Assembly: GCF_000214375.1 (NCBI RefSeq)
Contig: NC_015578.1
Span: 3,906,001 to 3,970,000, forward strand
From: Treponema primitia ZAS-2
Lineage (GTDB): Bacteria > Spirochaetota > Spirochaetia > Treponematales > Breznakiellaceae
DNA: 64,000 bases
Direction: 5' to 3'
The notes under the pieces are model-generated. The model was not told the DNA's origin. It made no database searches and was given only the letters and a program-made list of their open reading frames with translations. Below are positions 1-64,000 of this stretch, piece after piece; within the stretch, counting starts at the first letter, position 1, and each line of letters begins with the position of its first letter. Made by a program: the position numbers and the translations under genes.

Positions 1-82
1 GCTCCTTCTTGGAACAGCCGATGAACAGCGCCGTCGCTGCCAGGGCGATTAACAGAGCCCCTAAGAAACCTTTTCTTCTCAT
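1..82 (-). CDS. Lipoprotein, N-terminal fragment (cut by window edge)
   Basis: Only the first 27 codons lie in the window. They encode a basic start (MRRKG), a hydrophobic stretch and a lipobox ending in FIGC followed by SKKE, which is a typical bacterial lipoprotein signal peptide with the lipidated Cys at about residue 23. A GGAGG ribosome-binding site lies at 88-92, six bases before the ATG, which fixes the start. Many such proteins in spirochaetes are ABC-transporter binding proteins, but nothing after the signal is visible, so the function cannot be named. It is transcribed divergently from the pyrimidine operon. Confidence 0.75.
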   Translation of the reverse strand, partial: MRRKGFLGALLIALAATALFIGCSKKE

Positions 83-392
83 TTTTTCCTCCATTTCTGC
101 AACATTCACGTTTTATTCGTACTTGCAAGTAACTATATTCATGTATGGGAAAATGATCAAGTATTTTTATGCATCACTTGGCCAAAAAGCCATATTTTAT
201 GCATTTTTTTGCCAAATATCCAAAAAAGCTACATAAATGTATTAAATATTTTGCTTTTTCTTTGAAATTTGACTATTTAGACCTTGCATATAATCAGACT
301 TTATATGTAAACTTTATTGAAATTGAATATATATACATATAAGGTCTATATCCTTGAATAAAATTCCATCTATACAATAGGGGAGGAAAAGT
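83..392. promoter_or_regulatory. AT-rich divergent intergenic region
   Basis: This 310-base stretch separates the lipoprotein gene from the pyrimidine operon and holds no convincing gene. It has two imperfect direct repeats of the form TTTATGCAT(N)TTGCCAAA, at about 167-189 and 198-222, which could bind a regulator. A TATAAT hexamer at 289-294 is a candidate -10 box for the operon, but no well-spaced -35 box goes with it (TTGACT at 269-274 leaves only 14 bases). The operon's ribosome-binding site, GGGGAGG, is at about 380-386. Confidence 0.35.
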
Positions 393-1196
393 ATGGAACA
401 GGGACAAACCCCGTTTTGGCAGCTGGATGATCCGATTGAAATCTCTTTCAAAAACATCGGAATGACCTACCATGCCGCCGGGGGGCTGGATGTAAACGCC
501 CTGGAGAGCTTTTCCCTTAAAATTAAAAAGGGGGAATTTGTATCCCTCCTGGGGCCCAGCGGCTGCGGAAAAACCACCCTCCTCAGAATTATCGCCGACC
601 TGATCAAGCCTACGGTTGGAACGATCTATGTGGGGGGAGAACTGCCGGCGGATGCCCGGCTCAAGCAGAAGTACGGCATCATATTTCAAAACGCAGTGCT
701 CTACGATTGGCGTACGGTCCGGAAAAACGTCAGGCTGCCCCTGGAAATTTTACGGGTCCCCAAAAAGGAACGGGAAGAGCGGGTGGACGAAATGCTGGAC
801 CTGGTGGGACTTTCCGATTTCAGAAACCACTACCCCCACCAGCTTTCTGGGGGAATGCAGCAGCGGGTGTCCATAGCCCGGGCCTTCGCGGTAAACCCGG
901 AGATTCTGTTAATGGATGAACCTTTTTCAGCCCTGGACGAATTTACCCGGGAAAAACTCCACGAGGACCTCCTTTCTATATGGAGGAAAACCAATAAAAC
1001 CGTGGTTTTCGTTACCCACAATATCGCAGAATCGGTGTTCCTCTCTGACCGGGTATGCGTGTTAAGCCCCCACCCGGGACGGCTCAGCGCGGTGATAGAC
1101 ATCGACCTTCCCCGGCCCCGGACAGCGGTGCTGCGGAACAGCCCGGGATTTAACAAGCTGATGGTAAAAATCAGAAACAGTTTCGAGGGCATATAA
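393..1196 (+). CDS. ABC transporter ATP-binding protein, nitrate/sulfonate/pyrimidine family
   Basis: A 267-residue cytoplasmic ATPase that would power the importer formed with the next three genes. The Walker A motif GPSGCGKTT (about residues 55-63), signature LSGGMQQRVSIARAF and Walker B ILLMDEPFSALD are all intact, and the protein is most like the SsuB/TauB/NrtD/ThiZ group. A strong GGGGAGG ribosome-binding site precedes the ATG. It ends directly against the first permease (no gap) and begins an operon with dihydropyrimidinase and other pyrimidine-breakdown genes, so the likely cargo is uracil, thymine, dihydropyrimidine or a related hydantoin. The substrate is inferred from context only. 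Confidence 0.9.
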   Translation: MEQGQTPFWQLDDPIEISFKNIGMTYHAAGGLDVNALESFSLKIKKGEFVSLLGPSGCGKTTLLRIIADLIKPTVGTIYVGGELPADARLKQKYGIIFQNAVLYDWRTVRKNVRLPLEILRVPKKEREERVDEMLDLVGLSDFRNHYPHQLSGGMQQRVSIARAFAVNPEILLMDEPFSALDEFTREKLHEDLLSIWRKTNKTVVFVTHNIAESVFLSDRVCVLSPHPGRLSAVIDIDLPRPRTAVLRNSPGFNKLMVKIRNSFEGI

Positions 1197-2051
1197 ATGA
1201 AGGATAAGCTGTCGAAGTTTTTTGTAACCCTTACCTGGGTGATACTCATCTTTTTTGTCTGGGAATTTGCAGCCTTTATCCTTGATGAGATACTCCACGA
1301 CCGGATGGCCTCCCGCATCCTGCCTTATCCTGACAAAATCGTTTCCCAGATATTTGAGCGTTCAGCCCTGCTCACCCAGCACGCCTCCCTGACCCTTTCC
1401 CGGGCCTTCCTGGGCTTTATCATCGGCGCCGCAGTGGGGTTCTGTCTTGCCCTGATCATGAGCCTGGCAGGGCTGGTGGAACGGATGCTCTTCCCCTATC
1501 TCCTGGTCTCCCAGATGATCCCCATCCTGGGACTCGCCCCCATCCTGATCGGCATCATCGGCGATATCAGCAATACCCGGATTTTTATCGCCGCCTTTAT
1601 CACCTTCTTCCCCGTGGCAACCAATACCCTGGCGGGATTTAAAACCCCGGACCGTGAAAAAACAGATCTGATGTTTTCCTATGCGGCAAATAAATTTACC
1701 CTCTACACAAAACTGATGATCCCCGCCGCGATCCCCTACTTTTTTTCCGGGCTAAAGATCGCCGCGCCCATGGCTATTACCGCAGCAATACTGGTGGATA
1801 CCCTGGGCGGCGCCACCGGGCTTGGCTACCTCATCACCTATTCCCTTTACGGCGGGTTCCCCATCATGGTGTTCTGGTCCAGCGTATTGGTAAGCGCCGC
1901 CCTGGGGATACTCAGCTACTACGCCATTGTATTAATAGAAAAGATATGTATGCCCTATAAGTACCTGGAAAGCGCAGGGGCCCTGGGGCTTCTAAAGCAG
2001 ATACAAAAAATCTTCCGGCCCGTAGGGCAAGGGGGATATACCGCAAAATGA
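1197..2051 (+). CDS. ABC transporter permease (BPD_transp_1), first of two
   Basis: A 284-residue inner-membrane protein with about six hydrophobic segments and the binding-protein-dependent transport fold. The cytoplasmic EAA-like loop is recognisable around YAANKFTLYTKLMIPAAIPY, where the permease docks on the ATPase. It starts one base after the ATPase stop and overlaps the next permease by four bases, so translation is probably coupled. The importer has two different permease genes, which suggests a heterodimeric channel, while many members of this family use one permease twice. Substrate specificity cannot be read from this protein. Confidence 0.88.
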   Translation: MKDKLSKFFVTLTWVILIFFVWEFAAFILDEILHDRMASRILPYPDKIVSQIFERSALLTQHASLTLSRAFLGFIIGAAVGFCLALIMSLAGLVERMLFPYLLVSQMIPILGLAPILIGIIGDISNTRIFIAAFITFFPVATNTLAGFKTPDREKTDLMFSYAANKFTLYTKLMIPAAIPYFFSGLKIAAPMAITAAILVDTLGGATGLGYLITYSLYGGFPIMVFWSSVLVSAALGILSYYAIVLIEKICMPYKYLESAGALGLLKQIQKIFRPVGQGGYTAK

Positions 2052-2836
2052 AACTGATCATGCCGGAAAACAAACTGTCGTTCCGTTTTGTACATTCCGT
2101 ATTGCCCCCGGTTTTGTTCGGGGCCCTTATCATCATCCTGGGGGAGACCAGAATTTTACACGCCCTGCTTTCGGTGACCGAAGTGCAGCTTCCCAAAACG
2201 AGCAGCATACTGCGGGTTATCTTCGAAAACGGCCCTAAAATTGTCCACGACTCCTGGGTAACCCTCCAAGTGTTTCTGGCGGGCATCGTCATTGGCTGTT
2301 TCGCAGGATTTCTGGTGGCCCTCTTCGCCGCCTTTTTCCCCAAATGGGGGGTCGGGGGGCTCACGGTGATTTCCGCGTTCAACGCTATTCCCATTGTCGC
2401 CCTTTCGCCAATCATGCGGCTCTGGTTTTCCAATTCCCCCTTTGCCGCAAAAACTGCGGTAGTAGCGATTGTGAGCATGGTAGCCATGAGCGTAAACGCC
2501 TACCGGGGCCTTACGGACCTCAAGCCCTTTTCCCTGGATCTTATGGAATCCTACGCCGCTTCCAAAGCGGTCATCTTTTTTAAGCTGCGGCTACCCAACT
2601 GCGTCCCCTACATTTTTATCGCCCTGAAAATCAATGTCGCCGCCGCCATGATCGGGGTCATTATCAGCGAATATTTTGCCGCCTCCGTGGAGGGGCTTGG
2701 TTTTGTTATCAGGAACAGCCTGCGGACCACCCAGCTTACTACCGGCTGGGCCTATATTTTAGTCGCTTCTATTATAGGAATTTTGTTTTTTACGCTCATA
2801 AGTTTTCTGGAAAAGAAACTTATGAGAAATAGGTAA
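2048..2836 (+). CDS. ABC transporter permease, second of two
   Basis: A 262-residue membrane protein of the same family as the preceding one, with the permease EAA-like loop at YAASKAVIFFKLRLPNCVPY. It begins inside the stop of the first permease (ATGA overlap), a usual sign of coupled translation and of a one-to-one complex. It would pair with the first permease to make the pore of the predicted pyrimidine importer. A small hairpin (GGGAAA at 2838-2843 and TTTCCC at 2854-2859) follows before the binding-protein gene and may help set the relative amount of the two parts. Confidence 0.87.
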   Translation: MKLIMPENKLSFRFVHSVLPPVLFGALIIILGETRILHALLSVTEVQLPKTSSILRVIFENGPKIVHDSWVTLQVFLAGIVIGCFAGFLVALFAAFFPKWGVGGLTVISAFNAIPIVALSPIMRLWFSNSPFAAKTAVVAIVSMVAMSVNAYRGLTDLKPFSLDLMESYAASKAVIFFKLRLPNCVPYIFIALKINVAAAMIGVIISEYFAASVEGLGFVIRNSLRTTQLTTGWAYILVASIIGILFFTLISFLEKKLMRNR

Positions 2837-2903
2837 CGGGAAAATACTACAGATTTCCCAAAAGGAAGCTGTGTATAAATATTTTCAAAGAGGAGAAAAA
2901 GAG

Positions 2904-3986
2904 ATGAACATTGGCATGAAAAAAACAGGAGGGATACTGTTTGCGGCAGTATTTCTATTTACACTAGCTGGGACAAACGCCGCCGCCGGCGGACAGCAGG
3001 CTAAGGATTCGGGGACAAAACTCGACGAAATCACCATCCAGCTAAAATGGCTGCCCCAGGCCCAGTTCATGGGCTACTATGTGGCGGCCGCCAAGGGCTA
3101 CTACGAAGCGGAGGGGCTCAAGGTCAACATAGTCCCCGGAGGCGGGGACATTACCGAAACCGCCGCAGTCTACTCCGGCCAGGTTGACGTGGGGGTTACC
3201 TGGGTCGCCAACCTCATCGTAGCCCGGGCCAACGGCCTGGACCTGATCGATGTGGCCCAGACCTACCAGCGTTCAGGCCTGGTACTAGTGGCAAAAAAGG
3301 AATCCGGCGTCGCTTCGGGCAAGGATATTACCAACGCCACCAAGGTGGGCAACTGGATGGGGGGCAATGAATACGAAATTAAAGCCCTCTTCAGCGTCCT
3401 CCCCGGCGTTGATGACAACAAATCCCTGATTCAGCAGGGCTTTGACATGAACGACTTTGACAACGGCAACATTACTGCGGCTTCCGCCATGACCTACAAC
3501 GAACTGGGCCTGGTGGTTAATTCTTACGAGGGCGCCCTGGGTTACGGCGACAAGGTTAATGTCATCGACATGAACACCGAAGGTGTGGCCATGCTGGAAG
3601 ACTGTATGTTCGTCAAGGAATCCTGGGCAAAAGCCAACAAGGACAAGCTGGTCCGGTTTATCCGGGCTTCCCTCAAGGGCTGGAAGGACGCCTGCGCCAA
3701 TACAAACGAGGCGGCGGAGATTGTCTTCCGGGCGGGGTCCAGCGTATCCCAGCCCCACCAGCAGTACATGGCCCAAGAAGTAGCAAAACTGGTTACCATC
3801 GACACCAAGGGCGCCACGGTTCCCCTGACCAACCTGGGGGGCTTTGACGTGAGCGCCTTAGAAAGCACCCTTACCAAAACCAAGTCCTATGCGGGTCTTA
3901 CGGACAGCAGCAAGAACACGGTATTGCAGGGGCTTACGGTAAATCAAATTTACGACCCGTCGTATTGGGAAGAAGCGGTTAAATAA
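2904..3986 (+). CDS. Periplasmic substrate-binding protein, NMT1/THI5-like
   Basis: A 360-residue exported binding protein. The start at 2904 is chosen because AGAGGAGAAAAAGAG lies just upstream; an in-frame GTG at 2871 has no such site. The signal peptide runs to about residue 28 and the mature protein begins near AGGQQ, which recurs in the second binding protein of this window. The sequence QLKWLPQAQFMGYYVA followed by KGYYEAEGL is characteristic of the NMT1/THI5 family that binds pyrimidine-like compounds (thiamin and riboflavin precursors, pyrimidines, hydroxymethylpyrimidine). With dihydropyrimidinase next door, uracil or a related base is the best guess for the ligand. Confidence 0.88.
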   Translation: MNIGMKKTGGILFAAVFLFTLAGTNAAAGGQQAKDSGTKLDEITIQLKWLPQAQFMGYYVAAAKGYYEAEGLKVNIVPGGGDITETAAVYSGQVDVGVTWVANLIVARANGLDLIDVAQTYQRSGLVLVAKKESGVASGKDITNATKVGNWMGGNEYEIKALFSVLPGVDDNKSLIQQGFDMNDFDNGNITAASAMTYNELGLVVNSYEGALGYGDKVNVIDMNTEGVAMLEDCMFVKESWAKANKDKLVRFIRASLKGWKDACANTNEAAEIVFRAGSSVSQPHQQYMAQEVAKLVTIDTKGATVPLTNLGGFDVSALESTLTKTKSYAGLTDSSKNTVLQGLTVNQIYDPSYWEEAVK

Positions 3987-4006
3987 GGACCCCCACGGGT
4001 CTTGCC

Positions 4007-4036
4007 GCCGGGAGCGCCCCAGTGTGCGTTCCCGGC
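4007..4036 (+). terminator. Intercistronic hairpin after the binding-protein gene
   Basis: GCCGGGAGCGC at 4007-4017 pairs with GCGTTCCCGGC at 4026-4036 (ten pairs, one mismatch, eight-base loop). There is no T-run, so it is more likely an mRNA-stabilising or attenuating stem than a full terminator. Such stems often follow binding-protein genes, whose product is needed in excess. Confidence 0.55.
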
Positions 4037-4055
4037 GCTTAATAAGGAGAACGCC

Positions 4056-5432
4056 ATGGATTTAATCATTAAAAACGGAACAGTGGTAACTGCTTCGGGA
4101 ATATTCGCTGCCGACATAGGGGTTGAGCAGGGGAAGATAAAAACTATTGCGGAAAAAATCGAAGGTGCCGCTGCCAAGGTGGTGGATGCCAAGGGTCTTT
4201 ATGTACTTCCCGGCGCCGTTGACGTGCATACCCACTTGCAGATGCCCTTTGGCGGCACTGTTTCTGCAGATGGTTACCAGTCAGGCACCAGGGCGGCGGT
4301 CTGTGGCGGAGTTACCACGGTGTTCGACTACGCGATCCAGCGCAAGGGCAAGGGTATCCTGGAAACCGTCAAAGAACGGCAGGCCCTGGCCGAAGGCGGG
4401 GCTTGCAGCGACTACGCATTCCACTGCGCCATCACCAACCTGGGGGAGAACGCAGAATTACTGGACGAATTTCCCGCAGCCGCCGACTACGGGGTCAGCA
4501 GCTTCAAGTGTTTTATGGTTTACCGGAAAGAAGGGATGATGATCGACGATGGCCAGCTCATGCGTATTCTGGAAAAGGCCAAAGATGTGGGGATACTCAC
4601 CAATGTACACGCCGAAAACCCCGATGTGATCGACGCCAGAATCGCTGCTTTTCTCAAAGAGGGCAAGACAAGCGCCTGGTACCACTACCAAAGCCGCCCG
4701 GAATTTGTGGAAGCCGAGGCGGTGAAGCGGGCCATCCATTGGGCGGTATCGGCAAACGCTCCTTTGTACATTGTACACCTTGCCTGCAAAGAAGGCCTTG
4801 AGGCGGTGGCTGAAGCCCGGTCCCAGGGCTATCCCATCTTTGCCGAAACCTGTCCCCAGTACCTGGAATTCACCTCCGATGTGTACAAGCGGGAGGACGG
4901 CAGAAACTTTGTCTGCTCTCCCCCCATGAAAGGGCCGGAAAGCCAGGCCGCCCTCTGGAAAGGGATTCAGCTCGGGGTTATCGACACGGTAGCCACCGAC
5001 CACTGCCCCTTCAAGCAGGCGGAAAAGGACTGGGGCAAGGATAACTTTACCAAAATTCCCAACGGCTGTGCGGGTATAGAGAACCTCTACCCCTATATGC
5101 TTTCTGCGGCCAATTCCGGCAAAATCAGTTTTTCCCGGGCAGTGGAGCTCTGCGCTGAAACCCCGGCGGCCCTCTTCGGCTGTACTGCTAAAGGCAGTAT
5201 TACTGTGGGAAAAGACGCGGATTTGGTACTCTACGATCCCAAGAAAAATTTTGAGATCAGCGTCAAAAATATGCACTCCGATTATGACAACACCATCTGG
5301 GAAGGGAAAAAACTCAAGGGCTACCCGGTCCAAACCTATCTCCGGGGAACCCTGGTCTACGACAACGGAAGCTATGTGGGCGTACCGGGCAGCGGACGGT
5401 ACATAAAACGCGGAGCATCCGGAAGGAAATAA
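4056..5432 (+). CDS. hydA: Dihydropyrimidinase (hydantoinase)
   Basis: A 458-residue cyclic amidohydrolase that opens the ring of 5,6-dihydrouracil or dihydrothymine to the N-carbamoyl-beta-amino acid. Family motifs are present: the metal pair in DVHTHLQMP, the lysine that is carboxylated to bridge the two metals in FKCFMVYRKEGM, further metal histidines in NVHAEN and YIVHLAC, and the aspartate in ATDHCPFK. The length fits the family (about 460). The start at 4056 has AAGGAG upstream; the open frame extends to 4002 but that part has no ribosome-binding site. The Fe-S dehydrogenase gene follows one base after the stop. Confidence 0.93.
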   Translation: MDLIIKNGTVVTASGIFAADIGVEQGKIKTIAEKIEGAAAKVVDAKGLYVLPGAVDVHTHLQMPFGGTVSADGYQSGTRAAVCGGVTTVFDYAIQRKGKGILETVKERQALAEGGACSDYAFHCAITNLGENAELLDEFPAAADYGVSSFKCFMVYRKEGMMIDDGQLMRILEKAKDVGILTNVHAENPDVIDARIAAFLKEGKTSAWYHYQSRPEFVEAEAVKRAIHWAVSANAPLYIVHLACKEGLEAVAEARSQGYPIFAETCPQYLEFTSDVYKREDGRNFVCSPPMKGPESQAALWKGIQLGVIDTVATDHCPFKQAEKDWGKDNFTKIPNGCAGIENLYPYMLSAANSGKISFSRAVELCAETPAALFGCTAKGSITVGKDADLVLYDPKKNFEISVKNMHSDYDNTIWEGKKLKGYPVQTYLRGTLVYDNGSYVGVPGSGRYIKRGASGRK

Positions 5433-5433
5433 G

Positions 5434-6936
5434 ATGGCAGCAAAACTGCGCTTCCTTAACCCCCTGGAGGAAAGCTCCCGGTGTATGATGTGCCATGACG
5501 CCCCCTGCACCGCAGCCTGCGGCGGGAAAAGCGATCCCGCAGCCTTCATCCGCAACGTGCGTTTCGGCATGGGGGAAGAAGCCCTGTCCGCCATGGCGGC
5601 TTGTACTTCCTGTACGGAAAAGCGCTGCGAACGGGCCTGTATCCACTACGATTTTCCCATCCGCATCAGCCAGATTAGGGCTGCCGTCACCCCATCGGCA
5701 GTCTCCACAAGATCACCGCTCAAACCGGATCTGTCCATCGATTTTTGCGGGATACCCTGCGAGAATCCCTTCTTTTTATCCTCCTCCATAGTGGCGGGAA
5801 ACTACGAAATGTGCGCCCGTGCCCTGGACAGGGGCTGGGGAGGGATTGTGTATAAAACCATAGGGATGGGCACGATCCGGGAACTTTCCCCCCGCTTCGA
5901 TGTGCTGAACAAGGAACGCACCTCCTTTGTGGGGTTCAGAAACCTGGAACAGATCTCCGACCGGCCCCTGAAGGACAACTTAGCGGACCTGAAGCGGCTC
6001 AAAGAGAACTATCCCTCCAAGGTCATCGTGGCCTCCATTATGGGAGAGAACGAGGATGAGTGGACCAGCCTAGCAGCGGACTGTGAGAAAGCGGGAGTTG
6101 ATATTATTGAATGTAACTTCTCCTGCCCCCACATGAGCGCCAACGGCCTGGGTTCCGATGTGGGACAAAACCCCGATCTGGTGGCCGCTTTTACCGCTGC
6201 GGTAAGACGGGGAACCCGCCTACCGATTCTGGCGAAGATGACCCCGAACCTGGGCTCCATGGTTCCCCCCGCAAAAGCGGCCCTGCAAAACGGCGCAGAC
6301 GGCATCGCGGCGATCAACACGGTCAAAAGTTTCACCGGCTTCAACCACCAAACCCTCAAAGCCCTGCTGGACGTGACGGGGAAGTCTGCGGTTTCAGGCT
6401 ATTCCGGAAAAGCCATAAAGCCCATTGCCCTGCGTTTCATCTCGGAATTAAAAACCTACCCTTCCACCGCCGCAGCTCCCCTCAGCGGCATGGGGGGCAT
6501 AGAAAACTGGCAAGATGCTTTGGACTTCCTCCTCATGGGATGCGGCAATCTCCAGATCACCACCGCAGTTATGCAGTACGGGTACCGGATCATCGATCCC
6601 CTCAAGGCAGGACTCGCGGCGTTCATGAACCGGAATGGATTTAAAAAAGTAAGCGAAATTGTGGGCCGGGGAATCGGGGTATTTGCCCCCGCCGGGGAAT
6701 TGGACCGGGAGACCACGGTCCGCCCCAAAATAGACGGGGAACGGTGTGTCTCCTGCGGCAGGTGCTTTGTGTCCTGCAATGACGGGGGACATCAGGCGGT
6801 TTTATGGGACACCAAAAAGAGGATGCCCAAAATCGACACATCAAAATGTGTGGGCTGCCACCTCTGTCTCTACGTATGCCCCTCGTCAGCCATATCCGCA
6901 GGCGAGCGGGTCCAAAAGGTAACTGACAAAGTATAG
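5434..6936 (+). CDS. preA: Dihydropyrimidine dehydrogenase PreA with fused N-terminal Fe-S domain
   Basis: A 500-residue flavoprotein predicted to reduce uracil or thymine to the dihydro form. Residues 1-90 carry cysteines spaced C-x2-C-x4-C-x3-C (17, 20, 25, 29) plus a second set, matching the N-terminal [4Fe-4S] domain of mammalian dihydropyrimidine dehydrogenase and of PreT. Residues from about 95 to 430 form the FMN (dihydroorotate-dehydrogenase-like) domain with the catalytic-loop cysteine in CNFSCPH. The C-terminus has two ferredoxin clusters (CVSCGRC and CVGCHLC). The FAD and NAD(P)H domains that sit between these parts in the full-length enzyme are absent, and no separate PreT is nearby, so the electron donor is open; ferredoxin is a plausible guess. 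Confidence 0.88.
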   Translation: MAAKLRFLNPLEESSRCMMCHDAPCTAACGGKSDPAAFIRNVRFGMGEEALSAMAACTSCTEKRCERACIHYDFPIRISQIRAAVTPSAVSTRSPLKPDLSIDFCGIPCENPFFLSSSIVAGNYEMCARALDRGWGGIVYKTIGMGTIRELSPRFDVLNKERTSFVGFRNLEQISDRPLKDNLADLKRLKENYPSKVIVASIMGENEDEWTSLAADCEKAGVDIIECNFSCPHMSANGLGSDVGQNPDLVAAFTAAVRRGTRLPILAKMTPNLGSMVPPAKAALQNGADGIAAINTVKSFTGFNHQTLKALLDVTGKSAVSGYSGKAIKPIALRFISELKTYPSTAAAPLSGMGGIENWQDALDFLLMGCGNLQITTAVMQYGYRIIDPLKAGLAAFMNRNGFKKVSEIVGRGIGVFAPAGELDRETTVRPKIDGERCVSCGRCFVSCNDGGHQAVLWDTKKRMPKIDTSKCVGCHLCLYVCPSSAISAGERVQKVTDKV

Positions 6937-6946
6937 GAGAAATGAT

Positions 6947-8170
6947 ATGTTTACATGTGGAAAAGATCGGGTAAAGGATAAGATAGAAAGTTTTGCCAAA
7001 TTCGGCGACACCGGGAAGGGGGGGATAACCCGTTTTTCTCTGTCCCCGGAGGCCATAGCGGCGCGAAAGGAGTTTATCAAACGGATGGAAGCCCTGGGGA
7101 TACAAACCGTCACCGACGATATGGCCAATATGTACGCCACTGCGCCAGGCACCGACAGCAGCCTGCCCCGGATCGTCCTGGCATCCCACCTGGACTCGGT
7201 GCGGAACGGCGGCAACTACGACGGCATTCTGGGGGTCATCACCGCCCTGGAAGTGGTGGAAACCATAGTCCGGGATAAAATACCCCACCGCCACCCCATC
7301 ACCGCCATGGTCTGGACCAACGAAGAAGGCTCCCTCTACCCCCCGGCCATGATGTCCTCCGGGGTAATCTGCAAAAAATTCGAGAAAGCAACGGTACTCA
7401 AATCCAAAAGCGTTGAGGGAAAGACCTTTGGGGAAGCCCTGGAGGCAAGCGGCTTTGCAGGAAGCGAATCAAATCGGCTTAACCCGCAGGATTACTGCGC
7501 CATGCTGGAACTCCACATCGAGCAGGGCCCCATCATGGAAGCGGAAAAGAAACAAATCGGCGTGGTAGACGGGGTCCTGGGGATGTTCAACTACCGGATC
7601 AGCGCCTATGGGCAATCGGATCACGCGGGGACCACCCCCATGTCCTTCCGCCGGGATGCGCTCCTGGCAGCGGCGGACGCCATAAAATACATCCACACCG
7701 AACTGGATAAACTTGCCAAAGACATAGTCTACACCACCGGGGAAATCGTCCTCCATCCCAACGTCCATACGGTTATCCCCGACTTTGTAGAATTCTCCCT
7801 GGACGTCCGCCATTGGGACCCGGCAATCCTGGAAAAAGCCCTTGAGGTGGTGAAAAACATTCCAAAGGAGATTGATAAGTGCGAGATAAAGTACAAAGAA
7901 GCCTGGTCCCGGAAGCGGGTCAGCTTTAAACCGGAACTGGTGGATCTGGTGGAAAAAAACGCCAAGGAACTGGGCTACTCCTATATGCGTATCCACAGCG
8001 GCCCCGGGCACGATGCCCAGTATGTGGCGGACCTACTCCCCACCACCATGATCTTCGTCCCCAGCAAGGACGGACACAGTCACTGCGAAGAAGAATTTAC
8101 TTCCGTGGAAGAAGCATGGCAGGGCATCAACGTGGCCCTGAACACAATCATTGATATTGACAAACAATAA
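6947..8170 (+). CDS. N-carbamoyl-beta-alanine / allantoate-type amidohydrolase (M20 family)
   Basis: A 407-residue zinc amidohydrolase of the hydantoinase/carbamoylase branch of peptidase family M20. Metal and catalytic motifs are visible: ASHLDSV, GGNYDGILGV, TNEEGSLYP, LELHIEQGP, HAGTTPM in the dimerisation domain, and SGPGHDAQYVA near the end. Between dihydropyrimidinase and a beta-alanine aminotransferase, the natural reaction is hydrolysis of N-carbamoyl-beta-alanine to beta-alanine, CO2 and ammonia (beta-ureidopropionase). Allantoate or N-carbamoyl-L-amino acids are the family's other substrates. TAGGAG lies upstream of the ATG. Confidence 0.9.
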   Translation: MFTCGKDRVKDKIESFAKFGDTGKGGITRFSLSPEAIAARKEFIKRMEALGIQTVTDDMANMYATAPGTDSSLPRIVLASHLDSVRNGGNYDGILGVITALEVVETIVRDKIPHRHPITAMVWTNEEGSLYPPAMMSSGVICKKFEKATVLKSKSVEGKTFGEALEASGFAGSESNRLNPQDYCAMLELHIEQGPIMEAEKKQIGVVDGVLGMFNYRISAYGQSDHAGTTPMSFRRDALLAAADAIKYIHTELDKLAKDIVYTTGEIVLHPNVHTVIPDFVEFSLDVRHWDPAILEKALEVVKNIPKEIDKCEIKYKEAWSRKRVSFKPELVDLVEKNAKELGYSYMRIHSGPGHDAQYVADLLPTTMIFVPSKDGHSHCEEEFTSVEEAWQGINVALNTIIDIDKQ

Positions 8171-8188
8171 TTTTCAAAGGAGAAAATC

Positions 8189-9511
8189 ATGTCAGAACAG
8201 TCAGTAAAAGCGAATCACAGGGATTACAATTTGCAATCCTGGTCAAAACAAAAGGGGCTGGACCCCATTGTGATGGACAAAGCCGAGGGGATTTACATCT
8301 GGGACCCCTCGGGCAAACGGTACAGCGATATGTCCAGCCAGCTGGTCAATATGAACCTGGGCCACGGAAACAGGGCGATTATCGATGCAATAAAGGCCCA
8401 GGCGGAAAAGTACTGCTACATAGGCCCCTCCTACGGGAGCGAACCCCGTGGCGAGCTGGCCAAACTGCTGACAAGCCTCATGCCCGATACCTTCGGCAAA
8501 ATCCTCTTCACCAACGCCGGCGCGGATGCCAACGAAAACGCCATCAAGATCGCCAAACAGTTTACCGGCCGGTACAAGGTTTTTTCCCGGTACCGCAGTT
8601 ACCACGGCTCCAGTTTCGGCGCAGGAAACCTCACCGGCGAACCCCGGCGCTACCCCCTGGAACCGGGTATTCCGGGTTTTGTCAAATTTTTCGATCCCTA
8701 CATTTACCGGGAACCCATCAATTTTGAATCCGAAAAAGCTGCTGCTGATTATTATGTAGCAAAACTGCGGGAACAGGTAATCTACGAAAACCCCACCACC
8801 ATTGCCGCAATAATCCTGGAAACCGTAACCGGCTCCAACGGGGTCATCATCCCCCCGGACGGCTACCTCCAGGGAGTCCGCAAAATCTGCGACGAATTCG
8901 GCATACTCCTGATCGTCGACGAAGTCATGATGGGCTACGGCCGTACCGGAAAGATGTTTGCCTTTGAAAACTGGGGCATCAAACCGGACATCATCACCTT
9001 TGCCAAGGGAACTACCTGCGGCTACATCCAACTGGGAGGCGTAGCGGTTACTAAAACTATCGCCGCCTATTTCGATGACAACCTGCTTTCCTGCGGCCTC
9101 ACCTATTCGGGCCATCCTTTAGCCTGTGCTGCCGGCCTGGCCTGCGTCAACTATTATATAGAAAACAAAATCCTGGACAACGTAAATGCCCGGGGCGTTG
9201 AACTCAAGGCAAGCCTCAACTCCTTTAAGGAAAAACACAAAAGTGTTGGGGATGTGCGGGCCATCGGCCTCATGAGCGCCGTGGAACTGGTGAAGGACAA
9301 AAAGACCAAAGAAGCCCTGGTCCCCTACGGAAAGGATCCCCAGGGAACCATGAAGAAGGTCAATGGCGAACTGGCAAAGCGGGGCTTCATGACCTATACC
9401 CACGAAAACATGATCCTGGTTGCCCCGCCCCTTATCATCACTGCAGATCAGCTCAAGGAAGAGTTGGCCAAGCTTGATGAGGTACTCGGCATTGTGGACG
9501 GAATGATCTAA
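8189..9511 (+). CDS. Class-III aminotransferase, probable beta-alanine:2-oxoacid
   Basis: A 440-residue PLP enzyme of fold type I, class III. The cofactor-binding aspartate is in IVDEVMMGYGRTGK and the PLP lysine in ITFAKGTTCGY; GAxxNExAIK is seen as GADANENAIK. The length is normal for omega-amino-acid transaminases. Placed after the carbamoyl hydrolase and before an alcohol dehydrogenase, it most likely moves the amino group of beta-alanine to pyruvate or 2-oxoglutarate, giving malonate semialdehyde. Taurine, GABA or another omega-amino acid cannot be excluded from the sequence. An AAAGGAG site precedes the start. Confidence 0.87.
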   Translation: MSEQSVKANHRDYNLQSWSKQKGLDPIVMDKAEGIYIWDPSGKRYSDMSSQLVNMNLGHGNRAIIDAIKAQAEKYCYIGPSYGSEPRGELAKLLTSLMPDTFGKILFTNAGADANENAIKIAKQFTGRYKVFSRYRSYHGSSFGAGNLTGEPRRYPLEPGIPGFVKFFDPYIYREPINFESEKAAADYYVAKLREQVIYENPTTIAAIILETVTGSNGVIIPPDGYLQGVRKICDEFGILLIVDEVMMGYGRTGKMFAFENWGIKPDIITFAKGTTCGYIQLGGVAVTKTIAAYFDDNLLSCGLTYSGHPLACAAGLACVNYYIENKILDNVNARGVELKASLNSFKEKHKSVGDVRAIGLMSAVELVKDKKTKEALVPYGKDPQGTMKKVNGELAKRGFMTYTHENMILVAPPLIITADQLKEELAKLDEVLGIVDGMI

Positions 9512-9532
9512 AATAAAACCAGGAGATGTATC

Positions 9533-10645
9533 ATGAACATTAATTTCTTTATGCCCACCAGGATCATCATGGGGGAGGATTGTATTTACAATAACCGGGC
9601 GGTCCTTCAAAGTCTGGGAAAGAAAGCCCTGATTATGTGCGGTAAAAACTCCGCCAAGAACAACGGTTCCCTGGCGGACATCGTAAAAGCCCTGGAAGCA
9701 AACGGGCAACAGTACTTTTTGCACGATAAGGTAATGAGCAACCCCACCCTGGACTGTGTCTATGAGGCGGCGGAGGCCATCAAGCGGGAAGGCTGCGACT
9801 TTGTGGCGGCCTTGGGCGGCGGTTCTCCTATGGACGCCTCCAAGGCTGCCGCCTGTCTTGCCCTGAACTGGGTGGACAAGTCCGCCTTCTTCGGGACCAG
9901 CTTTAACACCGCCCTGCCCATAGTGGCGGTTCCCACCACCGCCGGTACGGGCTCGGAAGTAACTCCCTATGCCATCATCACCAACGACCAGGCTCAAACC
10001 AAAACCAACATCGGCAGCCCGGCCCTATTTCCCCGCTATGCCTTCCTGGATGCAAAATACATGCTCGGCCTCAGCAGGGAGATCACCATCAATACCGCCG
10101 TGGACGCCCTCTCTCATGCGGTGGAGGGAATACTTTCTGTAAAAGCCTCACCCATCACCGACACCCTGGCAAGAGAGAGCATTGCTGTCGTCTCCGGCAG
10201 CTTCCCGACCCTATTGGGCAACGGGGAAATCAGCCTGGAGCTGCGACAAAAACTCCTCTACGGCGCCACCCTTGGGGGCATGGTTATCGCCCACACCGGG
10301 ACCACTGCGGTGCACTCCATAGGCTACTCCCTCACCTATTACAACCACATTGACCATGGCAGGGCCAACGGCCTTGTCTTTGCCGAATTCCTCAGGGTCA
10401 TTGAAGCAAAGGAGAAAAGTAGCCCCATCCGGCGTATTCCGGGCATCCTCTCCGCCATGGGCTTGAAATCCATCGATGAATTCGATAAAACATTAAGCAG
10501 CCTGATAGGTAAAAAGGAAAAGTTTGGGCTCCCTGAATTGGAAAAGTACGCAGAACAAGCAATGCAGGCGAAAAATATCGCTAATTGTATTATCAAGCTT
10601 GATAAGGGAGAACTTCTGGAAATATTAAAGAAATCCATCGGGTAA
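9533..10645 (+). CDS. Iron-containing alcohol dehydrogenase, probable malonate semialdehyde reductase
   Basis: A 370-residue member of the Fe-ADH family. Nucleotide-binding GGGSPMDASKA and TAGTGSEVTP and the metal-binding residues in NTAVDALSHAVEG and NHIDHGRANG are all present. As the last step of the operon it would use NAD(P)H to reduce malonate semialdehyde to 3-hydroxypropionate, removing a toxic aldehyde and giving a redox sink in an anaerobe. This is the known layout of the extended reductive pyrimidine pathway that frees both uracil nitrogens. The metal and cofactor preferences are not decided by the sequence. Confidence 0.85.
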   Translation: MNINFFMPTRIIMGEDCIYNNRAVLQSLGKKALIMCGKNSAKNNGSLADIVKALEANGQQYFLHDKVMSNPTLDCVYEAAEAIKREGCDFVAALGGGSPMDASKAAACLALNWVDKSAFFGTSFNTALPIVAVPTTAGTGSEVTPYAIITNDQAQTKTNIGSPALFPRYAFLDAKYMLGLSREITINTAVDALSHAVEGILSVKASPITDTLARESIAVVSGSFPTLLGNGEISLELRQKLLYGATLGGMVIAHTGTTAVHSIGYSLTYYNHIDHGRANGLVFAEFLRVIEAKEKSSPIRRIPGILSAMGLKSIDEFDKTLSSLIGKKEKFGLPELEKYAEQAMQAKNIANCIIKLDKGELLEILKKSIG

Positions 10646-10668
10646 AACTGTTTTTTGCGGGGAATTGT

Positions 10669-12033
10669 ATGCGCTATTACAGCACCAGGAGCCGGTCCGA
10701 TCCGGTTAACTTTGCTACTGCGGCCTTAACGGGCCTGGCTCCGGATGGGGGGCTCTTCATACCCGAAGAAATCCCCGTGTATTCAGAAAAGGTAAAGCGT
10801 TCCCTGGGGACCATGGATTTCCACGACATAGCCTTTGAAACCATCACCCCTTATGTACACCCGGAAATACCCGCCTCGGTGCTGGAAGACCTTGTCCACT
10901 CCGCCTACCCCTTTCCTGCCCCCCTGGTTCCTGTAGGTGACCGGCTAGTGCTGGAACTTTTCCACGGCCCCACCGCCGCCTTTAAGGACTTCGGCGCCCG
11001 CTTCATGGCCCGCGCTTTTTCCTACCTTCGTCGCGGCGAAGATAAGCCGCTACGGATACTGGTTGCCACCTCCGGCGATACCGGGGGCGCAGTGGCCGAC
11101 GGCTTCTACGGAGTAGAGGGCATCTCAGTAACCGTGCTCTACCCCAAAGGCCGGGTAACCCCTTTGCAGGAACGGCAGATCGCCGGCCTTGGAGGGAACA
11201 TCAGCGCCCTGGCAGTGGAAGGCAGCTTCGACGACTGTCAGGGCTTGGTCAAAGCCGCCCTGAGCGACGAAGGCCTGAAAAAACGGCTAACCCTTTCCTC
11301 AGCCAACTCAATCAACGTAGCCCGGCTCATACCCCAGGCAGTCTACTACAGCGCCGCCGCCGGAAAAGCCCTGGCCGGTAAAACCGACCCCGATGGTGAA
11401 GCCACCCCCCGGCTGCCCGGCAAAAGCGCCTCCCCCGGCGCGGCCCATGGCGTCAAAGCCGGGACGCCCCTCACCATTTGTGTCCCCAGCGGCAACTTCG
11501 GGAACCTCACCGCAGGCCTCTACGCCCTGAAAATGGGCGCCCCCATCGCCGGCTTCATTGCCGCCACCAACATCAATAAAGCTGTCCCCGATTACCTTGA
11601 CACCGGCGAGTACAATGCCCGTCAATCCCAAGCCACCATTTCCAACGCCATGGACGTAGGCGCCCCCAGCAACTTTGAGCGCATGAAAAGCCACTGGCCC
11701 CTGGAAGAACTGCGGCGCATGATCCGCGGCGTCCATATAAACGATGAGGACACCCGGAAAACCATAGTTGCCGTCCACGAAGCAAACGGCTACTTTCTCG
11801 ATCCCCACGGCGCCGTAGGCTGGCGGGCCGCAGATATCCTGGACAAAGGCTCGGAGCCAGTCAAAGGCCCACTAGCGGTACTCGCTACCGCCCACCCGGC
11901 GAAATTCGCAGAAACCGTGGAACCCCTGACCGGCCCCGTTCCTGCGCCGGCGTCCATACAGAGCGCCCTGGGTCGCACCGTTTCTGCGCGGGTAATACCG
12001 GCAGAGCTTTCGGCGTTTATGGACAGCTTGTAG
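10669..12033 (+). CDS. thrC: Threonine synthase
   Basis: A 454-residue PLP enzyme converting O-phosphohomoserine to threonine. The PLP lysine is in FHGPTAAFKDFGA (Lys106), and ATSGDTGGA, the phosphate/PLP-binding loop, follows. A segment of about 30 residues (roughly 238-268), rich in Pro, Gly, Ala and Ser, interrupts the conserved domain before TICVPSGNFGN; it looks like an in-frame insertion on a surface loop. The gene lies 23 bases after the alcohol dehydrogenase and could be on the same transcript, though its function is biosynthetic and unrelated. A short hairpin (CTATCAT at 12040-12046 with ATGATAG at 12050-12056) follows the stop. Confidence 0.93.
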   Translation: MRYYSTRSRSDPVNFATAALTGLAPDGGLFIPEEIPVYSEKVKRSLGTMDFHDIAFETITPYVHPEIPASVLEDLVHSAYPFPAPLVPVGDRLVLELFHGPTAAFKDFGARFMARAFSYLRRGEDKPLRILVATSGDTGGAVADGFYGVEGISVTVLYPKGRVTPLQERQIAGLGGNISALAVEGSFDDCQGLVKAALSDEGLKKRLTLSSANSINVARLIPQAVYYSAAAGKALAGKTDPDGEATPRLPGKSASPGAAHGVKAGTPLTICVPSGNFGNLTAGLYALKMGAPIAGFIAATNINKAVPDYLDTGEYNARQSQATISNAMDVGAPSNFERMKSHWPLEELRRMIRGVHINDEDTRKTIVAVHEANGYFLDPHGAVGWRAADILDKGSEPVKGPLAVLATAHPAKFAETVEPLTGPVPAPASIQSALGRTVSARVIPAELSAFMDSL

Positions 12034-12066
12034 ATTAGTCTATCATTGGATGATAGAGAAGAAGCC

Positions 12067-12837
12067 ATGAAAAAATATGCCCTAATACTATTGTGCCTGT
12101 TATGCTCACATTATTATTCATTTTCTGAAAGCATTTACACCTGGGACCTAAAAAAAGACATCATCATCGGAAGTTTTTCCTTAAGCGTATTTCTTCCGCC
12201 ACTCTTTATAGATGCATCACCGGGTAATACAATACAAAAAGATGATATCAATGCAGTGGATAAAAGCTTAATGTTTAAATATAACAAAAATTTAGATACT
12301 ATAAGCACATGGGCTGCCTATGGAACACTTGTCATACCCGGATTATCCCTGCTTGGAAATATAAAAGACTATAATGCATGGCTTAGTTATGGCACCATGT
12401 ATGCAGAAGCATTTTTACTGACCTATGGTACAAAAGACATACTAAAAACCGCAATAGCAAGAAACCGGCCATATACCTATTTTGGGGGAATCCCTAAGGG
12501 GGAAGAAGAGGATTATTATAACAGTTTCCCATCAGGCCATACCTCTTTCGCATTTCTTGGGGCAACTTTTCTGAGTACCACATTTTATCATGAATACCCC
12601 GACTCAAAATGGAAGGTGCCCGTGATAATAGGGAGCTATGCCGCAGCAACGGGAATTGCAAGCATGCGAATACTATCAGGGAATCATTTTATTACTGATG
12701 TAATCGCAGGAGCTGTTATTGGTTCATTATACGGATGGTTAATACCAACCCTCCACTTACGGGCCAGGGAAGGGTTAAATACTAATGTAGAAATTATTCC
12801 GATTGGTAACGGAATAATTGCAACGATGTCATTTTAG
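12067..12837 (+). CDS. PAP2-family membrane-associated phosphatase
   Basis: A 256-residue protein starting with a signal peptide or anchor (MKKYALILLCLLC). The three PAP2 signature parts are complete: KTAIARNRP, the catalytic PSGHTSF and SMRILSGNHFITDV. It would act outside the cytoplasm on a lipid phosphate, undecaprenyl diphosphate or an acid-phosphatase substrate. The start at 12067 is preferred over the in-frame ATG at 12046 because it opens directly on the signal sequence. The gene is clearly more AT-rich than thrC before it, and marks the start of the accessory region. Confidence 0.85.
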   Translation: MKKYALILLCLLCSHYYSFSESIYTWDLKKDIIIGSFSLSVFLPPLFIDASPGNTIQKDDINAVDKSLMFKYNKNLDTISTWAAYGTLVIPGLSLLGNIKDYNAWLSYGTMYAEAFLLTYGTKDILKTAIARNRPYTYFGGIPKGEEEDYYNSFPSGHTSFAFLGATFLSTTFYHEYPDSKWKVPVIIGSYAAATGIASMRILSGNHFITDVIAGAVIGSLYGWLIPTLHLRAREGLNTNVEIIPIGNGIIATMSF

Positions 12838-12846
12838 AAGGAATTT

Positions 12847-13647
12847 TTGAAGCCTATAATCAATAAAATAGCATTGGTTCTCTTTTTCTCTATCTCAAGC
12901 GAGATATTTCCGTTTGAGGCATCCGGTTTAGACGACGCCTGGGTGCGGATCAACGGCGGGACCTTTATGATGGGGAGCCCCTCATCCGATGCGGATAGGG
13001 ATAGCGATGAGGTGCAGCATCAGGTGACGGTGAGTTCGTTTTATATGGCCCAGTACGAAGTAACCCAACAAGAATATGAGGAAGTGATGGGGACGAACCC
13101 CAGCACTTTAAAAGGGCGGAGGCTGCCGGTGGAGAGCGTGAGTTGGTTTGATGCCGTGGAGTACTGCAACAAGCGGAGCCAGCGGGAGGGATTGACTCTG
13201 GCTTACACTATAAACGGGAGCGGGGACAGCCGGACGGTAACATGGAACCGGAACGCCAATGGGTATCGCTTGCCGACGGAGGCGGAATGGGAATATGCCT
13301 GCCGAGCGGGGACGACGACACCCTATTCCAGCGGAAGTTCTATAGACAATACTGCATGGTATTCCAGCAATAGCGAAAGAAAGCCCCACCCGATAGGGGA
13401 GAAGGGGGCGAACCCTTGGGGTCTGTATGACATGCATGGGAACGTATGGGAGTGGTGCTGGGACTGGTACGGAACATACCCCAGCGGGTCCCAGACAGAT
13501 CCTGCCGGCGCGTCCTCGGGCTCTTACCGCGTTAGGCGCGGCGGGGGCTGGAGCATTGTTGCTCAGTTCGTCCGGTCAGCCTTCCGTCGCAGCAACGTTC
13601 CATCGTTCCGGTACCGCACTCTGGGCTTCCGCCTCGTACGTTCCTAA
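12847..13647 (+). CDS. Secreted formylglycine-generating-enzyme-fold (SUMF1/FGE-sulfatase) protein
   Basis: A 266-residue protein beginning with a TTG codon preceded by AAGGA, then a signal peptide to about residue 25. The body is a full FGE-sulfatase/C-type-lectin-like domain: INGGTFMMGS, EVTQQEYEEVMG, VSWFDAVEYCN, RLPTEAEWEYACRAG, GNVWEWCWDW, RRGGGWS and the terminal GFRLVRS. In spirochaetes such proteins are often secreted or surface modules, not true sulfatase activators. The last 40 residues line up with the region that diversity-generating retroelements vary in Treponema TvpA, and 13 of about 15 variable-position codons end in C or T. No reverse transcriptase or template repeat was seen nearby. 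Confidence 0.87.
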   Translation: MKPIINKIALVLFFSISSEIFPFEASGLDDAWVRINGGTFMMGSPSSDADRDSDEVQHQVTVSSFYMAQYEVTQQEYEEVMGTNPSTLKGRRLPVESVSWFDAVEYCNKRSQREGLTLAYTINGSGDSRTVTWNRNANGYRLPTEAEWEYACRAGTTTPYSSGSSIDNTAWYSSNSERKPHPIGEKGANPWGLYDMHGNVWEWCWDWYGTYPSGSQTDPAGASSGSYRVRRGGGWSIVAQFVRSAFRRSNVPSFRYRTLGFRLVRS

Positions 13648-13789
13648 TTTACCAAAACTGTGGCCAATTAAAGTAAATACTTAAAATATTTTCATTGAAG
13701 TATAATAATGAAAACGTATCAGCTTAATAATTTGCCTATAGACAGAGAAAATATTTCTTATTAATATGTCCCAATAAGGATGACACCCA
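13648..13789. other. AT-rich intergenic stretch
   Basis: 142 bases after the FGE-fold gene. I see no gene. The ribosome-binding site AAGGATGA just before 13790 serves the following oxidoreductase. AT-rich segments around 13683-13712 could hold a promoter, but none stands out. Confidence 0.3.
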
Positions 13790-14758
13790 ATGAAAAATTT
13801 ATTTGATAAAACCCAATTAGGCAAAATGACCCTGGAAAACAGGTTCATCCGAGCAGCAATTGGTGAAAAACCGACTCTGGGCCAAGTAAACGAATCTATA
13901 TTGGATTTGTACCAGGGACTTGCAAAAGGCGGCGTTGGAACCATGATTACCGGCTTTACCTTAGTTGATGAAAATGAGAAGAATTTCCCTATGATGGCAT
14001 TTTATAATGATACATTTTCTGAAGGCCATAAAATATTGACCGGCCTGGTACATTCATATAACAGAAATATTATTTTGCAATTGGTGTATATTGGCTCATA
14101 TATTATGGGAGATGCAAGCGGGATGACAATTCTTGCACCGAGCGCTGTGGAAAACCTGAATACCAAGGTTGTGCCCCAGGAAATAACCGTTGAACAAATA
14201 AAAAGAATACAGCAAAAATTTGCCGATGCCGCATTACGGGCAAAAAATGCCGGTTATGACGGCATTGAAATACATGCGGCCCATGGGTTTCTGCTTAGCC
14301 AGTTTATGACGCCCCATTATAACCGCAGAAAAGATGCATACGGTGGAACTGCCCAAAACAGGGCAAGAATGGCAATAGAAACCTATGAAGCCATACGAAA
14401 GGCTGTCGGCGCCGATTTTTCTGTGTGGATAAAAATAAATGTTACCGATGGTTTTGAAGATGAAGTTTCCTTTGACGATGTTTTATATTTGTGCAAGGAA
14501 TTAACAGAAAAAGGAATAAATGCCATTGAAATCAGCGGTGCTTTTAGCAAGTTCACAAAGGACGCGACATGTTTTTTTAGAAAAGAAGCTGAAAAAATAG
14601 CAATGGAAAATAATACTGCGATAATTTTAACGGGCGGGAATACGGATATTAAAGAAATGACAGAAATTTTAAACACTACTAAAATAAGGTATTTTGGAAT
14701 GGCAAGAGCGCTTATGAAAGAGCCTGATTTGATTAATAAAATTAAAGAAGAACAATGA
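13790..14758 (+). CDS. NADH:flavin oxidoreductase, old yellow enzyme family
   Basis: A 322-residue FMN TIM-barrel protein. The start (FDKTQLGKMTLENRFIRAAIG) and the segment GIEIHAAHGFLLSQFMTPHYNRR are diagnostic for the old-yellow-enzyme/2,4-dienoyl-CoA-reductase-like family; ILTGGNTD near the C-terminus is part of the phosphate-binding site. It lacks the extra Fe-S and FAD domain of dienoyl-CoA reductase, so it is the short, single-domain type. The physiological substrate (an enone or similar activated alkene) is unknown. The stop overlaps an ATG that opens the decayed ATP-grasp gene, so these two were once an operon. Confidence 0.88.
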   Translation: MKNLFDKTQLGKMTLENRFIRAAIGEKPTLGQVNESILDLYQGLAKGGVGTMITGFTLVDENEKNFPMMAFYNDTFSEGHKILTGLVHSYNRNIILQLVYIGSYIMGDASGMTILAPSAVENLNTKVVPQEITVEQIKRIQQKFADAALRAKNAGYDGIEIHAAHGFLLSQFMTPHYNRRKDAYGGTAQNRARMAIETYEAIRKAVGADFSVWIKINVTDGFEDEVSFDDVLYLCKELTEKGINAIEISGAFSKFTKDATCFFRKEAEKIAMENNTAIILTGGNTDIKEMTEILNTTKIRYFGMARALMKEPDLINKIKEEQ

Positions 14759-15250
14759 ATTCCATTTTATTCTGCGAACACCCTCTTGAACCCGGTAAGG
14801 TCGATATTGATTTTATTAGTGAATATAAAAGTGTACAACAAAATAATACGAAAGGCGATTGAAAATCTTATTGCTCTTAGGGACAGATACTTGAATGAAG
14901 GTATAGTTATCCGGGAATATATCAAGTTGAAAAATCTAATCGTACATTCAAAAAGTGGGATGCCTTTAAGCGAAGAATACCGTCTTTTCTTTCTAAATCA
15001 TACATGTATCGGCGTTTATGATTATTGGGAGGAAGGCGACTATGACTGCGCGAAACCTGAATTGAAGCAATTTGAAGAAATAGCCAATACTGTTCAGAGT
15101 AATTTCTTTACTATGGATATTGCTCGGAAAGAAGATGGCAGTTTGATAATTATTGAATTGGGGGATGGGCAGGTATCGGGATTGCCGCAAAGGGCTGATA
15201 AAATAGAGTTTTATAGCGAGATAAAAAAGGTAATGGCGGATGTTTGTTAA
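14755..15250 (+). pseudogene. Decayed ATP-grasp (DUF4343-like) protein
   Basis: An ATG overlapping the previous stop opens a frame reading MNSILFCEHPLEPGKVD, the usual start of a DUF4343/ATP-grasp protein of about 250-290 residues, but it hits a TGA after 35 codons (near 14862). The family's C-terminal half continues in another frame from about 14860 (IENLIALRDRYLNEG to IELGDGQVSGLPQ) and stops at 15250. The two pieces together cover much less than the family length, so an internal deletion with a frame change joins them. An ATG in the second frame at 14786 could still be translated as a 154-residue fragment, but the ATP-binding half would be missing. Confidence 0.7.
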
Positions 15251-15263
15251 GTGTTTAACTTTA

Positions 15264-15494
15264 TCAAGTAGCTCTTTCGCGATAATAATCATCAATAATA
15301 AATTCAGCGCTTTCTTGCCATAATAAAGAATTAGTATTTTGTAAGGCTCTATAGGTTTTTGAATCAAGAAAATTGAGATAAACCTCATCGAATTGTTTTG
15401 ATTCCTTTTGAGCTATCTTATTAACCACGTCTTCAATTTTCATTAATACATCAATAGTTATATCCTGATCCTTGTATACATATTTATTTTCCAT
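15264..15494 (-). CDS. Small protein of DUF3990 cassette (third gene)
   Basis: A 76-residue, probably cytoplasmic protein (MENKYVYKDQDITIDV, then FLDSKTYRALQNTNSLLW and IDDYYRERAT). It has no membrane segment or recognised catalytic motif, but the pattern Phe-Leu-Ser-Lys-Thr-Tyr-x-x-Leu followed by SAEFI is typical of small partner proteins found beside DUF3990 genes in gut bacteria. Its start overlaps the end of the DUF3990 gene by 11 bases, and an AAGGAC site precedes it. Within a possible toxin-antitoxin cassette it is a candidate antitoxin or accessory factor; this is inference. Confidence 0.65.
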   Translation of the reverse strand: MENKYVYKDQDITIDVLMKIEDVVNKIAQKESKQFDEVYLNFLDSKTYRALQNTNSLLWQESAEFIIDDYYRERAT

Positions 15495-15963
15495 GGTTGT
15501 CCTTCTTTGTCAGACATAAGCAGGAGAGCGCCTGTTGTGTATGGATAGACACCTGATCGTTTACCTTAAAGAATTGCAGCTGCCGTAAAGCCATATCGGC
15601 GGTATAAATACCGGCTACGTATAAAGCTATAGTCCGCATGGTGTTGTCATTGGCGACCGGTCCTTGAACAATATCGTATTGATGCTGCAGGCCACCCTTA
15701 ATCCGGTTTGTTTTAACCAACTCGAGCCATTCCTCTGTGAGGCCATCAAAATGTTTTATTTTCAGATTATCAGAAATGGATAATTCAAATTCATAGACAA
15801 ATATTCCGGCTCCACCATAGCGGATAACCATATTTTCAGCCCAGCTCCCGGCCTGCTCCCTGATGGTGGTCATGTAAAAGCCTCTGCCAAAGTCGCGCTT
15901 GTCCCTTGATTTTGATAAATCAACCGTGTCAAAATCCTGATTGGAACCATGAAACAATTTCAT
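15484..15963 (-). CDS. DUF3990 protein (ADP-ribosyltransferase-like, possible toxin)
   Basis: A 159-residue protein matching the DUF3990 family through LFHGSNQDFDTVDL, KRDFGRGFYMTTIREQAGSWA, EEWLELVKTNRI and YDIVQGPVANDNTM. This family is placed with the ADP-ribosyl-transferase fold (the HGS and GFYMT elements resemble the NAD-binding strands). It overlaps the upstream DUF3791 gene by four bases and the downstream small gene by eleven, giving a tight three-gene operon. A toxin role, with the two small neighbours as antitoxin, is a reasonable guess but untested here. It is AT-richer than the metabolic genes and sits at the edge of the defence region. Confidence 0.78.
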   Translation of the reverse strand: MKLFHGSNQDFDTVDLSKSRDKRDFGRGFYMTTIREQAGSWAENMVIRYGGAGIFVYEFELSISDNLKIKHFDGLTEEWLELVKTNRIKGGLQHQYDIVQGPVANDNTMRTIALYVAGIYTADMALRQLQFFKVNDQVSIHTQQALSCLCLTKKDNHGK

Positions 15964-16175
15964 GCTTGAATCCTTGTCAAAATATCCTCTGCGAAGGAGA
16001 CGCTTTCGTCAAGATCCTGGGTATGCAAGGCTTCATATTGGGAACGTATCAAGTCGTTTATGTTGTGTCTAAGAAAAAGAGTAAAGACATCTCCGGCTTC
16101 CATGTTGTGCCGTTGGGCGTATCCTTCGACGGCGGCTACGACCATTAGGTTTTGGTCACGGGACTTAGGGGTCAT
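15960..16175 (-). CDS. DUF3791 small protein (first gene of cassette)
   Basis: A 71-residue protein of the DUF3791 type, with VEGYAQRHNMEAGDVFTLF and YEALHTQDLDESVSFAEDIL as recognisable family features. It precedes and overlaps the DUF3990 gene (ATGA). DUF3791 and DUF3990 genes commonly travel together, so this is a likely antitoxin-like or regulatory partner. The start at 16175 has GGAG at moderate distance; a second ATG ten codons in (MVVAAVEGYAQ) is also possible. Confidence 0.72.
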   Translation of the reverse strand: MTPKSRDQNLMVVAAVEGYAQRHNMEAGDVFTLFLRHNINDLIRSQYEALHTQDLDESVSFAEDILTRIQA

Positions 16176-16224
16176 GGGTTAGGGCTCCTGATAATATCAT
16201 TGTATGACATAAGATGTGTCTCCT

Positions 16225-19200
16225 TTAATCAACTCTATTTCGAGTGGAGCGATATTCATAAAATTCAGCAATTTCATTTACCAATAAACAAAATGTTATA
16301 TATCCTATATTTTCAATATCGGCTGCCCTTTTTCTCCACATTATTGCAGTCTCTGTTTCATCATTTTCAGAGAGATCAATAGTATGTACTCTTTTGGGAT
16401 TATAGGATTCACTAACATATCCCTGCCGCAAATTACTATTTTTATCAAGTAATTCTGCAATATATTCATTGATCCATAATCCATTCGTATCTGATGGAGT
16501 ATAAAATAATACTCCCCCTATCTGTACCATTGCTTCCTGATAGTAGCCCAGTTCATTACTTTTCCTTTCTACATCGGCAAACCATTTTTTAAAATTATCT
16601 AGGGAAAAAGAACCATCAGAGATAATACCGGGAACTTGAATCCAGTTTCGAAATAAATGCCATACTTTCTCTCTATTATTTATAATATTTATATTCTCTG
16701 TCGCTTCTTTTTTTGTGTTTATGTCGGAAATAAAGCTAAATTTTATCATTTCTAAAAAATAATCAGGATTAGCCGACATTTTTTTATAAATATGTTTTGG
16801 CATAATATTCTGATCGTATTCATTGAAGAATTGTAAATATTTCCATTCTATTTTTATCATATCATCTTCTTTTATACTGTTATCTTTTTGAAGTAATTCA
16901 ATGATTTTTTTTAATTTATATACTCTATTATCATTACGTTGTAATCCATTATCTGAAGCGGTAAGAAGCGCTTTCAGAGCCTGATCTGCTAAAAAACATT
17001 CATTATTAAAATGATGGGCATAAATGCATTCAAGTGCAAGCCAAGGACGATTAACTTTTAAAAAATTATTGACAGCAATGGTTAAATCGCTTATGGTTGA
17101 AAAAATATAGCAATTAACTTCTAACCAATAATCCCTAGCAGAAACCCCCATCCATTTTTCAACTAATGCCCAAGTTTTTTCATTAAATGGTAAACTGATA
17201 AATATTTTGCAAATGTTTTTGATATTCCACGATAAAATATCCATATCCTCAAACCACAGCTCACCATATTTATAGTATTTTCCATTAATAAGTCCTTTTA
17301 AAAATTCTTGAAATTCCTTTTCCGGATGATTAAATGATGCTGGTAAAATCGCTTGCTGTGTTTCATTTGAAATAATAGCACTAAAAGAAAAACCAACAAA
17401 ATATGGATTGGCGATGGATTTTGCAAAATTTTCAATCGCTTTTAATCCACCGTAATTAAATATTTCTCCTATTGCTTTTACTTTAAGCGAATCAATTTTT
17501 TTATCTTTATCATCGAATTCTATATCTTCATCAAAATAACTATAGACATTATCGCTAAATAAATATCGATATGAATATAATGGATTGTGAGGTGAAATCT
17601 TATCGGTAATTATGTCTATTTTATCAATAATTTCGGATTTCAGAGCCCAATGGGATTTAGAAAATTTTCGGTGTTTAATTACAAGTAATCGTAGGGTATC
17701 GCAAATTGGCTGCTTAAATTCATCTGGCTTGGAGATTATTTCATCTGATAACAAATAATCAAGATAAGCGTTTAATGCATCCCCAGGCAATTTAATACTA
17801 TTGTCTAATAATTCAGCAATAACCATTATTCTTTTATCATCTTGTTTTACCAGTTCTAATAGCATTATTCCAAATTCATTAATTTGTTTACTGTATTCTT
17901 CTTTCGATACATTGTTTTCAAAATTTTCAGGGATATGTTTTCTGTACACAGGCTTTCTGCTATTATTTCCTATTTGTCCAAAAGAAGGCAATAGCCTTAA
18001 TAAAACAGCAAATGCGACTTCAGGGCAACGTTTCAGAATTCCCTTCATAGCATTCATTCTTTTAGCCATATCGGCTGTTGTTTGCGGTCTCCAGGGATTT
18101 AAAATCGTTTCTATTGATTTTAATGGTGTATTGGGCCAATCACCGCCAGGATCAATATTTGCAAGATACGCAAGAATTAAAATGGCTTGGGTGATATACT
18201 CACCACTCCACGAAAGGGCTTCCAGTGCCCAATATAAATCTGATAAATAATTAGGCCCTAGGATGATTTTATCTTTTCGAGGAAAAAGTCCAATAAATGG
18301 ACATGGCAATTGATTAATGGCGTTTTCTATAACTTCCATAAAAACCCTAGGAGACGCTTCCGCAAGCACGGGTAATAAATTACGCAGGCTTGCCCATGTT
18401 TTCCAATCTTTCTTATCAAAAAGTTCTTTTATTATTGAATTTACTGTTTTTTTCGAATTGTATGGTGTGCAATGTTCTAATTTATCAGCATTTAGATTTA
18501 AATATACAAGGGTTTCAGCAATACCTATACGCAACTCGTCTGAATATTTAGGCATTGCACCATAATAAAAATAAGATATCCTTTTTTCAGGGGCTAAATC
18601 AAACATAGGGTGTCTTTCTGACAATACTATATCTGCAATATTTTTTATTTTTTCAATATGTTTATCAAAAAATGATAAAGCATACTTTTCAAATAATAAC
18701 GACCGATTTAGAACTTTCCAACGCCCATTGTTAACTTTTAAAATATCGCTTGTATAATTAATAACTTCATGTATATCACTCTCCCATTCTGTAAAATTTT
18801 CTCCAGTCATCTCCTTTATTATATTTATATCATCAGCATTAGTGTCATCCCAGGAGCCTATAATAGTCGCAATGAAAATAGATTTATCATGCTGTGGCTT
18901 TATTGTATTTAATTTTGAGTATATGTTCTGTACTTTTTTATCACCTTGCGAATATATTGCCAATAGAGAATATTCTATTTTTTTTGATAAATCTTTAACA
19001 TCTGAATAGAAAACTGTTGTGCAAAAATCTTGAAGATATTTTATGTAAGCTGTTGCTTCAATACTTCGATTTTTATTAATTCGAATAAATGGAAATATAA
19101 AAATATTGTTCTTCCTTGCCTCTTCAATCTCTTTTTTTACAGCATCCCTGACTATAGAATCAAGTAGTAATATTACATATTCCGATTGTCTTATGTTTCT

Positions 19201-19368
19201 AATATATTGTGCTTCAACAGTTATTCCAGCAGCCTGTTGTTCAATCTCCCACAATTCAAATATTGACCTTAATGGTTCCTTGTCAAACAATATTGGTAAT
19301 AATTGCCGTTCAACTATAAATTCATCATTGTATTGACAGGAACTTATAAATACTTTAGGCTTGAACAT
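16225..19368 (-). CDS. Large TIR/DUF4062-like N-terminal protein, probable defence effector-sensor
   Basis: 1047 residues, soluble, AT-rich coding. Residues 1-155 (KVFISSCQYNDEFIVERQLL, ELWEIEQQAAG, YVILLLDSIVRDAVKKEI) look like the DUF4062/TIR-like domain that starts many prokaryotic STAND-type immune proteins. A helical segment opening with IATIIGSWDDTNADDI follows at once, of the kind that normally lies after an NTPase module. The rest is an alpha-helical, repeat-like region without catalytic motifs. I find no Walker A or Walker B motif, so the usual ATPase seems absent. It starts after AAGGAGATAT and lies 43 bases downstream of the methyltransferase on the same strand, so it may be co-transcribed with the restriction-like genes. 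Its function in phage defence is inferred. Confidence 0.6.
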   Translation of the reverse strand: MFKPKVFISSCQYNDEFIVERQLLPILFDKEPLRSIFELWEIEQQAAGITVEAQYIRNIRQSEYVILLLDSIVRDAVKKEIEEARKNNIFIFPFIRINKNRSIEATAYIKYLQDFCTTVFYSDVKDLSKKIEYSLLAIYSQGDKKVQNIYSKLNTIKPQHDKSIFIATIIGSWDDTNADDINIIKEMTGENFTEWESDIHEVINYTSDILKVNNGRWKVLNRSLLFEKYALSFFDKHIEKIKNIADIVLSERHPMFDLAPEKRISYFYYGAMPKYSDELRIGIAETLVYLNLNADKLEHCTPYNSKKTVNSIIKELFDKKDWKTWASLRNLLPVLAEASPRVFMEVIENAINQLPCPFIGLFPRKDKIILGPNYLSDLYWALEALSWSGEYITQAILILAYLANIDPGGDWPNTPLKSIETILNPWRPQTTADMAKRMNAMKGILKRCPEVAFAVLLRLLPSFGQIGNNSRKPVYRKHIPENFENNVSKEEYSKQINEFGIMLLELVKQDDKRIMVIAELLDNSIKLPGDALNAYLDYLLSDEIISKPDEFKQPICDTLRLLVIKHRKFSKSHWALKSEIIDKIDIITDKISPHNPLYSYRYLFSDNVYSYFDEDIEFDDKDKKIDSLKVKAIGEIFNYGGLKAIENFAKSIANPYFVGFSFSAIISNETQQAILPASFNHPEKEFQEFLKGLINGKYYKYGELWFEDMDILSWNIKNICKIFISLPFNEKTWALVEKWMGVSARDYWLEVNCYIFSTISDLTIAVNNFLKVNRPWLALECIYAHHFNNECFLADQALKALLTASDNGLQRNDNRVYKLKKIIELLQKDNSIKEDDMIKIEWKYLQFFNEYDQNIMPKHIYKKMSANPDYFLEMIKFSFISDINTKKEATENINIINNREKVWHLFRNWIQVPGIISDGSFSLDNFKKWFADVERKSNELGYYQEAMVQIGGVLFYTPSDTNGLWINEYIAELLDKNSNLRQGYVSESYNPKRVHTIDLSENDETETAIMWRKRAADIENIGYITFCLLVNEIAEFYEYRSTRNRVD

Positions 19369-19411
19369 TTCCGCGATATCTCCTTAAAGCAACAGTGAAT
19401 CTTTTTTTTGT

Positions 19412-22400
19412 TTACTTCTCCTCCCCCATCATCCCCTGTATCTCCAGCGTCCGCAAGCTCACCGTCGCCAACCTTCGTATCAAGTCAATAACCTTCTCCC
19501 TATAATCGGCAAACTTGAAGGTATTAAACTTATCCCGCAAAACCTTCTCGTCCTCCCGGATTTTCCGCTTCCCCGATGCAAGTTCCGCATCCGTAGGCCA
19601 GGAGGGGGCAACATACTGGTCAAGCACCCACTCAATGGCGCTCTTATTTCCCAGCTTATAGTCAAAAGCCCGTGGCGGGATACCCTTTAACCCGGAACCA
19701 TCGCAGAAGGTCAGGGACCCGGAAAAAACCTTTTCCCCTTGCTCATCCTTAGTATAATCCAGGCGGTGGGTCTTTGTCGCCCTATAGTCTGCCGGCGCAG
19801 TTATCACGGTAATTCCTTTATGGGGAGCTGTTTTTTCAAAGCCGATATGAAGGTCCATAAGCTCCTTGCCCCAGGCCGCCCATTTTTTGAATTCCCGGTA
19901 AAGGGGAATCCGTGGATAATCCTGTTTCAAGTCAATAGCGTATTTTTCACGATATAGGGGATTATGTAATACAGCGTAAACATAGTGAAAAATATCTTCT
20001 TTGGTGATATTCTTGTCTTTGTAGTGATTTTGGAATTCGGCTAAAGCCCAAACTGTGATGTTATCGAGTTTTTTATTCTTTTCATAGCGATAGAGAGGAA
20101 GGCATTGGGTCTTTTCTAGCAAATCCAAACAATAAACAATCGAAGCTGCTAATGTTGAAAAAGATTTTGTTCCTGGGACACCTGATATGGTTATCACTAA
20201 ATTATCAGGAAATATCTTTGGTAATTGATAACGCATTTCATTTAATTCTTTTGAATAATAAAGAAATGCGTTTATAAATGGGCGGTACAATGATTTAATA
20301 ATAAACATTTGCGAAAATTTGTATTTTTTACCCTTCGTAAAGTCATTTAATACGGCTCTTGTCCATTTTATGCTCATATTGTTTTTATCGTTTGAAACAG
20401 AATCATTAAAAGCATTTATAAAATACTTTATTTTCCCTATAAGATTTTTTTCATCAAAATCATAAACCCAATCATCTCTATTCGTAACAACTCCAAGTGA
20501 AAAAAGTTCAAATACAGTTTTCCCTTCACCTTTCCCACTTTTCGCTTCCTTACTACACAAAGGCAAAAGACTCTGAAAATCACTATCGCTTTGGTTTACC
20601 CAATTTTCTTTCCCATCCGGCGTAATTGTATCAAAAATCATATCGGTTTTATCATACCCAGCAAGAAATTCTATCTTCTCACCCCTCGTCGCTTCTTCTT
20701 CAGTAACGGTATAGCGTAGATTAAACGCATTCGTATCATTCATCTTTGGCTGATAAAAACTAATCGCCACCCCGGCCTGTATACCAAAAATACTGTTTAC
20801 CGGTCCTGAAAGTTTTTGATTAGACCGTACATCACCGCCAAGATTGACCACACGCAGGGAACCAAAATTCTCTCGCACATCCCGCCTGAACCCATCATAA
20901 GTCCGGGCGCCAATAAAGGCATAGTTCGTAATAAACGCAATAATAGACTTTTTCTCGGCCTTCAAAGAAAAATCCATAGCCAGCCGGAAGAAACAGGCAA
21001 ACAGATCATACACCTTGGTTTTCTGGGCCGTCGATTTTGCTACAAAAGTTTCCTTAATTCGGCTGTAGATATGGGGGTAAACCTTGTTCTTTGCCTGGTC
21101 GTTTTCATTCTCCTGGTTCGCCCGGTATGGCGGATTCCCAATGATAATATCAAAGCCTCCGGTATCAAACACATCCTTGAAAAACAGATGCCACAGGAAA
21201 AAGGGGGAATTCCGTTTTAACATAGCTTCAAGATTATCAAGCTTAACCGGTTTGTTCTCTTCCTCCATCCTCTCCCGGATGAACCCAACTACGGTTGCGC
21301 GGATGCTCTCTTCCAATTCCAACTTTTTCTGATGATCCGTGGTTGAATAAAATTCATTCACCGCCTTAATTAGGGTTTCTCTGGTAAGGGCTTTGCCGGA
21401 AAAATCCATGGAGTATTGTTTCTTTTTCTTTGTATCATGGATATTTTCGCTTTCCATAGAGAGGTCTACCCCTTCGTACTCCTCGGCGAGGCTATCGCCC
21501 TGCATCAGCTTAAAGTCAAGGTTCGGCAGCGGTTCCGGTTCTTTTGAGTCCACCACCAGGGAAAGGAAAAACCGGAGCCGGGCGATATCCACCGCCCCGT
21601 GATCTATATCAACTCCGTAAATGGAATTGCGGATAATTTCCCGCTTAAGGGTTTCCCGATCTGCTGTGTCCCCTTCTAAGGCAATGCGGGCCGCAAGAAT
21701 TTCCTTGAGCATTCCCATGGGGAAGGCGCCGGATCCTACTGCGGGATCCAGTACCTTTACTGTTTTGATGGCCGTATCCAGAGTGGCCTGCTCTTTTTTG
21801 GTAAGCCCTTCGATTTCTCCCCGGACTATCAGAGCTTTTACGGCCTGGGCTTTTTTGGAATCCCGGTCACAATCCAAGATACGGCATAAATGAAGGACCA
21901 GGGATTCCCGGCACATGAACCGCACCACCTCAAAGGGAGTGTAGATCGTACCGTTCATGTCTTTTTCATTGTCTTCGATAAGCTGTTCAAAAATTCTGCC
22001 CAGCATATCTGGGTCTACCCCGATGTCGGCGTCTCCGGGATCATTTTCATCAATAGTAAAATTATAGGATGAAAGAAATTCAAGGAGTTCCTTAAAAAGA
22101 TTGGCGGGAAAGGACAAGGCCCGGTTGGTGTCCAGGGGGTAATCGTTTTCGAAAAGACCGCCGTTGAGGAAGGGGATTTTTGTTCCGGTCAGGCTGAACA
22201 GGTCTCCTTTCCGCTTGGTATTGAGGGTCTCAAAAAAGAGGGGAACCAGGGCGGAGGTGTAGAAATTTCCTGAGGAGTCCCCATGGTCCCGATACAGATG
22301 GTTGAGGAATTCCGTATCCCCATCAGCGGCGGCATAATCCTTGGCCCCCAGCCAGCCTTTCTTTTCAAGAAATTTGAGGAAGACTAAACGGCCTAACAAT

Positions 22401-23110
22401 TTCTTTGCAAAATCCCGAAAGGGCTTATCAGCAGATTCCTGAGCTTTAGCATCGGGAAACGCCGAAATATTGAACAGGCTGCGATACTTCTTTTTTTCCG
22501 AAAGGGCCTCGGTAAAACGGCGGTAGAAAGAACGGTAGGTTTCAAAAAACTCTTTGGAAACCGCTTCCATGGAAAAGGCTTCCGTCAGGTGCTTTGAATT
22601 ACCGTAGGGCATCACAGAACGGATTGAAAGCAGACGAACCGCGGCGGTACCCGTTGCTGCTGACGGCCCCAGAACATAGGTATACCGCTTTGTTCCGGTG
22701 CGATTGATCAGTTCTTTGCCGGTCTTTTTATCAAAGGAAAAACTTTTAGCCGCATAGGTCAAACGCCAGGCTTTTTCCTGTGGATTATGAAAGAACGCCA
22801 GTATCCCCCGGACACCAATGCCATCGAAATAATCTTTGGTACCCATGTTTAAGCTTACCCGGTTATGTTCAATATGTATCTTGGGATCCGTTTCTATATC
22901 CAGAACTTCATAGGCTTCCGCTTTATCCGTATCTTTATTAAGAAGAATCCTTCCCAAGCGGCGGACTGTTCCGATTTTTTTTATTGCCTCACCGGCGCCT
23001 ATATTGGAGACGGGTATAAAACTGTCAAGAAAAATTTCCCGGAGTAAGGTACGGGAAAGATCTGCGGAATAGGATTGTTTCAGTAGTTCCATACATTCGC
23101 TTTTAGTCAT
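19412..23110 (-). CDS. Large class-I N6-adenine DNA methyltransferase (Eco57I/type IIG-like)
   Basis: A 1232-residue protein. The SAM-binding motif I is DPAVGSGAFPMG (about residues 455-466) and the catalytic motif IV is IIIGNPPY (656-662), as in gamma-class adenine methyltransferases; TIYTPFEVVRFMCRESL just before motif I is also typical. The N-terminal 350 residues form a helical domain seen in large Eco57I-like enzymes, and the region after 700 is the likely target-recognition part. No clear PD-(D/E)xK nuclease is seen. It starts 3 bases after the helicase-nuclease gene, so the two form one restriction-modification-like system. The C-terminal half is more AT-rich between about 19900 and 20700, as expected for a fast-evolving recognition domain. 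Confidence 0.86.
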   Translation of the reverse strand: MTKSECMELLKQSYSADLSRTLLREIFLDSFIPVSNIGAGEAIKKIGTVRRLGRILLNKDTDKAEAYEVLDIETDPKIHIEHNRVSLNMGTKDYFDGIGVRGILAFFHNPQEKAWRLTYAAKSFSFDKKTGKELINRTGTKRYTYVLGPSAATGTAAVRLLSIRSVMPYGNSKHLTEAFSMEAVSKEFFETYRSFYRRFTEALSEKKKYRSLFNISAFPDAKAQESADKPFRDFAKKLLGRLVFLKFLEKKGWLGAKDYAAADGDTEFLNHLYRDHGDSSGNFYTSALVPLFFETLNTKRKGDLFSLTGTKIPFLNGGLFENDYPLDTNRALSFPANLFKELLEFLSSYNFTIDENDPGDADIGVDPDMLGRIFEQLIEDNEKDMNGTIYTPFEVVRFMCRESLVLHLCRILDCDRDSKKAQAVKALIVRGEIEGLTKKEQATLDTAIKTVKVLDPAVGSGAFPMGMLKEILAARIALEGDTADRETLKREIIRNSIYGVDIDHGAVDIARLRFFLSLVVDSKEPEPLPNLDFKLMQGDSLAEEYEGVDLSMESENIHDTKKKKQYSMDFSGKALTRETLIKAVNEFYSTTDHQKKLELEESIRATVVGFIRERMEEENKPVKLDNLEAMLKRNSPFFLWHLFFKDVFDTGGFDIIIGNPPYRANQENENDQAKNKVYPHIYSRIKETFVAKSTAQKTKVYDLFACFFRLAMDFSLKAEKKSIIAFITNYAFIGARTYDGFRRDVRENFGSLRVVNLGGDVRSNQKLSGPVNSIFGIQAGVAISFYQPKMNDTNAFNLRYTVTEEEATRGEKIEFLAGYDKTDMIFDTITPDGKENWVNQSDSDFQSLLPLCSKEAKSGKGEGKTVFELFSLGVVTNRDDWVYDFDEKNLIGKIKYFINAFNDSVSNDKNNMSIKWTRAVLNDFTKGKKYKFSQMFIIKSLYRPFINAFLYYSKELNEMRYQLPKIFPDNLVITISGVPGTKSFSTLAASIVYCLDLLEKTQCLPLYRYEKNKKLDNITVWALAEFQNHYKDKNITKEDIFHYVYAVLHNPLYREKYAIDLKQDYPRIPLYREFKKWAAWGKELMDLHIGFEKTAPHKGITVITAPADYRATKTHRLDYTKDEQGEKVFSGSLTFCDGSGLKGIPPRAFDYKLGNKSAIEWVLDQYVAPSWPTDAELASGKRKIREDEKVLRDKFNTFKFADYREKVIDLIRRLATVSLRTLEIQGMMGEEK

Positions 23111-23113
23111 ACA

Positions 23114-26100
23114 TCATCCTATAAACCATTCGCCCAGAATAAAATCCGGCTCTTCTCCATGATACAATTCCCCGGTGCCGGGACTTTTTCCTGTATCCCC
23201 TTCAGGCAAGTCGATATATTGTGGCAAAATCTTCCCCAGGTGTTCGGCCTGGGTATGTACCGCCACATTTCCTGTGGCAGCATTCTTGCGTATCTCCCCT
23301 ATTAACCGGATAAGCCGTCCCGATGCGGCGCCCCGTTGAATCATCTCCGACGCTGTTTTTATTGTTTTGCGAATTTCCGGAGCTAATCCGAATTCTTCGA
23401 AGCTATCAAGAAAAGTCTGTAAATATTTCAATACCGCTGCTTCATTGCCGCTGCGCTTTTTGGCCCCAGTCCGTTCAAGGGCATCTTCTTCCTCAGCAGC
23501 CATAAAAGCGGTGCGAGAGAGATCTACTGAGGCTAGACCGTTATAATCTCCCGGAGGGCTTTTTGCTTCTCCGGCGGCTTTGAGCAAAGTGCAGGCCTCT
23601 GTAAAGCTCAACTGCCGTATTGTTTCCTTTTCCACGAGATAAAAAACATCCCGCAGGGAAGCTTCATTTGAGGAACGGAGATACACAAAATCCTGGGGTG
23701 ATTGCTCCCCCTTCACTAGTCTCCGGCAATGACATTTAGGCGGCAGATCTACTATCTTTTGATACAGTTCCGGTTCCTGTTCCTTTACCGAGCGGATTTC
23801 CATGAGGGCAGTCAGCCGGGGATTAACCGCTTCGGCGCCTAATATGTCATCGGCATTGAACATACCGAAATGTTCTACCGATTCATCACTGGAATAAATA
23901 GGGGCGTCCTCGCCAAAGGCGCTGTGGAAGGCTTGCAGTTTCATTTTTGCTTTCTTTTCCAATTCTATGTGGTCTTCCACATGGCTTACGGGGAAAAAGT
24001 TATAGATGAATATTTTGTCGGCGGTGCTTCCTACCCGATTCACCCGGCCTATGCGCTGGAAAAGTCGCACTGAATTCCAGGGAGTATCGTAATTAACAAT
24101 CGTATTTGCCCGGTGGAGGTTAACCCCTTCCGCCAGGACATCGGTACAAAGCAGAATGCGGTATTCATCCCGCATGGTCCCTCGGAAGTTGGCATCGAAA
24201 TTCGCCCGTATATCTTCCTCAACCTCGTCCCGGTTACGGGCGGAAACAACGATAAAATCATCCCGCTTGTTTTTTCGTAAGCCCTCGGCAATATAATTAA
24301 TGGTCTCCTCAGACTCAGAAAATGCCACCAGCTTACCCGCAGGATTTTTGTCTCGTTTGAGGAGATTATCCAGTTGAAGGATAAATTGATCCAGTTTCGG
24401 ATCCTCCGATACAGTTTTCCACCCCCCGAGGAGTTTATCCAGGGCGGCAAGATCGGAGCGGAGATGTTCGATAAACGAAGGATCAAAATCCGATGCAGTA
24501 CATTCGGTGATTGCCGGATCGGCGGCTTCGTTTGCGGACAAGGCGAGTTCCAGCCCTTCAATATCATCGTTATTCACAAAGGCCGCTACATCAACGGTGG
24601 TGGAAATAAATATCCTGTTGGCTTCATACATTTTAATAAAAGCGAAGGTGGATTCCCTGAACCTTTCCAGGGATGCGGTAAAGGCATGAAAACTGGAATC
24701 GAGCCGTTTCAGGAAAAAACGTTTCATCAAGCCGGAAAGCTGTTCAAAGGTATGGGGGGTAACATTAAAACGCTCCGCCTTGACCCCCCGGAGGTAACTC
24801 AAATAGCGGTGCAATGAATAATAAATTTCACTGGTCAGGGCAAGGATGGTTGATTCATATAAACTATCTAAATCGGTATCAAGATAGTATTGCAAAACCC
24901 TGGGCTTCTGAATGACCGGAAAGCGTATGCCTTGAGCATCAAGGTCTTTTTTATACTCATCATGCTCTAGAAGATCGCTCCGGGTCCGCCGGATTACCGC
25001 CTCTGATAGAATCCGTTCGCGGATATCCCGGTAGATGAGCTTCATCAGTTCCACTGCTTCGGCGGCAGGGACTCCTTCCCGGCGTGCGGCATCGTAGTCC
25101 CGCTGTTTTTCGTTAAAATATTTAACCAGGTCCCCGGTTCCCAGGGTAGAATTACGGGTTTCTTGAAACAAGGCTAAAAGGTTGAGTAATTCCCGGGGCT
25201 GGTTGTTCAGGGGGGTTGCGGAAATGAGCATGACCTTTCGGGAGCTGTACTGTGAAGGCGCCTTGGCAATGTACTGCAATTCCTGATACCGATCGGTGCC
25301 GGCATTACGGAAGTTATGGGCCTCGTCTACCACCATGAGGGCGTAATTTTCGGGGTTACCCAGCTTCTTTAAATTCCCTGAAGAAAGGAGGGTATAGTGA
25401 TTGGGGTTTATCCCAAAATCAATCAGGGTACGCTCCCAGTTGGGAAGTATGGCCGGGGGAGCTACCACCAGCACTTTAGCGCGCCGGTCCTGACGGGTAA
25501 GGAAGCTGCGGATAATGAGGGTGGCCACAATGGTTTTCCCGAGCCCTACCACATCGGCCAGGATAAAGCCGTTATGCCGTTCCAGGAGGCTCAAGCCTTC
25601 ATTAACCGCATCAATCTGATAGGTAAGGCGCTTAAAACCCATGGGGAAATCATACTCCACCCGGTGTTCATCATACTCAATATTTTCTTTCAGACTTTCA
25701 TAGAGAAAACGGAGGTACAATTCCCGGGGGCTGATGTCCTGACGGAGGAAACTCTTTTTTGTAAAGGTCTGTTCGATCTCGAAAGGGATGAGATCAATCC
25801 CTTCATTCCAAAGGGCTTTAAATTCTCTGTTTGCATAGTCAATTTTTCCGCTGTCACGAAGCTCCACATTGAGTTCGTAATTGGCCTTATTGTAATCCGG
25901 GTTTGTACCTAAGCCGGGGGCGGTAAAATTGGACGATCCGGTTATCAGGGTTCCAAGGGCGAGATCCGGCGTCCAGCCTTCGGGAATAAAAAGATAAAAT
26001 TTGGCGTGAACAATTTTCTGCGAATAAGCTTTCATTTCAAGTCTGCCGTCCAGTACATCCGCCACAAAGAGCCGGAGGCTTTCCGCCGTTTCCTCGCTGT

Positions 26101-26410
26101 ACCGGGCCTGCGCTATATCCGCGCATAGCTCCCGGTAGGCCTGTTCCCGGACCAGCTTGTCCCGTTTTTCCTTGCTTAGATTATACCACTTGCCCGTAAG
26201 GGCATCGGCCTGGATCCCCACCAAAATCTTCATTCCCTTGGCTTTGCTCAAGGAAGATCGGAGCTTGAAATAGGCGGAGGACCGGAAATAGCCTGAAACC
26301 GCGTAAAGGTAGAAATCCTTATGCTCCGGGCGGTCCAGAATGGCCCGAAACCGGTCGTAAAGGCTGTATTCGGTATTAGTATATATCCCTTCGTTGGCAG
26401 TTCCGGTCAT
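23114..26410 (-). CDS. PLD-nuclease / SNF2-type helicase, restriction component
   Basis: 1098 residues. An N-terminal phospholipase-D-like nuclease domain has its HKD motif at HAKFYLF (about 135-141) with GSSNFTAPGL (158-167). It is followed by a superfamily-2 helicase with Walker A ADVVGLGKT (285-293), VDEAHNFRN (361-369) and a helicase C-terminal part with LCTDVLAEGVNLH and QRIGRVNRVGS. It would translocate on DNA and cut unmethylated targets, with the downstream methyltransferase protecting self DNA. The start at 26410 (MTGTANEGIY) is chosen because the open upstream extension to 26515 is not protein-like; its ribosome-binding site is weak. No separate specificity gene is present. Confidence 0.85.
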   Translation of the reverse strand: MTGTANEGIYTNTEYSLYDRFRAILDRPEHKDFYLYAVSGYFRSSAYFKLRSSLSKAKGMKILVGIQADALTGKWYNLSKEKRDKLVREQAYRELCADIAQARYSEETAESLRLFVADVLDGRLEMKAYSQKIVHAKFYLFIPEGWTPDLALGTLITGSSNFTAPGLGTNPDYNKANYELNVELRDSGKIDYANREFKALWNEGIDLIPFEIEQTFTKKSFLRQDISPRELYLRFLYESLKENIEYDEHRVEYDFPMGFKRLTYQIDAVNEGLSLLERHNGFILADVVGLGKTIVATLIIRSFLTRQDRRAKVLVVAPPAILPNWERTLIDFGINPNHYTLLSSGNLKKLGNPENYALMVVDEAHNFRNAGTDRYQELQYIAKAPSQYSSRKVMLISATPLNNQPRELLNLLALFQETRNSTLGTGDLVKYFNEKQRDYDAARREGVPAAEAVELMKLIYRDIRERILSEAVIRRTRSDLLEHDEYKKDLDAQGIRFPVIQKPRVLQYYLDTDLDSLYESTILALTSEIYYSLHRYLSYLRGVKAERFNVTPHTFEQLSGLMKRFFLKRLDSSFHAFTASLERFRESTFAFIKMYEANRIFISTTVDVAAFVNNDDIEGLELALSANEAADPAITECTASDFDPSFIEHLRSDLAALDKLLGGWKTVSEDPKLDQFILQLDNLLKRDKNPAGKLVAFSESEETINYIAEGLRKNKRDDFIVVSARNRDEVEEDIRANFDANFRGTMRDEYRILLCTDVLAEGVNLHRANTIVNYDTPWNSVRLFQRIGRVNRVGSTADKIFIYNFFPVSHVEDHIELEKKAKMKLQAFHSAFGEDAPIYSSDESVEHFGMFNADDILGAEAVNPRLTALMEIRSVKEQEPELYQKIVDLPPKCHCRRLVKGEQSPQDFVYLRSSNEASLRDVFYLVEKETIRQLSFTEACTLLKAAGEAKSPPGDYNGLASVDLSRTAFMAAEEEDALERTGAKKRSGNEAAVLKYLQTFLDSFEEFGLAPEIRKTIKTASEMIQRGAASGRLIRLIGEIRKNAATGNVAVHTQAEHLGKILPQYIDLPEGDTGKSPGTGELYHGEEPDFILGEWFIG

Positions 26411-26528
26411 ATTAAGTGAGTATATCCTTTTTCCAGGAAAATATAAAGACGGATGAGAGCTTGAACAGCATACAGACAGTATTGTACAGTCTTTAGATGT
26501 GTAAAATAGACTCAAATAGGAGAAACAA

Positions 26529-27041
26529 ATGAAAGCTTGCCCCTGCGGCTCCGGCCGCCCATACGCCGAATGCTGCGAACCCTACATCAAAGGGACCCAA
26601 AAGCCGCCTACTGCGGAAGCCCTGATGCGCAGCCGCTACTCCGCCTATGTGGAACACGCCGTTGACTATATCGTGGAAACCTGTGTCCAGGACGGAAAAG
26701 AGAACATCGACGTAAAGGAAACCCGGGCCTGGAGTGAACGATCCCGCTGGCTGGGGCTGAAGATACTCGCGCTTACCAAGGGCGGCCCCGGGGATACCGA
26801 AGGAACCGTGGAGTTTGAAGCGGACTATGAACGGGACGGCCTCAAGGACGTACACCACGAAAAAGCAAAGTTTGTAAAAACTGACGGGCAGTGGTTTTAC
26901 GACGAAGGGGATATTGTCCCCAAGACGGTGGTTCGGTCTTCCCCGAAGGTGGGGCGGAATGATCCCTGTCCCTGCGGGAGCGGGAAAAAATACAAACACT
27001 GCCATGGAGGGAATCAGCAGGCCCCAGGGTCTGCATACTAA
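26529..27041 (+). CDS. YchJ-family SEC-C motif protein
   Basis: A 170-residue cytoplasmic protein with two zinc-binding SEC-C motifs, [13 protein letters not shown] at the start and [15 protein letters not shown] at the end, around an NTF2-like central domain ([11 protein letters not shown]). This is the YchJ family, found in many bacteria, of unknown precise function. The SEC-C motif is also the C-terminal tail of SecA, where it helps contact SecB and ribosomes. AGGAG lies just upstream. It is divergent from the helicase gene, and it stands alone between the defence genes and the sugar regulon. Confidence 0.85.
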
Positions 27042-27118
27042 TGGAATTAACCCTTCACCTGGCTATCATCGTTTTCCTAGTCGAATTCGCCTGCTTCTTT
27101 ATCAAGGGCCTTGCGTGA
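27041..27118 (+). pseudogene. Short hydrophobic ORF, possible remnant of a membrane permease
   Basis: An ATG that overlaps the YchJ stop (TAATG) opens 25 codons, [20 protein letters not shown] and then IKGLA, before TGA. It forms one membrane segment. The FxxKGLA ending resembles the first helix of TauE/SafE (TSUP) permeases, where GFG usually follows, so this may be a truncated gene start. It could equally be chance coding. No homologous continuation is seen before the terminator. Confidence 0.3.
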
Positions 27119-27142
27119 TGAAAAATAGTTAAAACCCCTCTC

Positions 27143-27188
27143 CAAAAAAAAGAGCTGTCCAAGCAGCTTAACTCCGCCTGGACAGCTC
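27143..27188 (-). terminator. Rho-independent terminator of the minus-strand tkt/idh operon
   Basis: GAGCTGTCCA (27152-27161) pairs perfectly with TGGACAGCTC (27179-27188). Read on the minus strand, the stem is followed by a run of eight T (A-run at 27144-27151 on the plus strand). It lies 20 bases beyond the stop of the Gfo/Idh gene and closes the minus-strand unit. Confidence 0.88.
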
Positions 27189-27208
27189 GCACCATTACTG
27201 TGATAAAA

Positions 27209-28222
27209 TCAGAACCTGATCAATTCCCCTGTTTCAAAGGCATTTTTACAGGTATAGGCAATTTCAGAAACCCTGGTCCCGTCATAGACGGTCACCGCAG
27301 GCTTGCGCTTGTTGAAAATACAGTTCACAAATTCCTGCACCTCGTTGACATAGGCTGTATCGAAACGTTCAAGGAAATTCTCGCTGCATTCTTTCCTTAC
27401 CCCGTGGCTGTCCAGGACTTCTACCAGGTTTTTCTGGGGCACCGAAGCGATCCTGAGGGTTCCCTTGGTACCGATGATCTCGGTTTCCACATTGTACCCA
27501 TGGGGAGCGGTGCGGCCTGCAAAGAGGAAGACCATACAGTCGTTTTTGAATTTCATCAGGCAGGACACATTATCCCCGTCCTTGGAGGCGGCGAATTCCG
27601 GGTGGGCATAGCAACCGCCTATGGCGTACACCGTCTCAGGCTCGGAGCCGGTAAACCAGCGGGCCAGGTCGATATCGTGGACCGCCATGTCCAGGAACTG
27701 CCCGCCTGAATGGGGGGCAAAGGCTATGGCGCCCTGGATAAACTTTTCAGGGTCCTGGCTGTAGGAGCGAAACAGAACCGGCTTCCCGATTTCACCGGCA
27801 GCAACCTTGTCGTGGGCGTATTTGTAGGACTCGTCGAAACGGCGCATAAAGCCCAGCATGAACACCTTGTCAGGGTGGGCTTCCACGGCCTTTTCAGCTT
27901 CCTTGCATTCCGCCACATTTACCCCCAGAGGCTTTTCGCTGAACACGTGCTTCCCCGCGTTGAGAGCTGCGGCAATCTGCTTGGTGTGCAGGGCGGAGGG
28001 TGACACCAACACTACTGCGTCCACATCCTTGCAGGCTATCAATTCCTCAAAGGAAGTAAACTGGTGCCGCACTGCAAGCCGCTTGGCGGTCTCTTCCAGT
28101 TTCGGCTTATCCACATCGCAAAGAGCCACAAGCTCGGCGTTCTGTATTCTTCCGGCTATGTTTTCTGCGTGCTGAAGTCCCAAGCGGCCTAATCCGACCG
28201 ATCCGATACGTACCTTATCCAT
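27209..28222 (-). CDS. Gfo/Idh/MocA oxidoreductase, inositol 2-dehydrogenase-like
   Basis: A 337-residue NAD(P)-dependent dehydrogenase with the N-terminal Rossmann motif GSVGLGRLGLQHAENI, the lysine-proline motif in FSEKPLGVNVAE, and GGQFLDMAVHDIDLARW carrying the catalytic Asp/His. It is close to the IolG group (inositol or scyllo-inositol dehydrogenase) but substrate use in this family changes easily. It is the last gene of the minus-strand transketolase unit and is separated from the second transketolase gene by the double-hairpin element. A second IolG-like enzyme is encoded at 37329. Confidence 0.85.
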   Translation of the reverse strand: MDKVRIGSVGLGRLGLQHAENIAGRIQNAELVALCDVDKPKLEETAKRLAVRHQFTSFEELIACKDVDAVVLVSPSALHTKQIAAALNAGKHVFSEKPLGVNVAECKEAEKAVEAHPDKVFMLGFMRRFDESYKYAHDKVAAGEIGKPVLFRSYSQDPEKFIQGAIAFAPHSGGQFLDMAVHDIDLARWFTGSEPETVYAIGGCYAHPEFAASKDGDNVSCLMKFKNDCMVFLFAGRTAPHGYNVETEIIGTKGTLRIASVPQKNLVEVLDSHGVRKECSENFLERFDTAYVNEVQEFVNCIFNKRKPAVTVYDGTRVSEIAYTCKNAFETGELIRF

Positions 28223-28234
28223 TAGTAACTCCTC

Positions 28235-28345
28235 TATTCGTGTTGAGGGGTTTAATACCCCGCCTTTAGGGCGGGGTATTAAACCCCGAATACAAATACC
28301 TTATGAGAACAACATACCTCACCCTTTAGGGCGAGGTTGTTGATT
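28235..28345. repeat. Dispersed double-hairpin element, copy 1
   Basis: This 111-base element starts TATTCGTG and ends GTTGATT on the plus strand. It has a perfect 18-base-pair hairpin (28247-28264 with 28270-28287, loop of five bases), a conserved linker CCTTATGAGAACAACATACC (28298-28317 approximately), and a second imperfect hairpin around a CCCTTTAGGG core. A related copy lies at 49862-49952. The right end runs into the transketolase C-terminal gene and supplies its last few codons and stop (TAA complement at 28326-28328). Confidence 0.7.
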
Positions 28346-29276
28346 TCAACAGTTCCCGTGCTTTTTTTGCCAGACTTTCCGCATCCAAACCGAAACGCTT
28401 GGTAAGATAATCCTGGGTTCCCACTTCTCCAAACTCATCACGAATTCCGATCCGGCCGAATTTGCCCTTGAACCCGTTTTCCGACAGAACTTCTGCCACG
28501 GCGCTGCCAAGGCCGTTGTTGATCTGGTGATTCTCGGCGCTGATCACGGCCTTAACTTTGTTGGCTTCCGCCAGTATGGTTTCAGCATCGATGGGTTTCA
28601 GAGAAAGAACATCGATCACCCCGGCGTCTATCCCTTCCCCGGCCAGGATTTCCCGGGCCTTCAGGGATTCGTTCACCATAAGGCTCCCCAGGGCAACAAA
28701 ACAGATATCCTTTCCTGATTTGAAAACCTTGGCTTTCCCAAACCGGAAGGTATCATTTGCGGTGTACAACACCGGAACCGGCTTGCGGGGGAAGCGGATG
28801 TATACACAGCCGTAGACTTCCGCCGCTTCCTTTACCAGGGCCGCTGCGCTAAAGGCGTCCGAAGGCTCAACAATGGTAAGATGGGGAATTGCCCGCATCA
28901 GGGCAAGGTCTTCAAAAGGCATGTGGGTGCCGCCGTTAAAGGCTGCGGTAACCCCCGGGTCTGTACCAATCAGCTTCACGTTGAGCTTGGCATAGTTGGC
29001 GGAGATGAAAAACTGATCGTAGGCCCGCCGGGTAGCAAAACAGGCAAAGGTAGCGGCAAAGGGTATCTTTCCCACCGCAGAAAGCCCTGCGGCAACACCA
29101 ATCATGTTTGCTTCGGCGATGCCCATATTGTAGAATCGGTCCGGGTAGGCTTTCTTAAAATTTCCCGTATTGGTACAGGACATAAGGTCTGCTTCCAACA
29201 CAACAATATTACTGTTTTTTGCCGCCAATTCAAATACGGTATCCACGTATGCGGCACGAATTTCTTTGGTTTCCAT
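28326..29276 (-). CDS. Transketolase, C-terminal subunit
   Basis: A 316-residue protein covering the pyrimidine-binding and C-terminal domains of transketolase (ETKEIRAAYVDTVFELAA, MGIAEANMIGVAAGLSAVGK, GGTHMPFEDLALMRAIP, and GLGSAVAEVLSENGF). The glutamate that activates thiamine diphosphate lies in MGIAEANM. It begins 3 bases after its partner, so the two halves make one enzyme. Split transketolases are common in anaerobes and archaea. The last residues (KSTTSP) and stop codon are provided by the adjacent repeat element, so the original C-terminus was probably different. Confidence 0.92.
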   Translation of the reverse strand: METKEIRAAYVDTVFELAAKNSNIVVLEADLMSCTNTGNFKKAYPDRFYNMGIAEANMIGVAAGLSAVGKIPFAATFACFATRRAYDQFFISANYAKLNVKLIGTDPGVTAAFNGGTHMPFEDLALMRAIPHLTIVEPSDAFSAAALVKEAAEVYGCVYIRFPRKPVPVLYTANDTFRFGKAKVFKSGKDICFVALGSLMVNESLKAREILAGEGIDAGVIDVLSLKPIDAETILAEANKVKAVISAENHQINNGLGSAVAEVLSENGFKGKFGRIGIRDEFGEVGTQDYLTKRFGLDAESLAKKARELLKSTTSP

Positions 29277-29279
29277 GGT

Positions 29280-30107
29280 TTACTCCTTTGCGTACAGGGC
29301 GCTTATGGCTTCTTGGGCTTTGGCAAGGTCAAAGGCCATACTGTGGTTTTTCTCAACCCCTTCGGCAAAGTTACAGCCCTTACCCTTGATGGTGTTCATG
29401 ATGATCATCGAAGGCTTGTCCTTCTCTGCCAGGGTTTTTTCAACCGCCTCATCCAGGGCCTGTATATCATGACCGTCCACCTCCAGGGTGTACCAGCCGA
29501 AGCTTGTCCATTTTGCAACAAGATCACCCAGATCAAGGACGTCCTTGGTATACCCGTCAAGCTGCTGCTTGTTGTAATCCGTAAAGGCCGTAACATTTGA
29601 AAGATGGTGTGCCGCTCCGAAAAGCGCAGCTTCCCAGATCTGGCCTTCGTCGGACTCACCATCCCCGATGATCGTATACACCCGGGCAGGGCTTTTGTCG
29701 ATCCTGAGCCCCAGAGCTATGCCCAAGGCTGCGGAAAATCCCTGCCCCAAGGAACCGGCGGTCATGTCAATTCCGGGAGTCAGGTTCCGGTCACAGTGGC
29801 TGGGCAGCTTGGTCCCCCCCTGATTGAGGGTTTTAAGCCAATCCAGGGGGAAATACCCCTTCAGGGCCAGGGCGGAGTAAACCGCCGGGCCTGCGTGGCC
29901 CTTGGAAACCACCAGCTGATCCCGGTCCTTCAACCGGGGCTGGGCGGGATCAATTTTCATACGGTGAAAATACAGCAGGGCCAGCACGTCCGCAATGGAC
30001 ATGGCCCCCCCGATATGACCGGAGCCCAGGGTTCCGATTTCTTCAATTGTCAATTTCCGAATTTCCTTGGCCTGGGTCTTTAAATGGGCCAATTTTTCTT
30101 TATCCAT
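29280..30107 (-). CDS. Transketolase, N-terminal (thiamine diphosphate-binding) subunit
   Basis: A 275-residue protein with the thiamine-diphosphate motif GDGESDEGQIWEAALFGA, VSKGHAGPAVYSAL near the front, and GSLGQGFSAALG. It pairs with the following gene to form a complete transketolase of the pentose-phosphate pathway. The start at 30107 (MDKEKLAHLK) is picked because AAGGAGGATT precedes it; the open frame reaches 30143. It lies behind its own promoter with a LacI-type operator, next to a LacI regulator gene, so it is probably sugar-induced. Confidence 0.92.
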   Translation of the reverse strand: MDKEKLAHLKTQAKEIRKLTIEEIGTLGSGHIGGAMSIADVLALLYFHRMKIDPAQPRLKDRDQLVVSKGHAGPAVYSALALKGYFPLDWLKTLNQGGTKLPSHCDRNLTPGIDMTAGSLGQGFSAALGIALGLRIDKSPARVYTIIGDGESDEGQIWEAALFGAAHHLSNVTAFTDYNKQQLDGYTKDVLDLGDLVAKWTSFGWYTLEVDGHDIQALDEAVEKTLAEKDKPSMIIMNTIKGKGCNFAEGVEKNHSMAFDLAKAQEAISALYAKE

Positions 30108-30132
30108 ACCAGAATCCTCCTTCATATATAAT

Positions 30133-30176
30133 AACGTTTGCAAGGTAAATGTAATTCAATATTACCCATCTGTCAA
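30133..30176 (-). promoter_or_regulatory. Transketolase promoter with overlapping LacI-type operator (class A)
   Basis: On the minus strand, TTGACA (30171-30176) and TACATT (30148-30153) are 17 bases apart, a good sigma-70-type promoter. Just downstream, at the expected transcription start, is TTGCAAACGTT (30133-30143), identical to the site at the ABC-transporter promoter (35000-35010). Both promoters also share TGGGTAA after the -35 box. Confidence 0.75.
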
Positions 30177-30234
30177 TGCAATATTTAACGAAATATCACC
30201 GGACAGATTAAAAAAGGGCAAATGCGATTGGGGT

Positions 30235-30244
30235 AACGTTTGCA
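30235..30244. promoter_or_regulatory. Auxiliary LacI-type operator, class A
   Basis: AACGTTTGCA, an exact copy of the class A core, sits about 100 bases upstream of the operator at the transketolase promoter and just past the stop of the LacI gene. The pairing suggests DNA looping by a dimer of dimers, as in other LacI systems. Confidence 0.6.
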
Positions 30245-30261
30245 TATTTCAAACTTCTTTC

Positions 30262-31290
30262 TCAAAGATCTTGCCTGTCCCCGGCGGATGTATCATCACT
30301 AACCGCAGCTGTCGACTCACGGATTATCAGTTTATGGGGAAGTACCACATTGGATATCAGGGTACTATCCCCGTTTATATAATGGTGTATGAGCTGGGCC
30401 GTTTGTTTTCCCATTTCACTTATGGGCTGTTGTATCGTGGTAAGCCGGGGGACCACATAACTTGCCATACTGATATCATCAAACCCCATCACCGAAATAT
30501 CCTCGGGAACCCGGAGGCCCGCATCCCGTAAAACCCGGACAGCGCCTATGGCTATTTCGTCGGTAACTGCGAAAACAGCGGAAAAATCCCTGCCCCGGTT
30601 CAGCAGTTCCCGCATACCCTCCATGCCGAAATCGGCAGTCTGGTGGCGGACCTGTATCATCCGTTTTTCATCCCCCACAACTCCTGCCGCAGCAAGGGCC
30701 TGACAGTAACCATCCATACGATCGGAGCTGAAATAAAAATCCGGACCATCAATTAAAGCTATCCTGCGGTGCCCCAGGCTGACTAAATGACATACCCCTT
30801 CAAAGGCAGCCTGTTTATCATTGACCATTACCGAGGGGATTCCGTTATAACAACAGGTAGCGGCGATGGCTGGAAGTTTTTCCCGTTCAATAAACTCGTA
30901 AATTTCCTGTTTTTTAATTCGCCCGAACAGGATCACCCCATCCAGTTTTTCCTTCCGCAGACGGCTGAGACATTCTTCTTCGCTGGCCTCATCGTCCTTT
31001 ATCAAAAAAAACAGGGTATGATACCCGAGGGATTCCAAGTGGCGTTCAATCATTGAAAAAAGCTGCTGCTGAAACAGGTTAAAAATATCGGGGATCATTA
31101 ACCCAACGGTAAAACTCCGCTGCAGCACCATACTCCTGGCCGCTTTATTAGGGGCATACCCGGTTTCTTCAATTATTTTGAGGATCAGTTCCCGCTTTTT
31201 CGGGTGCACATGGCTTTTTTCATTTACCACCCGGGAAACGGTAGAAACGGAGGTTCCGGACTGCCTCGCGATATCCTTGATACTGATCAT
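30262..31290 (-). CDS. LacI-family transcriptional regulator (paralogue 1)
   Basis: A 342-residue repressor with the N-terminal helix-turn-helix ISIKDIARQSGTSVSTVSRV, the hinge helix, and a periplasmic-binding-protein-like sensor domain. It lies between the sugar importer and the transketolase genes, all on the minus strand. It is about the same length as, and plainly related to, the regulator at 35116 (shared NKAARSMVLQRSFTVG and RLTTIQQP/RLTTVRQP). The two recognition helices differ (TSVSTVSRV here, MSPSTVSRV there), as do two nearby operator classes. Which protein reads which site is not shown by sequence. Confidence 0.9.
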   Translation of the reverse strand: MISIKDIARQSGTSVSTVSRVVNEKSHVHPKKRELILKIIEETGYAPNKAARSMVLQRSFTVGLMIPDIFNLFQQQLFSMIERHLESLGYHTLFFLIKDDEASEEECLSRLRKEKLDGVILFGRIKKQEIYEFIEREKLPAIAATCCYNGIPSVMVNDKQAAFEGVCHLVSLGHRRIALIDGPDFYFSSDRMDGYCQALAAAGVVGDEKRMIQVRHQTADFGMEGMRELLNRGRDFSAVFAVTDEIAIGAVRVLRDAGLRVPEDISVMGFDDISMASYVVPRLTTIQQPISEMGKQTAQLIHHYINGDSTLISNVVLPHKLIIRESTAAVSDDTSAGDRQDL

Positions 31291-31313
31291 CCTTGTCCTC
31301 CGGATAAAATAAT

Positions 31314-31339
31314 GCTGCCGAAATTAAAATTCCGGCAGC
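31314..31339 (-). terminator. Hairpin between binding-protein and LacI genes
   Basis: GCTGCCG (31314-31320) pairs with CGGCAGC (31333-31339), with further AT pairs inside. Read on the minus strand it is followed by a weak T-rich stretch. It probably lowers read-through from the importer genes into the lacI gene. Confidence 0.5.
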
Positions 31340-31373
31340 TACAAAAACTCTCGTCGATTATACGAAGCTGCTA

Positions 31374-32363
31374 TCAGCCGCCAATCTTATCAAGGAATGC
31401 AATCTGATTCTGAGCATTGTCCTTGGTCAGTTTGATCGTACCGCTATCAATGCCCTTCTCAATCGTCTCGCCGTTAACCAGTTTGATCGCATTTTCGATA
31501 GCCAGGGTACCCATGCCATAGGAATTCTGTCCCATGGAACCATACAGCTGATCCGCAAGTATCGCATTCAGCGCATCTCGGGTGCCGTCCACGCCGATAA
31601 CAACCACGCTGCCTTTGCCGGCCTGATTCAGGGCCCGCCAGGCGCCAAGGGCCTGATCATCGTTGGCGGAGAATACTGCGGCCACATCCGGGGTGGTCTG
31701 GAGTATGTTCTGCATAACCGTGAAGGCCCGTTCCTTGTCGGAATACGCGGGCTGACGGGAAGCAATCACATAACCGGCATCGGTAAAGGTCTTTTCCGCA
31801 CCGTCACAGCGCTGGGTCATGGACGGGTTACCGGGAGCCCCTTCGAGCAGGACGATTTTAGCGCCCTTGGCGACCTTACCGGAAGCGATGATCATGTTCG
31901 CCGCATCCACACCGGCGGTGTAGTTGGTGGTACCGATAAAGGTTGCATAATCATTGAAGCCCTCAGGCATGGGAGTATCCACAAGGATAACCTTAATACC
32001 CGCATCCCTCGCCTGCTGCAACACCCTGATAGTAGCCGGGGGCTGGGACGGAGAAACCACCAGCACATCCGGTTTCTGGGAAATAACGCTCTGGATCATG
32101 TTGATCTGTTCCTCAACCGCATCTTCCGTGGGCGGCCCGAGGGGACCGATCAGGTTCACATTGTGTTCTTTGGCGCCGTCTTTCAGACCAGAAACAACAG
32201 TCTGCCAATAGGGAGACACTGTCGTCTTGAGCACCGCCGCTACGGTTATCTGTCCGCTTTTGGCAGCAGTAGTACCACCCTGCTGGCCTCCTGCGAACAC
32301 GCCGGATACGCTTACTGCGAACAGTAAACACACCATTACTCCAACTAATTTGTTGGTCTTCAT
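31374..32363 (-). CDS. Sugar ABC transporter substrate-binding protein (RbsB-like)
   Basis: A 329-residue periplasmic binding protein of the ribose/galactose type. A signal peptide of about 24 residues ends before AGGQQG, the same mature start as the pyrimidine binding protein. Motifs such as VLKTTVSPYWQTVVSGLKDG, VVSPSQPPATIRVLQQARD and SANDDQALGAWRAL belong to this family. The start at 32363 follows AGGTAAGGA. With the permease and double-ATPase upstream it forms a CUT2-type importer. The ligand may be a pentose or an inositol, given the surrounding catabolic genes. Confidence 0.9.
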   Translation of the reverse strand: MKTNKLVGVMVCLLFAVSVSGVFAGGQQGGTTAAKSGQITVAAVLKTTVSPYWQTVVSGLKDGAKEHNVNLIGPLGPPTEDAVEEQINMIQSVISQKPDVLVVSPSQPPATIRVLQQARDAGIKVILVDTPMPEGFNDYATFIGTTNYTAGVDAANMIIASGKVAKGAKIVLLEGAPGNPSMTQRCDGAEKTFTDAGYVIASRQPAYSDKERAFTVMQNILQTTPDVAAVFSANDDQALGAWRALNQAGKGSVVVIGVDGTRDALNAILADQLYGSMGQNSYGMGTLAIENAIKLVNGETIEKGIDSGTIKLTKDNAQNQIAFLDKIGG

Positions 32364-32399
32364 TTCCTTACCTCCAAGTAAGTTCAATATTTAAAAGCC

Positions 32400-33401
32400 T
32401 TATCTGGCTTTCATAACCCGTTGACGAAGCACATCGACAAATACCGCCACGATAATAACTGCGCCGATAGTAAAAGTTTGCAATGCCGAATTTACGTTAA
32501 GCAAATTGAGTCCGTTCCGCAACACCGCGATAATAAGAACGCCTACAATAGTATTACCGATCTTGCCGATACCACCAAAGAAACTGGCGCCGCCTATAAT
32601 AACCGCAGCGATGGCATCGGATTCGTAATCCATTCCCGCCAGGGGGTAGGCGGAATCCACCCGACCGACCAGGACTATACCGGCCAGGGCCGCCATGAAA
32701 CCGCTGATGGTAAACACCAGGTTGAGAATACCGTTCACATTGATACCCGAAAGTCGGCTTGCTTCCTTATTACCCCCAACGGCGTAGATATAACGCCCCG
32801 TGGCGGTGCGGGTTAAAAAAAGGTACATAACAATGTATAAAAACGCTACCAGGAAAAGGGATACAGGAACCGGCCCCACCCGGTTGCTCCCGAGGAAGTC
32901 AATGGAAGGATGAAAACCGCTTATGGGCTGGGCGGCGGTAATGGCCAGGGCTATTCCCCGGGCCATCTGCTTCATGCCCATGGTGGATATAAAGGGGTGG
33001 GGAAGGCGCAGCTTGGTAAGCATTAACCCGTTTATATACCCCAACAGGGTACCGAAAAGGAGACACATGAACAGAGAAAAAATCGGGTTCAGCCCCAACT
33101 TAACCGCCAATATGCCCATGCCCATGGTGGAAAGGGCGAGGATGGAACCCACCGACAGGTCAATGCCGGATGTCAAAATCGCCAGGAACAAACCGATGGA
33201 AACAATAGCGTTTACCGATGCCTGGGACGCGACATTCATTAAATTGTCAACGGTCAGGAAACGGGGGGACAGGATTGTCAGAATAATACAAAGCAAAACA
33301 AGGCTTAATACGATTCCGAAACTGTACAGGTTTTCCTTCAGCCCGCCCACAAACGATTTCTTTCCCACTCCCGCCTTAACCGCCTCTTGATTTTCAGCCA
33401 T
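32400..33401 (-). CDS. Sugar ABC transporter permease (RbsC-like)
   Basis: A 333-residue membrane protein with eight or more hydrophobic segments, the BPD_transp_2 family used by ribose, xylose and inositol importers. GIDLSVGSILALSTMGMGI and FISTMGMKQMARGIALAI are family signatures. Translation probably starts at 33401 (MAENQEAVKAG), which is preceded by AAGGAAGAAG; the open frame extends 24 codons further without a site. It follows the ATPase gene after 43 bases and precedes the binding protein, giving gene order ATPase-permease-binding protein. Confidence 0.9.
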   Translation of the reverse strand: MAENQEAVKAGVGKKSFVGGLKENLYSFGIVLSLVLLCIILTILSPRFLTVDNLMNVASQASVNAIVSIGLFLAILTSGIDLSVGSILALSTMGMGILAVKLGLNPIFSLFMCLLFGTLLGYINGLMLTKLRLPHPFISTMGMKQMARGIALAITAAQPISGFHPSIDFLGSNRVGPVPVSLFLVAFLYIVMYLFLTRTATGRYIYAVGGNKEASRLSGINVNGILNLVFTISGFMAALAGIVLVGRVDSAYPLAGMDYESDAIAAVIIGGASFFGGIGKIGNTIVGVLIIAVLRNGLNLLNVNSALQTFTIGAVIIVAVFVDVLRQRVMKAR

Positions 33402-33444
33402 TTCTTCTTCCTTAAATCTTGTTATAAACCGACCGACCGGCCGG

Positions 33445-34965
33445 CTATGCGCTTCCCTTTTCCTGTTCTGCAATACCGGAAGCTGCGTACATTACATTTT
33501 CCTGGGTAACCTTGTCGCCGCTCAGCTCTGCGGTAACATGCCCTTCGTGCATAACAACGATTCTATCGGACATACCGATACATTCATCCATCTCGGAACT
33601 TATCATAAGAACCGCGGCTCCGTCTTTTACCAGCTGGTTGATAAGGTTATAGACTTCAACCTTGGCACCCACATCAATACCCCGGGTCGGCTCATCGATG
33701 ATGAATATCTTAGCCTTGGAAAGCAGCCATTTGGCGATAACCACCTTCTGCTGATTCCCGCCGCTCAGGTTTCCTGCGGGCATGGTAACAGTGGGGGTAC
33801 GGGTACGGAGTTCCTGCACCATTTTTTCGGCGTCCGCTTTGGCTGCCTTGAGGTTCAGGAAGATATGCTTGACATACTTCCGCAGATTCACAATGGTTGA
33901 ATTGAATTCAATATCCTGAATAAGAATGAGCCCCTGGGCTTTGCGATCTTCAGTGAGGAAGGCAATACCCGCCTGGATTGAATCCCGGGGATTGCGGATA
34001 TGGACTTCCTTTCCATCCACAAAAACCTTACCACTGTCCAGGGGATCCGCGCCGGTAAGGGCCCGCACCGTTTCTGTCCGTCCTGCGCCAACCAGCCCTG
34101 CAAACCCGACCACCTCGCCTGAGTGGATCACGAAAGAGACATCTTCAAAAACGCCCTTCCGTGTAAGATGTTCCGCCCGGAGCAATTCTTTGCCTAACGG
34201 CACCTTAAGCTTGGGATACTTCTGGGCAATATCACGGCCCACCATGCCTTTGACCATCTCATCAATGGTGATGTCGGCGTTATTAACCGTGGTAACCGTT
34301 TTCCCATCCCGCAGAATCGTTATGCGATCACAGATCGCCTTAACTTCGTCCAAGCGGTGGGAGATATAGATAACGGAAACACCCTTCTCTTTAAGAAAAC
34401 GGGTGATCCGCAGCAGTTCTTCTGATTCACGGGCGCTCAGACTGGCAGTGGGTTCATCCATGATGATCAGCCTGGCTTCCGCCTGAACCGCCCGGGCGAT
34501 TTCCACCATCTGCTGCCTGCCGACCCCCAGGGCCCCCACATTCAGGGCCGGATCAATATCAAGCCCTAGGGAAGAGAGCACTTCCCGGGAACGCTTTTTC
34601 ATTTCATCACGGTTAATGATACTTAAAAATTTGGTCCTGAGTTTTTCCCGGCCCAGGTAAATATTTTCCGCCACCGTCATGTGGGGTATCTGGTTCAATT
34701 CCTGGTAAATACAGGCTATGCCCAGAGACATTGAATAATGGGGGTTGATGCTTCCAAGTTTCTGTCCGTTAAAAAAAATATCCCCTTCATCCGGCGCGTG
34801 GGCTCCCGTAATTATTTTGATCAGGGTTGATTTTCCGGCGCCATTCTCACCTACCAAGCCGTGAACTTCCCCTGCCTTAATTTCCAGATCCACCGAATCC
34901 AAAGCTATGACCCCGGGAAATCTTTTTGAAATTCCGGCAAGCTTAAATATCGTGTTATCCGCCAA
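33445..34965 (-). CDS. Sugar ABC transporter ATPase with two nucleotide-binding domains (RbsA-like)
   Basis: A 506-residue ATPase with two tandem domains. The first has Walker A VGENGAGKSTLIK, signature GVGRQQMVEIARA and Walker B LIIMDEPTASL. The second has the degenerate GLVGAGRTETVRAL, LSGGNQQKVVIAKW and IFIIDEPTRGIDVG, a normal RbsA/XylG/MglA arrangement. The start codon is TTG at 34963-34965, with a GGGGG-rich site upstream. It is the first gene of the unit driven by the promoter at 35016-35045, and the operator there suggests control by one of the two LacI proteins. Confidence 0.92.
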   Translation of the reverse strand: MADNTIFKLAGISKRFPGVIALDSVDLEIKAGEVHGLVGENGAGKSTLIKIITGAHAPDEGDIFFNGQKLGSINPHYSMSLGIACIYQELNQIPHMTVAENIYLGREKLRTKFLSIINRDEMKKRSREVLSSLGLDIDPALNVGALGVGRQQMVEIARAVQAEARLIIMDEPTASLSARESEELLRITRFLKEKGVSVIYISHRLDEVKAICDRITILRDGKTVTTVNNADITIDEMVKGMVGRDIAQKYPKLKVPLGKELLRAEHLTRKGVFEDVSFVIHSGEVVGFAGLVGAGRTETVRALTGADPLDSGKVFVDGKEVHIRNPRDSIQAGIAFLTEDRKAQGLILIQDIEFNSTIVNLRKYVKHIFLNLKAAKADAEKMVQELRTRTPTVTMPAGNLSGGNQQKVVIAKWLLSKAKIFIIDEPTRGIDVGAKVEVYNLINQLVKDGAAVLMISSEMDECIGMSDRIVVMHEGHVTAELSGDKVTQENVMYAASGIAEQEKGSA

Positions 34966-34999
34966 AATTAGCCCCCTAGTTCTATTTCAAGTGTAAGTC

Positions 35000-35045
35000 T
35001 TGCAAACGTTACCAAATTATAAGAGGCACTTTACCCATTTGTCAA
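35000..35045 (-). promoter_or_regulatory. Sugar importer promoter with class A operator
   Basis: On the minus strand TTGACA (35040-35045) and TATAAT (35016-35021) are separated by 18 bases. The operator TTGCAAACGTT (35000-35010, plus strand) follows immediately after the -10 box, so bound repressor would block initiation. It is identical over 11 bases to the transketolase operator. Confidence 0.8.
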
Positions 35046-35108
35046 GCTTTTTTTTACAAATTTAATGATTATTAATGAATTTTCACTGTAAATTGACTTA
35101 TAACTGAT

Positions 35109-35118
35109 AACGTTTTCA
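35109..35118. promoter_or_regulatory. LacI-type operator, class B
   Basis: AACGTTTTCA overlaps the stop codon of the second LacI gene and lies about 65 bases upstream of the importer -35 box. It is exactly the core found at 37044-37053 and 37271-37280, so the importer may answer to both regulators. Confidence 0.6.
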
Positions 35119-36111
35119 ATTTATCCGCGCCGTTGACTCACGGATTATCAATTTATAGGGAAGAACCAGTTCCTGTTTCAATCCATTATTTCCGAGTATT
35201 GCCCGGTGCAAGGCTAAGGCGGTTTGTTCTCCCAATTCCCCCAAGGGCTGACGTACGGTAGTTAAGCGGGGGATCATATATGCCGCAATTTCAATATCAT
35301 CAAATCCCACTACCGAAACATCCTCGGGAACCCGGAGGCCCTCATCCTTCAAAACCCGCATGACCCCTATGGCTAAATCATCGGTTCCGGCAAAAATAGC
35401 GGAAAAATCCCTGTTCCGGAGCAGCAGCTCCCGCATTCCATACATACCAAATTCTGCAGTATAGTACTGGGCAGTAACCACCCGGCTCTCGTCCAGCTCT
35501 ATTCCCGCCGCTTCCAGGGCTTTATAATACCCGTCCACCCGCTGTTTGCCAAAAGTAAAACCACTGCCGCTTATCATATTGATTTTATGATGACCAAGGC
35601 CAATAAGATGATTCACTGCGTCCATTGCCGCCTGTTCCTCATCAACATGTATGGAAGGAATACCGGAAAAGCTAAAGGTTGCGGTAACCAGGGGAAGCTG
35701 TAGGTGTCTGAGGGTTTCATAAAAAGTACTATCCCTAATCTCCTGAAGCAGGATGATCCCGTCTAGCTTTTCTGACTTTAACCGGTTCAGGCATTCTTTT
35801 TCACTGGCGCCGTCAAATTTTATATAAAAAAACAGGGTATGATATCCAAAGGATTCCAGATGCCGCTCTATAATTGAAAAAAGCTGCCGCTGAAACATAT
35901 TAAAGGTATCGGGAATCACAATTCCCACGGTAAAACTGCGCTGCAGAACCATGCTTCTGGCAGCCTTATTCGGCACATACCCGGTTTCTTCTATTAACTT
36001 CAGGATTTGTTCCCGCTTTTCGGTATTTACATACTTTTTTCCGTTTACCACCCGTGAAACTGTTGAGGGAGACATTCCAACTTTTTTTGCTATATCTTTA
36101 ATACCTATCAT
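35116..36111 (-). CDS. LacI-family transcriptional regulator (paralogue 2)
   Basis: A 331-residue repressor with helix-turn-helix IGIKDIAKKVGMSPSTVSRV, hinge and sugar-sensing domain, clearly a paralogue of the protein at 30262. It is co-directional with, and 8 bases from, the IolE-like gene upstream at 36120, so it shares that gene's promoter, which carries a class B operator. That makes it the best candidate for the protein that binds AACGTTTTCA and represses both the IolE-like/lacI unit and the inositol operon. Ligand unknown; an inositol derivative is likely. Confidence 0.9.
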   Translation of the reverse strand: MIGIKDIAKKVGMSPSTVSRVVNGKKYVNTEKREQILKLIEETGYVPNKAARSMVLQRSFTVGIVIPDTFNMFQRQLFSIIERHLESFGYHTLFFYIKFDGASEKECLNRLKSEKLDGIILLQEIRDSTFYETLRHLQLPLVTATFSFSGIPSIHVDEEQAAMDAVNHLIGLGHHKINMISGSGFTFGKQRVDGYYKALEAAGIELDESRVVTAQYYTAEFGMYGMRELLLRNRDFSAIFAGTDDLAIGVMRVLKDEGLRVPEDVSVVGFDDIEIAAYMIPRLTTVRQPLGELGEQTALALHRAILGNNGLKQELVLPYKLIIRESTARIN

Positions 36112-36119
36112 CTGCTTAT

Positions 36120-36986
36120 TTATTTAACCCCTAGGTATTCAAAACTGGCTTTCAAGGCTGCGGATAATTGATCCGGAGACAATTTCTGTACCGCCGGGCC
36201 AAAGGGTTCGTAAGAGAAGGTTCCCAAATATCCCAAAGCATCCAGTCTTTGTATCAGTTCTTTATTGTGCATTTTATCCCCGGGGCCCACAAGAACACGG
36301 TTACTGTCCAGGTATTTTTCTACGGGAATATCGTCTTCAACCCCGGAAATATGTACTAACCCTGTATAGAGCAGCTCATAGGAAGCGCCCAGCCCGTCCA
36401 TGCCGAATATATGCTCATCATCCGGACCTATATAATGGTGAAAGGTATCCAAGAGCACCCGATAACAACCATAGCCCGATGCTTTGATAGCGCGGACAAT
36501 AGCCGGCAGGGACGCCAGGGAAGAGATTCCAAACCCCAGGGCTTCAACATAAGCGGCTATACCGTATTTGACAAAAAGGGGGCCATACTCTTGCAGAGCC
36601 TCTACAGTATCCAAGTACTTTTGCTTCGGAGATCGGGTATCCCCCTTATCATTATTGGGGCAAAGCACCAGGGCCGGACATTCAATGGCCGCCGCCAGAT
36701 CCAAAAGTTGTTCCAGTTCCCCAAGACAGGCGGACCGCTTAGCGGGAAGGTTGAATTTCTGCAGGGCATTAATCGTAATGAACCTAACCCCTTCTCCCCG
36801 GCTTATCCTCAGGGCTTCAGTAGGGCTTAACCCATCAATAATATCCCCTATGTTTGATTTCCCCGGCAGATCATTACGAAGCTCTATCTGAGAAAGTCCC
36901 AACCCGGCGCTAAATTTTACAAACCCTTCCAGTCCTTGGGAGGGAGAAATAATTCGGTTTAAGGCAATACGTTTCCTGGTCAACAT
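36120..36986 (-). CDS. Sugar phosphate isomerase/epimerase-like TIM barrel
   Basis: A 288-residue protein of the AP-endonuclease-2/xylose isomerase-like family, with metal-ligand motifs AAYVEALGFG, VLLDTFHHYIG, LVHISGVED and a terminal FSYEPFGP. Inosose dehydratase/isomerase (IolE, IolI), hydroxypyruvate isomerase and tagatose epimerase are all in this group. In this context it may be an inosose isomerase (IolI-like). It is the first gene of a minus-strand unit with the LacI paralogue 2 and is divergent from the inositol operon. The exact reaction is not settled. Confidence 0.75.
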   Translation of the reverse strand: MLTRKRIALNRIISPSQGLEGFVKFSAGLGLSQIELRNDLPGKSNIGDIIDGLSPTEALRISRGEGVRFITINALQKFNLPAKRSACLGELEQLLDLAAAIECPALVLCPNNDKGDTRSPKQKYLDTVEALQEYGPLFVKYGIAAYVEALGFGISSLASLPAIVRAIKASGYGCYRVLLDTFHHYIGPDDEHIFGMDGLGASYELLYTGLVHISGVEDDIPVEKYLDSNRVLVGPGDKMHNKELIQRLDALGYLGTFSYEPFGPAVQKLSPDQLSAALKASFEYLGVK

Positions 36987-37328
36987 TAACTCAGCACTCC
37001 TTTAAGTTATTTCCGACAGCCTGAAACAAAGTATCGGCATAATAACGTTTTCACATAAGTATCACATTACTATTCAAGCCTGTCAATAAAAATTACGGAA
37101 TTGCCGCAAAAATCACAGAATCATACATACAACGGATTATTAGCTTAATTTATTATATAACAACGAGTTAAGTAACCATAAGCCCCTTTATCGGTAATTA
37201 TTTAAGAAATGTAGATCGATATTATGAGAAAAGACTTTACAAATTTTAATTATGAATATATAATTATAATAACGTTTTCATATAATAGCCATACGGATTA
37301 TATGGCTATCCAAACAAGGAGCAATACC
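36987..37328. promoter_or_regulatory. Divergent control region of the two inositol units
   Basis: This 342-base AT-rich region has no gene. For the minus-strand unit, TTGACA (37081-37086) and TGATAC (37059-37064) are 16 bases apart, with operator AACGTTTTCA at 37044-37053. For the plus-strand operon, TTTACA (37236-37241) and TATAAT (37259-37264) are 17 bases apart, with the same operator at 37271-37280. In both, the operator falls at the expected start of transcription. The middle (37090-37230) shows nothing further that I can name. Confidence 0.78.
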
Positions 37329-38354
37329 ATGGCTGATAGATTAAAGATTGGAATTGTCGGAGCCGGACGGATCGGCAAGATACACATTGAGAACATTGCC
37401 CGTTTTATACCCCAGGCCAAGCTGGAAGGGTTAGCGGATATCATGCTCACCCCGGAACAGGAAGCCTGGGCCAAAGGGCTCGGCGCCCGGATCGTCTCTA
37501 AGAATCCCCAGGATCTGTTTAAGGACCCGGAAATAAACGCGGTGATCATCTGTAGTTCTACCGATACTCATGCGGACCTTACGGTTGCCGCAGCCCAGGC
37601 GGGAAAGCATATTTTCTGCGAAAAACCTATAGATTTGACCGTAAGCAAGGTTCGGGCCGCCCTGGACGCGGCAAAAAAGGCGGGGGTTAAGCTCCAGATC
37701 GGGTTTAACCGCCGGTTCGACCATAACTTTGCCCGTGTCCGGAAATACACCCTGGATGGCGCAATCGGCGATGTCCAACTGGTTAAGATCACTTCCCGGG
37801 ACCCCGCACCGCCCCCCATTGCCTATGTTAAGGTCTCCGGGGGAATATTCATGGATATGATGATCCACGATTTCGACATGGCCCGATTCCAAGCGGGCAG
37901 TGAGATCACCGAAGTGTACGCCGCAGGGGCGGTCCTGGTTGATCCGGAAATCGGCAAGGCCGGAGACATAGACACCGCCATCGTTACCCTGAAATTTGCC
38001 AACGGCGCCATCGGGGTTATCGACAATTCCCGGAAGGCCGCCTATGGCTATGACCAGCGGGTGGAAGTTTTTGGATCTAAGGGGGCTGCCCAGGCTGAAA
38101 ATGACCTGCCGAATACGGTAAAGCTGTCCAACGAAACCAGCGTCTCCGCAGAGAAACCTCTCTACTTTTTCCTAGAACGGTACAAGCAGGCCTTTGTGGA
38201 CGAGATGATTTCCTTTACTGACTCCATCCTGAACAACAAGCCTATTGCCGTAACCGGCGAAGACGGGCTGGCGAATATGTACGCTGCCCTGGCGGCGCTT
38301 AAATCGGTTAAGGAAAAACGGCCTGTTTCAATAGAAGAAATTAAGGCCCAATAA
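37329..38354 (+). CDS. iolG: Inositol 2-dehydrogenase
   Basis: A 341-residue Gfo/Idh/MocA enzyme oxidising myo-inositol to 2-keto-myo-inositol with NAD. The Rossmann motif is GIVGAGRIGKIHIENI, followed by CEKPIDLTVSKV and the catalytic GIFMDMMIHDFDMARF. The start at 37329 (MADRLKIGI) has AAGGAG upstream; the open frame to 37224 is in the promoter region and is not coding. It is first in the operon iolG-B-D-E-pgk-gap, which supports the assignment. It resembles the product at 27209 but is not identical. Confidence 0.9.
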   Translation: MADRLKIGIVGAGRIGKIHIENIARFIPQAKLEGLADIMLTPEQEAWAKGLGARIVSKNPQDLFKDPEINAVIICSSTDTHADLTVAAAQAGKHIFCEKPIDLTVSKVRAALDAAKKAGVKLQIGFNRRFDHNFARVRKYTLDGAIGDVQLVKITSRDPAPPPIAYVKVSGGIFMDMMIHDFDMARFQAGSEITEVYAAGAVLVDPEIGKAGDIDTAIVTLKFANGAIGVIDNSRKAAYGYDQRVEVFGSKGAAQAENDLPNTVKLSNETSVSAEKPLYFFLERYKQAFVDEMISFTDSILNNKPIAVTGEDGLANMYAALAALKSVKEKRPVSIEEIKAQ

Positions 38355-38378
38355 TAGTATTTATAAGGAAGGCACAGA

Positions 38379-39188
38379 ATGCAAATACCGCACAAACCGC
38401 CGTTTAACCGGGGCTACACCCCCCTTTCACCCCGGGGCGGGGCTACCGCGAACATGCTCATGGATTTTGGGGTCATCAAGCTCCTGCCCGGGGACAGCTA
38501 CCAGAGCAACTCGGACACCGATGAGCGGGTCTGGCTCCTGTCGGAAGGAAGCGCAAAGATCAGCTGGGAAGGCGGAGAAAAAGAAATTTCCCGGCCCAAC
38601 CTCTTTGATTATTCTCCCTGGTGCCTTTCAGTTCCTGCAAAAAACCAGGTGACCATCAAGGCCGGCAGCGAGGGGGCTGAATTTTACTACACCGCAACGG
38701 ACAACCCCAAGCCCATCAAGCCAAAGCTCTTCACCCCCGAGGAATGTAAAAGCGAATTCCGGGGTGAAGGCACCATGCGGGAAACCTCTACCCGGGTGGT
38801 CAGAACCGTCTTTGATGACACCAACCGGCCTGAATCAAACCTGGTTATCGGAGAAGTTATCGGAGTTCCCGGAAAGTGGTCTAGCTACCCGCCCCATCAC
38901 CACCCCCAGCCGGAGATTTACCATTACCGGTTCCTCCCGGCCCATGGGTTCGGCCTGACCGCTATCGGGGACACTCCCTATATCATCAAAGACAAGGACA
39001 CTATCCTCATACGGGAAGGGGAGATACATCCCCAGGTTACCGCCCCGGGCTATGCCATGTGGTACCTTTGGGTAATACGCCACATAGAGGGCGCCCACTA
39101 CGGCCCTGCCACCAATACGCCTATATTTATAGAAGAACACAAGTGGGTAATGGGACCGCAAGACAAGATCTGGCAGCCCAAAAAATAA
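38379..39188 (+). CDS. iolB: 5-deoxy-glucuronate isomerase
   Basis: A 269-residue cupin of the IolB family, which converts 5-deoxy-D-glucuronate to 2-deoxy-5-keto-D-gluconate. The metal site is visible in YPPHHHPQPEIYHYRF, with the later histidines in EGEIHPQVTAPGYAMWYLWVIRH. Length is typical for the family. It lies 24 bases after iolG with AAGGAAGGC as ribosome-binding site, and iolD follows 26 bases downstream, consistent with a single inositol pathway transcript. Confidence 0.92.
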   Translation: MQIPHKPPFNRGYTPLSPRGGATANMLMDFGVIKLLPGDSYQSNSDTDERVWLLSEGSAKISWEGGEKEISRPNLFDYSPWCLSVPAKNQVTIKAGSEGAEFYYTATDNPKPIKPKLFTPEECKSEFRGEGTMRETSTRVVRTVFDDTNRPESNLVIGEVIGVPGKWSSYPPHHHPQPEIYHYRFLPAHGFGLTAIGDTPYIIKDKDTILIREGEIHPQVTAPGYAMWYLWVIRHIEGAHYGPATNTPIFIEEHKWVMGPQDKIWQPKK

Positions 39189-39214
39189 TATTTGCTAACC
39201 TGAAGGAGAACAAT

Positions 39215-41092
39215 ATGAAAACAGTTCGGCTTACCATGGCTCAGGCCTTGTTGCGCTTTCTGGACAATCAGTACATTGAAGTGGACGGCGAAGAAATCAA
39301 ATACGTCCACGGGGTATTCGGCATATTCGGCCACGGCGTGGTAGTCGGCCTGGGGGAAGCCCTGGCTGCTAAAGATCACGGCCTCCGATTTTACCAGGGC
39401 AAAAACGAACAGGGCGCGGGACACGCCGCCATGGGCTTTGCCAAGCAGAACAACCGCCGCCGGATCATGGCGGTATGCAGTTCCATCGGGCCCGGCGCCC
39501 TGAACATGGTGACCGCCGCGGGAACCGCCACAGTAAACCGCATACCGGTACTGTTCCTGCCCGGCGATGCCTTTGCCTGCCGCCAGCCCGATCCGGTGCT
39601 CCAGCAGGTAGAAAGCCCCTACGATTACACCAATACTGCCAGCGACGCATTCCGCGCGGTAAGCCGCTACTGGGACCGGGTCCAGCGGCCTGAACAGCTT
39701 ATGACCGCCATGATCAACGCCTTCCGGGTACTCACGGACCCTGCGGACACCGGGGCGGTGACCGTCGCCCTTCCGCAAGACGTCCAGGGGGAAGCCTACG
39801 ACTATCCCGAAGAATTCCTCGCCAAGCGGGTCCACCACATTGAACGGCGCATCCCCACCAAAGGCCAAATCGACCGGGCCTCGGCCCTGCTCAAGGCTGC
39901 AAAAAAGCCCATGGTTATCTGCGGCGGCGGGGTGCGTTTTTCCGGCGCAGGAAAGGAGCTGGAAAATTTCTGCAAAACCTACCACATTCCCTTTGGGGAA
40001 ACCCAGGCCGGAAAGGGAACCATACTCTGGGACAACCCCTACAACCTTTCGGGGATCGGCAATACCGGCGCCCTTTCAGCGAACAGAATCGCCAAGGAAG
40101 CGGACCTGATCATCGCCGTGGGGACCCGGCTGGGGGACTTTACCACCTGCTCCAAATGGCTGTTCCAGCATCCCGATGCCCGCATCATGGGCATCAATGT
40201 TGCGTCCTTCGACGCCTATAAGATGAACGGCGAACCCATCATCGCCGATGCCAAGCTCACTTTGGAAGCCCTGACTAAGGCGGCCCCGGGCTACAAATCG
40301 ACCTGGGGCGACAGGATACAGCAGGTCCGTGATGAGTGGAAGGCAGAAGTTGACCGGCTCTACAGCGAAGACGCCGAACCCGCCCCGGATGGCTCTCCCC
40401 TGCTTTCACAGGCCCGGGTGCTCGGGGAACTGAACGATCGGCTCCTCCCTAAAGACACCATCGTCGTATCCGGCTCCGGGTCCATACCCAGCGATATGCA
40501 GCGGGTCTGGCGCGCCCGGACTGAAGATACCTACCACATGGAATATGGCTTCTCCTGTATGGGCTACGAAGTGGCCGCCGCCCTGGGGGCGAAGATCGCC
40601 TTCCCGGATAAAGAGATTGTTGCCCTTGTTGGTGACGGCGCCTACACCATGCTCCACACAGAACTATTGACTGCGGTCCAAGAAGGTAGGAAAATTATAG
40701 TAGTGGTTTTGGATAACGCCGGGTTCCACTGCATCGATAACCTCCAGCACAGCCAGGGGATAGTCCACTTCGGCAACGAATGGAAGACCCGTGACGATAA
40801 AAGTGGCCGCCTGGAGGGGGCATCGGTACAGGTGGATTACGCCAAAAACGGCGAAAGTTGGGGCGCCCTGGGCCTGCGTGCCAGAACCCCGGCGGAACTG
40901 GAGAAGGCGGTAAAGGAAGCCTTAGCTTCCAAAAAATCCGTGGTGATCGACGTGAAGACCAGTGCGAAGACCATGACCCACGGGTATGAATCCTGGTGGC
41001 GGGTAGGTACCGCCCAGGTTTCTACCAACCCTGAAGTTGAAAAGGCGGCCAAGGAAATGGCTGCAGAAGTAACTAAGGCAAGGAAATATTAG
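39215..41092 (+). CDS. iolD: 3D-(3,5/4)-trihydroxycyclohexane-1,2-dione acylhydrolase
   Basis: A 625-residue thiamine-diphosphate enzyme that opens the inositol ring. N-terminal parts (HGVFGIFGHGVVVGLGEAL, the catalytic Glu in YQGKNEQGAGHAAMGF) and the cofactor-binding GDGAYTMLHTEL-type motif are conserved. IolD differs from acetolactate synthases by these residues. The start at 39215 follows AAGGAG; the open frame runs back into iolB and is not used. The product would be 5-deoxy-glucuronate, the substrate of the preceding IolB. Confidence 0.93.
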   Translation: MKTVRLTMAQALLRFLDNQYIEVDGEEIKYVHGVFGIFGHGVVVGLGEALAAKDHGLRFYQGKNEQGAGHAAMGFAKQNNRRRIMAVCSSIGPGALNMVTAAGTATVNRIPVLFLPGDAFACRQPDPVLQQVESPYDYTNTASDAFRAVSRYWDRVQRPEQLMTAMINAFRVLTDPADTGAVTVALPQDVQGEAYDYPEEFLAKRVHHIERRIPTKGQIDRASALLKAAKKPMVICGGGVRFSGAGKELENFCKTYHIPFGETQAGKGTILWDNPYNLSGIGNTGALSANRIAKEADLIIAVGTRLGDFTTCSKWLFQHPDARIMGINVASFDAYKMNGEPIIADAKLTLEALTKAAPGYKSTWGDRIQQVRDEWKAEVDRLYSEDAEPAPDGSPLLSQARVLGELNDRLLPKDTIVVSGSGSIPSDMQRVWRARTEDTYHMEYGFSCMGYEVAAALGAKIAFPDKEIVALVGDGAYTMLHTELLTAVQEGRKIIVVVLDNAGFHCIDNLQHSQGIVHFGNEWKTRDDKSGRLEGASVQVDYAKNGESWGALGLRARTPAELEKAVKEALASKKSVVIDVKTSAKTMTHGYESWWRVGTAQVSTNPEVEKAAKEMAAEVTKARKY

Positions 41093-41101
41093 GAGGACAA
41101 T

Positions 41102-42577
41102 ATGGCAAAGGAAAAGATTGTAAAAGCAAAGTCAACAAAAGCGAAGGCTCCGGCGAAAACCGCCAAGGCCGCACCAAAAGCAAAAAAAGCGGCGCCCAAG
41201 GCGAAAGCAGCACCGAAAAAAGCAGCAAAACCCAAGGTGGCCGTAAAAGCGAAATCCGCAGTGAAGGCGAAGGCCGGGGTTAAAAAAGCGGCGCTAAAAG
41301 CGAAGGCTGTTCCGAAAAAAACAGTAAAGGTAGCAAAACCCAAAACCGTGAAAGCTAAGACGGCTGTGAAAAAAACATCCGCCAAATCCGCAGTAAAAGC
41401 TAAAGCTGTGGTGAAAGCAGCAAAACCCAAGACAACCGCAAAAGCAAAACCTACAGCGAAGGCTAAAGCCGCGGTGAAAAAAACGGTGAAAGCGGCAAAA
41501 CCCAAAACAACCGCAAAAGCAAAACCCGCAGTGAAGGCTAAGGCTGTGGTGAAAAAAACGGCCGCCAAATCCGCAGTAAAAGCTAAGACCGGGGTTAAAA
41601 AAGCCCTTGCCGTCAAACCGGCCAAGGCCGTAAAGGCCACCCCGAAACTTGCAGCAGCCAAGGCGAAGGCACCGGTAACAGCAAGGGCCGTTAAGCCGAA
41701 GATCAAACTGGCCATCGCCCCCATAGGCTGGACCAACGACGACCTTCCCGAATTGGGCGGGGATATCCCCTTTGAGCAATGCATCAGTGAAATGGCCCTG
41801 GCGGGATTCGCCGGCAGTGAAGTGGGTAACAAATACCCCAAGGACCCCAAGGTACTCAAACAAGCTCTGAAGCCCAAGAAGCTTACCATTTGTAACGCAT
41901 GGTTCAGTTCCTACCTTACCACTGCGCCCTACGAAGAAGTGGAAGCAGCGTTCATCAAACACCGGGACTTCCTCCATGCAGTGGGCGCCAAGATCATAGG
42001 CGCCGCCGAGCAGGGCCATTCCATCCAGGGCCAGGAAGCACCGATTTTCGATGCAAAACCGGTGTACACCGACGAAGAATGGAAACGCCTGACCGAAGGG
42101 CTGAACAAGCTGGGGAAACTGGCCGCGGAAAAAGGAATGAAGCTGACCTACCATCACCACATGGGAACCGGGGTCCAGACCGCCGCCGAGATTGATCGGC
42201 TTATGGAAAACACCGACCCGAATCTGGTGGGGCTCCTCTACGATACAGGCCACCTGGTATTCTCCGGGGAGGATCACCTGAGGGTCTTGAAAAAGTGGAT
42301 CAAGCGCATACGCCATGTGCATCTAAAAGACATGCGCCCGGCGATTCGGGAAAAGGCGGTCCAGGAAAAATGGTCCTTCCTCTATTCGGTTAAGTCCGGG
42401 GTCTTCACAGTGCCCGGAGACGGCTGCATAGACTTTGAGCCCATCTTCAAGATTCTGAAGGATGCAAAGTACGAAGGCTGGTGGGTTGTGGAAGCCGAAC
42501 AGGACCCTGCCAAGGCTAATCCCTTGGAATACGCCATCAAAGCCCGGAAATATATCAAGAAAGCGGGCGGAATTTAA
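41102..42577 (+). CDS. iolE: Inosose dehydratase IolE with a histone-H1-like Lys/Ala-rich N-terminal tail
   Basis: A 491-residue protein in two parts. Residues 1 to about 199 are almost entirely Lys, Ala, Pro, Val and Thr in repeats such as AKPKTTAKAKP and VKKTxAKSAVKAK, closely resembling histone H1 or bacterial H1-like (Hc1/HctA, AlgP) tails. From about residue 200 (KIKLAIAPIGWTNDDLP) to the end is a complete IolE, with the metal-ligand segments YHHHMGTGV, YDTGHLVFSG, HVHLKDMRP and VVEAEQDP. IolE removes water from 2-keto-myo-inositol. There is a GGAGG site at 41092-41096 and no stop or internal ribosome-binding site at the junction, so one polypeptide is made unless an in-frame start near 41700 is used. 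The strong net charge of the tail predicts binding to nucleic acid or acidic surfaces; its purpose is unknown. Confidence 0.9.
   Translation: MAKEKIVKAKSTKAKAPAKTAKAAPKAKKAAPKAKAAPKKAAKPKVAVKAKSAVKAKAGVKKAALKAKAVPKKTVKVAKPKTVKAKTAVKKTSAKSAVKAKAVVKAAKPKTTAKAKPTAKAKAAVKKTVKAAKPKTTAKAKPAVKAKAVVKKTAAKSAVKAKTGVKKALAVKPAKAVKATPKLAAAKAKAPVTARAVKPKIKLAIAPIGWTNDDLPELGGDIPFEQCISEMALAGFAGSEVGNKYPKDPKVLKQALKPKKLTICNAWFSSYLTTAPYEEVEAAFIKHRDFLHAVGAKIIGAAEQGHSIQGQEAPIFDAKPVYTDEEWKRLTEGLNKLGKLAAEKGMKLTYHHHMGTGVQTAAEIDRLMENTDPNLVGLLYDTGHLVFSGEDHLRVLKKWIKRIRHVHLKDMRPAIREKAVQEKWSFLYSVKSGVFTVPGDGCIDFEPIFKILKDAKYEGWWVVEAEQDPAKANPLEYAIKARKYIKKAGGI
41230..41620. repeat. Imperfect tandem repeats encoding the Lys/Ala tail of IolE
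   Basis: The DNA has degenerate tandem copies. The block AAACCCAAGACAACCGCAAA (from about 41425) recurs as AAACCCAAAACAACCGCAAA near 41500, and GCCAAATCCGCAGTAAAAGC occurs near 41383 and 41563. The copies differ mostly at third positions, which suggests old duplications kept for protein composition. The repeats also create long antisense open frames that are artefacts. Confidence 0.7.
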
Positions 42578-42579
42578 GG

Positions 42580-43836
42580 ATGCGCTTCGGAATAAACACC
42601 CTGGATGATATTGATGTAAAGGATAAGACCGTCCTCTGCCGGGTGGATATCAATCAGCCTGTAGACCGGGCAACCGGAACCCTGAAGGATACCACCCGTA
42701 TAGAGGCCTGTATCCCCACCCTCAAAGAACTAAACAGCAAGGGCGCCAAGCTGGTGCTCCTGGCCCACCAGGGCAGCGATATTGAGTACAAAAACTTCTA
42801 CACCACCGAACCCCATGCCAAAGCCCTGTCCAAATTCCTGGGGAAGGAAGTGAAATTCATCGACGATGTTTGCGGCCCCGCGGCCCGGGAAGCCATCAAG
42901 GCCCTCAAGTCCGGGGACATACTCCTTCTGGACAATGTACGTTTCGTATCCGAGGAACAAACCCTCTTTGAAACCAAGCTGCTCCTTTCCCACGAGGAAC
43001 AGGCAAAAACACTATTAGTGCGAAAGCTGGCACCCCTGGGGGATGTCTATGTCTGCGACGCCTTTGCTGCGGCCCACCGGGATCAGCCCAGCCTCTGCGG
43101 CTTTGAACAGCTTCTGCCCAGTGCCATGGGCCGCCTCTTTGAAGAGGAATTCTGCGTTGTCTCGGGGCTCATGGAAAAGCCGGAACGGCCCTGCGTGTTT
43201 GTCCTGGGGGGCGCCAAGATCAGTGACGCCTTCCTGATGATGAACGCGGTCCTGGGCGGCGGTTCGGCGGACAAGGTGCTAAGCGGCGGCCTGGTAGGGG
43301 AAGTACTCCTCTGGGCCGACGGCAAAGACATCGGCGAACCTGCCCGGGCTTTCATCAAAAAAGAGGGCTACGAAAACCTGGTAGAAACCGCCAAGGAACT
43401 GCTGGCAAAGTACCGGGATAAAATTGTAATGCCCACTGACTTCGCCTCAGTGGAAGCCGGAAAGCGGGTGGAATACCCCCCGGGGAAAATCCCGACGGCG
43501 GCGCTTATCCTGGACATAGGCGCAGAAACCGCCAAAAAATACCAGGAAGCCATCCGGTCCGCCAAAACCGTTTTCGTCAACGGCCCCATGGGGGTTTTTG
43601 AAGAAGCGGCTACCGAAGCTGGAACCCGCCTGGTGTGGGACGCCCTGGGGGATACGGCGGCTTATACGGTCATAGGTGGTGGCGACAGTATTACTGCCAC
43701 AAAAAAATACGGCAAGACTGCGGATATTAACTATATCTGCACCGGAGGAGGGGCGCTAATCCGTTTCCTTACCGGAGATGAATTGCCCGTGGTTAAGGCT
43801 CTGCGGCACGGATCGGGGATCAAACAGAAGAAGTAA
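42580..43836 (+). CDS. pgk: Phosphoglycerate kinase, archaeal type
   Basis: A 418-residue kinase matching the archaeal subgroup: VLCRVDINQPVDRATG, TLKDTTRIEACIPTLKEL, KLVLLAHQGSDIE, LLLDNVRFVSEEQ, CDAFAAAHRDQPS, VFVLGGAKISDAF and a C-terminal GGGDSITATKKYG that replaces the bacterial GGGDS(AV)AA. Bacterial Pgk normally has DLNVP and GRP(K)G in place of the RVDIN and AHQG seen here. It would interconvert 1,3-bisphosphoglycerate and 3-phosphoglycerate. It follows iolE within 2 bases and is followed by an archaeal-type GAPDH, so the two probably act on the triose phosphate from inositol. A normal bacterial pgk is expected elsewhere on the chromosome. Confidence 0.88.
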   Translation: MRFGINTLDDIDVKDKTVLCRVDINQPVDRATGTLKDTTRIEACIPTLKELNSKGAKLVLLAHQGSDIEYKNFYTTEPHAKALSKFLGKEVKFIDDVCGPAAREAIKALKSGDILLLDNVRFVSEEQTLFETKLLLSHEEQAKTLLVRKLAPLGDVYVCDAFAAAHRDQPSLCGFEQLLPSAMGRLFEEEFCVVSGLMEKPERPCVFVLGGAKISDAFLMMNAVLGGGSADKVLSGGLVGEVLLWADGKDIGEPARAFIKKEGYENLVETAKELLAKYRDKIVMPTDFASVEAGKRVEYPPGKIPTAALILDIGAETAKKYQEAIRSAKTVFVNGPMGVFEEAATEAGTRLVWDALGDTAAYTVIGGGDSITATKKYGKTADINYICTGGGALIRFLTGDELPVVKALRHGSGIKQKK

Positions 43837-43899
43837 CGGGATCATCCCCTGAAAAAGGCGGTGATTGTATAGTACCAACTAATTTTTAAGGAGACAGAA

Positions 43900-44928
43900 A
43901 TGGTAAAAGTCGGAGTAGCGGGATACGGAGTAATCGGGCAGCGCCTGGCGGACGGCGTGGCACTGCAAAAGGATATGGAACTGGTAGGCATCGCGGACTT
44001 GGCCCCTACCCTTTCTATTAAAGCACTTCGTGAAAAGGGTATGCCCTACGATCTGTACCTGGTCGAAGGCGCGGATAAATCCAAATTTGACGCCGCAGGG
44101 ATCCCCTACAAGGGAAGCTTCCAGGATCTGATCGGCAAGGTTGATATCATGCTGGACTCTTCCCCCGGCGGCGTGGGCGCCAAGAACAAAGAACTCTATG
44201 CAAAAGCCGGGGTCAAAGCCATTTTCCAGGGAGGCGAGAAAAACTCTGTGGCAGATGTGTTCTTCCACGGCTACGCTAACTACGAAAAGGGCTTGGGGGT
44301 CAATTATCTCAAACTCACCAGCTGTAATACTACCGGGCTCATCCGCTCAGTGGACTGCCTGGACCGGAAGTACGGCATTGACCGGGTGGCCATCACCATC
44401 ATACGCCGGGTAGCTGATCCCGGGGACTATCATCGCGGCTTAACCAACGCCCTGCAAATGGACAAGGCCCCTTCCCACCAGGCCCTGGACCTGATGACCA
44501 TCATGCCCCACATTGAAGCAACTGGTATACTAGTACACACCCCGGTTACCCACGGGCACATCATTACTGTGGTTGCCCACGCCAAAAAAGGAAAGATAAC
44601 CAAGGACATGGCTCTGGAGGCTTTTAAGACCCACAACCGCATCCGGGTAGTGACCATCGACGAAGGGTTCCTGGGGAACGCCTCCTTCTTCCGCTACGCC
44701 CGTGACCTGGGAAACCCCCGGGGTGATATGTACGAAATCGGACTCTGGGAAGACAGCATTGTTGAAAGCGGTGACAACATCATGTACGCCATCAACATTC
44801 CCCAGGAATCGGTAACCATTCCGGAAACCATGGACGGTATCAGGGCATCCCTGAAAATGCAGCCTGACTCGGCTACTGGTACCGCTGAAACCAACAAGTA
44901 TCTCGGCTTAGGCAAGTGGAAAAAGTAA
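43900..44928 (+). CDS. gap: Glyceraldehyde-3-phosphate dehydrogenase, archaeal type II
   Basis: A 342-residue enzyme of the archaeal GAPDH class, not the bacterial one. VKVGVAGYGVIGQRLADGV is the dinucleotide-binding start, and the catalytic cysteine is in KLTSCNTTGLIRSV, as in methanogen and haloarchaeal enzymes; bacterial enzymes have SCTTNCLAP. It oxidises glyceraldehyde 3-phosphate to 1,3-bisphosphoglycerate with NAD(P). With the neighbouring archaeal-type kinase it makes a paired set, likely acquired together. A GGAG site precedes the ATG. Confidence 0.88.
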   Translation: MVKVGVAGYGVIGQRLADGVALQKDMELVGIADLAPTLSIKALREKGMPYDLYLVEGADKSKFDAAGIPYKGSFQDLIGKVDIMLDSSPGGVGAKNKELYAKAGVKAIFQGGEKNSVADVFFHGYANYEKGLGVNYLKLTSCNTTGLIRSVDCLDRKYGIDRVAITIIRRVADPGDYHRGLTNALQMDKAPSHQALDLMTIMPHIEATGILVHTPVTHGHIITVVAHAKKGKITKDMALEAFKTHNRIRVVTIDEGFLGNASFFRYARDLGNPRGDMYEIGLWEDSIVESGDNIMYAINIPQESVTIPETMDGIRASLKMQPDSATGTAETNKYLGLGKWKK

Positions 44929-44943
44929 AAAAACTGCGCGTTC

Positions 44944-44965
44944 GGAGAACGCATAAGCGTTCTCC
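44944..44965 (+). terminator. Intercistronic hairpin before the malic enzyme gene
   Basis: GGAGAACGC (44944-44952) pairs exactly with GCGTTCTCC (44957-44965) around a four-base loop. There is no T-run, so partial attenuation or transcript protection is more likely than full termination. The malic enzyme ribosome-binding site (AGGAG) starts ten bases further on. Confidence 0.55.
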
Positions 44966-44982
44966 ACAGTATAGGAGCTGAA

Positions 44983-46437
44983 ATGAACATCGACCCGTCT
45001 TTAAAAGACCTTGACTCCCTGTTCCCGGCGGAATTCACCGAGGACCAGAAAGCTCAGGCAAAAACACTGTTTCTGAAAAACCTTTCCCTGGAAGCGCATC
45101 GTTTCTACGGCGGGAAGATGCAGACCGTACCCAAGTGTGGGCTCTACGGCCTTAACTGGTTCAATGTCTGGTACACCCCCGGTGTATCAAAGGTTTCTAC
45201 CAGTGTCCGGGATGACAACGACCTTTCCTTTTCCCTCTCCAACCGGGGAAACCTGGTAGCGGTGGTATCCGACTCCACCCGGGTTCTGGGAGACGGAGAC
45301 TGTACCCCCCCGGGAGGGCTGGGTGTCATGGAAGGCAAAGCCATGATTATGAAGTACCTGGGCGGTGTGGACGCGGTACCACTCTGCATTGATTCCAAAG
45401 GGGATGACGGCAAGCATGACCCGGACAAGATCATCAGCTTTGTGAAGATGGTCCAACATTCCTTCGGGGCCATAAACCTAGAAGACATCAGCCAGCCCAA
45501 CTGTTTCAAGGTTCTGGACGAACTGCGGGAAGCCTGCGATATTCCGGTATGGCACGACGATGCCCAGGGAACAGCCTGTATTACTCTGGCAGGGTTACTC
45601 AACGCACTAAAACTGGCGGGAAAAAAACTTTCCGACGCAAAGATAGTGCTCCTGGGCGCCGGGGCTGCCAATACCACTATTGCCCGGCTCATCCTGGCCG
45701 ACGGCGGGGACCCCGCAAAGATGACCGTCTTTGACTCCAAGGGCTCCCTGCACTTGGGCCGGGAAGACATCAAAAAAGACAAACGGAACTACCGGAAATG
45801 GGAAATCTGCGAAAAGACCAACCCCGGTAGGGCAGCCAATGAAGCGGAAGCCCTCAAGGGCGCAGACGTGCTCATTGCCCTGTCCACCCCCGGACCGGAC
45901 ACGGTCAAGCGAGAGTGGATCAGCTCCATGGCGAAAAAAGCCATAGTGTTTGTGTGCGCCAACCCGGTGCCGGAGATTTGGCCCTACGCGGCCAAGGAAG
46001 CCGGGGCCTTCATCGTTGCTACCGGTCGTGGTGACTTTCCCAACCAAGTGAACAACTCAGTCTGCTTCCCGGGCATCCTCAAGGGCGCACTTCTGGTGCG
46101 GGCAAAGAAGATCACCGACGGCATGGCCATACGCTGCGCCCACTCCATTGCGGACTTCTCTGAAAAGCGGGGCATTACCCCGGACAGCATCATTGCCACC
46201 ATGGAGGACACGGATGTCTTCGCCCAGGAAGCGGCGGATGTTGCCCAGCAGGCTATCAAGGAAGGGGTTGCCCGTTTGCAGCTGTCCTGGGAAGAGGTCT
46301 ACAACCAGGCAAAGGCGGACATCGCTGCCGCCCGGGCCCTGGTGGATGACATGAAGAAGCTGGGGCACATCAAAGAGCCGCCAAAAGAAATGCTGGAAGC
46401 CGCCCTGGCGAAAGCCCTGGAAGCGGTAAAGAAATAG
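44983..46437 (+). CDS. Malic enzyme (oxaloacetate-decarboxylating malate dehydrogenase)
   Basis: A 484-residue NAD(P)-dependent enzyme turning malate into pyruvate and CO2. Recognisable parts are VWYTPGVSKV, VSDSTRVLGDGDCTPPGGLGVMEGKA, the metal-binding NLEDISQPNCF and WHDDAQGTACI, and the nucleotide-binding VLLGAGAANTTIARLI. The C-terminal 60 residues, helical and Lys/Ala-rich, extend past the usual end of the short bacterial form. It is in the operon downstream of gap. Generating pyruvate and reducing power is a reasonable role, but its link with inositol breakdown is indirect. Confidence 0.9.
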   Translation: MNIDPSLKDLDSLFPAEFTEDQKAQAKTLFLKNLSLEAHRFYGGKMQTVPKCGLYGLNWFNVWYTPGVSKVSTSVRDDNDLSFSLSNRGNLVAVVSDSTRVLGDGDCTPPGGLGVMEGKAMIMKYLGGVDAVPLCIDSKGDDGKHDPDKIISFVKMVQHSFGAINLEDISQPNCFKVLDELREACDIPVWHDDAQGTACITLAGLLNALKLAGKKLSDAKIVLLGAGAANTTIARLILADGGDPAKMTVFDSKGSLHLGREDIKKDKRNYRKWEICEKTNPGRAANEAEALKGADVLIALSTPGPDTVKREWISSMAKKAIVFVCANPVPEIWPYAAKEAGAFIVATGRGDFPNQVNNSVCFPGILKGALLVRAKKITDGMAIRCAHSIADFSEKRGITPDSIIATMEDTDVFAQEAADVAQQAIKEGVARLQLSWEEVYNQAKADIAAARALVDDMKKLGHIKEPPKEMLEAALAKALEAVKK

Positions 46438-46465
46438 ATCGAAATCCTGGGGGATCATCCCCACC

Positions 46466-46527
46466 CAGGCGTACCGCCCCAGGGAACTTCCGGCGAAGAT
46501 CCCTGAGCGTACGCCTGCTTCGTTTTT
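46466..46527 (+). terminator. Terminator-like cruciform before the HIT gene
   Basis: CAGGCGTAC (46466-46474) pairs with GTACGCCTG (46509-46517); an inner stem of CAGGGA with TCCCTG lies between. TTTTT follows at 46523-46527. Another small hairpin (CTGGGGGATC with CCCCACCCAG) precedes it. It probably ends most transcription from the inositol operon. Confidence 0.7.
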
Positions 46528-46555
46528 GTTCAGTAATACTGAAAGGAGTAAAACT

Positions 46556-46969
46556 ATGAGTGATCCAAATTGCCGGTACTGTACCCGTACCACTGATATC
46601 GTAGAAATAGTGGCGGATCTGGAAGTGTCCACCCTGTATATCACCAAGGACCAGGCCTACAGGGGCCGCTGCATCCTTGCCCTAAAGGAACATAAAACCG
46701 AGGTCTTCCAACTGAGCACCGCGGAAGTTGAGGCATTCGGGCGGGATATGGCAAAGGCCTCAAAGGCCATCTACGATGCCTTCTCCCCGGACAAGATCAA
46801 CTATGCCGCCTACGGTGACGGCTATCCCCATGTGCACTTTCACCTGGTCCCCAAATACAAGGGGGGCAAATCCTGGGGAAGCCCCTTTGATCTCAGTGCC
46901 GATCCTGCCGGAGCGGTGTCCCCGGAGGAGCTTAAGGGGCTTATTGAACAGATAAAGAGCAAACTTTAA
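46556..46969 (+). CDS. HIT-family nucleotide hydrolase/transferase
   Basis: A 137-residue protein with the histidine triad HVHFHLVP (about residues 95-102). HIT proteins split AMP or similar groups from adenosine phosphoramidates, Ap4A and related nucleotides. The N-terminal CRYC pair may bind zinc as in Hint-like proteins. The start at 46556 (MSDPNCRYC) follows AAAGGAG; the frame open from 46526 lies in the terminator hairpin. It lies after the cruciform and 12 bases before the LarA-like gene. Confidence 0.88.
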   Translation: MSDPNCRYCTRTTDIVEIVADLEVSTLYITKDQAYRGRCILALKEHKTEVFQLSTAEVEAFGRDMAKASKAIYDAFSPDKINYAAYGDGYPHVHFHLVPKYKGGKSWGSPFDLSADPAGAVSPEELKGLIEQIKSKL

Positions 46970-46981
46970 ACAAAGGAACCC

Positions 46982-48304
46982 ATGAAGATCAAAATCCCCT
47001 ACCTTAAAAAAACTTTCCCTTTGGAATTTCCCGATGAAAATCTCCTGGCCCTGGCAGAACCGAATGAATTCAAAAGCTCAGGCGCCCCGGAACAGATTCT
47101 GGAAAACGCCCTGAAAGCCCCCTACGGGCCGGATAGTTTTACTAAGAGTGGCCCCAATCCTGGGGGGCAAAAGGGACAAGGTCTTGAGGATTTTATCCGG
47201 GGGGGAAAGCGGGTGCTCGTCATTATCAACGACGCCACCCGGCCCACCCCCACGGAGGCGATTCTCAGGGGATTACTGCCGGTTTTTGAAAAGGCCGGCC
47301 TCAAGGCAGAAAACCTCACCCTCCTGGTAGCCACCGGCGCTCACCGGGGCCCCACCGACGGGGAGTACCGGCAGATACTGGGGGCATTTCACGACCAGCT
47401 CCGCAGCCGCTGTTTCCATCACGATTCCCGGAAGGACGAAGACATGGTCGACCTAGGAAGCACCCGGAACGGCACCCCCATACTGCTCAACAAGCGGCTC
47501 TTTGAAGCGGACCGGATCATTGCCACAGGAAGCGTGGAACCCCATTATTTTGCCGGCTTTACCGGGGGCCGCAAGGCTTTCCTCCCGGGGATCGCCGCCT
47601 ACAAAACCATCCAGGCCAACCACAAGCAGGCCCTCTCCGATGCGGCCTGTTCCCTGGCCCTGGAAGGAAACCCGGTCCACGAGGACATGATGGACGCCCT
47701 GCCCCTGATAAAGGCGCCGATTTTCTCTTTTATGACAGTCCTGGATAAGGAACAACAGGTAGCCGCCGCAACCACCGGGGACCTGATGGCCTCCTTTTAC
47801 GCTGCCGTTGAAATCGCCCGGAAAATCTTCTGCGTGGTCGTTCCCGCAAAGGCAGACATCGTAGTTTCGGTGGCGAAATTTCCCATGGATATAGACCTCT
47901 ACCAGTCCCAGAAAGCCATAGACAACGGCGCGGCAGCCCTGAAAGACGGGGGAACCCTGATCCTGGTTTCCTCCTGCCGGGACGGCATCGGGGACGAAGC
48001 CTACGCCAATCTCCTGGCCTCCGCCTCAAACCCCGCAGACGCCCTGGAAAAGATCCGCGCCGGCTATAAGCTGGGCTACCACAAGGCTGCAAAAATGGCT
48101 GCCGTATCCGCCCGTGCCACAGTCAAGGCCGTCACTGAGCTTCCCCCGGAGCGACTGAAAAGCATGTTTATCGAAAGCGCCCCCTCCCCCCAGGCAGCCC
48201 TGGATGAGGCCCTGGCAAAGGCAAGAGCCGGGGGGGTAAAGTCGCCGAAAATCCTGGTACTTCCCGATGGGTGCGTGACCGTGCCCGATCCTGGCCTGCT
48301 GTAA
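46982..48304 (+). CDS. larA: LarA-like nickel-pincer racemase (DUF2088)
   Basis: A 440-residue protein of the lactate racemase family. The catalytic histidine positions appear as TGAHRGPTDGEY and RCFHHDSRK, the cofactor-attaching lysine as GGRKAFLPG and a further histidine in IQANHKQAL. LarA racemises D/L-lactate using a nickel-pincer cofactor made by LarB, LarC and LarE, which are not in the window. Homologues act on other 2-hydroxyacids, so in this context the substrate might be malate, glycerate or a sugar acid. AAAGGA precedes the ATG. Confidence 0.82.
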   Translation: MKIKIPYLKKTFPLEFPDENLLALAEPNEFKSSGAPEQILENALKAPYGPDSFTKSGPNPGGQKGQGLEDFIRGGKRVLVIINDATRPTPTEAILRGLLPVFEKAGLKAENLTLLVATGAHRGPTDGEYRQILGAFHDQLRSRCFHHDSRKDEDMVDLGSTRNGTPILLNKRLFEADRIIATGSVEPHYFAGFTGGRKAFLPGIAAYKTIQANHKQALSDAACSLALEGNPVHEDMMDALPLIKAPIFSFMTVLDKEQQVAAATTGDLMASFYAAVEIARKIFCVVVPAKADIVVSVAKFPMDIDLYQSQKAIDNGAAALKDGGTLILVSSCRDGIGDEAYANLLASASNPADALEKIRAGYKLGYHKAAKMAAVSARATVKAVTELPPERLKSMFIESAPSPQAALDEALAKARAGGVKSPKILVLPDGCVTVPDPGLL

Positions 48305-48305
48305 T

Positions 48306-48328
48306 GGATAACGGGTCTATCCCTTTTT
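48306..48328 (+). terminator. Weak terminator after larA
   Basis: GGATA (48306-48310) pairs with TATCC (48318-48322) and is followed by CTTTTT. The stem is short, but it is placed right after the LarA stop and before the convergent hydrogenase gene. Confidence 0.4.
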
Positions 48329-48376
48329 CCTTTTATTCAGTTTCCCGATTTCAATACACGCCCTCTGGCTAGAGAG

Positions 48377-49813
48377 CTATCCCTCGCTCTCCTCGGCAAT
48401 CTTCTTAAGCTGGTTAGTCGCTGTTTTTGGGTTGGCGTACACCATGGGACCCGCAACGCAGCCCCCGGGGCAGGCCATCACTTCCAGGATATTGCCGGTG
48501 TTGCGCCCCTCGGACCATGCCTTCATAAGGGCAATCCCCTCTTTATTAAGGCCATTGACGTACTCGGGGTGGAAATTGGCATCCCCCGGCAAGTTCCGCC
48601 GGACCGCCTCGGCTACCCCGCCGGATAAGGGGAAGCCCCGGCCGCCGGCTTTTGCGGGCCGGAGAACCGGGGCCTCCTCAGCCTGGGCAACGTCGATCCC
48701 CAGGGCAAGGAAGAGGGCGCCCAATTCTTCTGCGGTAAGAACATAATCCACCAGGGGATCATCCAGCCCCTCCTTCCGCTTCGCCAGACAGGGGCCGATA
48801 AAGACCCGGAGATGATCCGGGTGCTCCCGGGCAGCGATCTCCGCAGTATAGTGTATGGGGGTCCTGGTTTCAGAGACCCGACTTTTCAAATCCGGAATAT
48901 GCTTCTGCACGGTCTCGATATAGGCAGGGCAGCAGGAAGTGGTCATGAAGGGTTCTCCTTTCTCCATGCGTTCGGTAAATTCCAGGGCTTCGTTTTTGGC
49001 GGTGATGTCTGCACCCAAGGCAACTTCATATACCTCGTCAAACCCCGCCTGCTTCAGAGCTCCCAGAAGTTTTCCGATGGACGCCCGGAACTGTCCCGCC
49101 ACCGCCGGGGCAAAGAGGGCGGAGATTTTCTTTCCCCTCTTTTTTGCCATGAGCACATCCAGGATCTGGGACTTGTCCATCATTGCTCCAAAGGGGCATT
49201 CCCGCATACAATTGCCGCAGAAGATGCATTTATTGTAATCGATCCGTTCCTTACCGGCTTCGTTCTTGGAAATGGCCCCTACTGGGCAGGCTTCCTCGCA
49301 GGGGACGGGGATTTTTATGATCGCGTGGTAGGGACAAACCTGCTGACAAATACCGCAGTTGATACATTTGGTTTTATCGATCCCTGCGTGGCCTTCGTTC
49401 ATAGAAACCGCTTTTTTAGGGCAGTTGAGGAGGCAAGGCCGGGCAAGGCAGCCCTGGCAGGCATTGGTGATCAGAAACTGGGCCTTGACACAGGCGTTGC
49501 AGGCTTCATCCAGTACCGTGAGGACCGGCCCTGAAATGGCGGTCCGTTCCAGGGCCTTTTTTGCGTGAAGGGCAAGGGCAGTACCGTCATCCTCATAGTC
49601 TTCCACGGAAAAACCCAGCCGCGCCAAGATACGGATCTTGAGGATCACCCGGTCATGAAACACGCAGCAGCGTATGGGCTGGTAGTTTGGATCCGATGTC
49701 ATTTGATAGGGGATCCGGTCTATACCATCCTCAAGCTTATCCTCAAAAAAGAGCTTTATCAGGGATACCAGCAGGTTGCGCTTTATCAATAAGGCATTGT
49801 TATTATAATGCAC
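48377..49813 (-). CDS. [FeFe]-hydrogenase-like protein (group B-like)
   Basis: A 478-residue iron-sulfur protein. It has an N-terminal domain of about 110 residues, cysteine clusters CQGCLARPC, then ferredoxin sites CINCGICQQVCP (150-161) and CIFCGNCMRECP (196-207), and H-cluster motifs TTSCCPAY (291-298), GPCLAKRKEG and MACPGGCVAGP. The second motif (GPCLAKRKE) and the Tyr after TSCCPA place it near the group B hydrogenases, not the catalytic HydA group A enzymes. No maturase genes are nearby. It would handle H2 in fermentation or sense it. A ribosome-binding site of the AGGAGAAA type precedes the ATG, within a region bounded by the second double-hairpin element. Confidence 0.82.
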   Translation of the reverse strand: MHYNNNALLIKRNLLVSLIKLFFEDKLEDGIDRIPYQMTSDPNYQPIRCCVFHDRVILKIRILARLGFSVEDYEDDGTALALHAKKALERTAISGPVLTVLDEACNACVKAQFLITNACQGCLARPCLLNCPKKAVSMNEGHAGIDKTKCINCGICQQVCPYHAIIKIPVPCEEACPVGAISKNEAGKERIDYNKCIFCGNCMRECPFGAMMDKSQILDVLMAKKRGKKISALFAPAVAGQFRASIGKLLGALKQAGFDEVYEVALGADITAKNEALEFTERMEKGEPFMTTSCCPAYIETVQKHIPDLKSRVSETRTPIHYTAEIAAREHPDHLRVFIGPCLAKRKEGLDDPLVDYVLTAEELGALFLALGIDVAQAEEAPVLRPAKAGGRGFPLSGGVAEAVRRNLPGDANFHPEYVNGLNKEGIALMKAWSEGRNTGNILEVMACPGGCVAGPMVYANPKTATNQLKKIAEESEG

Positions 49814-49861
49814 CTTTTTCTCCTAGATCATTAACAATAAAAAAGGAATGGTTAGCAAGTT

Positions 49862-49952
49862 TATTCGTGGGGAGGGGGTTAATTCCTTTTTAACCCCCGA
49901 GTCCAATTCCTTAAGAGAACAACATACCCTGCGACTGCGGGGTATGTTGATT
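49862..49952. repeat. Dispersed double-hairpin element, copy 2
   Basis: 91 bases, starting TATTCGTG and ending GTTGATT like copy 1 at 28235. Hairpin 1 is GGGGGTTAA (49874-49882) with TTAACCCCC (49890-49898). The linker CCTTAAGAGAACAACATACC (49909-49928) differs from copy 1 by one base. Hairpin 2 is AACATACCC (49921-49929) with GGGTATGTT (49940-49948), followed by a T-run on the plus strand. It lies in the gap between the hydrogenase promoter and the end of the trp operon. Confidence 0.72.
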
Positions 49953-49998
49953 ATTTTTTTATTAATTTAAGTTTGATATAAAAAGCATACTTCGTCAA

Positions 49999-50024
49999 GG
50001 ATATTTTTCTCCGGAAAAATATCC
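49999..50024 (-). terminator. Hairpin after trpA
   Basis: GGATATTTTT (49999-50008) pairs with AAAAATATCC (50015-50024), five bases past the trpA stop. Read on the minus strand, the 3' arm of the stem is itself T-rich. It is a likely end to the trp transcript. Confidence 0.55.
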
Positions 50025-50028
50025 TCCC

Positions 50029-50826
50029 TCATTCCCCGGCAACGGCGATTTTCATCCTCCTCACGTACTCGTAGACATGGTTACCCGCATCGGCGCCATG
50101 TTCCGCGATAATCTTAACAATAGCGCTCCCCACGATAACCCCATCGGCGATCTTCCCAATCTCAGCAGCCTGGGCAGGAGTGTGGATGCCAAAGCCCACT
50201 GCGACCGGTATCTTCGTGGTCTCCCGGAGCGCAGCAATAATGGAACCCAGGTCGGTCTTAATTTCACTCCGTACCCCGGTGACTCCCATGGACGACACCA
50301 GGTAGATATAACCTGTTGCCGCTTTGGCAATTTCCTTAATCCTCGCCTCAGAAGTAGGAGCGATAAGGGAGATGATATCCACACCGTATTTAGAGGCGGA
50401 TTCCCGGACCTCAGGCTGTTCCTCAAAGGGCAGGTCAGGAATGATGATGCCGTCCAGGCCGGCGTCCCGGGCCCGCTTAAAGAAAGGGTCATAGCCATAA
50501 TGGAATACCGGGTTCAGGTAAGTGAGAAAAACCAAGGGGACATCAGTTTTTGAGCGCAGGCTTTTTACCAGGCCGAATAGTTTTTCTACGGTAGCCCCGG
50601 CGGACAGGGCGCGGATATTGGCTTCCTGGATAACCGGACCTTCGGCAATGGGGTCCGAAAAGGGGACGCCGATTTCCACCAGGTCCGCCCCGGCCCGGAT
50701 CATTTCCAGGACGAACTCTTCTGATTTTTCCATGCTTGGATCCCCGCCGGTTAAAAAACCGATAAAGGCAGACCGGGGCTTCCCTGAAGGGTCCTTCTGC
50801 TGAAAAGCCTTGTTAATATTACTCAT
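50029..50826 (-). CDS. trpA: Tryptophan synthase alpha subunit
   Basis: A 265-residue TIM barrel that cleaves indole-3-glycerol phosphate to indole and glyceraldehyde 3-phosphate. The catalytic Glu and Asp are in [13 protein letters not shown] and [13 protein letters not shown], and [11 protein letters not shown] is the phosphate site. It overlaps trpB by eight bases, so the alpha-beta complex is made from coupled translation. It is the last gene of the trp operon. Confidence 0.96.
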
Positions 50827-52027
50827 TGATAGTCTCCCCGCGATATTTTGCTATTGCCGAAACGTCCTTGTCCCCCCGGCCAGAGAGGCAGATGATGATG
50901 TTCTCGTCCTTACCGATTTGGGGCGCCAATATCCTTGCGTGGGCCAGGGCGTGGGCGCTCTCTATGGCGCAGATGATCCCTTCAGTACGGGCCAGGTACT
51001 CAAAGGCGGACACAGCCGCTTCGTCGCTGACCGGCACGTACTGGGCACGGCCTGTGTCGTGAAGATGGGCGTGTTCCGGGCCTATCCCCGGATAGTCCAG
51101 CCCTGCGGAAATCGAATAGACCGGGGCTATCTGCCCCTCATCATTCTGGCAGAAGTAGGACTTCATGCCGTGGAATATTCCTACACTCCCCTTGGCTATG
51201 GTGGCCGCGTGTTTTGGGGTATCCACCCCATGTCCTGCAGCTTCGCAACCTATTAGTTTTACTGTTGCATCGGGAATAAAGTTATAGAACATACCGATAG
51301 CGTTACTCCCGCCACCCACACAGGCAACAACCGCTGCGGGAAGCTTTCCTTCTCGTTCAAGAATCTGCGACCGGGCTTCTTTGCTGATAACGCTTTGGAA
51401 GTCCCGCACTATAGTAGGAAAGGGATGGGGCCCCATGACGGAGCCCAGCACATAGTGGGTGTCCTGTACCCTGCCGACCCATTCACGCATGGTTTCGTTC
51501 ACCGCATCCTTCAGGGTTTGTGTACCCGAGGTGACGGCATTTACCTTGGCGCCCAGAAGTTCCATGCGGTACACATTAAGCCGCTGCCTATCGGTGTCTT
51601 CCTTGCCCATGAAAATTTCACACTCCAGGCCCAGGAGGGCGGCCGCAGTAGCAGCAGCAACCCCATGCTGACCCGCACCGGTTTCGGCGATGATCCGGGT
51701 TTTGCCCATACGCTTTGCCAACAAGGCCTGGCCCAGAACGTTGTTAATCTTGTGGGAGCCGGTGTGGTTCATATCTTCCCGTTTCAGGTAGATCTTTGCT
51801 CCCCCCAGATCGGCGCTCATCTTTTCTGCGTAGTAAAGCATGGACGGTCGCCCTGCATAGTTTTTCAACAGGCCATCCAGTTCCGCTACAAAGTCGGGAT
51901 CGTCTTTGTAGTGATTGTAGGCCTTTTCCAGGTTGATGATCTCGTTCATCAGGGTTTCCGGAATGTACTGCCCGCCGTATTCGCCGAATCTGCCTTTGCG
52001 CTGGAAACTTCGTTGCACATTGCTCAT
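50819..52027 (-). CDS. trpB: Tryptophan synthase beta subunit
   Basis: A 402-residue PLP enzyme joining indole and serine. The PLP lysine is in [10 protein letters not shown], the catalytic region is [15 protein letters not shown] and the phosphate loop [11 protein letters not shown]. This is the standard TrpB1, needing TrpA, as length and the neighbouring gene indicate. The start overlaps the trpF stop by four bases (ATGA). Confidence 0.96.
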
Positions 52028-52767
52028 ATATGGTTCCTCACAATTTTTACCAACCGGATCATCTTGTCCCGGTCCTTCACCCCATCGGTTTCCGCGCCGC
52101 TGGAAACATCGATCCCAAACGGCCCATACCTGACGGCTTCTTCTATATTATACTCATTAATGCCCCCCGCAAGGAAGAAGGGCGCGCCCAGGCTCTCCCG
52201 GAAAGCACCGTCACCAAGCACGGTCCAGTCAAAGGCCGTGCCGGTGCCCCCAGAACCCTGGTCCAGGAGTAGGTAGTCTGCGCTGCCAGCACCGGGATTC
52301 ACGGCTGCGTCTTGCCTAGATCCGCCATCCGTGGCGAGCCTCGGGACCCTGCCGTCCGTAGCAGGATTACCCGCCGACTGGGTAAAAGCCGCAGCGCCGT
52401 CTATTCGCAGGGCTTTAATCACCGGGATTGGCCCAAAACCGGCCCTGACACCGGCAGTCTGCTTCCGCGACTTGCAACGGAGTTCCCCGCGCAGCGCTGC
52501 GATGTACTCCCGATCCTCGCCCCCATGGAGCTGGACGATATCGATCACCCCGGCCTGGTACAGGGCGGCAATTTCCTCAACCGGAGCATTCACAAACACC
52601 CCAACTGGTACAATATCGTCCCTCAATCGTGCCCTCAGTTGTGAAGCCTGTTCCAGGGAAACCTGGCGTTTACTTTTGGCAAACACAAAACCTATGTAAT
52701 CGGGCCGAGCCTCATTGGCAAAATCAATGTCAGCTTCCCGAAAAAGGCCGCATATTTTTATCTTCAT
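52024..52767 (-). CDS. trpF: Phosphoribosylanthranilate isomerase with an inserted loop
   Basis: A 247-residue TIM barrel; typical TrpF proteins have 200-215 residues. The start [14 protein letters not shown] carries the catalytic Cys, and [17 protein letters not shown] the catalytic Asp. Between about residues 125 and 165 there is an Ala/Gly/Asp/Arg-rich loop with internal repeats ([16 protein letters not shown]), an in-frame insertion before the last strands. It overlaps trpC and trpB by four bases each. Confidence 0.92.
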
Positions 52768-53657
52768 TGCCTATCCTTTGAAACCGGTTTCGTCTCCGCA
52801 GCAGCATCCCGGAGTTCCTTTAGATACCCCTTTTTGTCCGCTGCACGCATCAGGGTTTCCCCGATGAGTACCGCGTCGATTTGCTGTTCCTTTGTCAGGG
52901 TCCGTATATCCTCAGGTCCCCGGATACCGCTTTCAGAAACCGTGAGTATATCCTTGGGGATGAGTTTGCAGAGACGGCCGGTGACGGAAAGATCCACCTG
53001 GAAGGTTTTAAGGTCCCGGTTGTTTATCCCGACGATCCGGGCCCCAGCATCCAGGGCGGATCTTAGTTCATCTTCAGCATGGGTCTCTATCAGAGCGGAA
53101 AGGCCCACTGTATCTGCTATGGCAATATACTCACCGAGAGTTTTCGTGTCCAGGAGAGCACAGATTAGCAATACTGCGGAAGCTCCCAGAAGTTTTGCCT
53201 CGTATATCTGATAAGGATCAATGACAAAATCTTTCCGCAAAGCAGGAATCTGTACTGCGGTGGCTATCTCCCGGAGGTATTCATCCCTGCCTAAAAAATA
53301 TTCCGGCTCGGTGAGCACCGAAACTGCTGCAGCTCCGGCGGCCTCGTAATCCCGAGCGATTTCCAGGTAGGGAAACTCTCCGGCGATAAGTCCCTTGGAG
53401 GGGGAGGCCTTTTTGACCTCACAGATAAATGAAAGCCCCGGTACAGACAGGGCCTGCTCAAAGGCGGGGTTCGCGGAAGGAGACAGCGCAGAAACCGCAG
53501 CGGACCGGGCGGAACTTTCCGGACCGGCGCCGGTAGCAGATGTTCGGAAGATCGCCGTCCGGGTCAGAGCCGCATCCCGCACCTGTTCGAGGGAACGCGC
53601 GACCTTGGCCTTTTCCACCCGAAGCCGGGTATGGGCGGCGATTTCGTCGAGGATCAT
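52764..53657 (-). CDS. trpC: Indole-3-glycerol phosphate synthase with an inserted loop
   Basis: A 297-residue TIM barrel closing the indole ring. [12 protein letters not shown] carries the catalytic Glu and Lys, [15 protein letters not shown] the next Lys, and [12 protein letters not shown] and VSESGI complete the site. Near residues 37-65 there is an Ser/Ala-rich stretch ([20 protein letters not shown]) beyond the family length of about 260, likely a loop insertion. Gene ends overlap its neighbours by four bases. Confidence 0.93.
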
Positions 53658-54709
53658 ACAAGCGCCTTGGCGGCATTTCCAGCGCCGGAAGGAGATGGAA
53701 AACTCCCCGCAGACAATGCTATGAACTGGTCCAATTGTTTCAGCGCCTTCCCACTGTCGATAATATTATTAGCGATACTAACCGCATCGGCTATGGAGAC
53801 CTTGGGTCTGGCGATGTGGATCGCTGCCGCAGAGTTGAGCAGCACCGCATCCCGCTTGGGACCCGTTTCCCCGGACAGGATGGCCCGGGTAATTATGGCG
53901 TTATCGGCAGGAGTGCCGCCGACCAAATCTTCTTTTTTGCAGCGCTTAAACCCGAACTGTTCCGGCTCAATCACATAGGATTTAAATTCCCCATTCCGGA
54001 CTTCACAAACACTGGTGGGGGCGCTCATGGAAATTTCGTCCAGCCCGTCCTGGCCGTAAACCACCAGGGCGCTCTTTACCCCCAGATTGGCCAGGACCCG
54101 GGCCATGGGCTCCGTAAGTTCTTCTTCATAAACCCCGAGCAATTCCATATTGGCCCCCGCTGGATTTACCAGGGGACCGAGGATATTGAAAATAGTTCTG
54201 ATGCCCAACTCTTTCCGTACCGGAGCTACGTATTTCATGGAGAGGTGGTAGTTCTGGGCAAAGAGAAAACAGAGGCCGATGGTTTTTAAAAGGTGAAGGC
54301 TCTGTTCCGGGGGGACCGTGATATCCACCCCCAGGGCTTCCAGCACATCCGCAGCCCCGGATTTGCTGGAAGCCGCACGGTTGCCGTGTTTGGCCACCGG
54401 TATCCCCGCAGCGGAGATCACCAGGGCAGAGGTTGTCGAAATATTGAAGGAATTGGATTTATCACCCCCGGTTCCCACAATCTCAAGCACATCCATGTCG
54501 TGGAGTATCCTGATGCAGTGCTTCCGCATACCCGCGGCAGAGGCGGTGATCTCATCAATGGTTTCGCCCTTCACCGCCATGGCGGTAAGGAAGGCGGCCA
54601 TCTGGATATCGCTGGCCTTGCCCCCCATGATCTCGTCCATCACCACCTCGGCCATTTCGTAATTGAGATTTTCCCGGTTCGCGGCTTTTATGATCGCCTC
54701 TTTAATCAT
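53654..54709 (-). CDS. trpD: Anthranilate phosphoribosyltransferase
   Basis: A 351-residue enzyme adding phosphoribose to anthranilate. The PRPP-binding loop is [18 protein letters not shown] and [21 protein letters not shown] is the anthranilate part; [13 protein letters not shown] is also conserved. Normal length. The stop overlaps trpC by four bases and the start overlaps trpG by eight, giving a coupled set. Confidence 0.95.
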
Positions 54710-55277
54710 TGCGTACTCCTAAAAAATTGCTTAGTATCTTTTTCCCCTGGGGGGTCAAAATAGATTCAGGGTGAAACTGCACGCCGTACACCGGGTATTC
54801 CCGGTGCTGTACCGCCATGACTTCTCCATCATCAGTGGAGGCAATAACCCGGAGTTCCGCAGGAATAGTGTTTATATCCGCGGCCAGGGAATGGTAACGG
54901 GCCCCCTGGATGGTCTTGTCCAGACCTGCAAAAAGGGGGCTATCTGTGTCCACGGTGATCATCGAAGACTTGCCGTGCATCAGGGTTTTTGCATAGCCCA
55001 CCACCGCGCCGAAGACCTCGCAGATGGCCTGATGACCCAGGCATACCCCCAGGATGGGAATTTGCACCCCAAGGGCGGATATAACCTTTTCACAGATTCC
55101 GGCGTCTACAGGCCGACCTGGTCCGGGAGAAATCACGATATGGCTGGGCCTGAGAACTATGATGTCCGCTACGGCCATTTCATCGTTTCGGATCACCCGG
55201 ATATCGGGATTGATGGTCCCGATAAGCTGGTAGAGATTATAGGAAAAACTATCGTAATTATCAATAAGTAAAATCAT
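54702..55277 (-). CDS. trpG: Anthranilate synthase glutaminase subunit
   Basis: A 191-residue class-I glutamine amidotransferase. The catalytic triad is in GVCLGHQAI (Cys) and VQFHPES (His, Glu). It gives ammonia to TrpE. The start is taken at 55277, where ATG overlaps the trpE stop (ATGA), since [15 protein letters not shown] is the true family start; the open frame runs back further into trpE. Confidence 0.94.
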
Positions 55278-56782
55278 AATCTGTGCCCGCCTTTGGAAGG
55301 ATGAACATCCTCTGTGGTCAGTGATTGTGCTTCTTCCAAAGCGTTCAGCACCCCCTGCATCTTGTTCCCGCATTCCTGATATTCATTTTCAGGGATGCTG
55401 TCCGCCACGATACCTGCGCCAGACCGGACAAAGACCTTGCCATTTTTCTTAAAGGCGATGCGGATGGCTATGCAGGTGTCCATATCCCCGTTAAAAGCGA
55501 GGTAACCGATGGCCCCGCCGTAGATACCCCGCTTGTTGTTTTCCAGTTCATTAATGATCTCGCAGGCCCGGATCTTGGGCGCCCCCGATAGGGTCCCAGC
55601 GGGAAGCACCGCCTCCACTGCGTCTATCCCGGTTTTGCCCTCCTGAATAGAACTTCTCACCGTGGACCCCAGGTGCATCACATGGGAAAATCGTTCTACC
55701 GAAAGGTAGCGTTCCAGCATCACGGACCCGAAGCGGCTGATCTTCCCCAGATCATTCCGTCCCAGGTCCACCAGCATATTGTGTTCCGCCAGTTCCTTGG
55801 GATCCGTGAGGAGCTCCCGTTCCAGGCTTATGTCTTCGTCTTCCGTAGCGCCCCGGGGCCGGGTCCCGGCCAGAGGAAAGGTGAGGAGTTCTCCCTTTTG
55901 CAGTTTTACTAAGGTCTCCGGAGAAGCCCCGGCGATCTCAAAGCCCGCATCGTCACTGGAAAAGTAGAACATATAGGGCGAAGGGTTCCGCTCCCGGAGT
56001 ATACGGTAGGTGTCAAAGAGGCTGCCCTCAACATCCGCCTCCAGCCGGTTGGATAACACCACCTGAAAAATGTCCCCTTCACGGATATACTCCTTGGCCC
56101 GCCGGACCATGGCACAGTACTGTACCTTATCAAAGAGGGGCCGGAAAGGGGAGAGGATTTTGAGGGGCTTTATTTCAGCAGGCTTCCCGACATCTATGAT
56201 CCGGGCCAGGTTTTCCAGTTCCGTCACCGCCCGGTTGTAGTTTTCCTCCGCGCCGGTTTTCATGTTCACCATGAGGATGATGGTGTTTTCCAGGTGATCG
56301 TAGGCGATTATTTTATCGAAGAGCATCAGGTCTACATCCTTAAAATGCTCTTGATCCGCGACGTCGAGTTTCAGTCCCGGCTCGCTGTACTTGATATAAT
56401 CGTAAGAAAAGTACCCCACCAGCCCGCCGGTAAAGGGGGGAAGGTAGGGGAACCGAGGGCTCCGGTTTTCTTCTATGATTTGATTAATATTGGCCCCGGG
56501 GTTTTTTACGGTCATGGTAATGTGGGTTCCGTTTTTTATGCTCAGGTTCCCGTTGGTACAGGTGATCTCCAGCTTGGGATCGTAGCCCAGGAAGGTGTAC
56601 CGGCCATGCCGGTTTGGATCTTCCAGGCTTTCCAGGATAAAGCACTGGCGGCTCAGGTTCTTGATGATCCTGAAGGTTTCCACCGGGGTGCGTTCCCCTG
56701 CGGGCAAGGTCAGGGATACCGGGATGGTCCTGAATTCTTTGGTGAGGTTTTTTACTTCCTCCGGGCTTGGCCGGCAGTTCAT
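55274..56782 (-). CDS. trpE: Anthranilate synthase component I
   Basis: A 502-residue chorismate-using enzyme. LAGTRPRGATEDED, LVDLGRNDLGKIS, GTLSGAPKIRA and VRSGAGIVADS are typical of the active site. The N-terminal region should carry the tryptophan feedback site, where the family's LLES motif appears as ILESLEDPNRHGRYTF. It is the first gene of trpEGDCFBA, with AAGGAAGG as ribosome-binding site, immediately downstream of a promoter region with two tandem palindromes. Confidence 0.95.
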   Translation of the reverse strand: MNCRPSPEEVKNLTKEFRTIPVSLTLPAGERTPVETFRIIKNLSRQCFILESLEDPNRHGRYTFLGYDPKLEITCTNGNLSIKNGTHITMTVKNPGANINQIIEENRSPRFPYLPPFTGGLVGYFSYDYIKYSEPGLKLDVADQEHFKDVDLMLFDKIIAYDHLENTIILMVNMKTGAEENYNRAVTELENLARIIDVGKPAEIKPLKILSPFRPLFDKVQYCAMVRRAKEYIREGDIFQVVLSNRLEADVEGSLFDTYRILRERNPSPYMFYFSSDDAGFEIAGASPETLVKLQKGELLTFPLAGTRPRGATEDEDISLERELLTDPKELAEHNMLVDLGRNDLGKISRFGSVMLERYLSVERFSHVMHLGSTVRSSIQEGKTGIDAVEAVLPAGTLSGAPKIRACEIINELENNKRGIYGGAIGYLAFNGDMDTCIAIRIAFKKNGKVFVRSGAGIVADSIPENEYQECGNKMQGVLNALEEAQSLTTEDVHPSKGGHRL

Positions 56783-56800
56783 GTTTTCCTTCCTTTTTAC

Positions 56801-56842
56801 GTTTCTTTATATAGAAACGATAATGTTACTTTATATAGAAAC
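56801..56842. promoter_or_regulatory. Tandem palindromes in the trp promoter region
   Basis: GTTTCTTTATATAGAAAC (56801-56818) and GTTACTTTATATAGAAAC (56825-56842) are near-palindromes exactly 24 bases apart. They lie 19 to 60 bases before the trpE start and include TATATA stretches that could be the -10 box. The arrangement looks like a double operator for a dimeric repressor, perhaps one responding to tryptophan. Confidence 0.6.
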
Positions 56843-56914
56843 ATGAGGCATGTCAAGAGGATTTTGGGAAATTTATCTTAAAATTTGATTTTATTTAGGG
56901 GCTACAGTAAAATA

Positions 56915-57016
56915 GCTACCTCCAGGTGGCAGTACCTGGACACTGAGGTAGCGGATATCCCATTTATCAGCCTTAGGCAATGAGGAGAGAGGGAGGAGAA
57001 AGTTCTCCATCCCTCT
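56915..57016 (-). terminator. Hairpins after the DUF2318 gene
   Basis: Two hairpins are seen. AGAGGGAGGAGAA (56988-57000) pairs with TTCTCC-A-TCCCTCT (57003-57016), just past the DUF2318 stop. GCTACCTC (56915-56922) pairs with GAGGTAGC (56945-56952), with an inner CCAGGT/ACCTGG stem, and on the minus strand is followed by TATTTT. They separate the metal cluster from the trp operon. Confidence 0.65.
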
Positions 57017-57023
57017 CATTCCT

Positions 57024-57551
57024 TCACCGCCATTTGGCAAATATCCCCTTCGCCTTTACCAGAAAATCTTTTGAAATAGTAATTTTTTCGCTGTCCACGG
57101 TCTTGTACTGGGGGAAAATCGGGACCGGATTGCAGCCCCCGGAGGACACCTCAACACGGCCCATGGTGAACCGGTTGCCACAGTTCTGGCAAACCAGGGC
57201 ATTCCCCGACTGCTTGTAGTAGCCCCGGCCAGAGGCGTAGCAAACCTGGCAGGTATTAAAAGCGGTGCGGAAGGTACCGTCCGGCGCCTTTACCGCCAGG
57301 ACCTCCATCTGCACCCCCTCAATCACCACGGGGTAAAACTGGGCGGTTGCGGAAAGGTCCCCCAAGGGAATAACCAGATCCTGATCCACCACCGCACTGT
57401 GGGCCTGAACGCCGCTGCTGCTCTGGGCACCCCCGGCACGCTGGGCTGAAACCTGAACCTGCGCCACCAGTAAAAACGCGGTGACAAACAGGGCCGACAG
57501 TATCCATAAGGACTTACGATTATTCATTTTTTTCTCCATCTTCTTTTTCAT
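57024..57551 (-). CDS. DUF2318 iron-sulfur/metal membrane-associated protein
   Basis: A 175-residue protein with a basic N-terminus and one membrane segment or signal (residues 13-37), then a domain holding TCQVCYASGRGYYKQSGNALVCQNCGNRF, the paired CxxC metal-binding sites of DUF2318, and a final GGCNP. Proteins of this family occur beside iron or copper trafficking genes. The start at 57551 (MKKKMEKK) has GGAG upstream; the ATG at MNNRKS is an alternative. It lies after a small membrane peptide and the HMA/TauE fusion, on the same strand. Confidence 0.85.
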   Translation of the reverse strand: MKKKMEKKMNNRKSLWILSALFVTAFLLVAQVQVSAQRAGGAQSSSGVQAHSAVVDQDLVIPLGDLSATAQFYPVVIEGVQMEVLAVKAPDGTFRTAFNTCQVCYASGRGYYKQSGNALVCQNCGNRFTMGRVEVSSGGCNPVPIFPQYKTVDSEKITISKDFLVKAKGIFAKWR

Positions 57552-57570
57552 AGTAGCATCTCCATAATAA

Positions 57571-57675
57571 TTATTTATTAGCATTCTTGTTTTTTCCCCG
57601 GTTCATAAAAACCGAGGCTATCACAATTACCAGTACCGGCAATAAACAGTGCCAATGGCTCAATAGAAATTCCAT
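57571..57675 (-). CDS. Small single-span membrane peptide in the metal cluster
   Basis: A 34-residue open frame read by eye: MEFLLSHWHCLLPVLVIVIA, then SVFMNRGK and a Lys/Asn tail. It forms one transmembrane helix with an N-terminal HWHC that could bind metal. AGGAGG lies five bases before the ATG. It falls in the gap between the large fusion gene and the DUF2318 gene on the same strand. Small membrane peptides of this kind (DUF2933-like) occur next to copper transport genes. The function is unknown. Confidence 0.6.
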   Translation of the reverse strand: MEFLLSHWHCLLPVLVIVIASVFMNRGKNKNANK

Positions 57676-57691
57676 CCATTCCTCCTTTTAC

Positions 57692-59275
57692 TCAGTTTCC
57701 CGATTCCCCGTCCGGGGCTTCCCCGGAATTTTCGCTGAAAAACTCTGCCTCAAACAGGGCCCAGAAATCTTCATCGTCCATGTCTTCAAAATCTCCAAAT
57801 CCCTCAAGTTCCGATTCGTCAAAGTAAAACTCATCCTCAGCCGCTTCAGCAGCAAGCGCCGCAGCCTTGGCAGCATCTGCATCTACCCCGCTTTCCAGCA
57901 CCGTAATACTGCTGCGTATCATCCCCATCCAGCAACTGTACCGGAACACCCCGGCCTTCTCCGGCGTAAATTCCACCACATTATCCCCCGCAGTAAACCT
58001 GTGCTCAATGCCGTATTCGGGGACGATCATCCGGTTATTGCAGCCGTTGATGCTCCCCGGGGGGGCGTCGATGGTCCACTTCACCGGAACTCCCGCCTGC
58101 ACCACGATGGGCTTGTAGCGCCCGCTCTCCAGGGTGGTATTCACCAGCTGGAAACCATTCTCCATACGGATATCCGGTCCCCCCACAGTTGGCGCAGCAT
58201 TCCTATCGGCTATCAAGTCAAAGGGGCTGGTAAAGCCCGAAAGGCTCCAGCCGTTGGAAAACATGATCAGCCCAAGCACCGCCACCAGCACTGCCCCCAG
58301 GGTCATCACGGTTTTGGTAAACTTTTTGCTCAGCAGGGAACTCAGGGCACCCAGGCCGAACATCAGGGGCACGGTCCCCAGGCAGAAGATCAGCATGGAA
58401 AGCCCGCCCTGCACCGGGCTCCCGGTGGAGAGGGCGTAAAGCTGCATGGCCTGCAGGGGACCGCAGGGCATGAGCCCGTTCAAAAGCCCCACATAGAAAG
58501 GGCTGTTATTTCGCCCCTTTTCCGCATCAATACGGCGGGCAAACACCTTCGGCATCCGGGGGGTAAATTTCCGCAGCCACGGGAAGATATCCAGCATGGT
58601 TATCCCCATGATAAGCATGAAAACACCTGCGGCGATCTGCACCAGCCCCTTCATGGCCCCGGAAAAACTGATCACCGACCCCAGGGCGCCCACTATGATC
58701 CCCACGACGGTATAGGAAATTACCCTGCCCAGGTTGTACAAAAGCCCGGGCCGTAATGCAGCGCCCCCAGCAGCACGGGAAGCTTTGCCGGAAGCACTCC
58801 CCGCGCCTGATTCAGTCGGAGAAGGGGTTCCCGGAATACACTGGGAAAGGTTGATCCCCCCGCACATGGCAATGCAATGAACCGAGGTAATAAGCCCGAT
58901 GACAAAAAGCGCTCCGTAGCCCATCCCGGCCTCAGCCAAGGGGAAGGCGTTAACCAGGGCTGTAAACCCCAGGTTCCGGATCACAAAAAAGAGGGCGGCA
59001 ATGATGATGAGAAACCCAACAGCGCGGTTCAGGTTACGGTTCGCCGGCCCGTTACCGGCACGCACCTGGTAATCGAGCTTTTCAATGATAGCCGTAATTT
59101 CCTGGATGGTGATGGTTTCCGTATGGTAGCTAACCACCGCAGCACCGGCATTGTAATCCACCTCGGCTTTCACAATCCCCGGCGAACCCCGGAGGGTTTT
59201 TTCAATCTTGTTCTGGCAATGCACGCAGGTCATCCCGTCAATGCGCAGCCGTTGGGTTTTAACGCCGGTCTCCAT
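57692..59275 (-). CDS. HMA – TauE/SafE-like – cupredoxin fusion, probable copper/metal transport protein
   Basis: A 527-residue membrane protein in three parts. Residues 1-70 form a heavy-metal-associated domain with GMTCVHCQNKIEKTL (CxxC). The middle, from about 85 to 360, is a DsbD/TauE-SafE-type membrane domain with SVHCIAMCGGINLSQC and NGLMPCGPLQAMQLYAL. From about 385 to 475 a cupredoxin-like region has GCNNRMIVPEYGIEHRF and FRYSCWMGMI, with a Cys and Met able to bind copper. A highly acidic tail of about 50 residues (Asp, Glu, Phe) ends it. It likely moves or loads copper across the membrane. The acidic tail is unusual. Confidence 0.85.
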   Translation of the reverse strand: METGVKTQRLRIDGMTCVHCQNKIEKTLRGSPGIVKAEVDYNAGAAVVSYHTETITIQEITAIIEKLDYQVRAGNGPANRNLNRAVGFLIIIAALFFVIRNLGFTALVNAFPLAEAGMGYGALFVIGLITSVHCIAMCGGINLSQCIPGTPSPTESGAGSASGKASRAAGGAALRPGLLYNLGRVISYTVVGIIVGALGSVISFSGAMKGLVQIAAGVFMLIMGITMLDIFPWLRKFTPRMPKVFARRIDAEKGRNNSPFYVGLLNGLMPCGPLQAMQLYALSTGSPVQGGLSMLIFCLGTVPLMFGLGALSSLLSKKFTKTVMTLGAVLVAVLGLIMFSNGWSLSGFTSPFDLIADRNAAPTVGGPDIRMENGFQLVNTTLESGRYKPIVVQAGVPVKWTIDAPPGSINGCNNRMIVPEYGIEHRFTAGDNVVEFTPEKAGVFRYSCWMGMIRSSITVLESGVDADAAKAAALAAEAAEDEFYFDESELEGFGDFEDMDDEDFWALFEAEFFSENSGEAPDGESGN

Positions 59276-59336
59276 GAGGATAAGGATATACCGAAACTAT
59301 GTGGAAATTATGAAGGATCTTTGAAAAATACTTCTT

Positions 59337-60515
59337 TTACTTAACCAACAACCCCGCCAGGGAGGGGATGGAGATAAAATTCCCCGCCATTCCCCCCAGG
59401 GAAGAAAGGAGAAACACCAGAAGGGCCCGGGTTATCCGATTCCGGTAAATACCCTTCAGACTGGAAACATCTTCAGAAATGGTTTCGGCATCACTGACCC
59501 GGGGTTTCCGCATGGTAGCCTCGGTAATACCAGAGAAAAGTCCCACCCCAATAAAGGGGTTGATGGTGGCAATGGGGGCGCCCACAAAGGACACCAGTAT
59601 TGACAGTGGGTGGCCCAGGGCGAGGAGAGTCCCCACTGCGGCCAGAGACCCGTTCCAGAGCACCCAGCGGATCAGCATGGCAAGGCTGACCCCGGCGCCG
59701 GCCCGGAAAAATCCCAGGGCGATAATGGCAACAATAATGAGAGGGATGATCCACCCAGCAGCTTTGGAAAGGATGGACGGCGCCGGAATACTGTCCAGTT
59801 CCGCCACATCGGCGCTTTCCCCACCGGCGGCTATCCGTTCCAGGTGGGCCTTGATCCCCATCAGGTGCCCTGCCCCAACCACGGCGACCTGCTTGGCCGA
59901 CCCGCCAGCCCAGATTTTCGCCGCCAGGTACTGGTCCCGCTCATCAATGAGGGTCTCCTTTACCCCGGGCAGATAGTCCGCCAGTTCGGCCATCATGCCG
60001 TCCAGCTCGCTGCGGTTTTTCAGGCCCTCGATTTCCGCTTCGCTCATTTTTTCCGTGGTAAAGGCACTGGAAACCAGGGAGGCCAGGAGTTTGCTTTTGC
60101 TCCAGAAACCGCAGTGCGCCCAAGCCCGACGGAGGGTGAGCTGCACCTCCCGGTCGCAGAAAATATAAGGGATACCTAATTCTTCAGCAGTATCAATGGC
60201 GGCTTTCATCTCATCTCCGGGCTTTACCCCCAGTTCCTGCCCCATACGGCGCTGGAAACCCGAGAGCACCAGGTTTGCCATCAATAGAAACCCCTTGCCC
60301 TCCCGGAACACCTTGGCTACGTTCAGCTTTTCCCAGGAATCCTTCTCGGTCATGGCGGTATAGCGGCCCGAGTCCAGCTCAACGCAAACCTGATCCGGTT
60401 TTTCTTCCCGGATGACCCCGGCCACTTCATCAATGCTGTCTTTGGAAACATGGGCGGTGCCGATTAATATAATTTCTCTGCCCGGAAGATTCACCGTGAT
60501 GTTAGTATCCTTCAT
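59337..60515 (-). CDS. TraB/PrgY family protein
   Basis: A 392-residue protein. Residues 10 to about 250 form the TraB domain, with IILIGTAHVSKDSIDEV, VCVELDSGRY and VVGAGHLMGI near the end of the domain. Four or more hydrophobic segments fill the C-terminus, so the protein is probably membrane-bound. The family includes PrgY/TraB of enterococcal plasmids (pheromone shutdown) and similar chromosomal proteins thought to be metal-dependent proteases. It overlaps the DHH gene by four bases. Confidence 0.86.
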   Translation of the reverse strand: MKDTNITVNLPGREIILIGTAHVSKDSIDEVAGVIREEKPDQVCVELDSGRYTAMTEKDSWEKLNVAKVFREGKGFLLMANLVLSGFQRRMGQELGVKPGDEMKAAIDTAEELGIPYIFCDREVQLTLRRAWAHCGFWSKSKLLASLVSSAFTTEKMSEAEIEGLKNRSELDGMMAELADYLPGVKETLIDERDQYLAAKIWAGGSAKQVAVVGAGHLMGIKAHLERIAAGGESADVAELDSIPAPSILSKAAGWIIPLIIVAIIALGFFRAGAGVSLAMLIRWVLWNGSLAAVGTLLALGHPLSILVSFVGAPIATINPFIGVGLFSGITEATMRKPRVSDAETISEDVSSLKGIYRNRITRALLVFLLSSLGGMAGNFISIPSLAGLLVK

Positions 60516-61570
60516 GAAGGCTCCTTTATTGCGTTAAGAAAGCGCTCGAACAATTCGTCGTCGCTTATTTCAGTGGAAGCGGACAGGAGGCCCCCGGCCA
60601 TATAGTCATGGCCGCCCCCTTCGCCGATATCCTTGAGGGCGGTGCGGATCACCCGGGCAGCGGAAACCTCCGGCAGCTGGCTCCGCACCGACACGGGCCG
60701 TATCTCTCCCTTGTTCTCCACCAGCACGGTGATGGAAATTTCCCGAAGCCGCAGAAAAAAATCCGCCAGGATGGAAATCACCTCCTGGGTGGTATCCTCA
60801 GAAATTACCGTAAAGAAAAGCCCTTCCTGTATCCGGGCATTGGCGATGGCCAGTTGCAGGGAATTCAGGTCTTTCTTGGAAAGGGCGGTCTTTACCACCC
60901 GGGACCCGTACTCCCAGTCGGCGGTAAAAAAGATCCGGTGCAGGGCGTCCAGGTCGGCCGGGTGTACCCGGCGGGAAAGGAAATCCGTATCCATCTGGAT
61001 TCCCATGAGCAGGGCAGTGGCAGTAACCCGGTCGGGACTCAGGCCCAGTTCATGCCAGTAGCTTTCGATAATTGAAGAACAGGAACCACTATCCGTGCGG
61101 ATGTCCACAAAGGGGCAGTCCGGGGTTTCAGAATTACCATGATGGTCAATTACCCCGAACAGTTTTTCTGTTATCTGCCGGGCATTGGTGTTGGTGGGGT
61201 TCCCGTCCACTAAAACGCAGGGAACCTGGCGCCATTCTTCGCTGACTTTGCCAGTAACCTGGGTAATGGGAACCGCCAGTTGAGAAATCATAGACCAGAG
61301 TGAATAGCTACGAATAATGCCCCGGTACAGAAGCTTGGGGGTAAAACCATAACGCTCCAGAAGCTGACTGAGGGCAAAGGCAGAGGCCACCGCGTCATGA
61401 TCCGGAAAATCATGGGTTTGAATCACCACCCGCCTTTGGGGGGTCTCCGCAGAATCGCCGCTCCCCGCAGAAAAGCGGTCCGAAAGGCGGCAGGATTCCT
61501 CCAAAAGACTGAGGAACCTGGTAAAACTGGCCCCGGAACTCAATTCCGGCGGCTCCACTGATTTATCCAT
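60512..61570 (-). CDS. DHH-family phosphoesterase (NrnA-like)
   Basis: A 352-residue protein with the motifs of DHH enzymes: TQTHDFPDHDAVASAFALS (as DHD), LVDGNPTN, GVIDHHGNSE and MGIQMDTDFLSRR, and at the C-terminus a DHHA1 substrate-binding part with GGGHDYMAGG. NrnA-like members cut short RNA oligonucleotides or pAp and others cut cyclic dinucleotides. Which applies cannot be told from sequence. It is two bases downstream of the TPR lipoprotein gene. Confidence 0.88.
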   Translation of the reverse strand: MDKSVEPPELSSGASFTRFLSLLEESCRLSDRFSAGSGDSAETPQRRVVIQTHDFPDHDAVASAFALSQLLERYGFTPKLLYRGIIRSYSLWSMISQLAVPITQVTGKVSEEWRQVPCVLVDGNPTNTNARQITEKLFGVIDHHGNSETPDCPFVDIRTDSGSCSSIIESYWHELGLSPDRVTATALLMGIQMDTDFLSRRVHPADLDALHRIFFTADWEYGSRVVKTALSKKDLNSLQLAIANARIQEGLFFTVISEDTTQEVISILADFFLRLREISITVLVENKGEIRPVSVRSQLPEVSAARVIRTALKDIGEGGGHDYMAGGLLSASTEISDDELFERFLNAIKEPS

Positions 61571-61571
61571 A

Positions 61572-63044
61572 TCAATTGACCTTCAGGTTCCGTTCATCTA
61601 CGATCCACTCGTTAAGCCGCCACTCGATAATGGAACGCTGCTCTAACTCATAGACCTGGGCGTAATACCGGTTTGCCAAACTTGTATTGCCCCGGACATC
61701 GTAAAAACCTGCCAGATAGTACAACATCCGGGCCTTTGCAACCGGATCTTTTTCCCGGTCAATCCGCGCCGCAACATCACTGTCCCCGCTCAGATCGTGG
61801 TAAAGCCTGAGCATATACCACTCCAGGCTTTCCCGCTCCACCTTGCGCAGGGCCTGTTCCAAAAACTGCTTGGGATCCGTTACCCGGCCCGCCCGCATCC
61901 AGCACAAGGAAGCCAACAGGGCGTAGGAAGTTTCCGGCGTCTGCTTATAGGCTTCCATGAAAGCATCCCGAGCTTCCGCCCAGAGGCCCCGACGCATTTT
62001 CTGAACCCCAAGTCCCTCATAGGCAAAGTAGTACTCCGGCTTAAGCTTGACCAGGACCCCGTAATCCCGCTCCGCCCCCTCGTAGTCCCCTAGTTCGTCC
62101 TTAATGCCGGCACTGTACACATAGGCAATGAATACCTCCGGGTCCATGGCAATGGCCCGGTTAAATTCCGGAAGGGCTTCCTGCTTGCGGTCCAAATCCA
62201 CCAGGGTCATCCCCCGGTCCACGGCGATCCAGTAATCCTGCCCATTAAGCCGCTTTGCCCGATCCAGATCCTTCAAGGCATCGTCATAAAACCCTGCACC
62301 CCGATACAGCCGGGCCCGCTCGCTGAAGGGGACAGACCACCGGGGGTAGAGGGTAATAGCCTTGTTCAGCAGGGACTCGGACTCCTTGGGTTTCCGCTGG
62401 GACCGGTAGACCCCGGCCCGGCCGACCAGGGCGTCCCCATTATTGGGTTCCGCCGCCAAGGCCCGGTCAAAGTAGGACGCCGCATTTGTCAGGGAATTGC
62501 CCTGGAAAGCTATCGTTCCAAGAGCACAAAGGGCCTGCACGTGCTTGGGATCTATTGTAAGTATCTTCTCCAAAAGCGCCCTCTGTTCCCGTGCCTTACC
62601 CTGGGCGCTTTCCAGGGTGGCAAGCACAAAAAGGGCCTCCGTATTAGTGGGCTCTTTAAGGAGTATTTCATCCGCAATAGCCCGGGCGTCCCCCATACGG
62701 CCTGCGGAACTTAAAACCGAAGCCCTTAAAAGGCGGATCCCCGTAGAAGCGGCGTCTTCAGGTTCAAGCCGGTCAAAACAGGCCAATGCGCCGTCATAGT
62801 CCCCCTGGCTGAGAAATTCCGCCACCGCAGACAGTATGGCCTGAAGGCTCCCCTCAGGCGCCGCCAATGGCGCCAATGGCGCCGGCGGCGCAGGTGGCGC
62901 TTCCGGGACAGGTTCCCCGGAAGGTACCGGAGCTTCCGGGGCAGGCGCCACCGGTATAGCACCGGGTTCCGAGCGGGAAGCACAAGAGAATATAAACGGA
63001 ATAGTGATTAACAGCAAGAAAAAAAACCGCAATCTGGTATTCAT
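61572..63044 (-). CDS. TPR-repeat lipoprotein
   Basis: A 490-residue exported lipoprotein. The N-terminus has a signal peptide with lipobox FSC at about residues 19-21, then a Pro/Ala-rich linker with repeats of PAPEAP and APLAPLAAP. From about residue 70, tetratricopeptide repeats follow (GDYDGALACFDRLEPEDA, EALFVLATLESAQGK, GDALVGRAGVYRSQRK, AYVYSAGIKDELGDYEGAERDYG), about ten units. TPR lipoproteins act as outer-membrane or periplasmic scaffolds. No close functional match is recognised. The ribosome-binding site before the ATG is weak. Confidence 0.87.
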   Translation of the reverse strand: MNTRLRFFFLLLITIPFIFSCASRSEPGAIPVAPAPEAPVPSGEPVPEAPPAPPAPLAPLAAPEGSLQAILSAVAEFLSQGDYDGALACFDRLEPEDAASTGIRLLRASVLSSAGRMGDARAIADEILLKEPTNTEALFVLATLESAQGKAREQRALLEKILTIDPKHVQALCALGTIAFQGNSLTNAASYFDRALAAEPNNGDALVGRAGVYRSQRKPKESESLLNKAITLYPRWSVPFSERARLYRGAGFYDDALKDLDRAKRLNGQDYWIAVDRGMTLVDLDRKQEALPEFNRAIAMDPEVFIAYVYSAGIKDELGDYEGAERDYGVLVKLKPEYYFAYEGLGVQKMRRGLWAEARDAFMEAYKQTPETSYALLASLCWMRAGRVTDPKQFLEQALRKVERESLEWYMLRLYHDLSGDSDVAARIDREKDPVAKARMLYYLAGFYDVRGNTSLANRYYAQVYELEQRSIIEWRLNEWIVDERNLKVN

Positions 63045-63118
63045 CCATCATATAGTATACAATCCTCTTAAAAGCAACAAGTTGCAATTTGAACACCTAT
63101 AGGATATCTTAGAACAGA

Positions 63119-64000
63119 ATGAAAAAACCCATATTTCCCCGGATTGTCAGCCTCATCTTGATCTACTTGGGTGTCTTTATCCTTTTGGTAATGATCCAAT
63201 TCACCAGAAAGGGAAGTTTTACCCGGCAGATCGGTTCTTTTGTGGTCTCCGGCTACTATGGAAACTCTAATGGAAATACCGCCGAAATTGCCGGGGAACC
63301 GGATTCATCCCGGGATGACCAAAAGGCGGCTCCCCAGGTCGGCGAGTACCCTCTGGACGGAGAGGTGAGCATTTTTTTTGGAGGCATGGAATTCCTGCTG
63401 ACCGTTGATGATGACCATGACAGCCTGGGTATGGTAGGGGCGGACGGAAAAAAAGAAAACTCCAGACCTCTATCCATGTCTGTTTCAGGTGAAAGCGCTC
63501 GCTTCCTCCTGGCAGGCGGGGTGGAACTCAGTTTCGATACCCAGTATGCCGGCAGCAGCCAGGAACTGAGAATTTACGCCCTACTGCCTGAAGGCTTAAA
63601 ACGGCTGGAACTCCCCTACCGGCCCCTGCGAAGTTCCCGGATCAGGCACAGCGGCGACGGGGAATACCAAATCATCGCCGATGGGAAAAGCTACCGTTTT
63701 AACAATTCTACGGTTGATCCCGCCAGGCGGCTTGTCCTCATGGATAGCGCTGAACCGGTTATTTCTTACGGCGCCGTTCCCGGGGGAGAGGTTTTTGATC
63801 CCTCCAACTTAATTATTTCCTCCGCCAAGGATAAACAAAGTTATGATGAAGCCCTTAACCGGTTTCTGGATCGATCCTTTCCCCTCTGGCATCGGGAAAT
63901 CGAAAACAACCCAACCGATGATGCCGTCATAGCCTATATCACCGAATCAATACAGCGGAATGACTATTCGACTGCGGTGGCCGAAATACCCGAATCATTT
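63119..64000 (+). CDS. Membrane-anchored protein of unknown function (cut by window edge)
   Basis: An open frame of 294 codons that runs off the window. It starts MKKPIFPRIVSLILIYLGVF, a single membrane anchor of about 22 residues, followed by a long extracytoplasmic part with no cysteine-rich motif or enzyme signature that I can name. Tracts such as YPLDGEVSIFFGG and GVELSFDTQYAGS are beta-rich. It is divergent from the TPR lipoprotein gene; this suggests a cell-envelope role. The ribosome-binding site is weak (AGGATATC about 10 bases before the ATG). Confidence 0.75.
   Translation, partial: MKKPIFPRIVSLILIYLGVFILLVMIQFTRKGSFTRQIGSFVVSGYYGNSNGNTAEIAGEPDSSRDDQKAAPQVGEYPLDGEVSIFFGGMEFLLTVDDDHDSLGMVGADGKKENSRPLSMSVSGESARFLLAGGVELSFDTQYAGSSQELRIYALLPEGLKRLELPYRPLRSSRIRHSGDGEYQIIADGKSYRFNNSTVDPARRLVLMDSAEPVISYGAVPGGEVFDPSNLIISSAKDKQSYDEALNRFLDRSFPLWHREIENNPTDDAVIAYITESIQRNDYSTAVAEIPESF

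Follow-up and report, generated by a model that had tools for sequence, protein, structure and literature searches.

A phosphoglycerate kinase and GAPDH pair of archaeal type in an inositol operon of Treponema primitia may serve an alternative lower part of myo-inositol catabolism

The window (the whole 64-kb stretch of Treponema primitia ZAS-2 DNA analysed here) carries an inositol operon in which the genes of an archaeal-type phosphoglycerate kinase (pgkA) and a type II GAPDH (gapII) follow iolE and precede those of a malic enzyme, a HIT-domain protein and a putative malate racemase. A block of genes on the opposite strand (27209-36986) encodes a second IolG, a transketolase, an ABC transporter, two LacI regulators and a TIM barrel protein. 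Of the classical iol set, iolG, iolD and iolE exceed NCBIfam cut-offs and iolB exceeds a Pfam cut-off only.

27209-28222, minus strand: second inositol 2-dehydrogenase (iolG paralogue); TIGR04380 372 bits, over cut-off
28326-29276, minus strand: transketolase C-terminal subunit; Transket_pyr and Transketolase_C, best NCBIfam model transketolase
29280-30143, minus strand: transketolase N-terminal (TPP-binding) subunit; Transketolase_N, best NCBIfam model transketolase
30262-31290, minus strand: LacI-family regulator
31374-34965, minus strand: ribose/inositol-type ABC transporter (binding protein, permease, ATPase); best matches are NCBIfam ribose/xylose ABC models, below cut-off
35116-36111, minus strand: LacI-family regulator
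36120-36986, minus strand: xylose-isomerase-like TIM barrel protein; PF01261
37224-38354, plus strand: iolG; TIGR04380 474 bits, over cut-off; likely start ATG near 37329
38379-39188, plus strand: iolB; PF04962 (KduI/IolB) over cut-off, TIGR04378 100 bits, below its cut-off of 205
39215-41092, plus strand: iolD; TIGR04377 906 bits, over cut-off; ORF open from 39059, likely start near 39215
41102-42577, plus strand: iolE; TIGR04379 over cut-off from residue 200 on
42580-43836, plus strand: pgkA, archaeal-type phosphoglycerate kinase paralogue, 418 aa; PF00162 2e-117
43900-44928, plus strand: gapII, type II GAPDH paralogue, 342 aa; NF003251 and TIGR01546 over cut-off
44983-46437, plus strand: malic enzyme; Malic_M and malic domains, Pfam over cut-off
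46526-46969, plus strand: HIT-domain protein; PF01230, barely above cut-off
46982-48304, plus strand: LarA-family nickel-pincer racemase, putative malate racemase; best NCBIfam model LarAH6

The transketolase is of the two-subunit kind, with Transketolase_N and Transket_pyr/Transketolase_C on adjacent genes, and is predicted to cleave 2-deoxy-5-keto-gluconate. By composition, the iolE product has a Lys/Ala-rich N-terminal tail of about 195 residues.

Two bases separate the iolE stop from the pgkA start. The pgkA ORF scores 393 bits with PF00162 (cut-off 27) and contains CRVDINQPVD and LLAHQGSD; the nearest solved PGK to its product is Pyrococcus 2CUN. The gapII ORF exceeds the cut-offs of NF003251 (394 versus 185 bits) and TIGR01546 (294 versus 233 bits) and contains LTSCNTTGLIR; only four solved relatives of its product were found, all of them archaeal type II enzymes. 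The preliminary description of this DNA had placed both proteins in archaeal-type subfamilies by their RVDIN, AHQG and SCNTTGLIR motifs and had taken the genes, adjacent and directly behind iolE, for a dedicated pair in an inositol operon; motifs, Pfam and NCBIfam matches and ORF positions confirm both points. Its expectation that bacterial versions are encoded elsewhere was also borne out, since the genome (one contig of 4,059,867 bp) contains exactly one further pgk and one further gap, which are of bacterial type and adjacent to each other (C1:1750309-1752169). The window pair is thus not the housekeeping copy. Housekeeping pgk and gap are already present in 15 of the 16 genomes with such a cluster that were examined.

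The genes that act after IolB in the classical pathway were looked for with family models. In the window genome no ORF exceeds the cut-off of the iolC model TIGR04382 (best 105 versus 300 bits), and iolA is missing, the only two ALDH-type ORFs having the sizes of AdhE and ProA. Among 31 cluster-bearing genomes from several phyla, iolC is over the cut-off in none and MMSDH/IolA in two, while the iolC model recognizes the Bacillus subtilis, Caulobacter and Corynebacterium controls above its cut-off. An IolJ aldolase was not noticed in the ORF lists of loci L115 and L138. Divergent PfkB kinases are present (scoring at best 105 bits with the iolC model in the window genome and up to 228 elsewhere) and could act in place of IolC, which counts against a new pathway. 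In 393 Spirochaetota genomes, gapII occurs in 9 of the 22 that have iolD and in 6 of the 371 that do not (p=4e-9), and among the 22 with iolD, iolC is found in 0/9 with gapII versus 6/13 without it (p=0.023, one-sided), both p-values being indicative only, as related genomes are not independent. None of the gapII-positive Spirochaetota genomes, with or without iolD, has iolC. The iolC-positive genome G374 carries an iol cluster of the ordinary kind: the iolC kinase gene lies between those of iolB and iolD, and the gapII-module genes are all absent from it.

Ten GapII sequences were used to search 84,980 species genomes and yielded at least 529 relatives, of which the best 80, in named genomes, were read. 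These best 80 of at least 529 loci belong to Spirochaetota, Bacillota, Chloroflexota, Synergistota and MAGs labelled Planctomycetaceae (Planctomycetota); pgkA adjoins gapII in 75 of them, and the counts for larA, iolD/E/B, tktN and malic enzyme are 52, 44, 43 and 31, respectively, with a flank shorter than 5 kb on one side in 30 of the 80. In the 50 loci among these best 80 whose two flanks each reach 5 kb or more, pgkA is found in 49, larA in 37, tktN in 31 and malic enzyme in 21; iolD, iolE or iolB lies beside the module in 33 of the 50, and the module stands without iol genes in the other 17. The content that recurs is iolGBDE, gapII, pgkA, a two-subunit transketolase, a LarA-type malate racemase and malic enzyme. 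Seven loci (L108, L110, L112, L113, L115, L087 and L093) have the single gene run gapII-pgkA-tktN-tktC-larA-malic-iolE-iolB-iolD, and Flexilinea flocculi (L138) has iolG-iolB-iolD-iolE-gapII-pgkA-tktN-tktC-larA. Shorter arrangements are gapII-pgkA-larA-malic-tktN-tktC (L050) and tktN-tktC-gapII-pgkA (L058); in G370 the transketolase stands with the iol genes and gapII-pgkA-larA-malic at a separate site, and in L084, L089, L096 and L105 gapII-pgkA has no partner gene at all. A few genomes yielded no transketolase besides that of the cluster, which may there have a second role in the pentose phosphate pathway. Upstream of the module in L074 and L126 lies a PDH-type E1/E2/E3 complex; complexes of this type include acetoin dehydrogenases, which are likewise acyloin-cleaving TPP enzymes.

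The transketolase genes of the window lie apart from the pgkA-gapII operon, and an operator-like motif of 11 bases, TAACGTTTKCA, is common to the control regions of both. It occurs six times in the 64-kb window (0.08 copies expected), and every one of these copies lies in the control region of the transketolase, transporter or iol operon:

30132-30142, plus strand: operator-like motif TAACGTTTKCA
30234-30244, plus strand: the same motif, ahead of the transketolase operon
35001-35011, minus strand: the same motif, ahead of the ABC transporter operon
35108-35118, plus strand: the same motif, lying between the transporter operon and the lacI gene, whose frame it overlaps at its end
37043-37053, plus strand: the same motif, ahead of iolG
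37270-37280, plus strand: the same motif, immediately ahead of the likely iolG start

At least one copy also precedes iolG in four related loci (L049, L052, L062 and L066). As the motif is common to the three operons, it would tie the transketolase to the pgkA-gapII operon by regulation, and the two are predicted to be coregulated.

GapII keeps the catalytic Cys142 (in SCNTT) and His220, and differs from the four solved archaeal enzymes in residues that are invariant among them: the second His of SHH, the second His of MHxH, the His of VHQES, and Lys33. The replacements H194Q, H222I and H301P (archaeal residues in window numbering) are each found in 92/92 sequences and K33D in 91/91. K33D, located at the cofactor strand, would fit a preference for NAD over NADP, and the conserved changes taken together would fit an altered substrate. 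PgkA keeps Asp23, Asn25, Arg38, His62, Arg122 and Arg170; residue 65 is S, D or G, never Arg, in 88/88 sequences. In PGK, Arg65, Arg122 and Arg170 bind the 3-phosphate (PMC7729029). The loss of Arg65 was considered as a decisive substrate marker and dropped, since the housekeeping PGK of the window genome, with Asp at position 65, likewise lacks this Arg; the PGK residues are therefore not decisive. Most of the 3-phosphoglycerate ligands are retained in PgkA, which counts against a new substrate.

The LarA protein of the window scores 399 bits with the LarAH6 malate racemase model NF052593, below the cut-off of 500, which LarA proteins of sister clusters exceed (604 in L050 and 568 in L087). 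Its nearest solved structure is the malate racemase Mar2 (6d6z), whose His-Lys pair is kept: LGYHKAA of the window protein aligns to LGAHKAA of Mar2, with the Lys present, and in Mar2 this residue binds the second carboxylate (PMC11770544). Separate support for D-malate comes from L051 and L053, where larA and malic enzyme were not seen; the neighbour of gapII there is a dehydrogenase belonging to the tartrate/D-malate family (TIGR02089 469.8 and 440.4 bits, respectively, versus a cut-off of 470.4). Two MttB methyltransferases and an aminotransferase of GABA type are further encoded in L051, as would be expected for a carnitine-like source of malate semialdehyde; in Acinetobacter, conversion of L-carnitine through malic semialdehyde and D-malate to pyruvate has been demonstrated experimentally, via an aldehyde dehydrogenase (PMC11353897). 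The dehydrogenase beside gapII in L055 was tried as a D-malate dehydrogenase and rejected, being LeuB over cut-off.

We propose, with a probability of roughly three in four, that GapII and PgkA together form the energy-conserving step in an alternative version of the lower part of myo-inositol catabolism. The basis of this reading is the gene content, the clustering, the co-occurrence, the common motif, the absence of iolC and iolA and the altered conserved residues. IolG, IolE, IolD and IolB would yield 2-deoxy-5-keto-D-gluconate (DKG) as in the classical route, and every catalytic step from there on is a prediction drawn from the structures of the metabolites. DKG is CH2OH-CO-CHOH-CHOH-CH2-COO-; according to the Fischer projection of D-gluconate, both hydroxyls have the arrangement seen in D-xylulose 5-phosphate, which DKG matches in skeleton and stereochemistry, with CH2-COO- replacing CH2-OPO3. 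Instead of being phosphorylated and cleaved by an aldolase (IolC, IolJ, IolA), DKG would be the substrate of the two-subunit transketolase, which would move C5-C6 to a sugar phosphate and release D-malate semialdehyde. GapII, a putative phosphorylating D-malate-semialdehyde dehydrogenase of NAD type, would convert this aldehyde with Pi and NAD to D-malyl phosphate and NADH, and PgkA, a putative D-malyl-phosphate:ADP phosphotransferase, would generate D-malate and ATP. LarA would turn D-malate into L-malate, from which malic enzyme would form pyruvate, CO2 and NADH, while the C2 units taken up by the transketolase would enter the pentose phosphate pathway. By their structures, D-malate semialdehyde, D-malyl phosphate and D-malate are isosteres of D-glyceraldehyde 3-phosphate, 1,3-bisphosphoglycerate and 3-phosphoglycerate, respectively. 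The fact that D-malate is the wrong isomer for the (L-)malic enzyme explains a malate racemase between them, and the regular presence of transketolase, malate racemase and malic enzyme in the cluster indicates a four-carbon acid rather than triose phosphate. We also consider it probable, a little less firmly, that a widespread and undescribed anaerobic inositol pathway runs via D-malate semialdehyde and D-malyl phosphate, in which transketolase, GAPDH and PGK paralogues act on carboxylate isosteres, the GAPDH/PGK module serving other aldehyde sources as well. No description of such a pathway was found in the open-access literature searched.

The preliminary description had seen in the pair a dedicated lower-glycolysis step for triose phosphate from inositol. 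Ordinary glycolytic isoenzymes that speed the oxidation of DHAP and triose phosphate after the classical IolC-IolJ route would agree with the location inside an iol operon and with the retained catalytic Cys and His of the GAPDH and most of the substrate residues of the PGK. However, DHAP is not expected by the classical route in a cluster that lacks iolC, the iolC and iolA counts given above and the housekeeping pgk and gap already present speak against such isoenzymes, and the malate racemase, malic enzyme and transketolase of the operons, together with the uniform GapII changes, would be left unexplained, so that the triose phosphate function is not upheld and we regard it as unlikely. The absence of iolA from most cluster genomes would suit a role of GapII and PgkA in its place, in which classically formed malonate semialdehyde would be converted to malonyl phosphate and then to malonate and ATP. 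This is judged weaker than the D-malate route and very improbable, as iolC is missing as well, the same three enzymes stay unexplained, and malonate semialdehyde has no 2-hydroxyl, the group that the conserved Asp and Asn of PGK bind (PMC7729029) and for which PgkA keeps both residues. Equally improbable in our estimate is that the substrate of the module is some other 2-hydroxy aldehyde acid with this shape, derived for instance from another sugar acid, and that inositol is one of several uses. The 17 of 50 full-flank loci without iol genes (among the best 80 of at least 529), the PDH-type complexes in L074 and L126 and the aminotransferase and MttB genes of L051 favour it, but iolD, iolE or iolB adjoins the module in the remaining 33, and a malate-type racemase and malic enzyme recur both with and without iol genes.

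A joint acquisition from a termite-gut methanogen had also been suggested, and the closest solved relatives are indeed archaeal enzymes. That pgk and gap were recently transferred together from such a source, whatever their function, is nevertheless highly improbable: among the matches listed, the closest relatives of GapII are by far bacterial (64-92% identity, from five phyla), whereas the Methanothermus, Methanocaldococcus, Sulfolobus and Pyrococcus enzymes are 35.8-42.2% identical, and PgkA itself falls into two deep bacterial subgroups. Phylogenies of both proteins, run as a check on this suggestion, also failed to support it. The core GapII sequences form one bacterial clade (SH-aLRT 99), PgkA forms a separate clade (SH-aLRT 97) apart from the housekeeping PGKs (100), and in each tree the window sequence groups with other Treponema and is not nested in an archaeal clade. 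Since the archaeal side of these comparisons consists of four GAPDHs and one PGK, the GapII and PgkA families may still have an ancient archaeal origin.

If the proposed D-malate route operates, it would supply the missing half for many genomes that have iolGBDE without iolC and are hard to explain, and it would be shared by many bacteria of the gut and many anaerobes. The guts of plant-eating animals commonly contain inositol and phytate. A GAPDH/PGK pair would then form ATP from a non-phosphorylated substrate, malate racemases so far without a purpose would be assigned a role, and the functional annotations of bacterial type II GAPDH and PGK would probably be wrong.

With the classical iol pathway of Bacillus subtilis type (IolG-IolE-IolD-IolB-IolC-IolJ-IolA), the proposed route has in common the first four enzymes and DKG; in place of IolC and IolA it has transketolase, GapII, PgkA, malate racemase and malic enzyme, and its predicted products are D-malate and C2 units, in contrast to the DHAP, malonate semialdehyde and acetyl-CoA of the classical one. 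The sulfo-TK pathway of sulfoquinovose (SqwGH, PMC9594981) likewise uses a transketolase to cleave a non-phosphorylated acidic ketose, with the C2 unit passing to the pentose phosphate pathway, although its substrate is a sulfonate; the review text mentions neither GAPDH nor phosphoglycerate kinase, so a phosphorylating aldehyde oxidation by such homologues is not described there. The LarAH6/Mar2 malate racemases (PMC7583248, PMC11770544) are the nearest solved relatives of the window LarA and share the His-Lys pair at the substrate side-chain pocket, whereas the window copy scores under the family cut-off; for the terms searched, the text of the two papers gave no link to inositol, transketolase or phosphoglycerate. 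The archaeal type II GAPDH and PGK (Pyrococcus 2CZC and 2CUN) share family, catalytic Cys and His and, by homology, fold with the pair; where the archaeal GAPDH has conserved histidines and, at its nucleotide-binding strand, a Lys, other residues stand here, and the setting is an inositol-catabolic operon of bacterial hosts with housekeeping copies alongside. The carnitine route of Acinetobacter (PMC11353897) shares the passage from malic semialdehyde through D-malate to pyruvate; there an aldehyde dehydrogenase acts without ATP formation, whereas the phosphorylating GAPDH/PGK pair proposed here would save one ATP.

At two related loci, L074 and L126, the pair of genes for type II GAPDH (gapII) and archaeal-type phosphoglycerate kinase (pgkA) belongs to a gapII-pgkA-larA(-malic) module, larA encoding a LarA-family racemase and malic a malic enzyme, and a PDH/acetoin-dehydrogenase-type E1/E2/E3 complex is encoded directly upstream; the two-subunit transketolase was not found in the stretches read at either locus. 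At L051 and L053, the pair is accompanied by a gene of the tartrate/D-malate dehydrogenase family, and L051 additionally carries genes for a GABA-type aminotransferase and two MttB methyltransferases. The gene sets of L051 and L053 possibly represent an anaerobic carnitine or betaine route.

L074 2668-11026, E1/E2/E3 complex with the module
L126 5185-14772, E1/E2/E3 complex with the module
L051 8335-16390, gapII-pgkA with dehydrogenase and extra genes
L053 8109-11742, gapII-pgkA with dehydrogenase

Four clostridial loci (L084, L089, L096, and L105) have gapII-pgkA but no iol, larA, malic enzyme or transketolase genes nearby. Among spirochaete genomes with iolD, neither type II GAPDH nor the kinase IolC exceeded the cut-off in G310 (locus L139), G255 (L140), G361 (L141), G292 (L142), G334, G024 (L146), and G144; either these genomes complete the degradation of inositol by a further alternative lower half, or their pathways are incomplete.

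Further features lie in the window itself.

16225-26515, minus strand, three very large proteins in a row (1047, 1232, and 1133 aa), possibly a defence-type or NTPase cluster
41102-41690, Lys/Ala-rich, histone H1-like N-terminal tail of IolE
46526-46969, HIT-domain protein, encoded in the operon after the malic enzyme gene and before larA
48377-49813, gene directly convergent with larA, whose product resembles iron-only hydrogenases and carries ferredoxin motifs

The IolE tail comprises ~195 residues, including 66 Lys and 62 Ala; it is shorter in L062 (~75 residues) and L069 (~20), and absent from most other relatives.

The housekeeping PGK of the window genome is encoded elsewhere.

C1:1750952-1752169, housekeeping PGK

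The SHLGRP motif (Arg65) of most bacterial PGKs is replaced in this enzyme by SHLGDP with an insertion, as it is in the PGK of genome G290.
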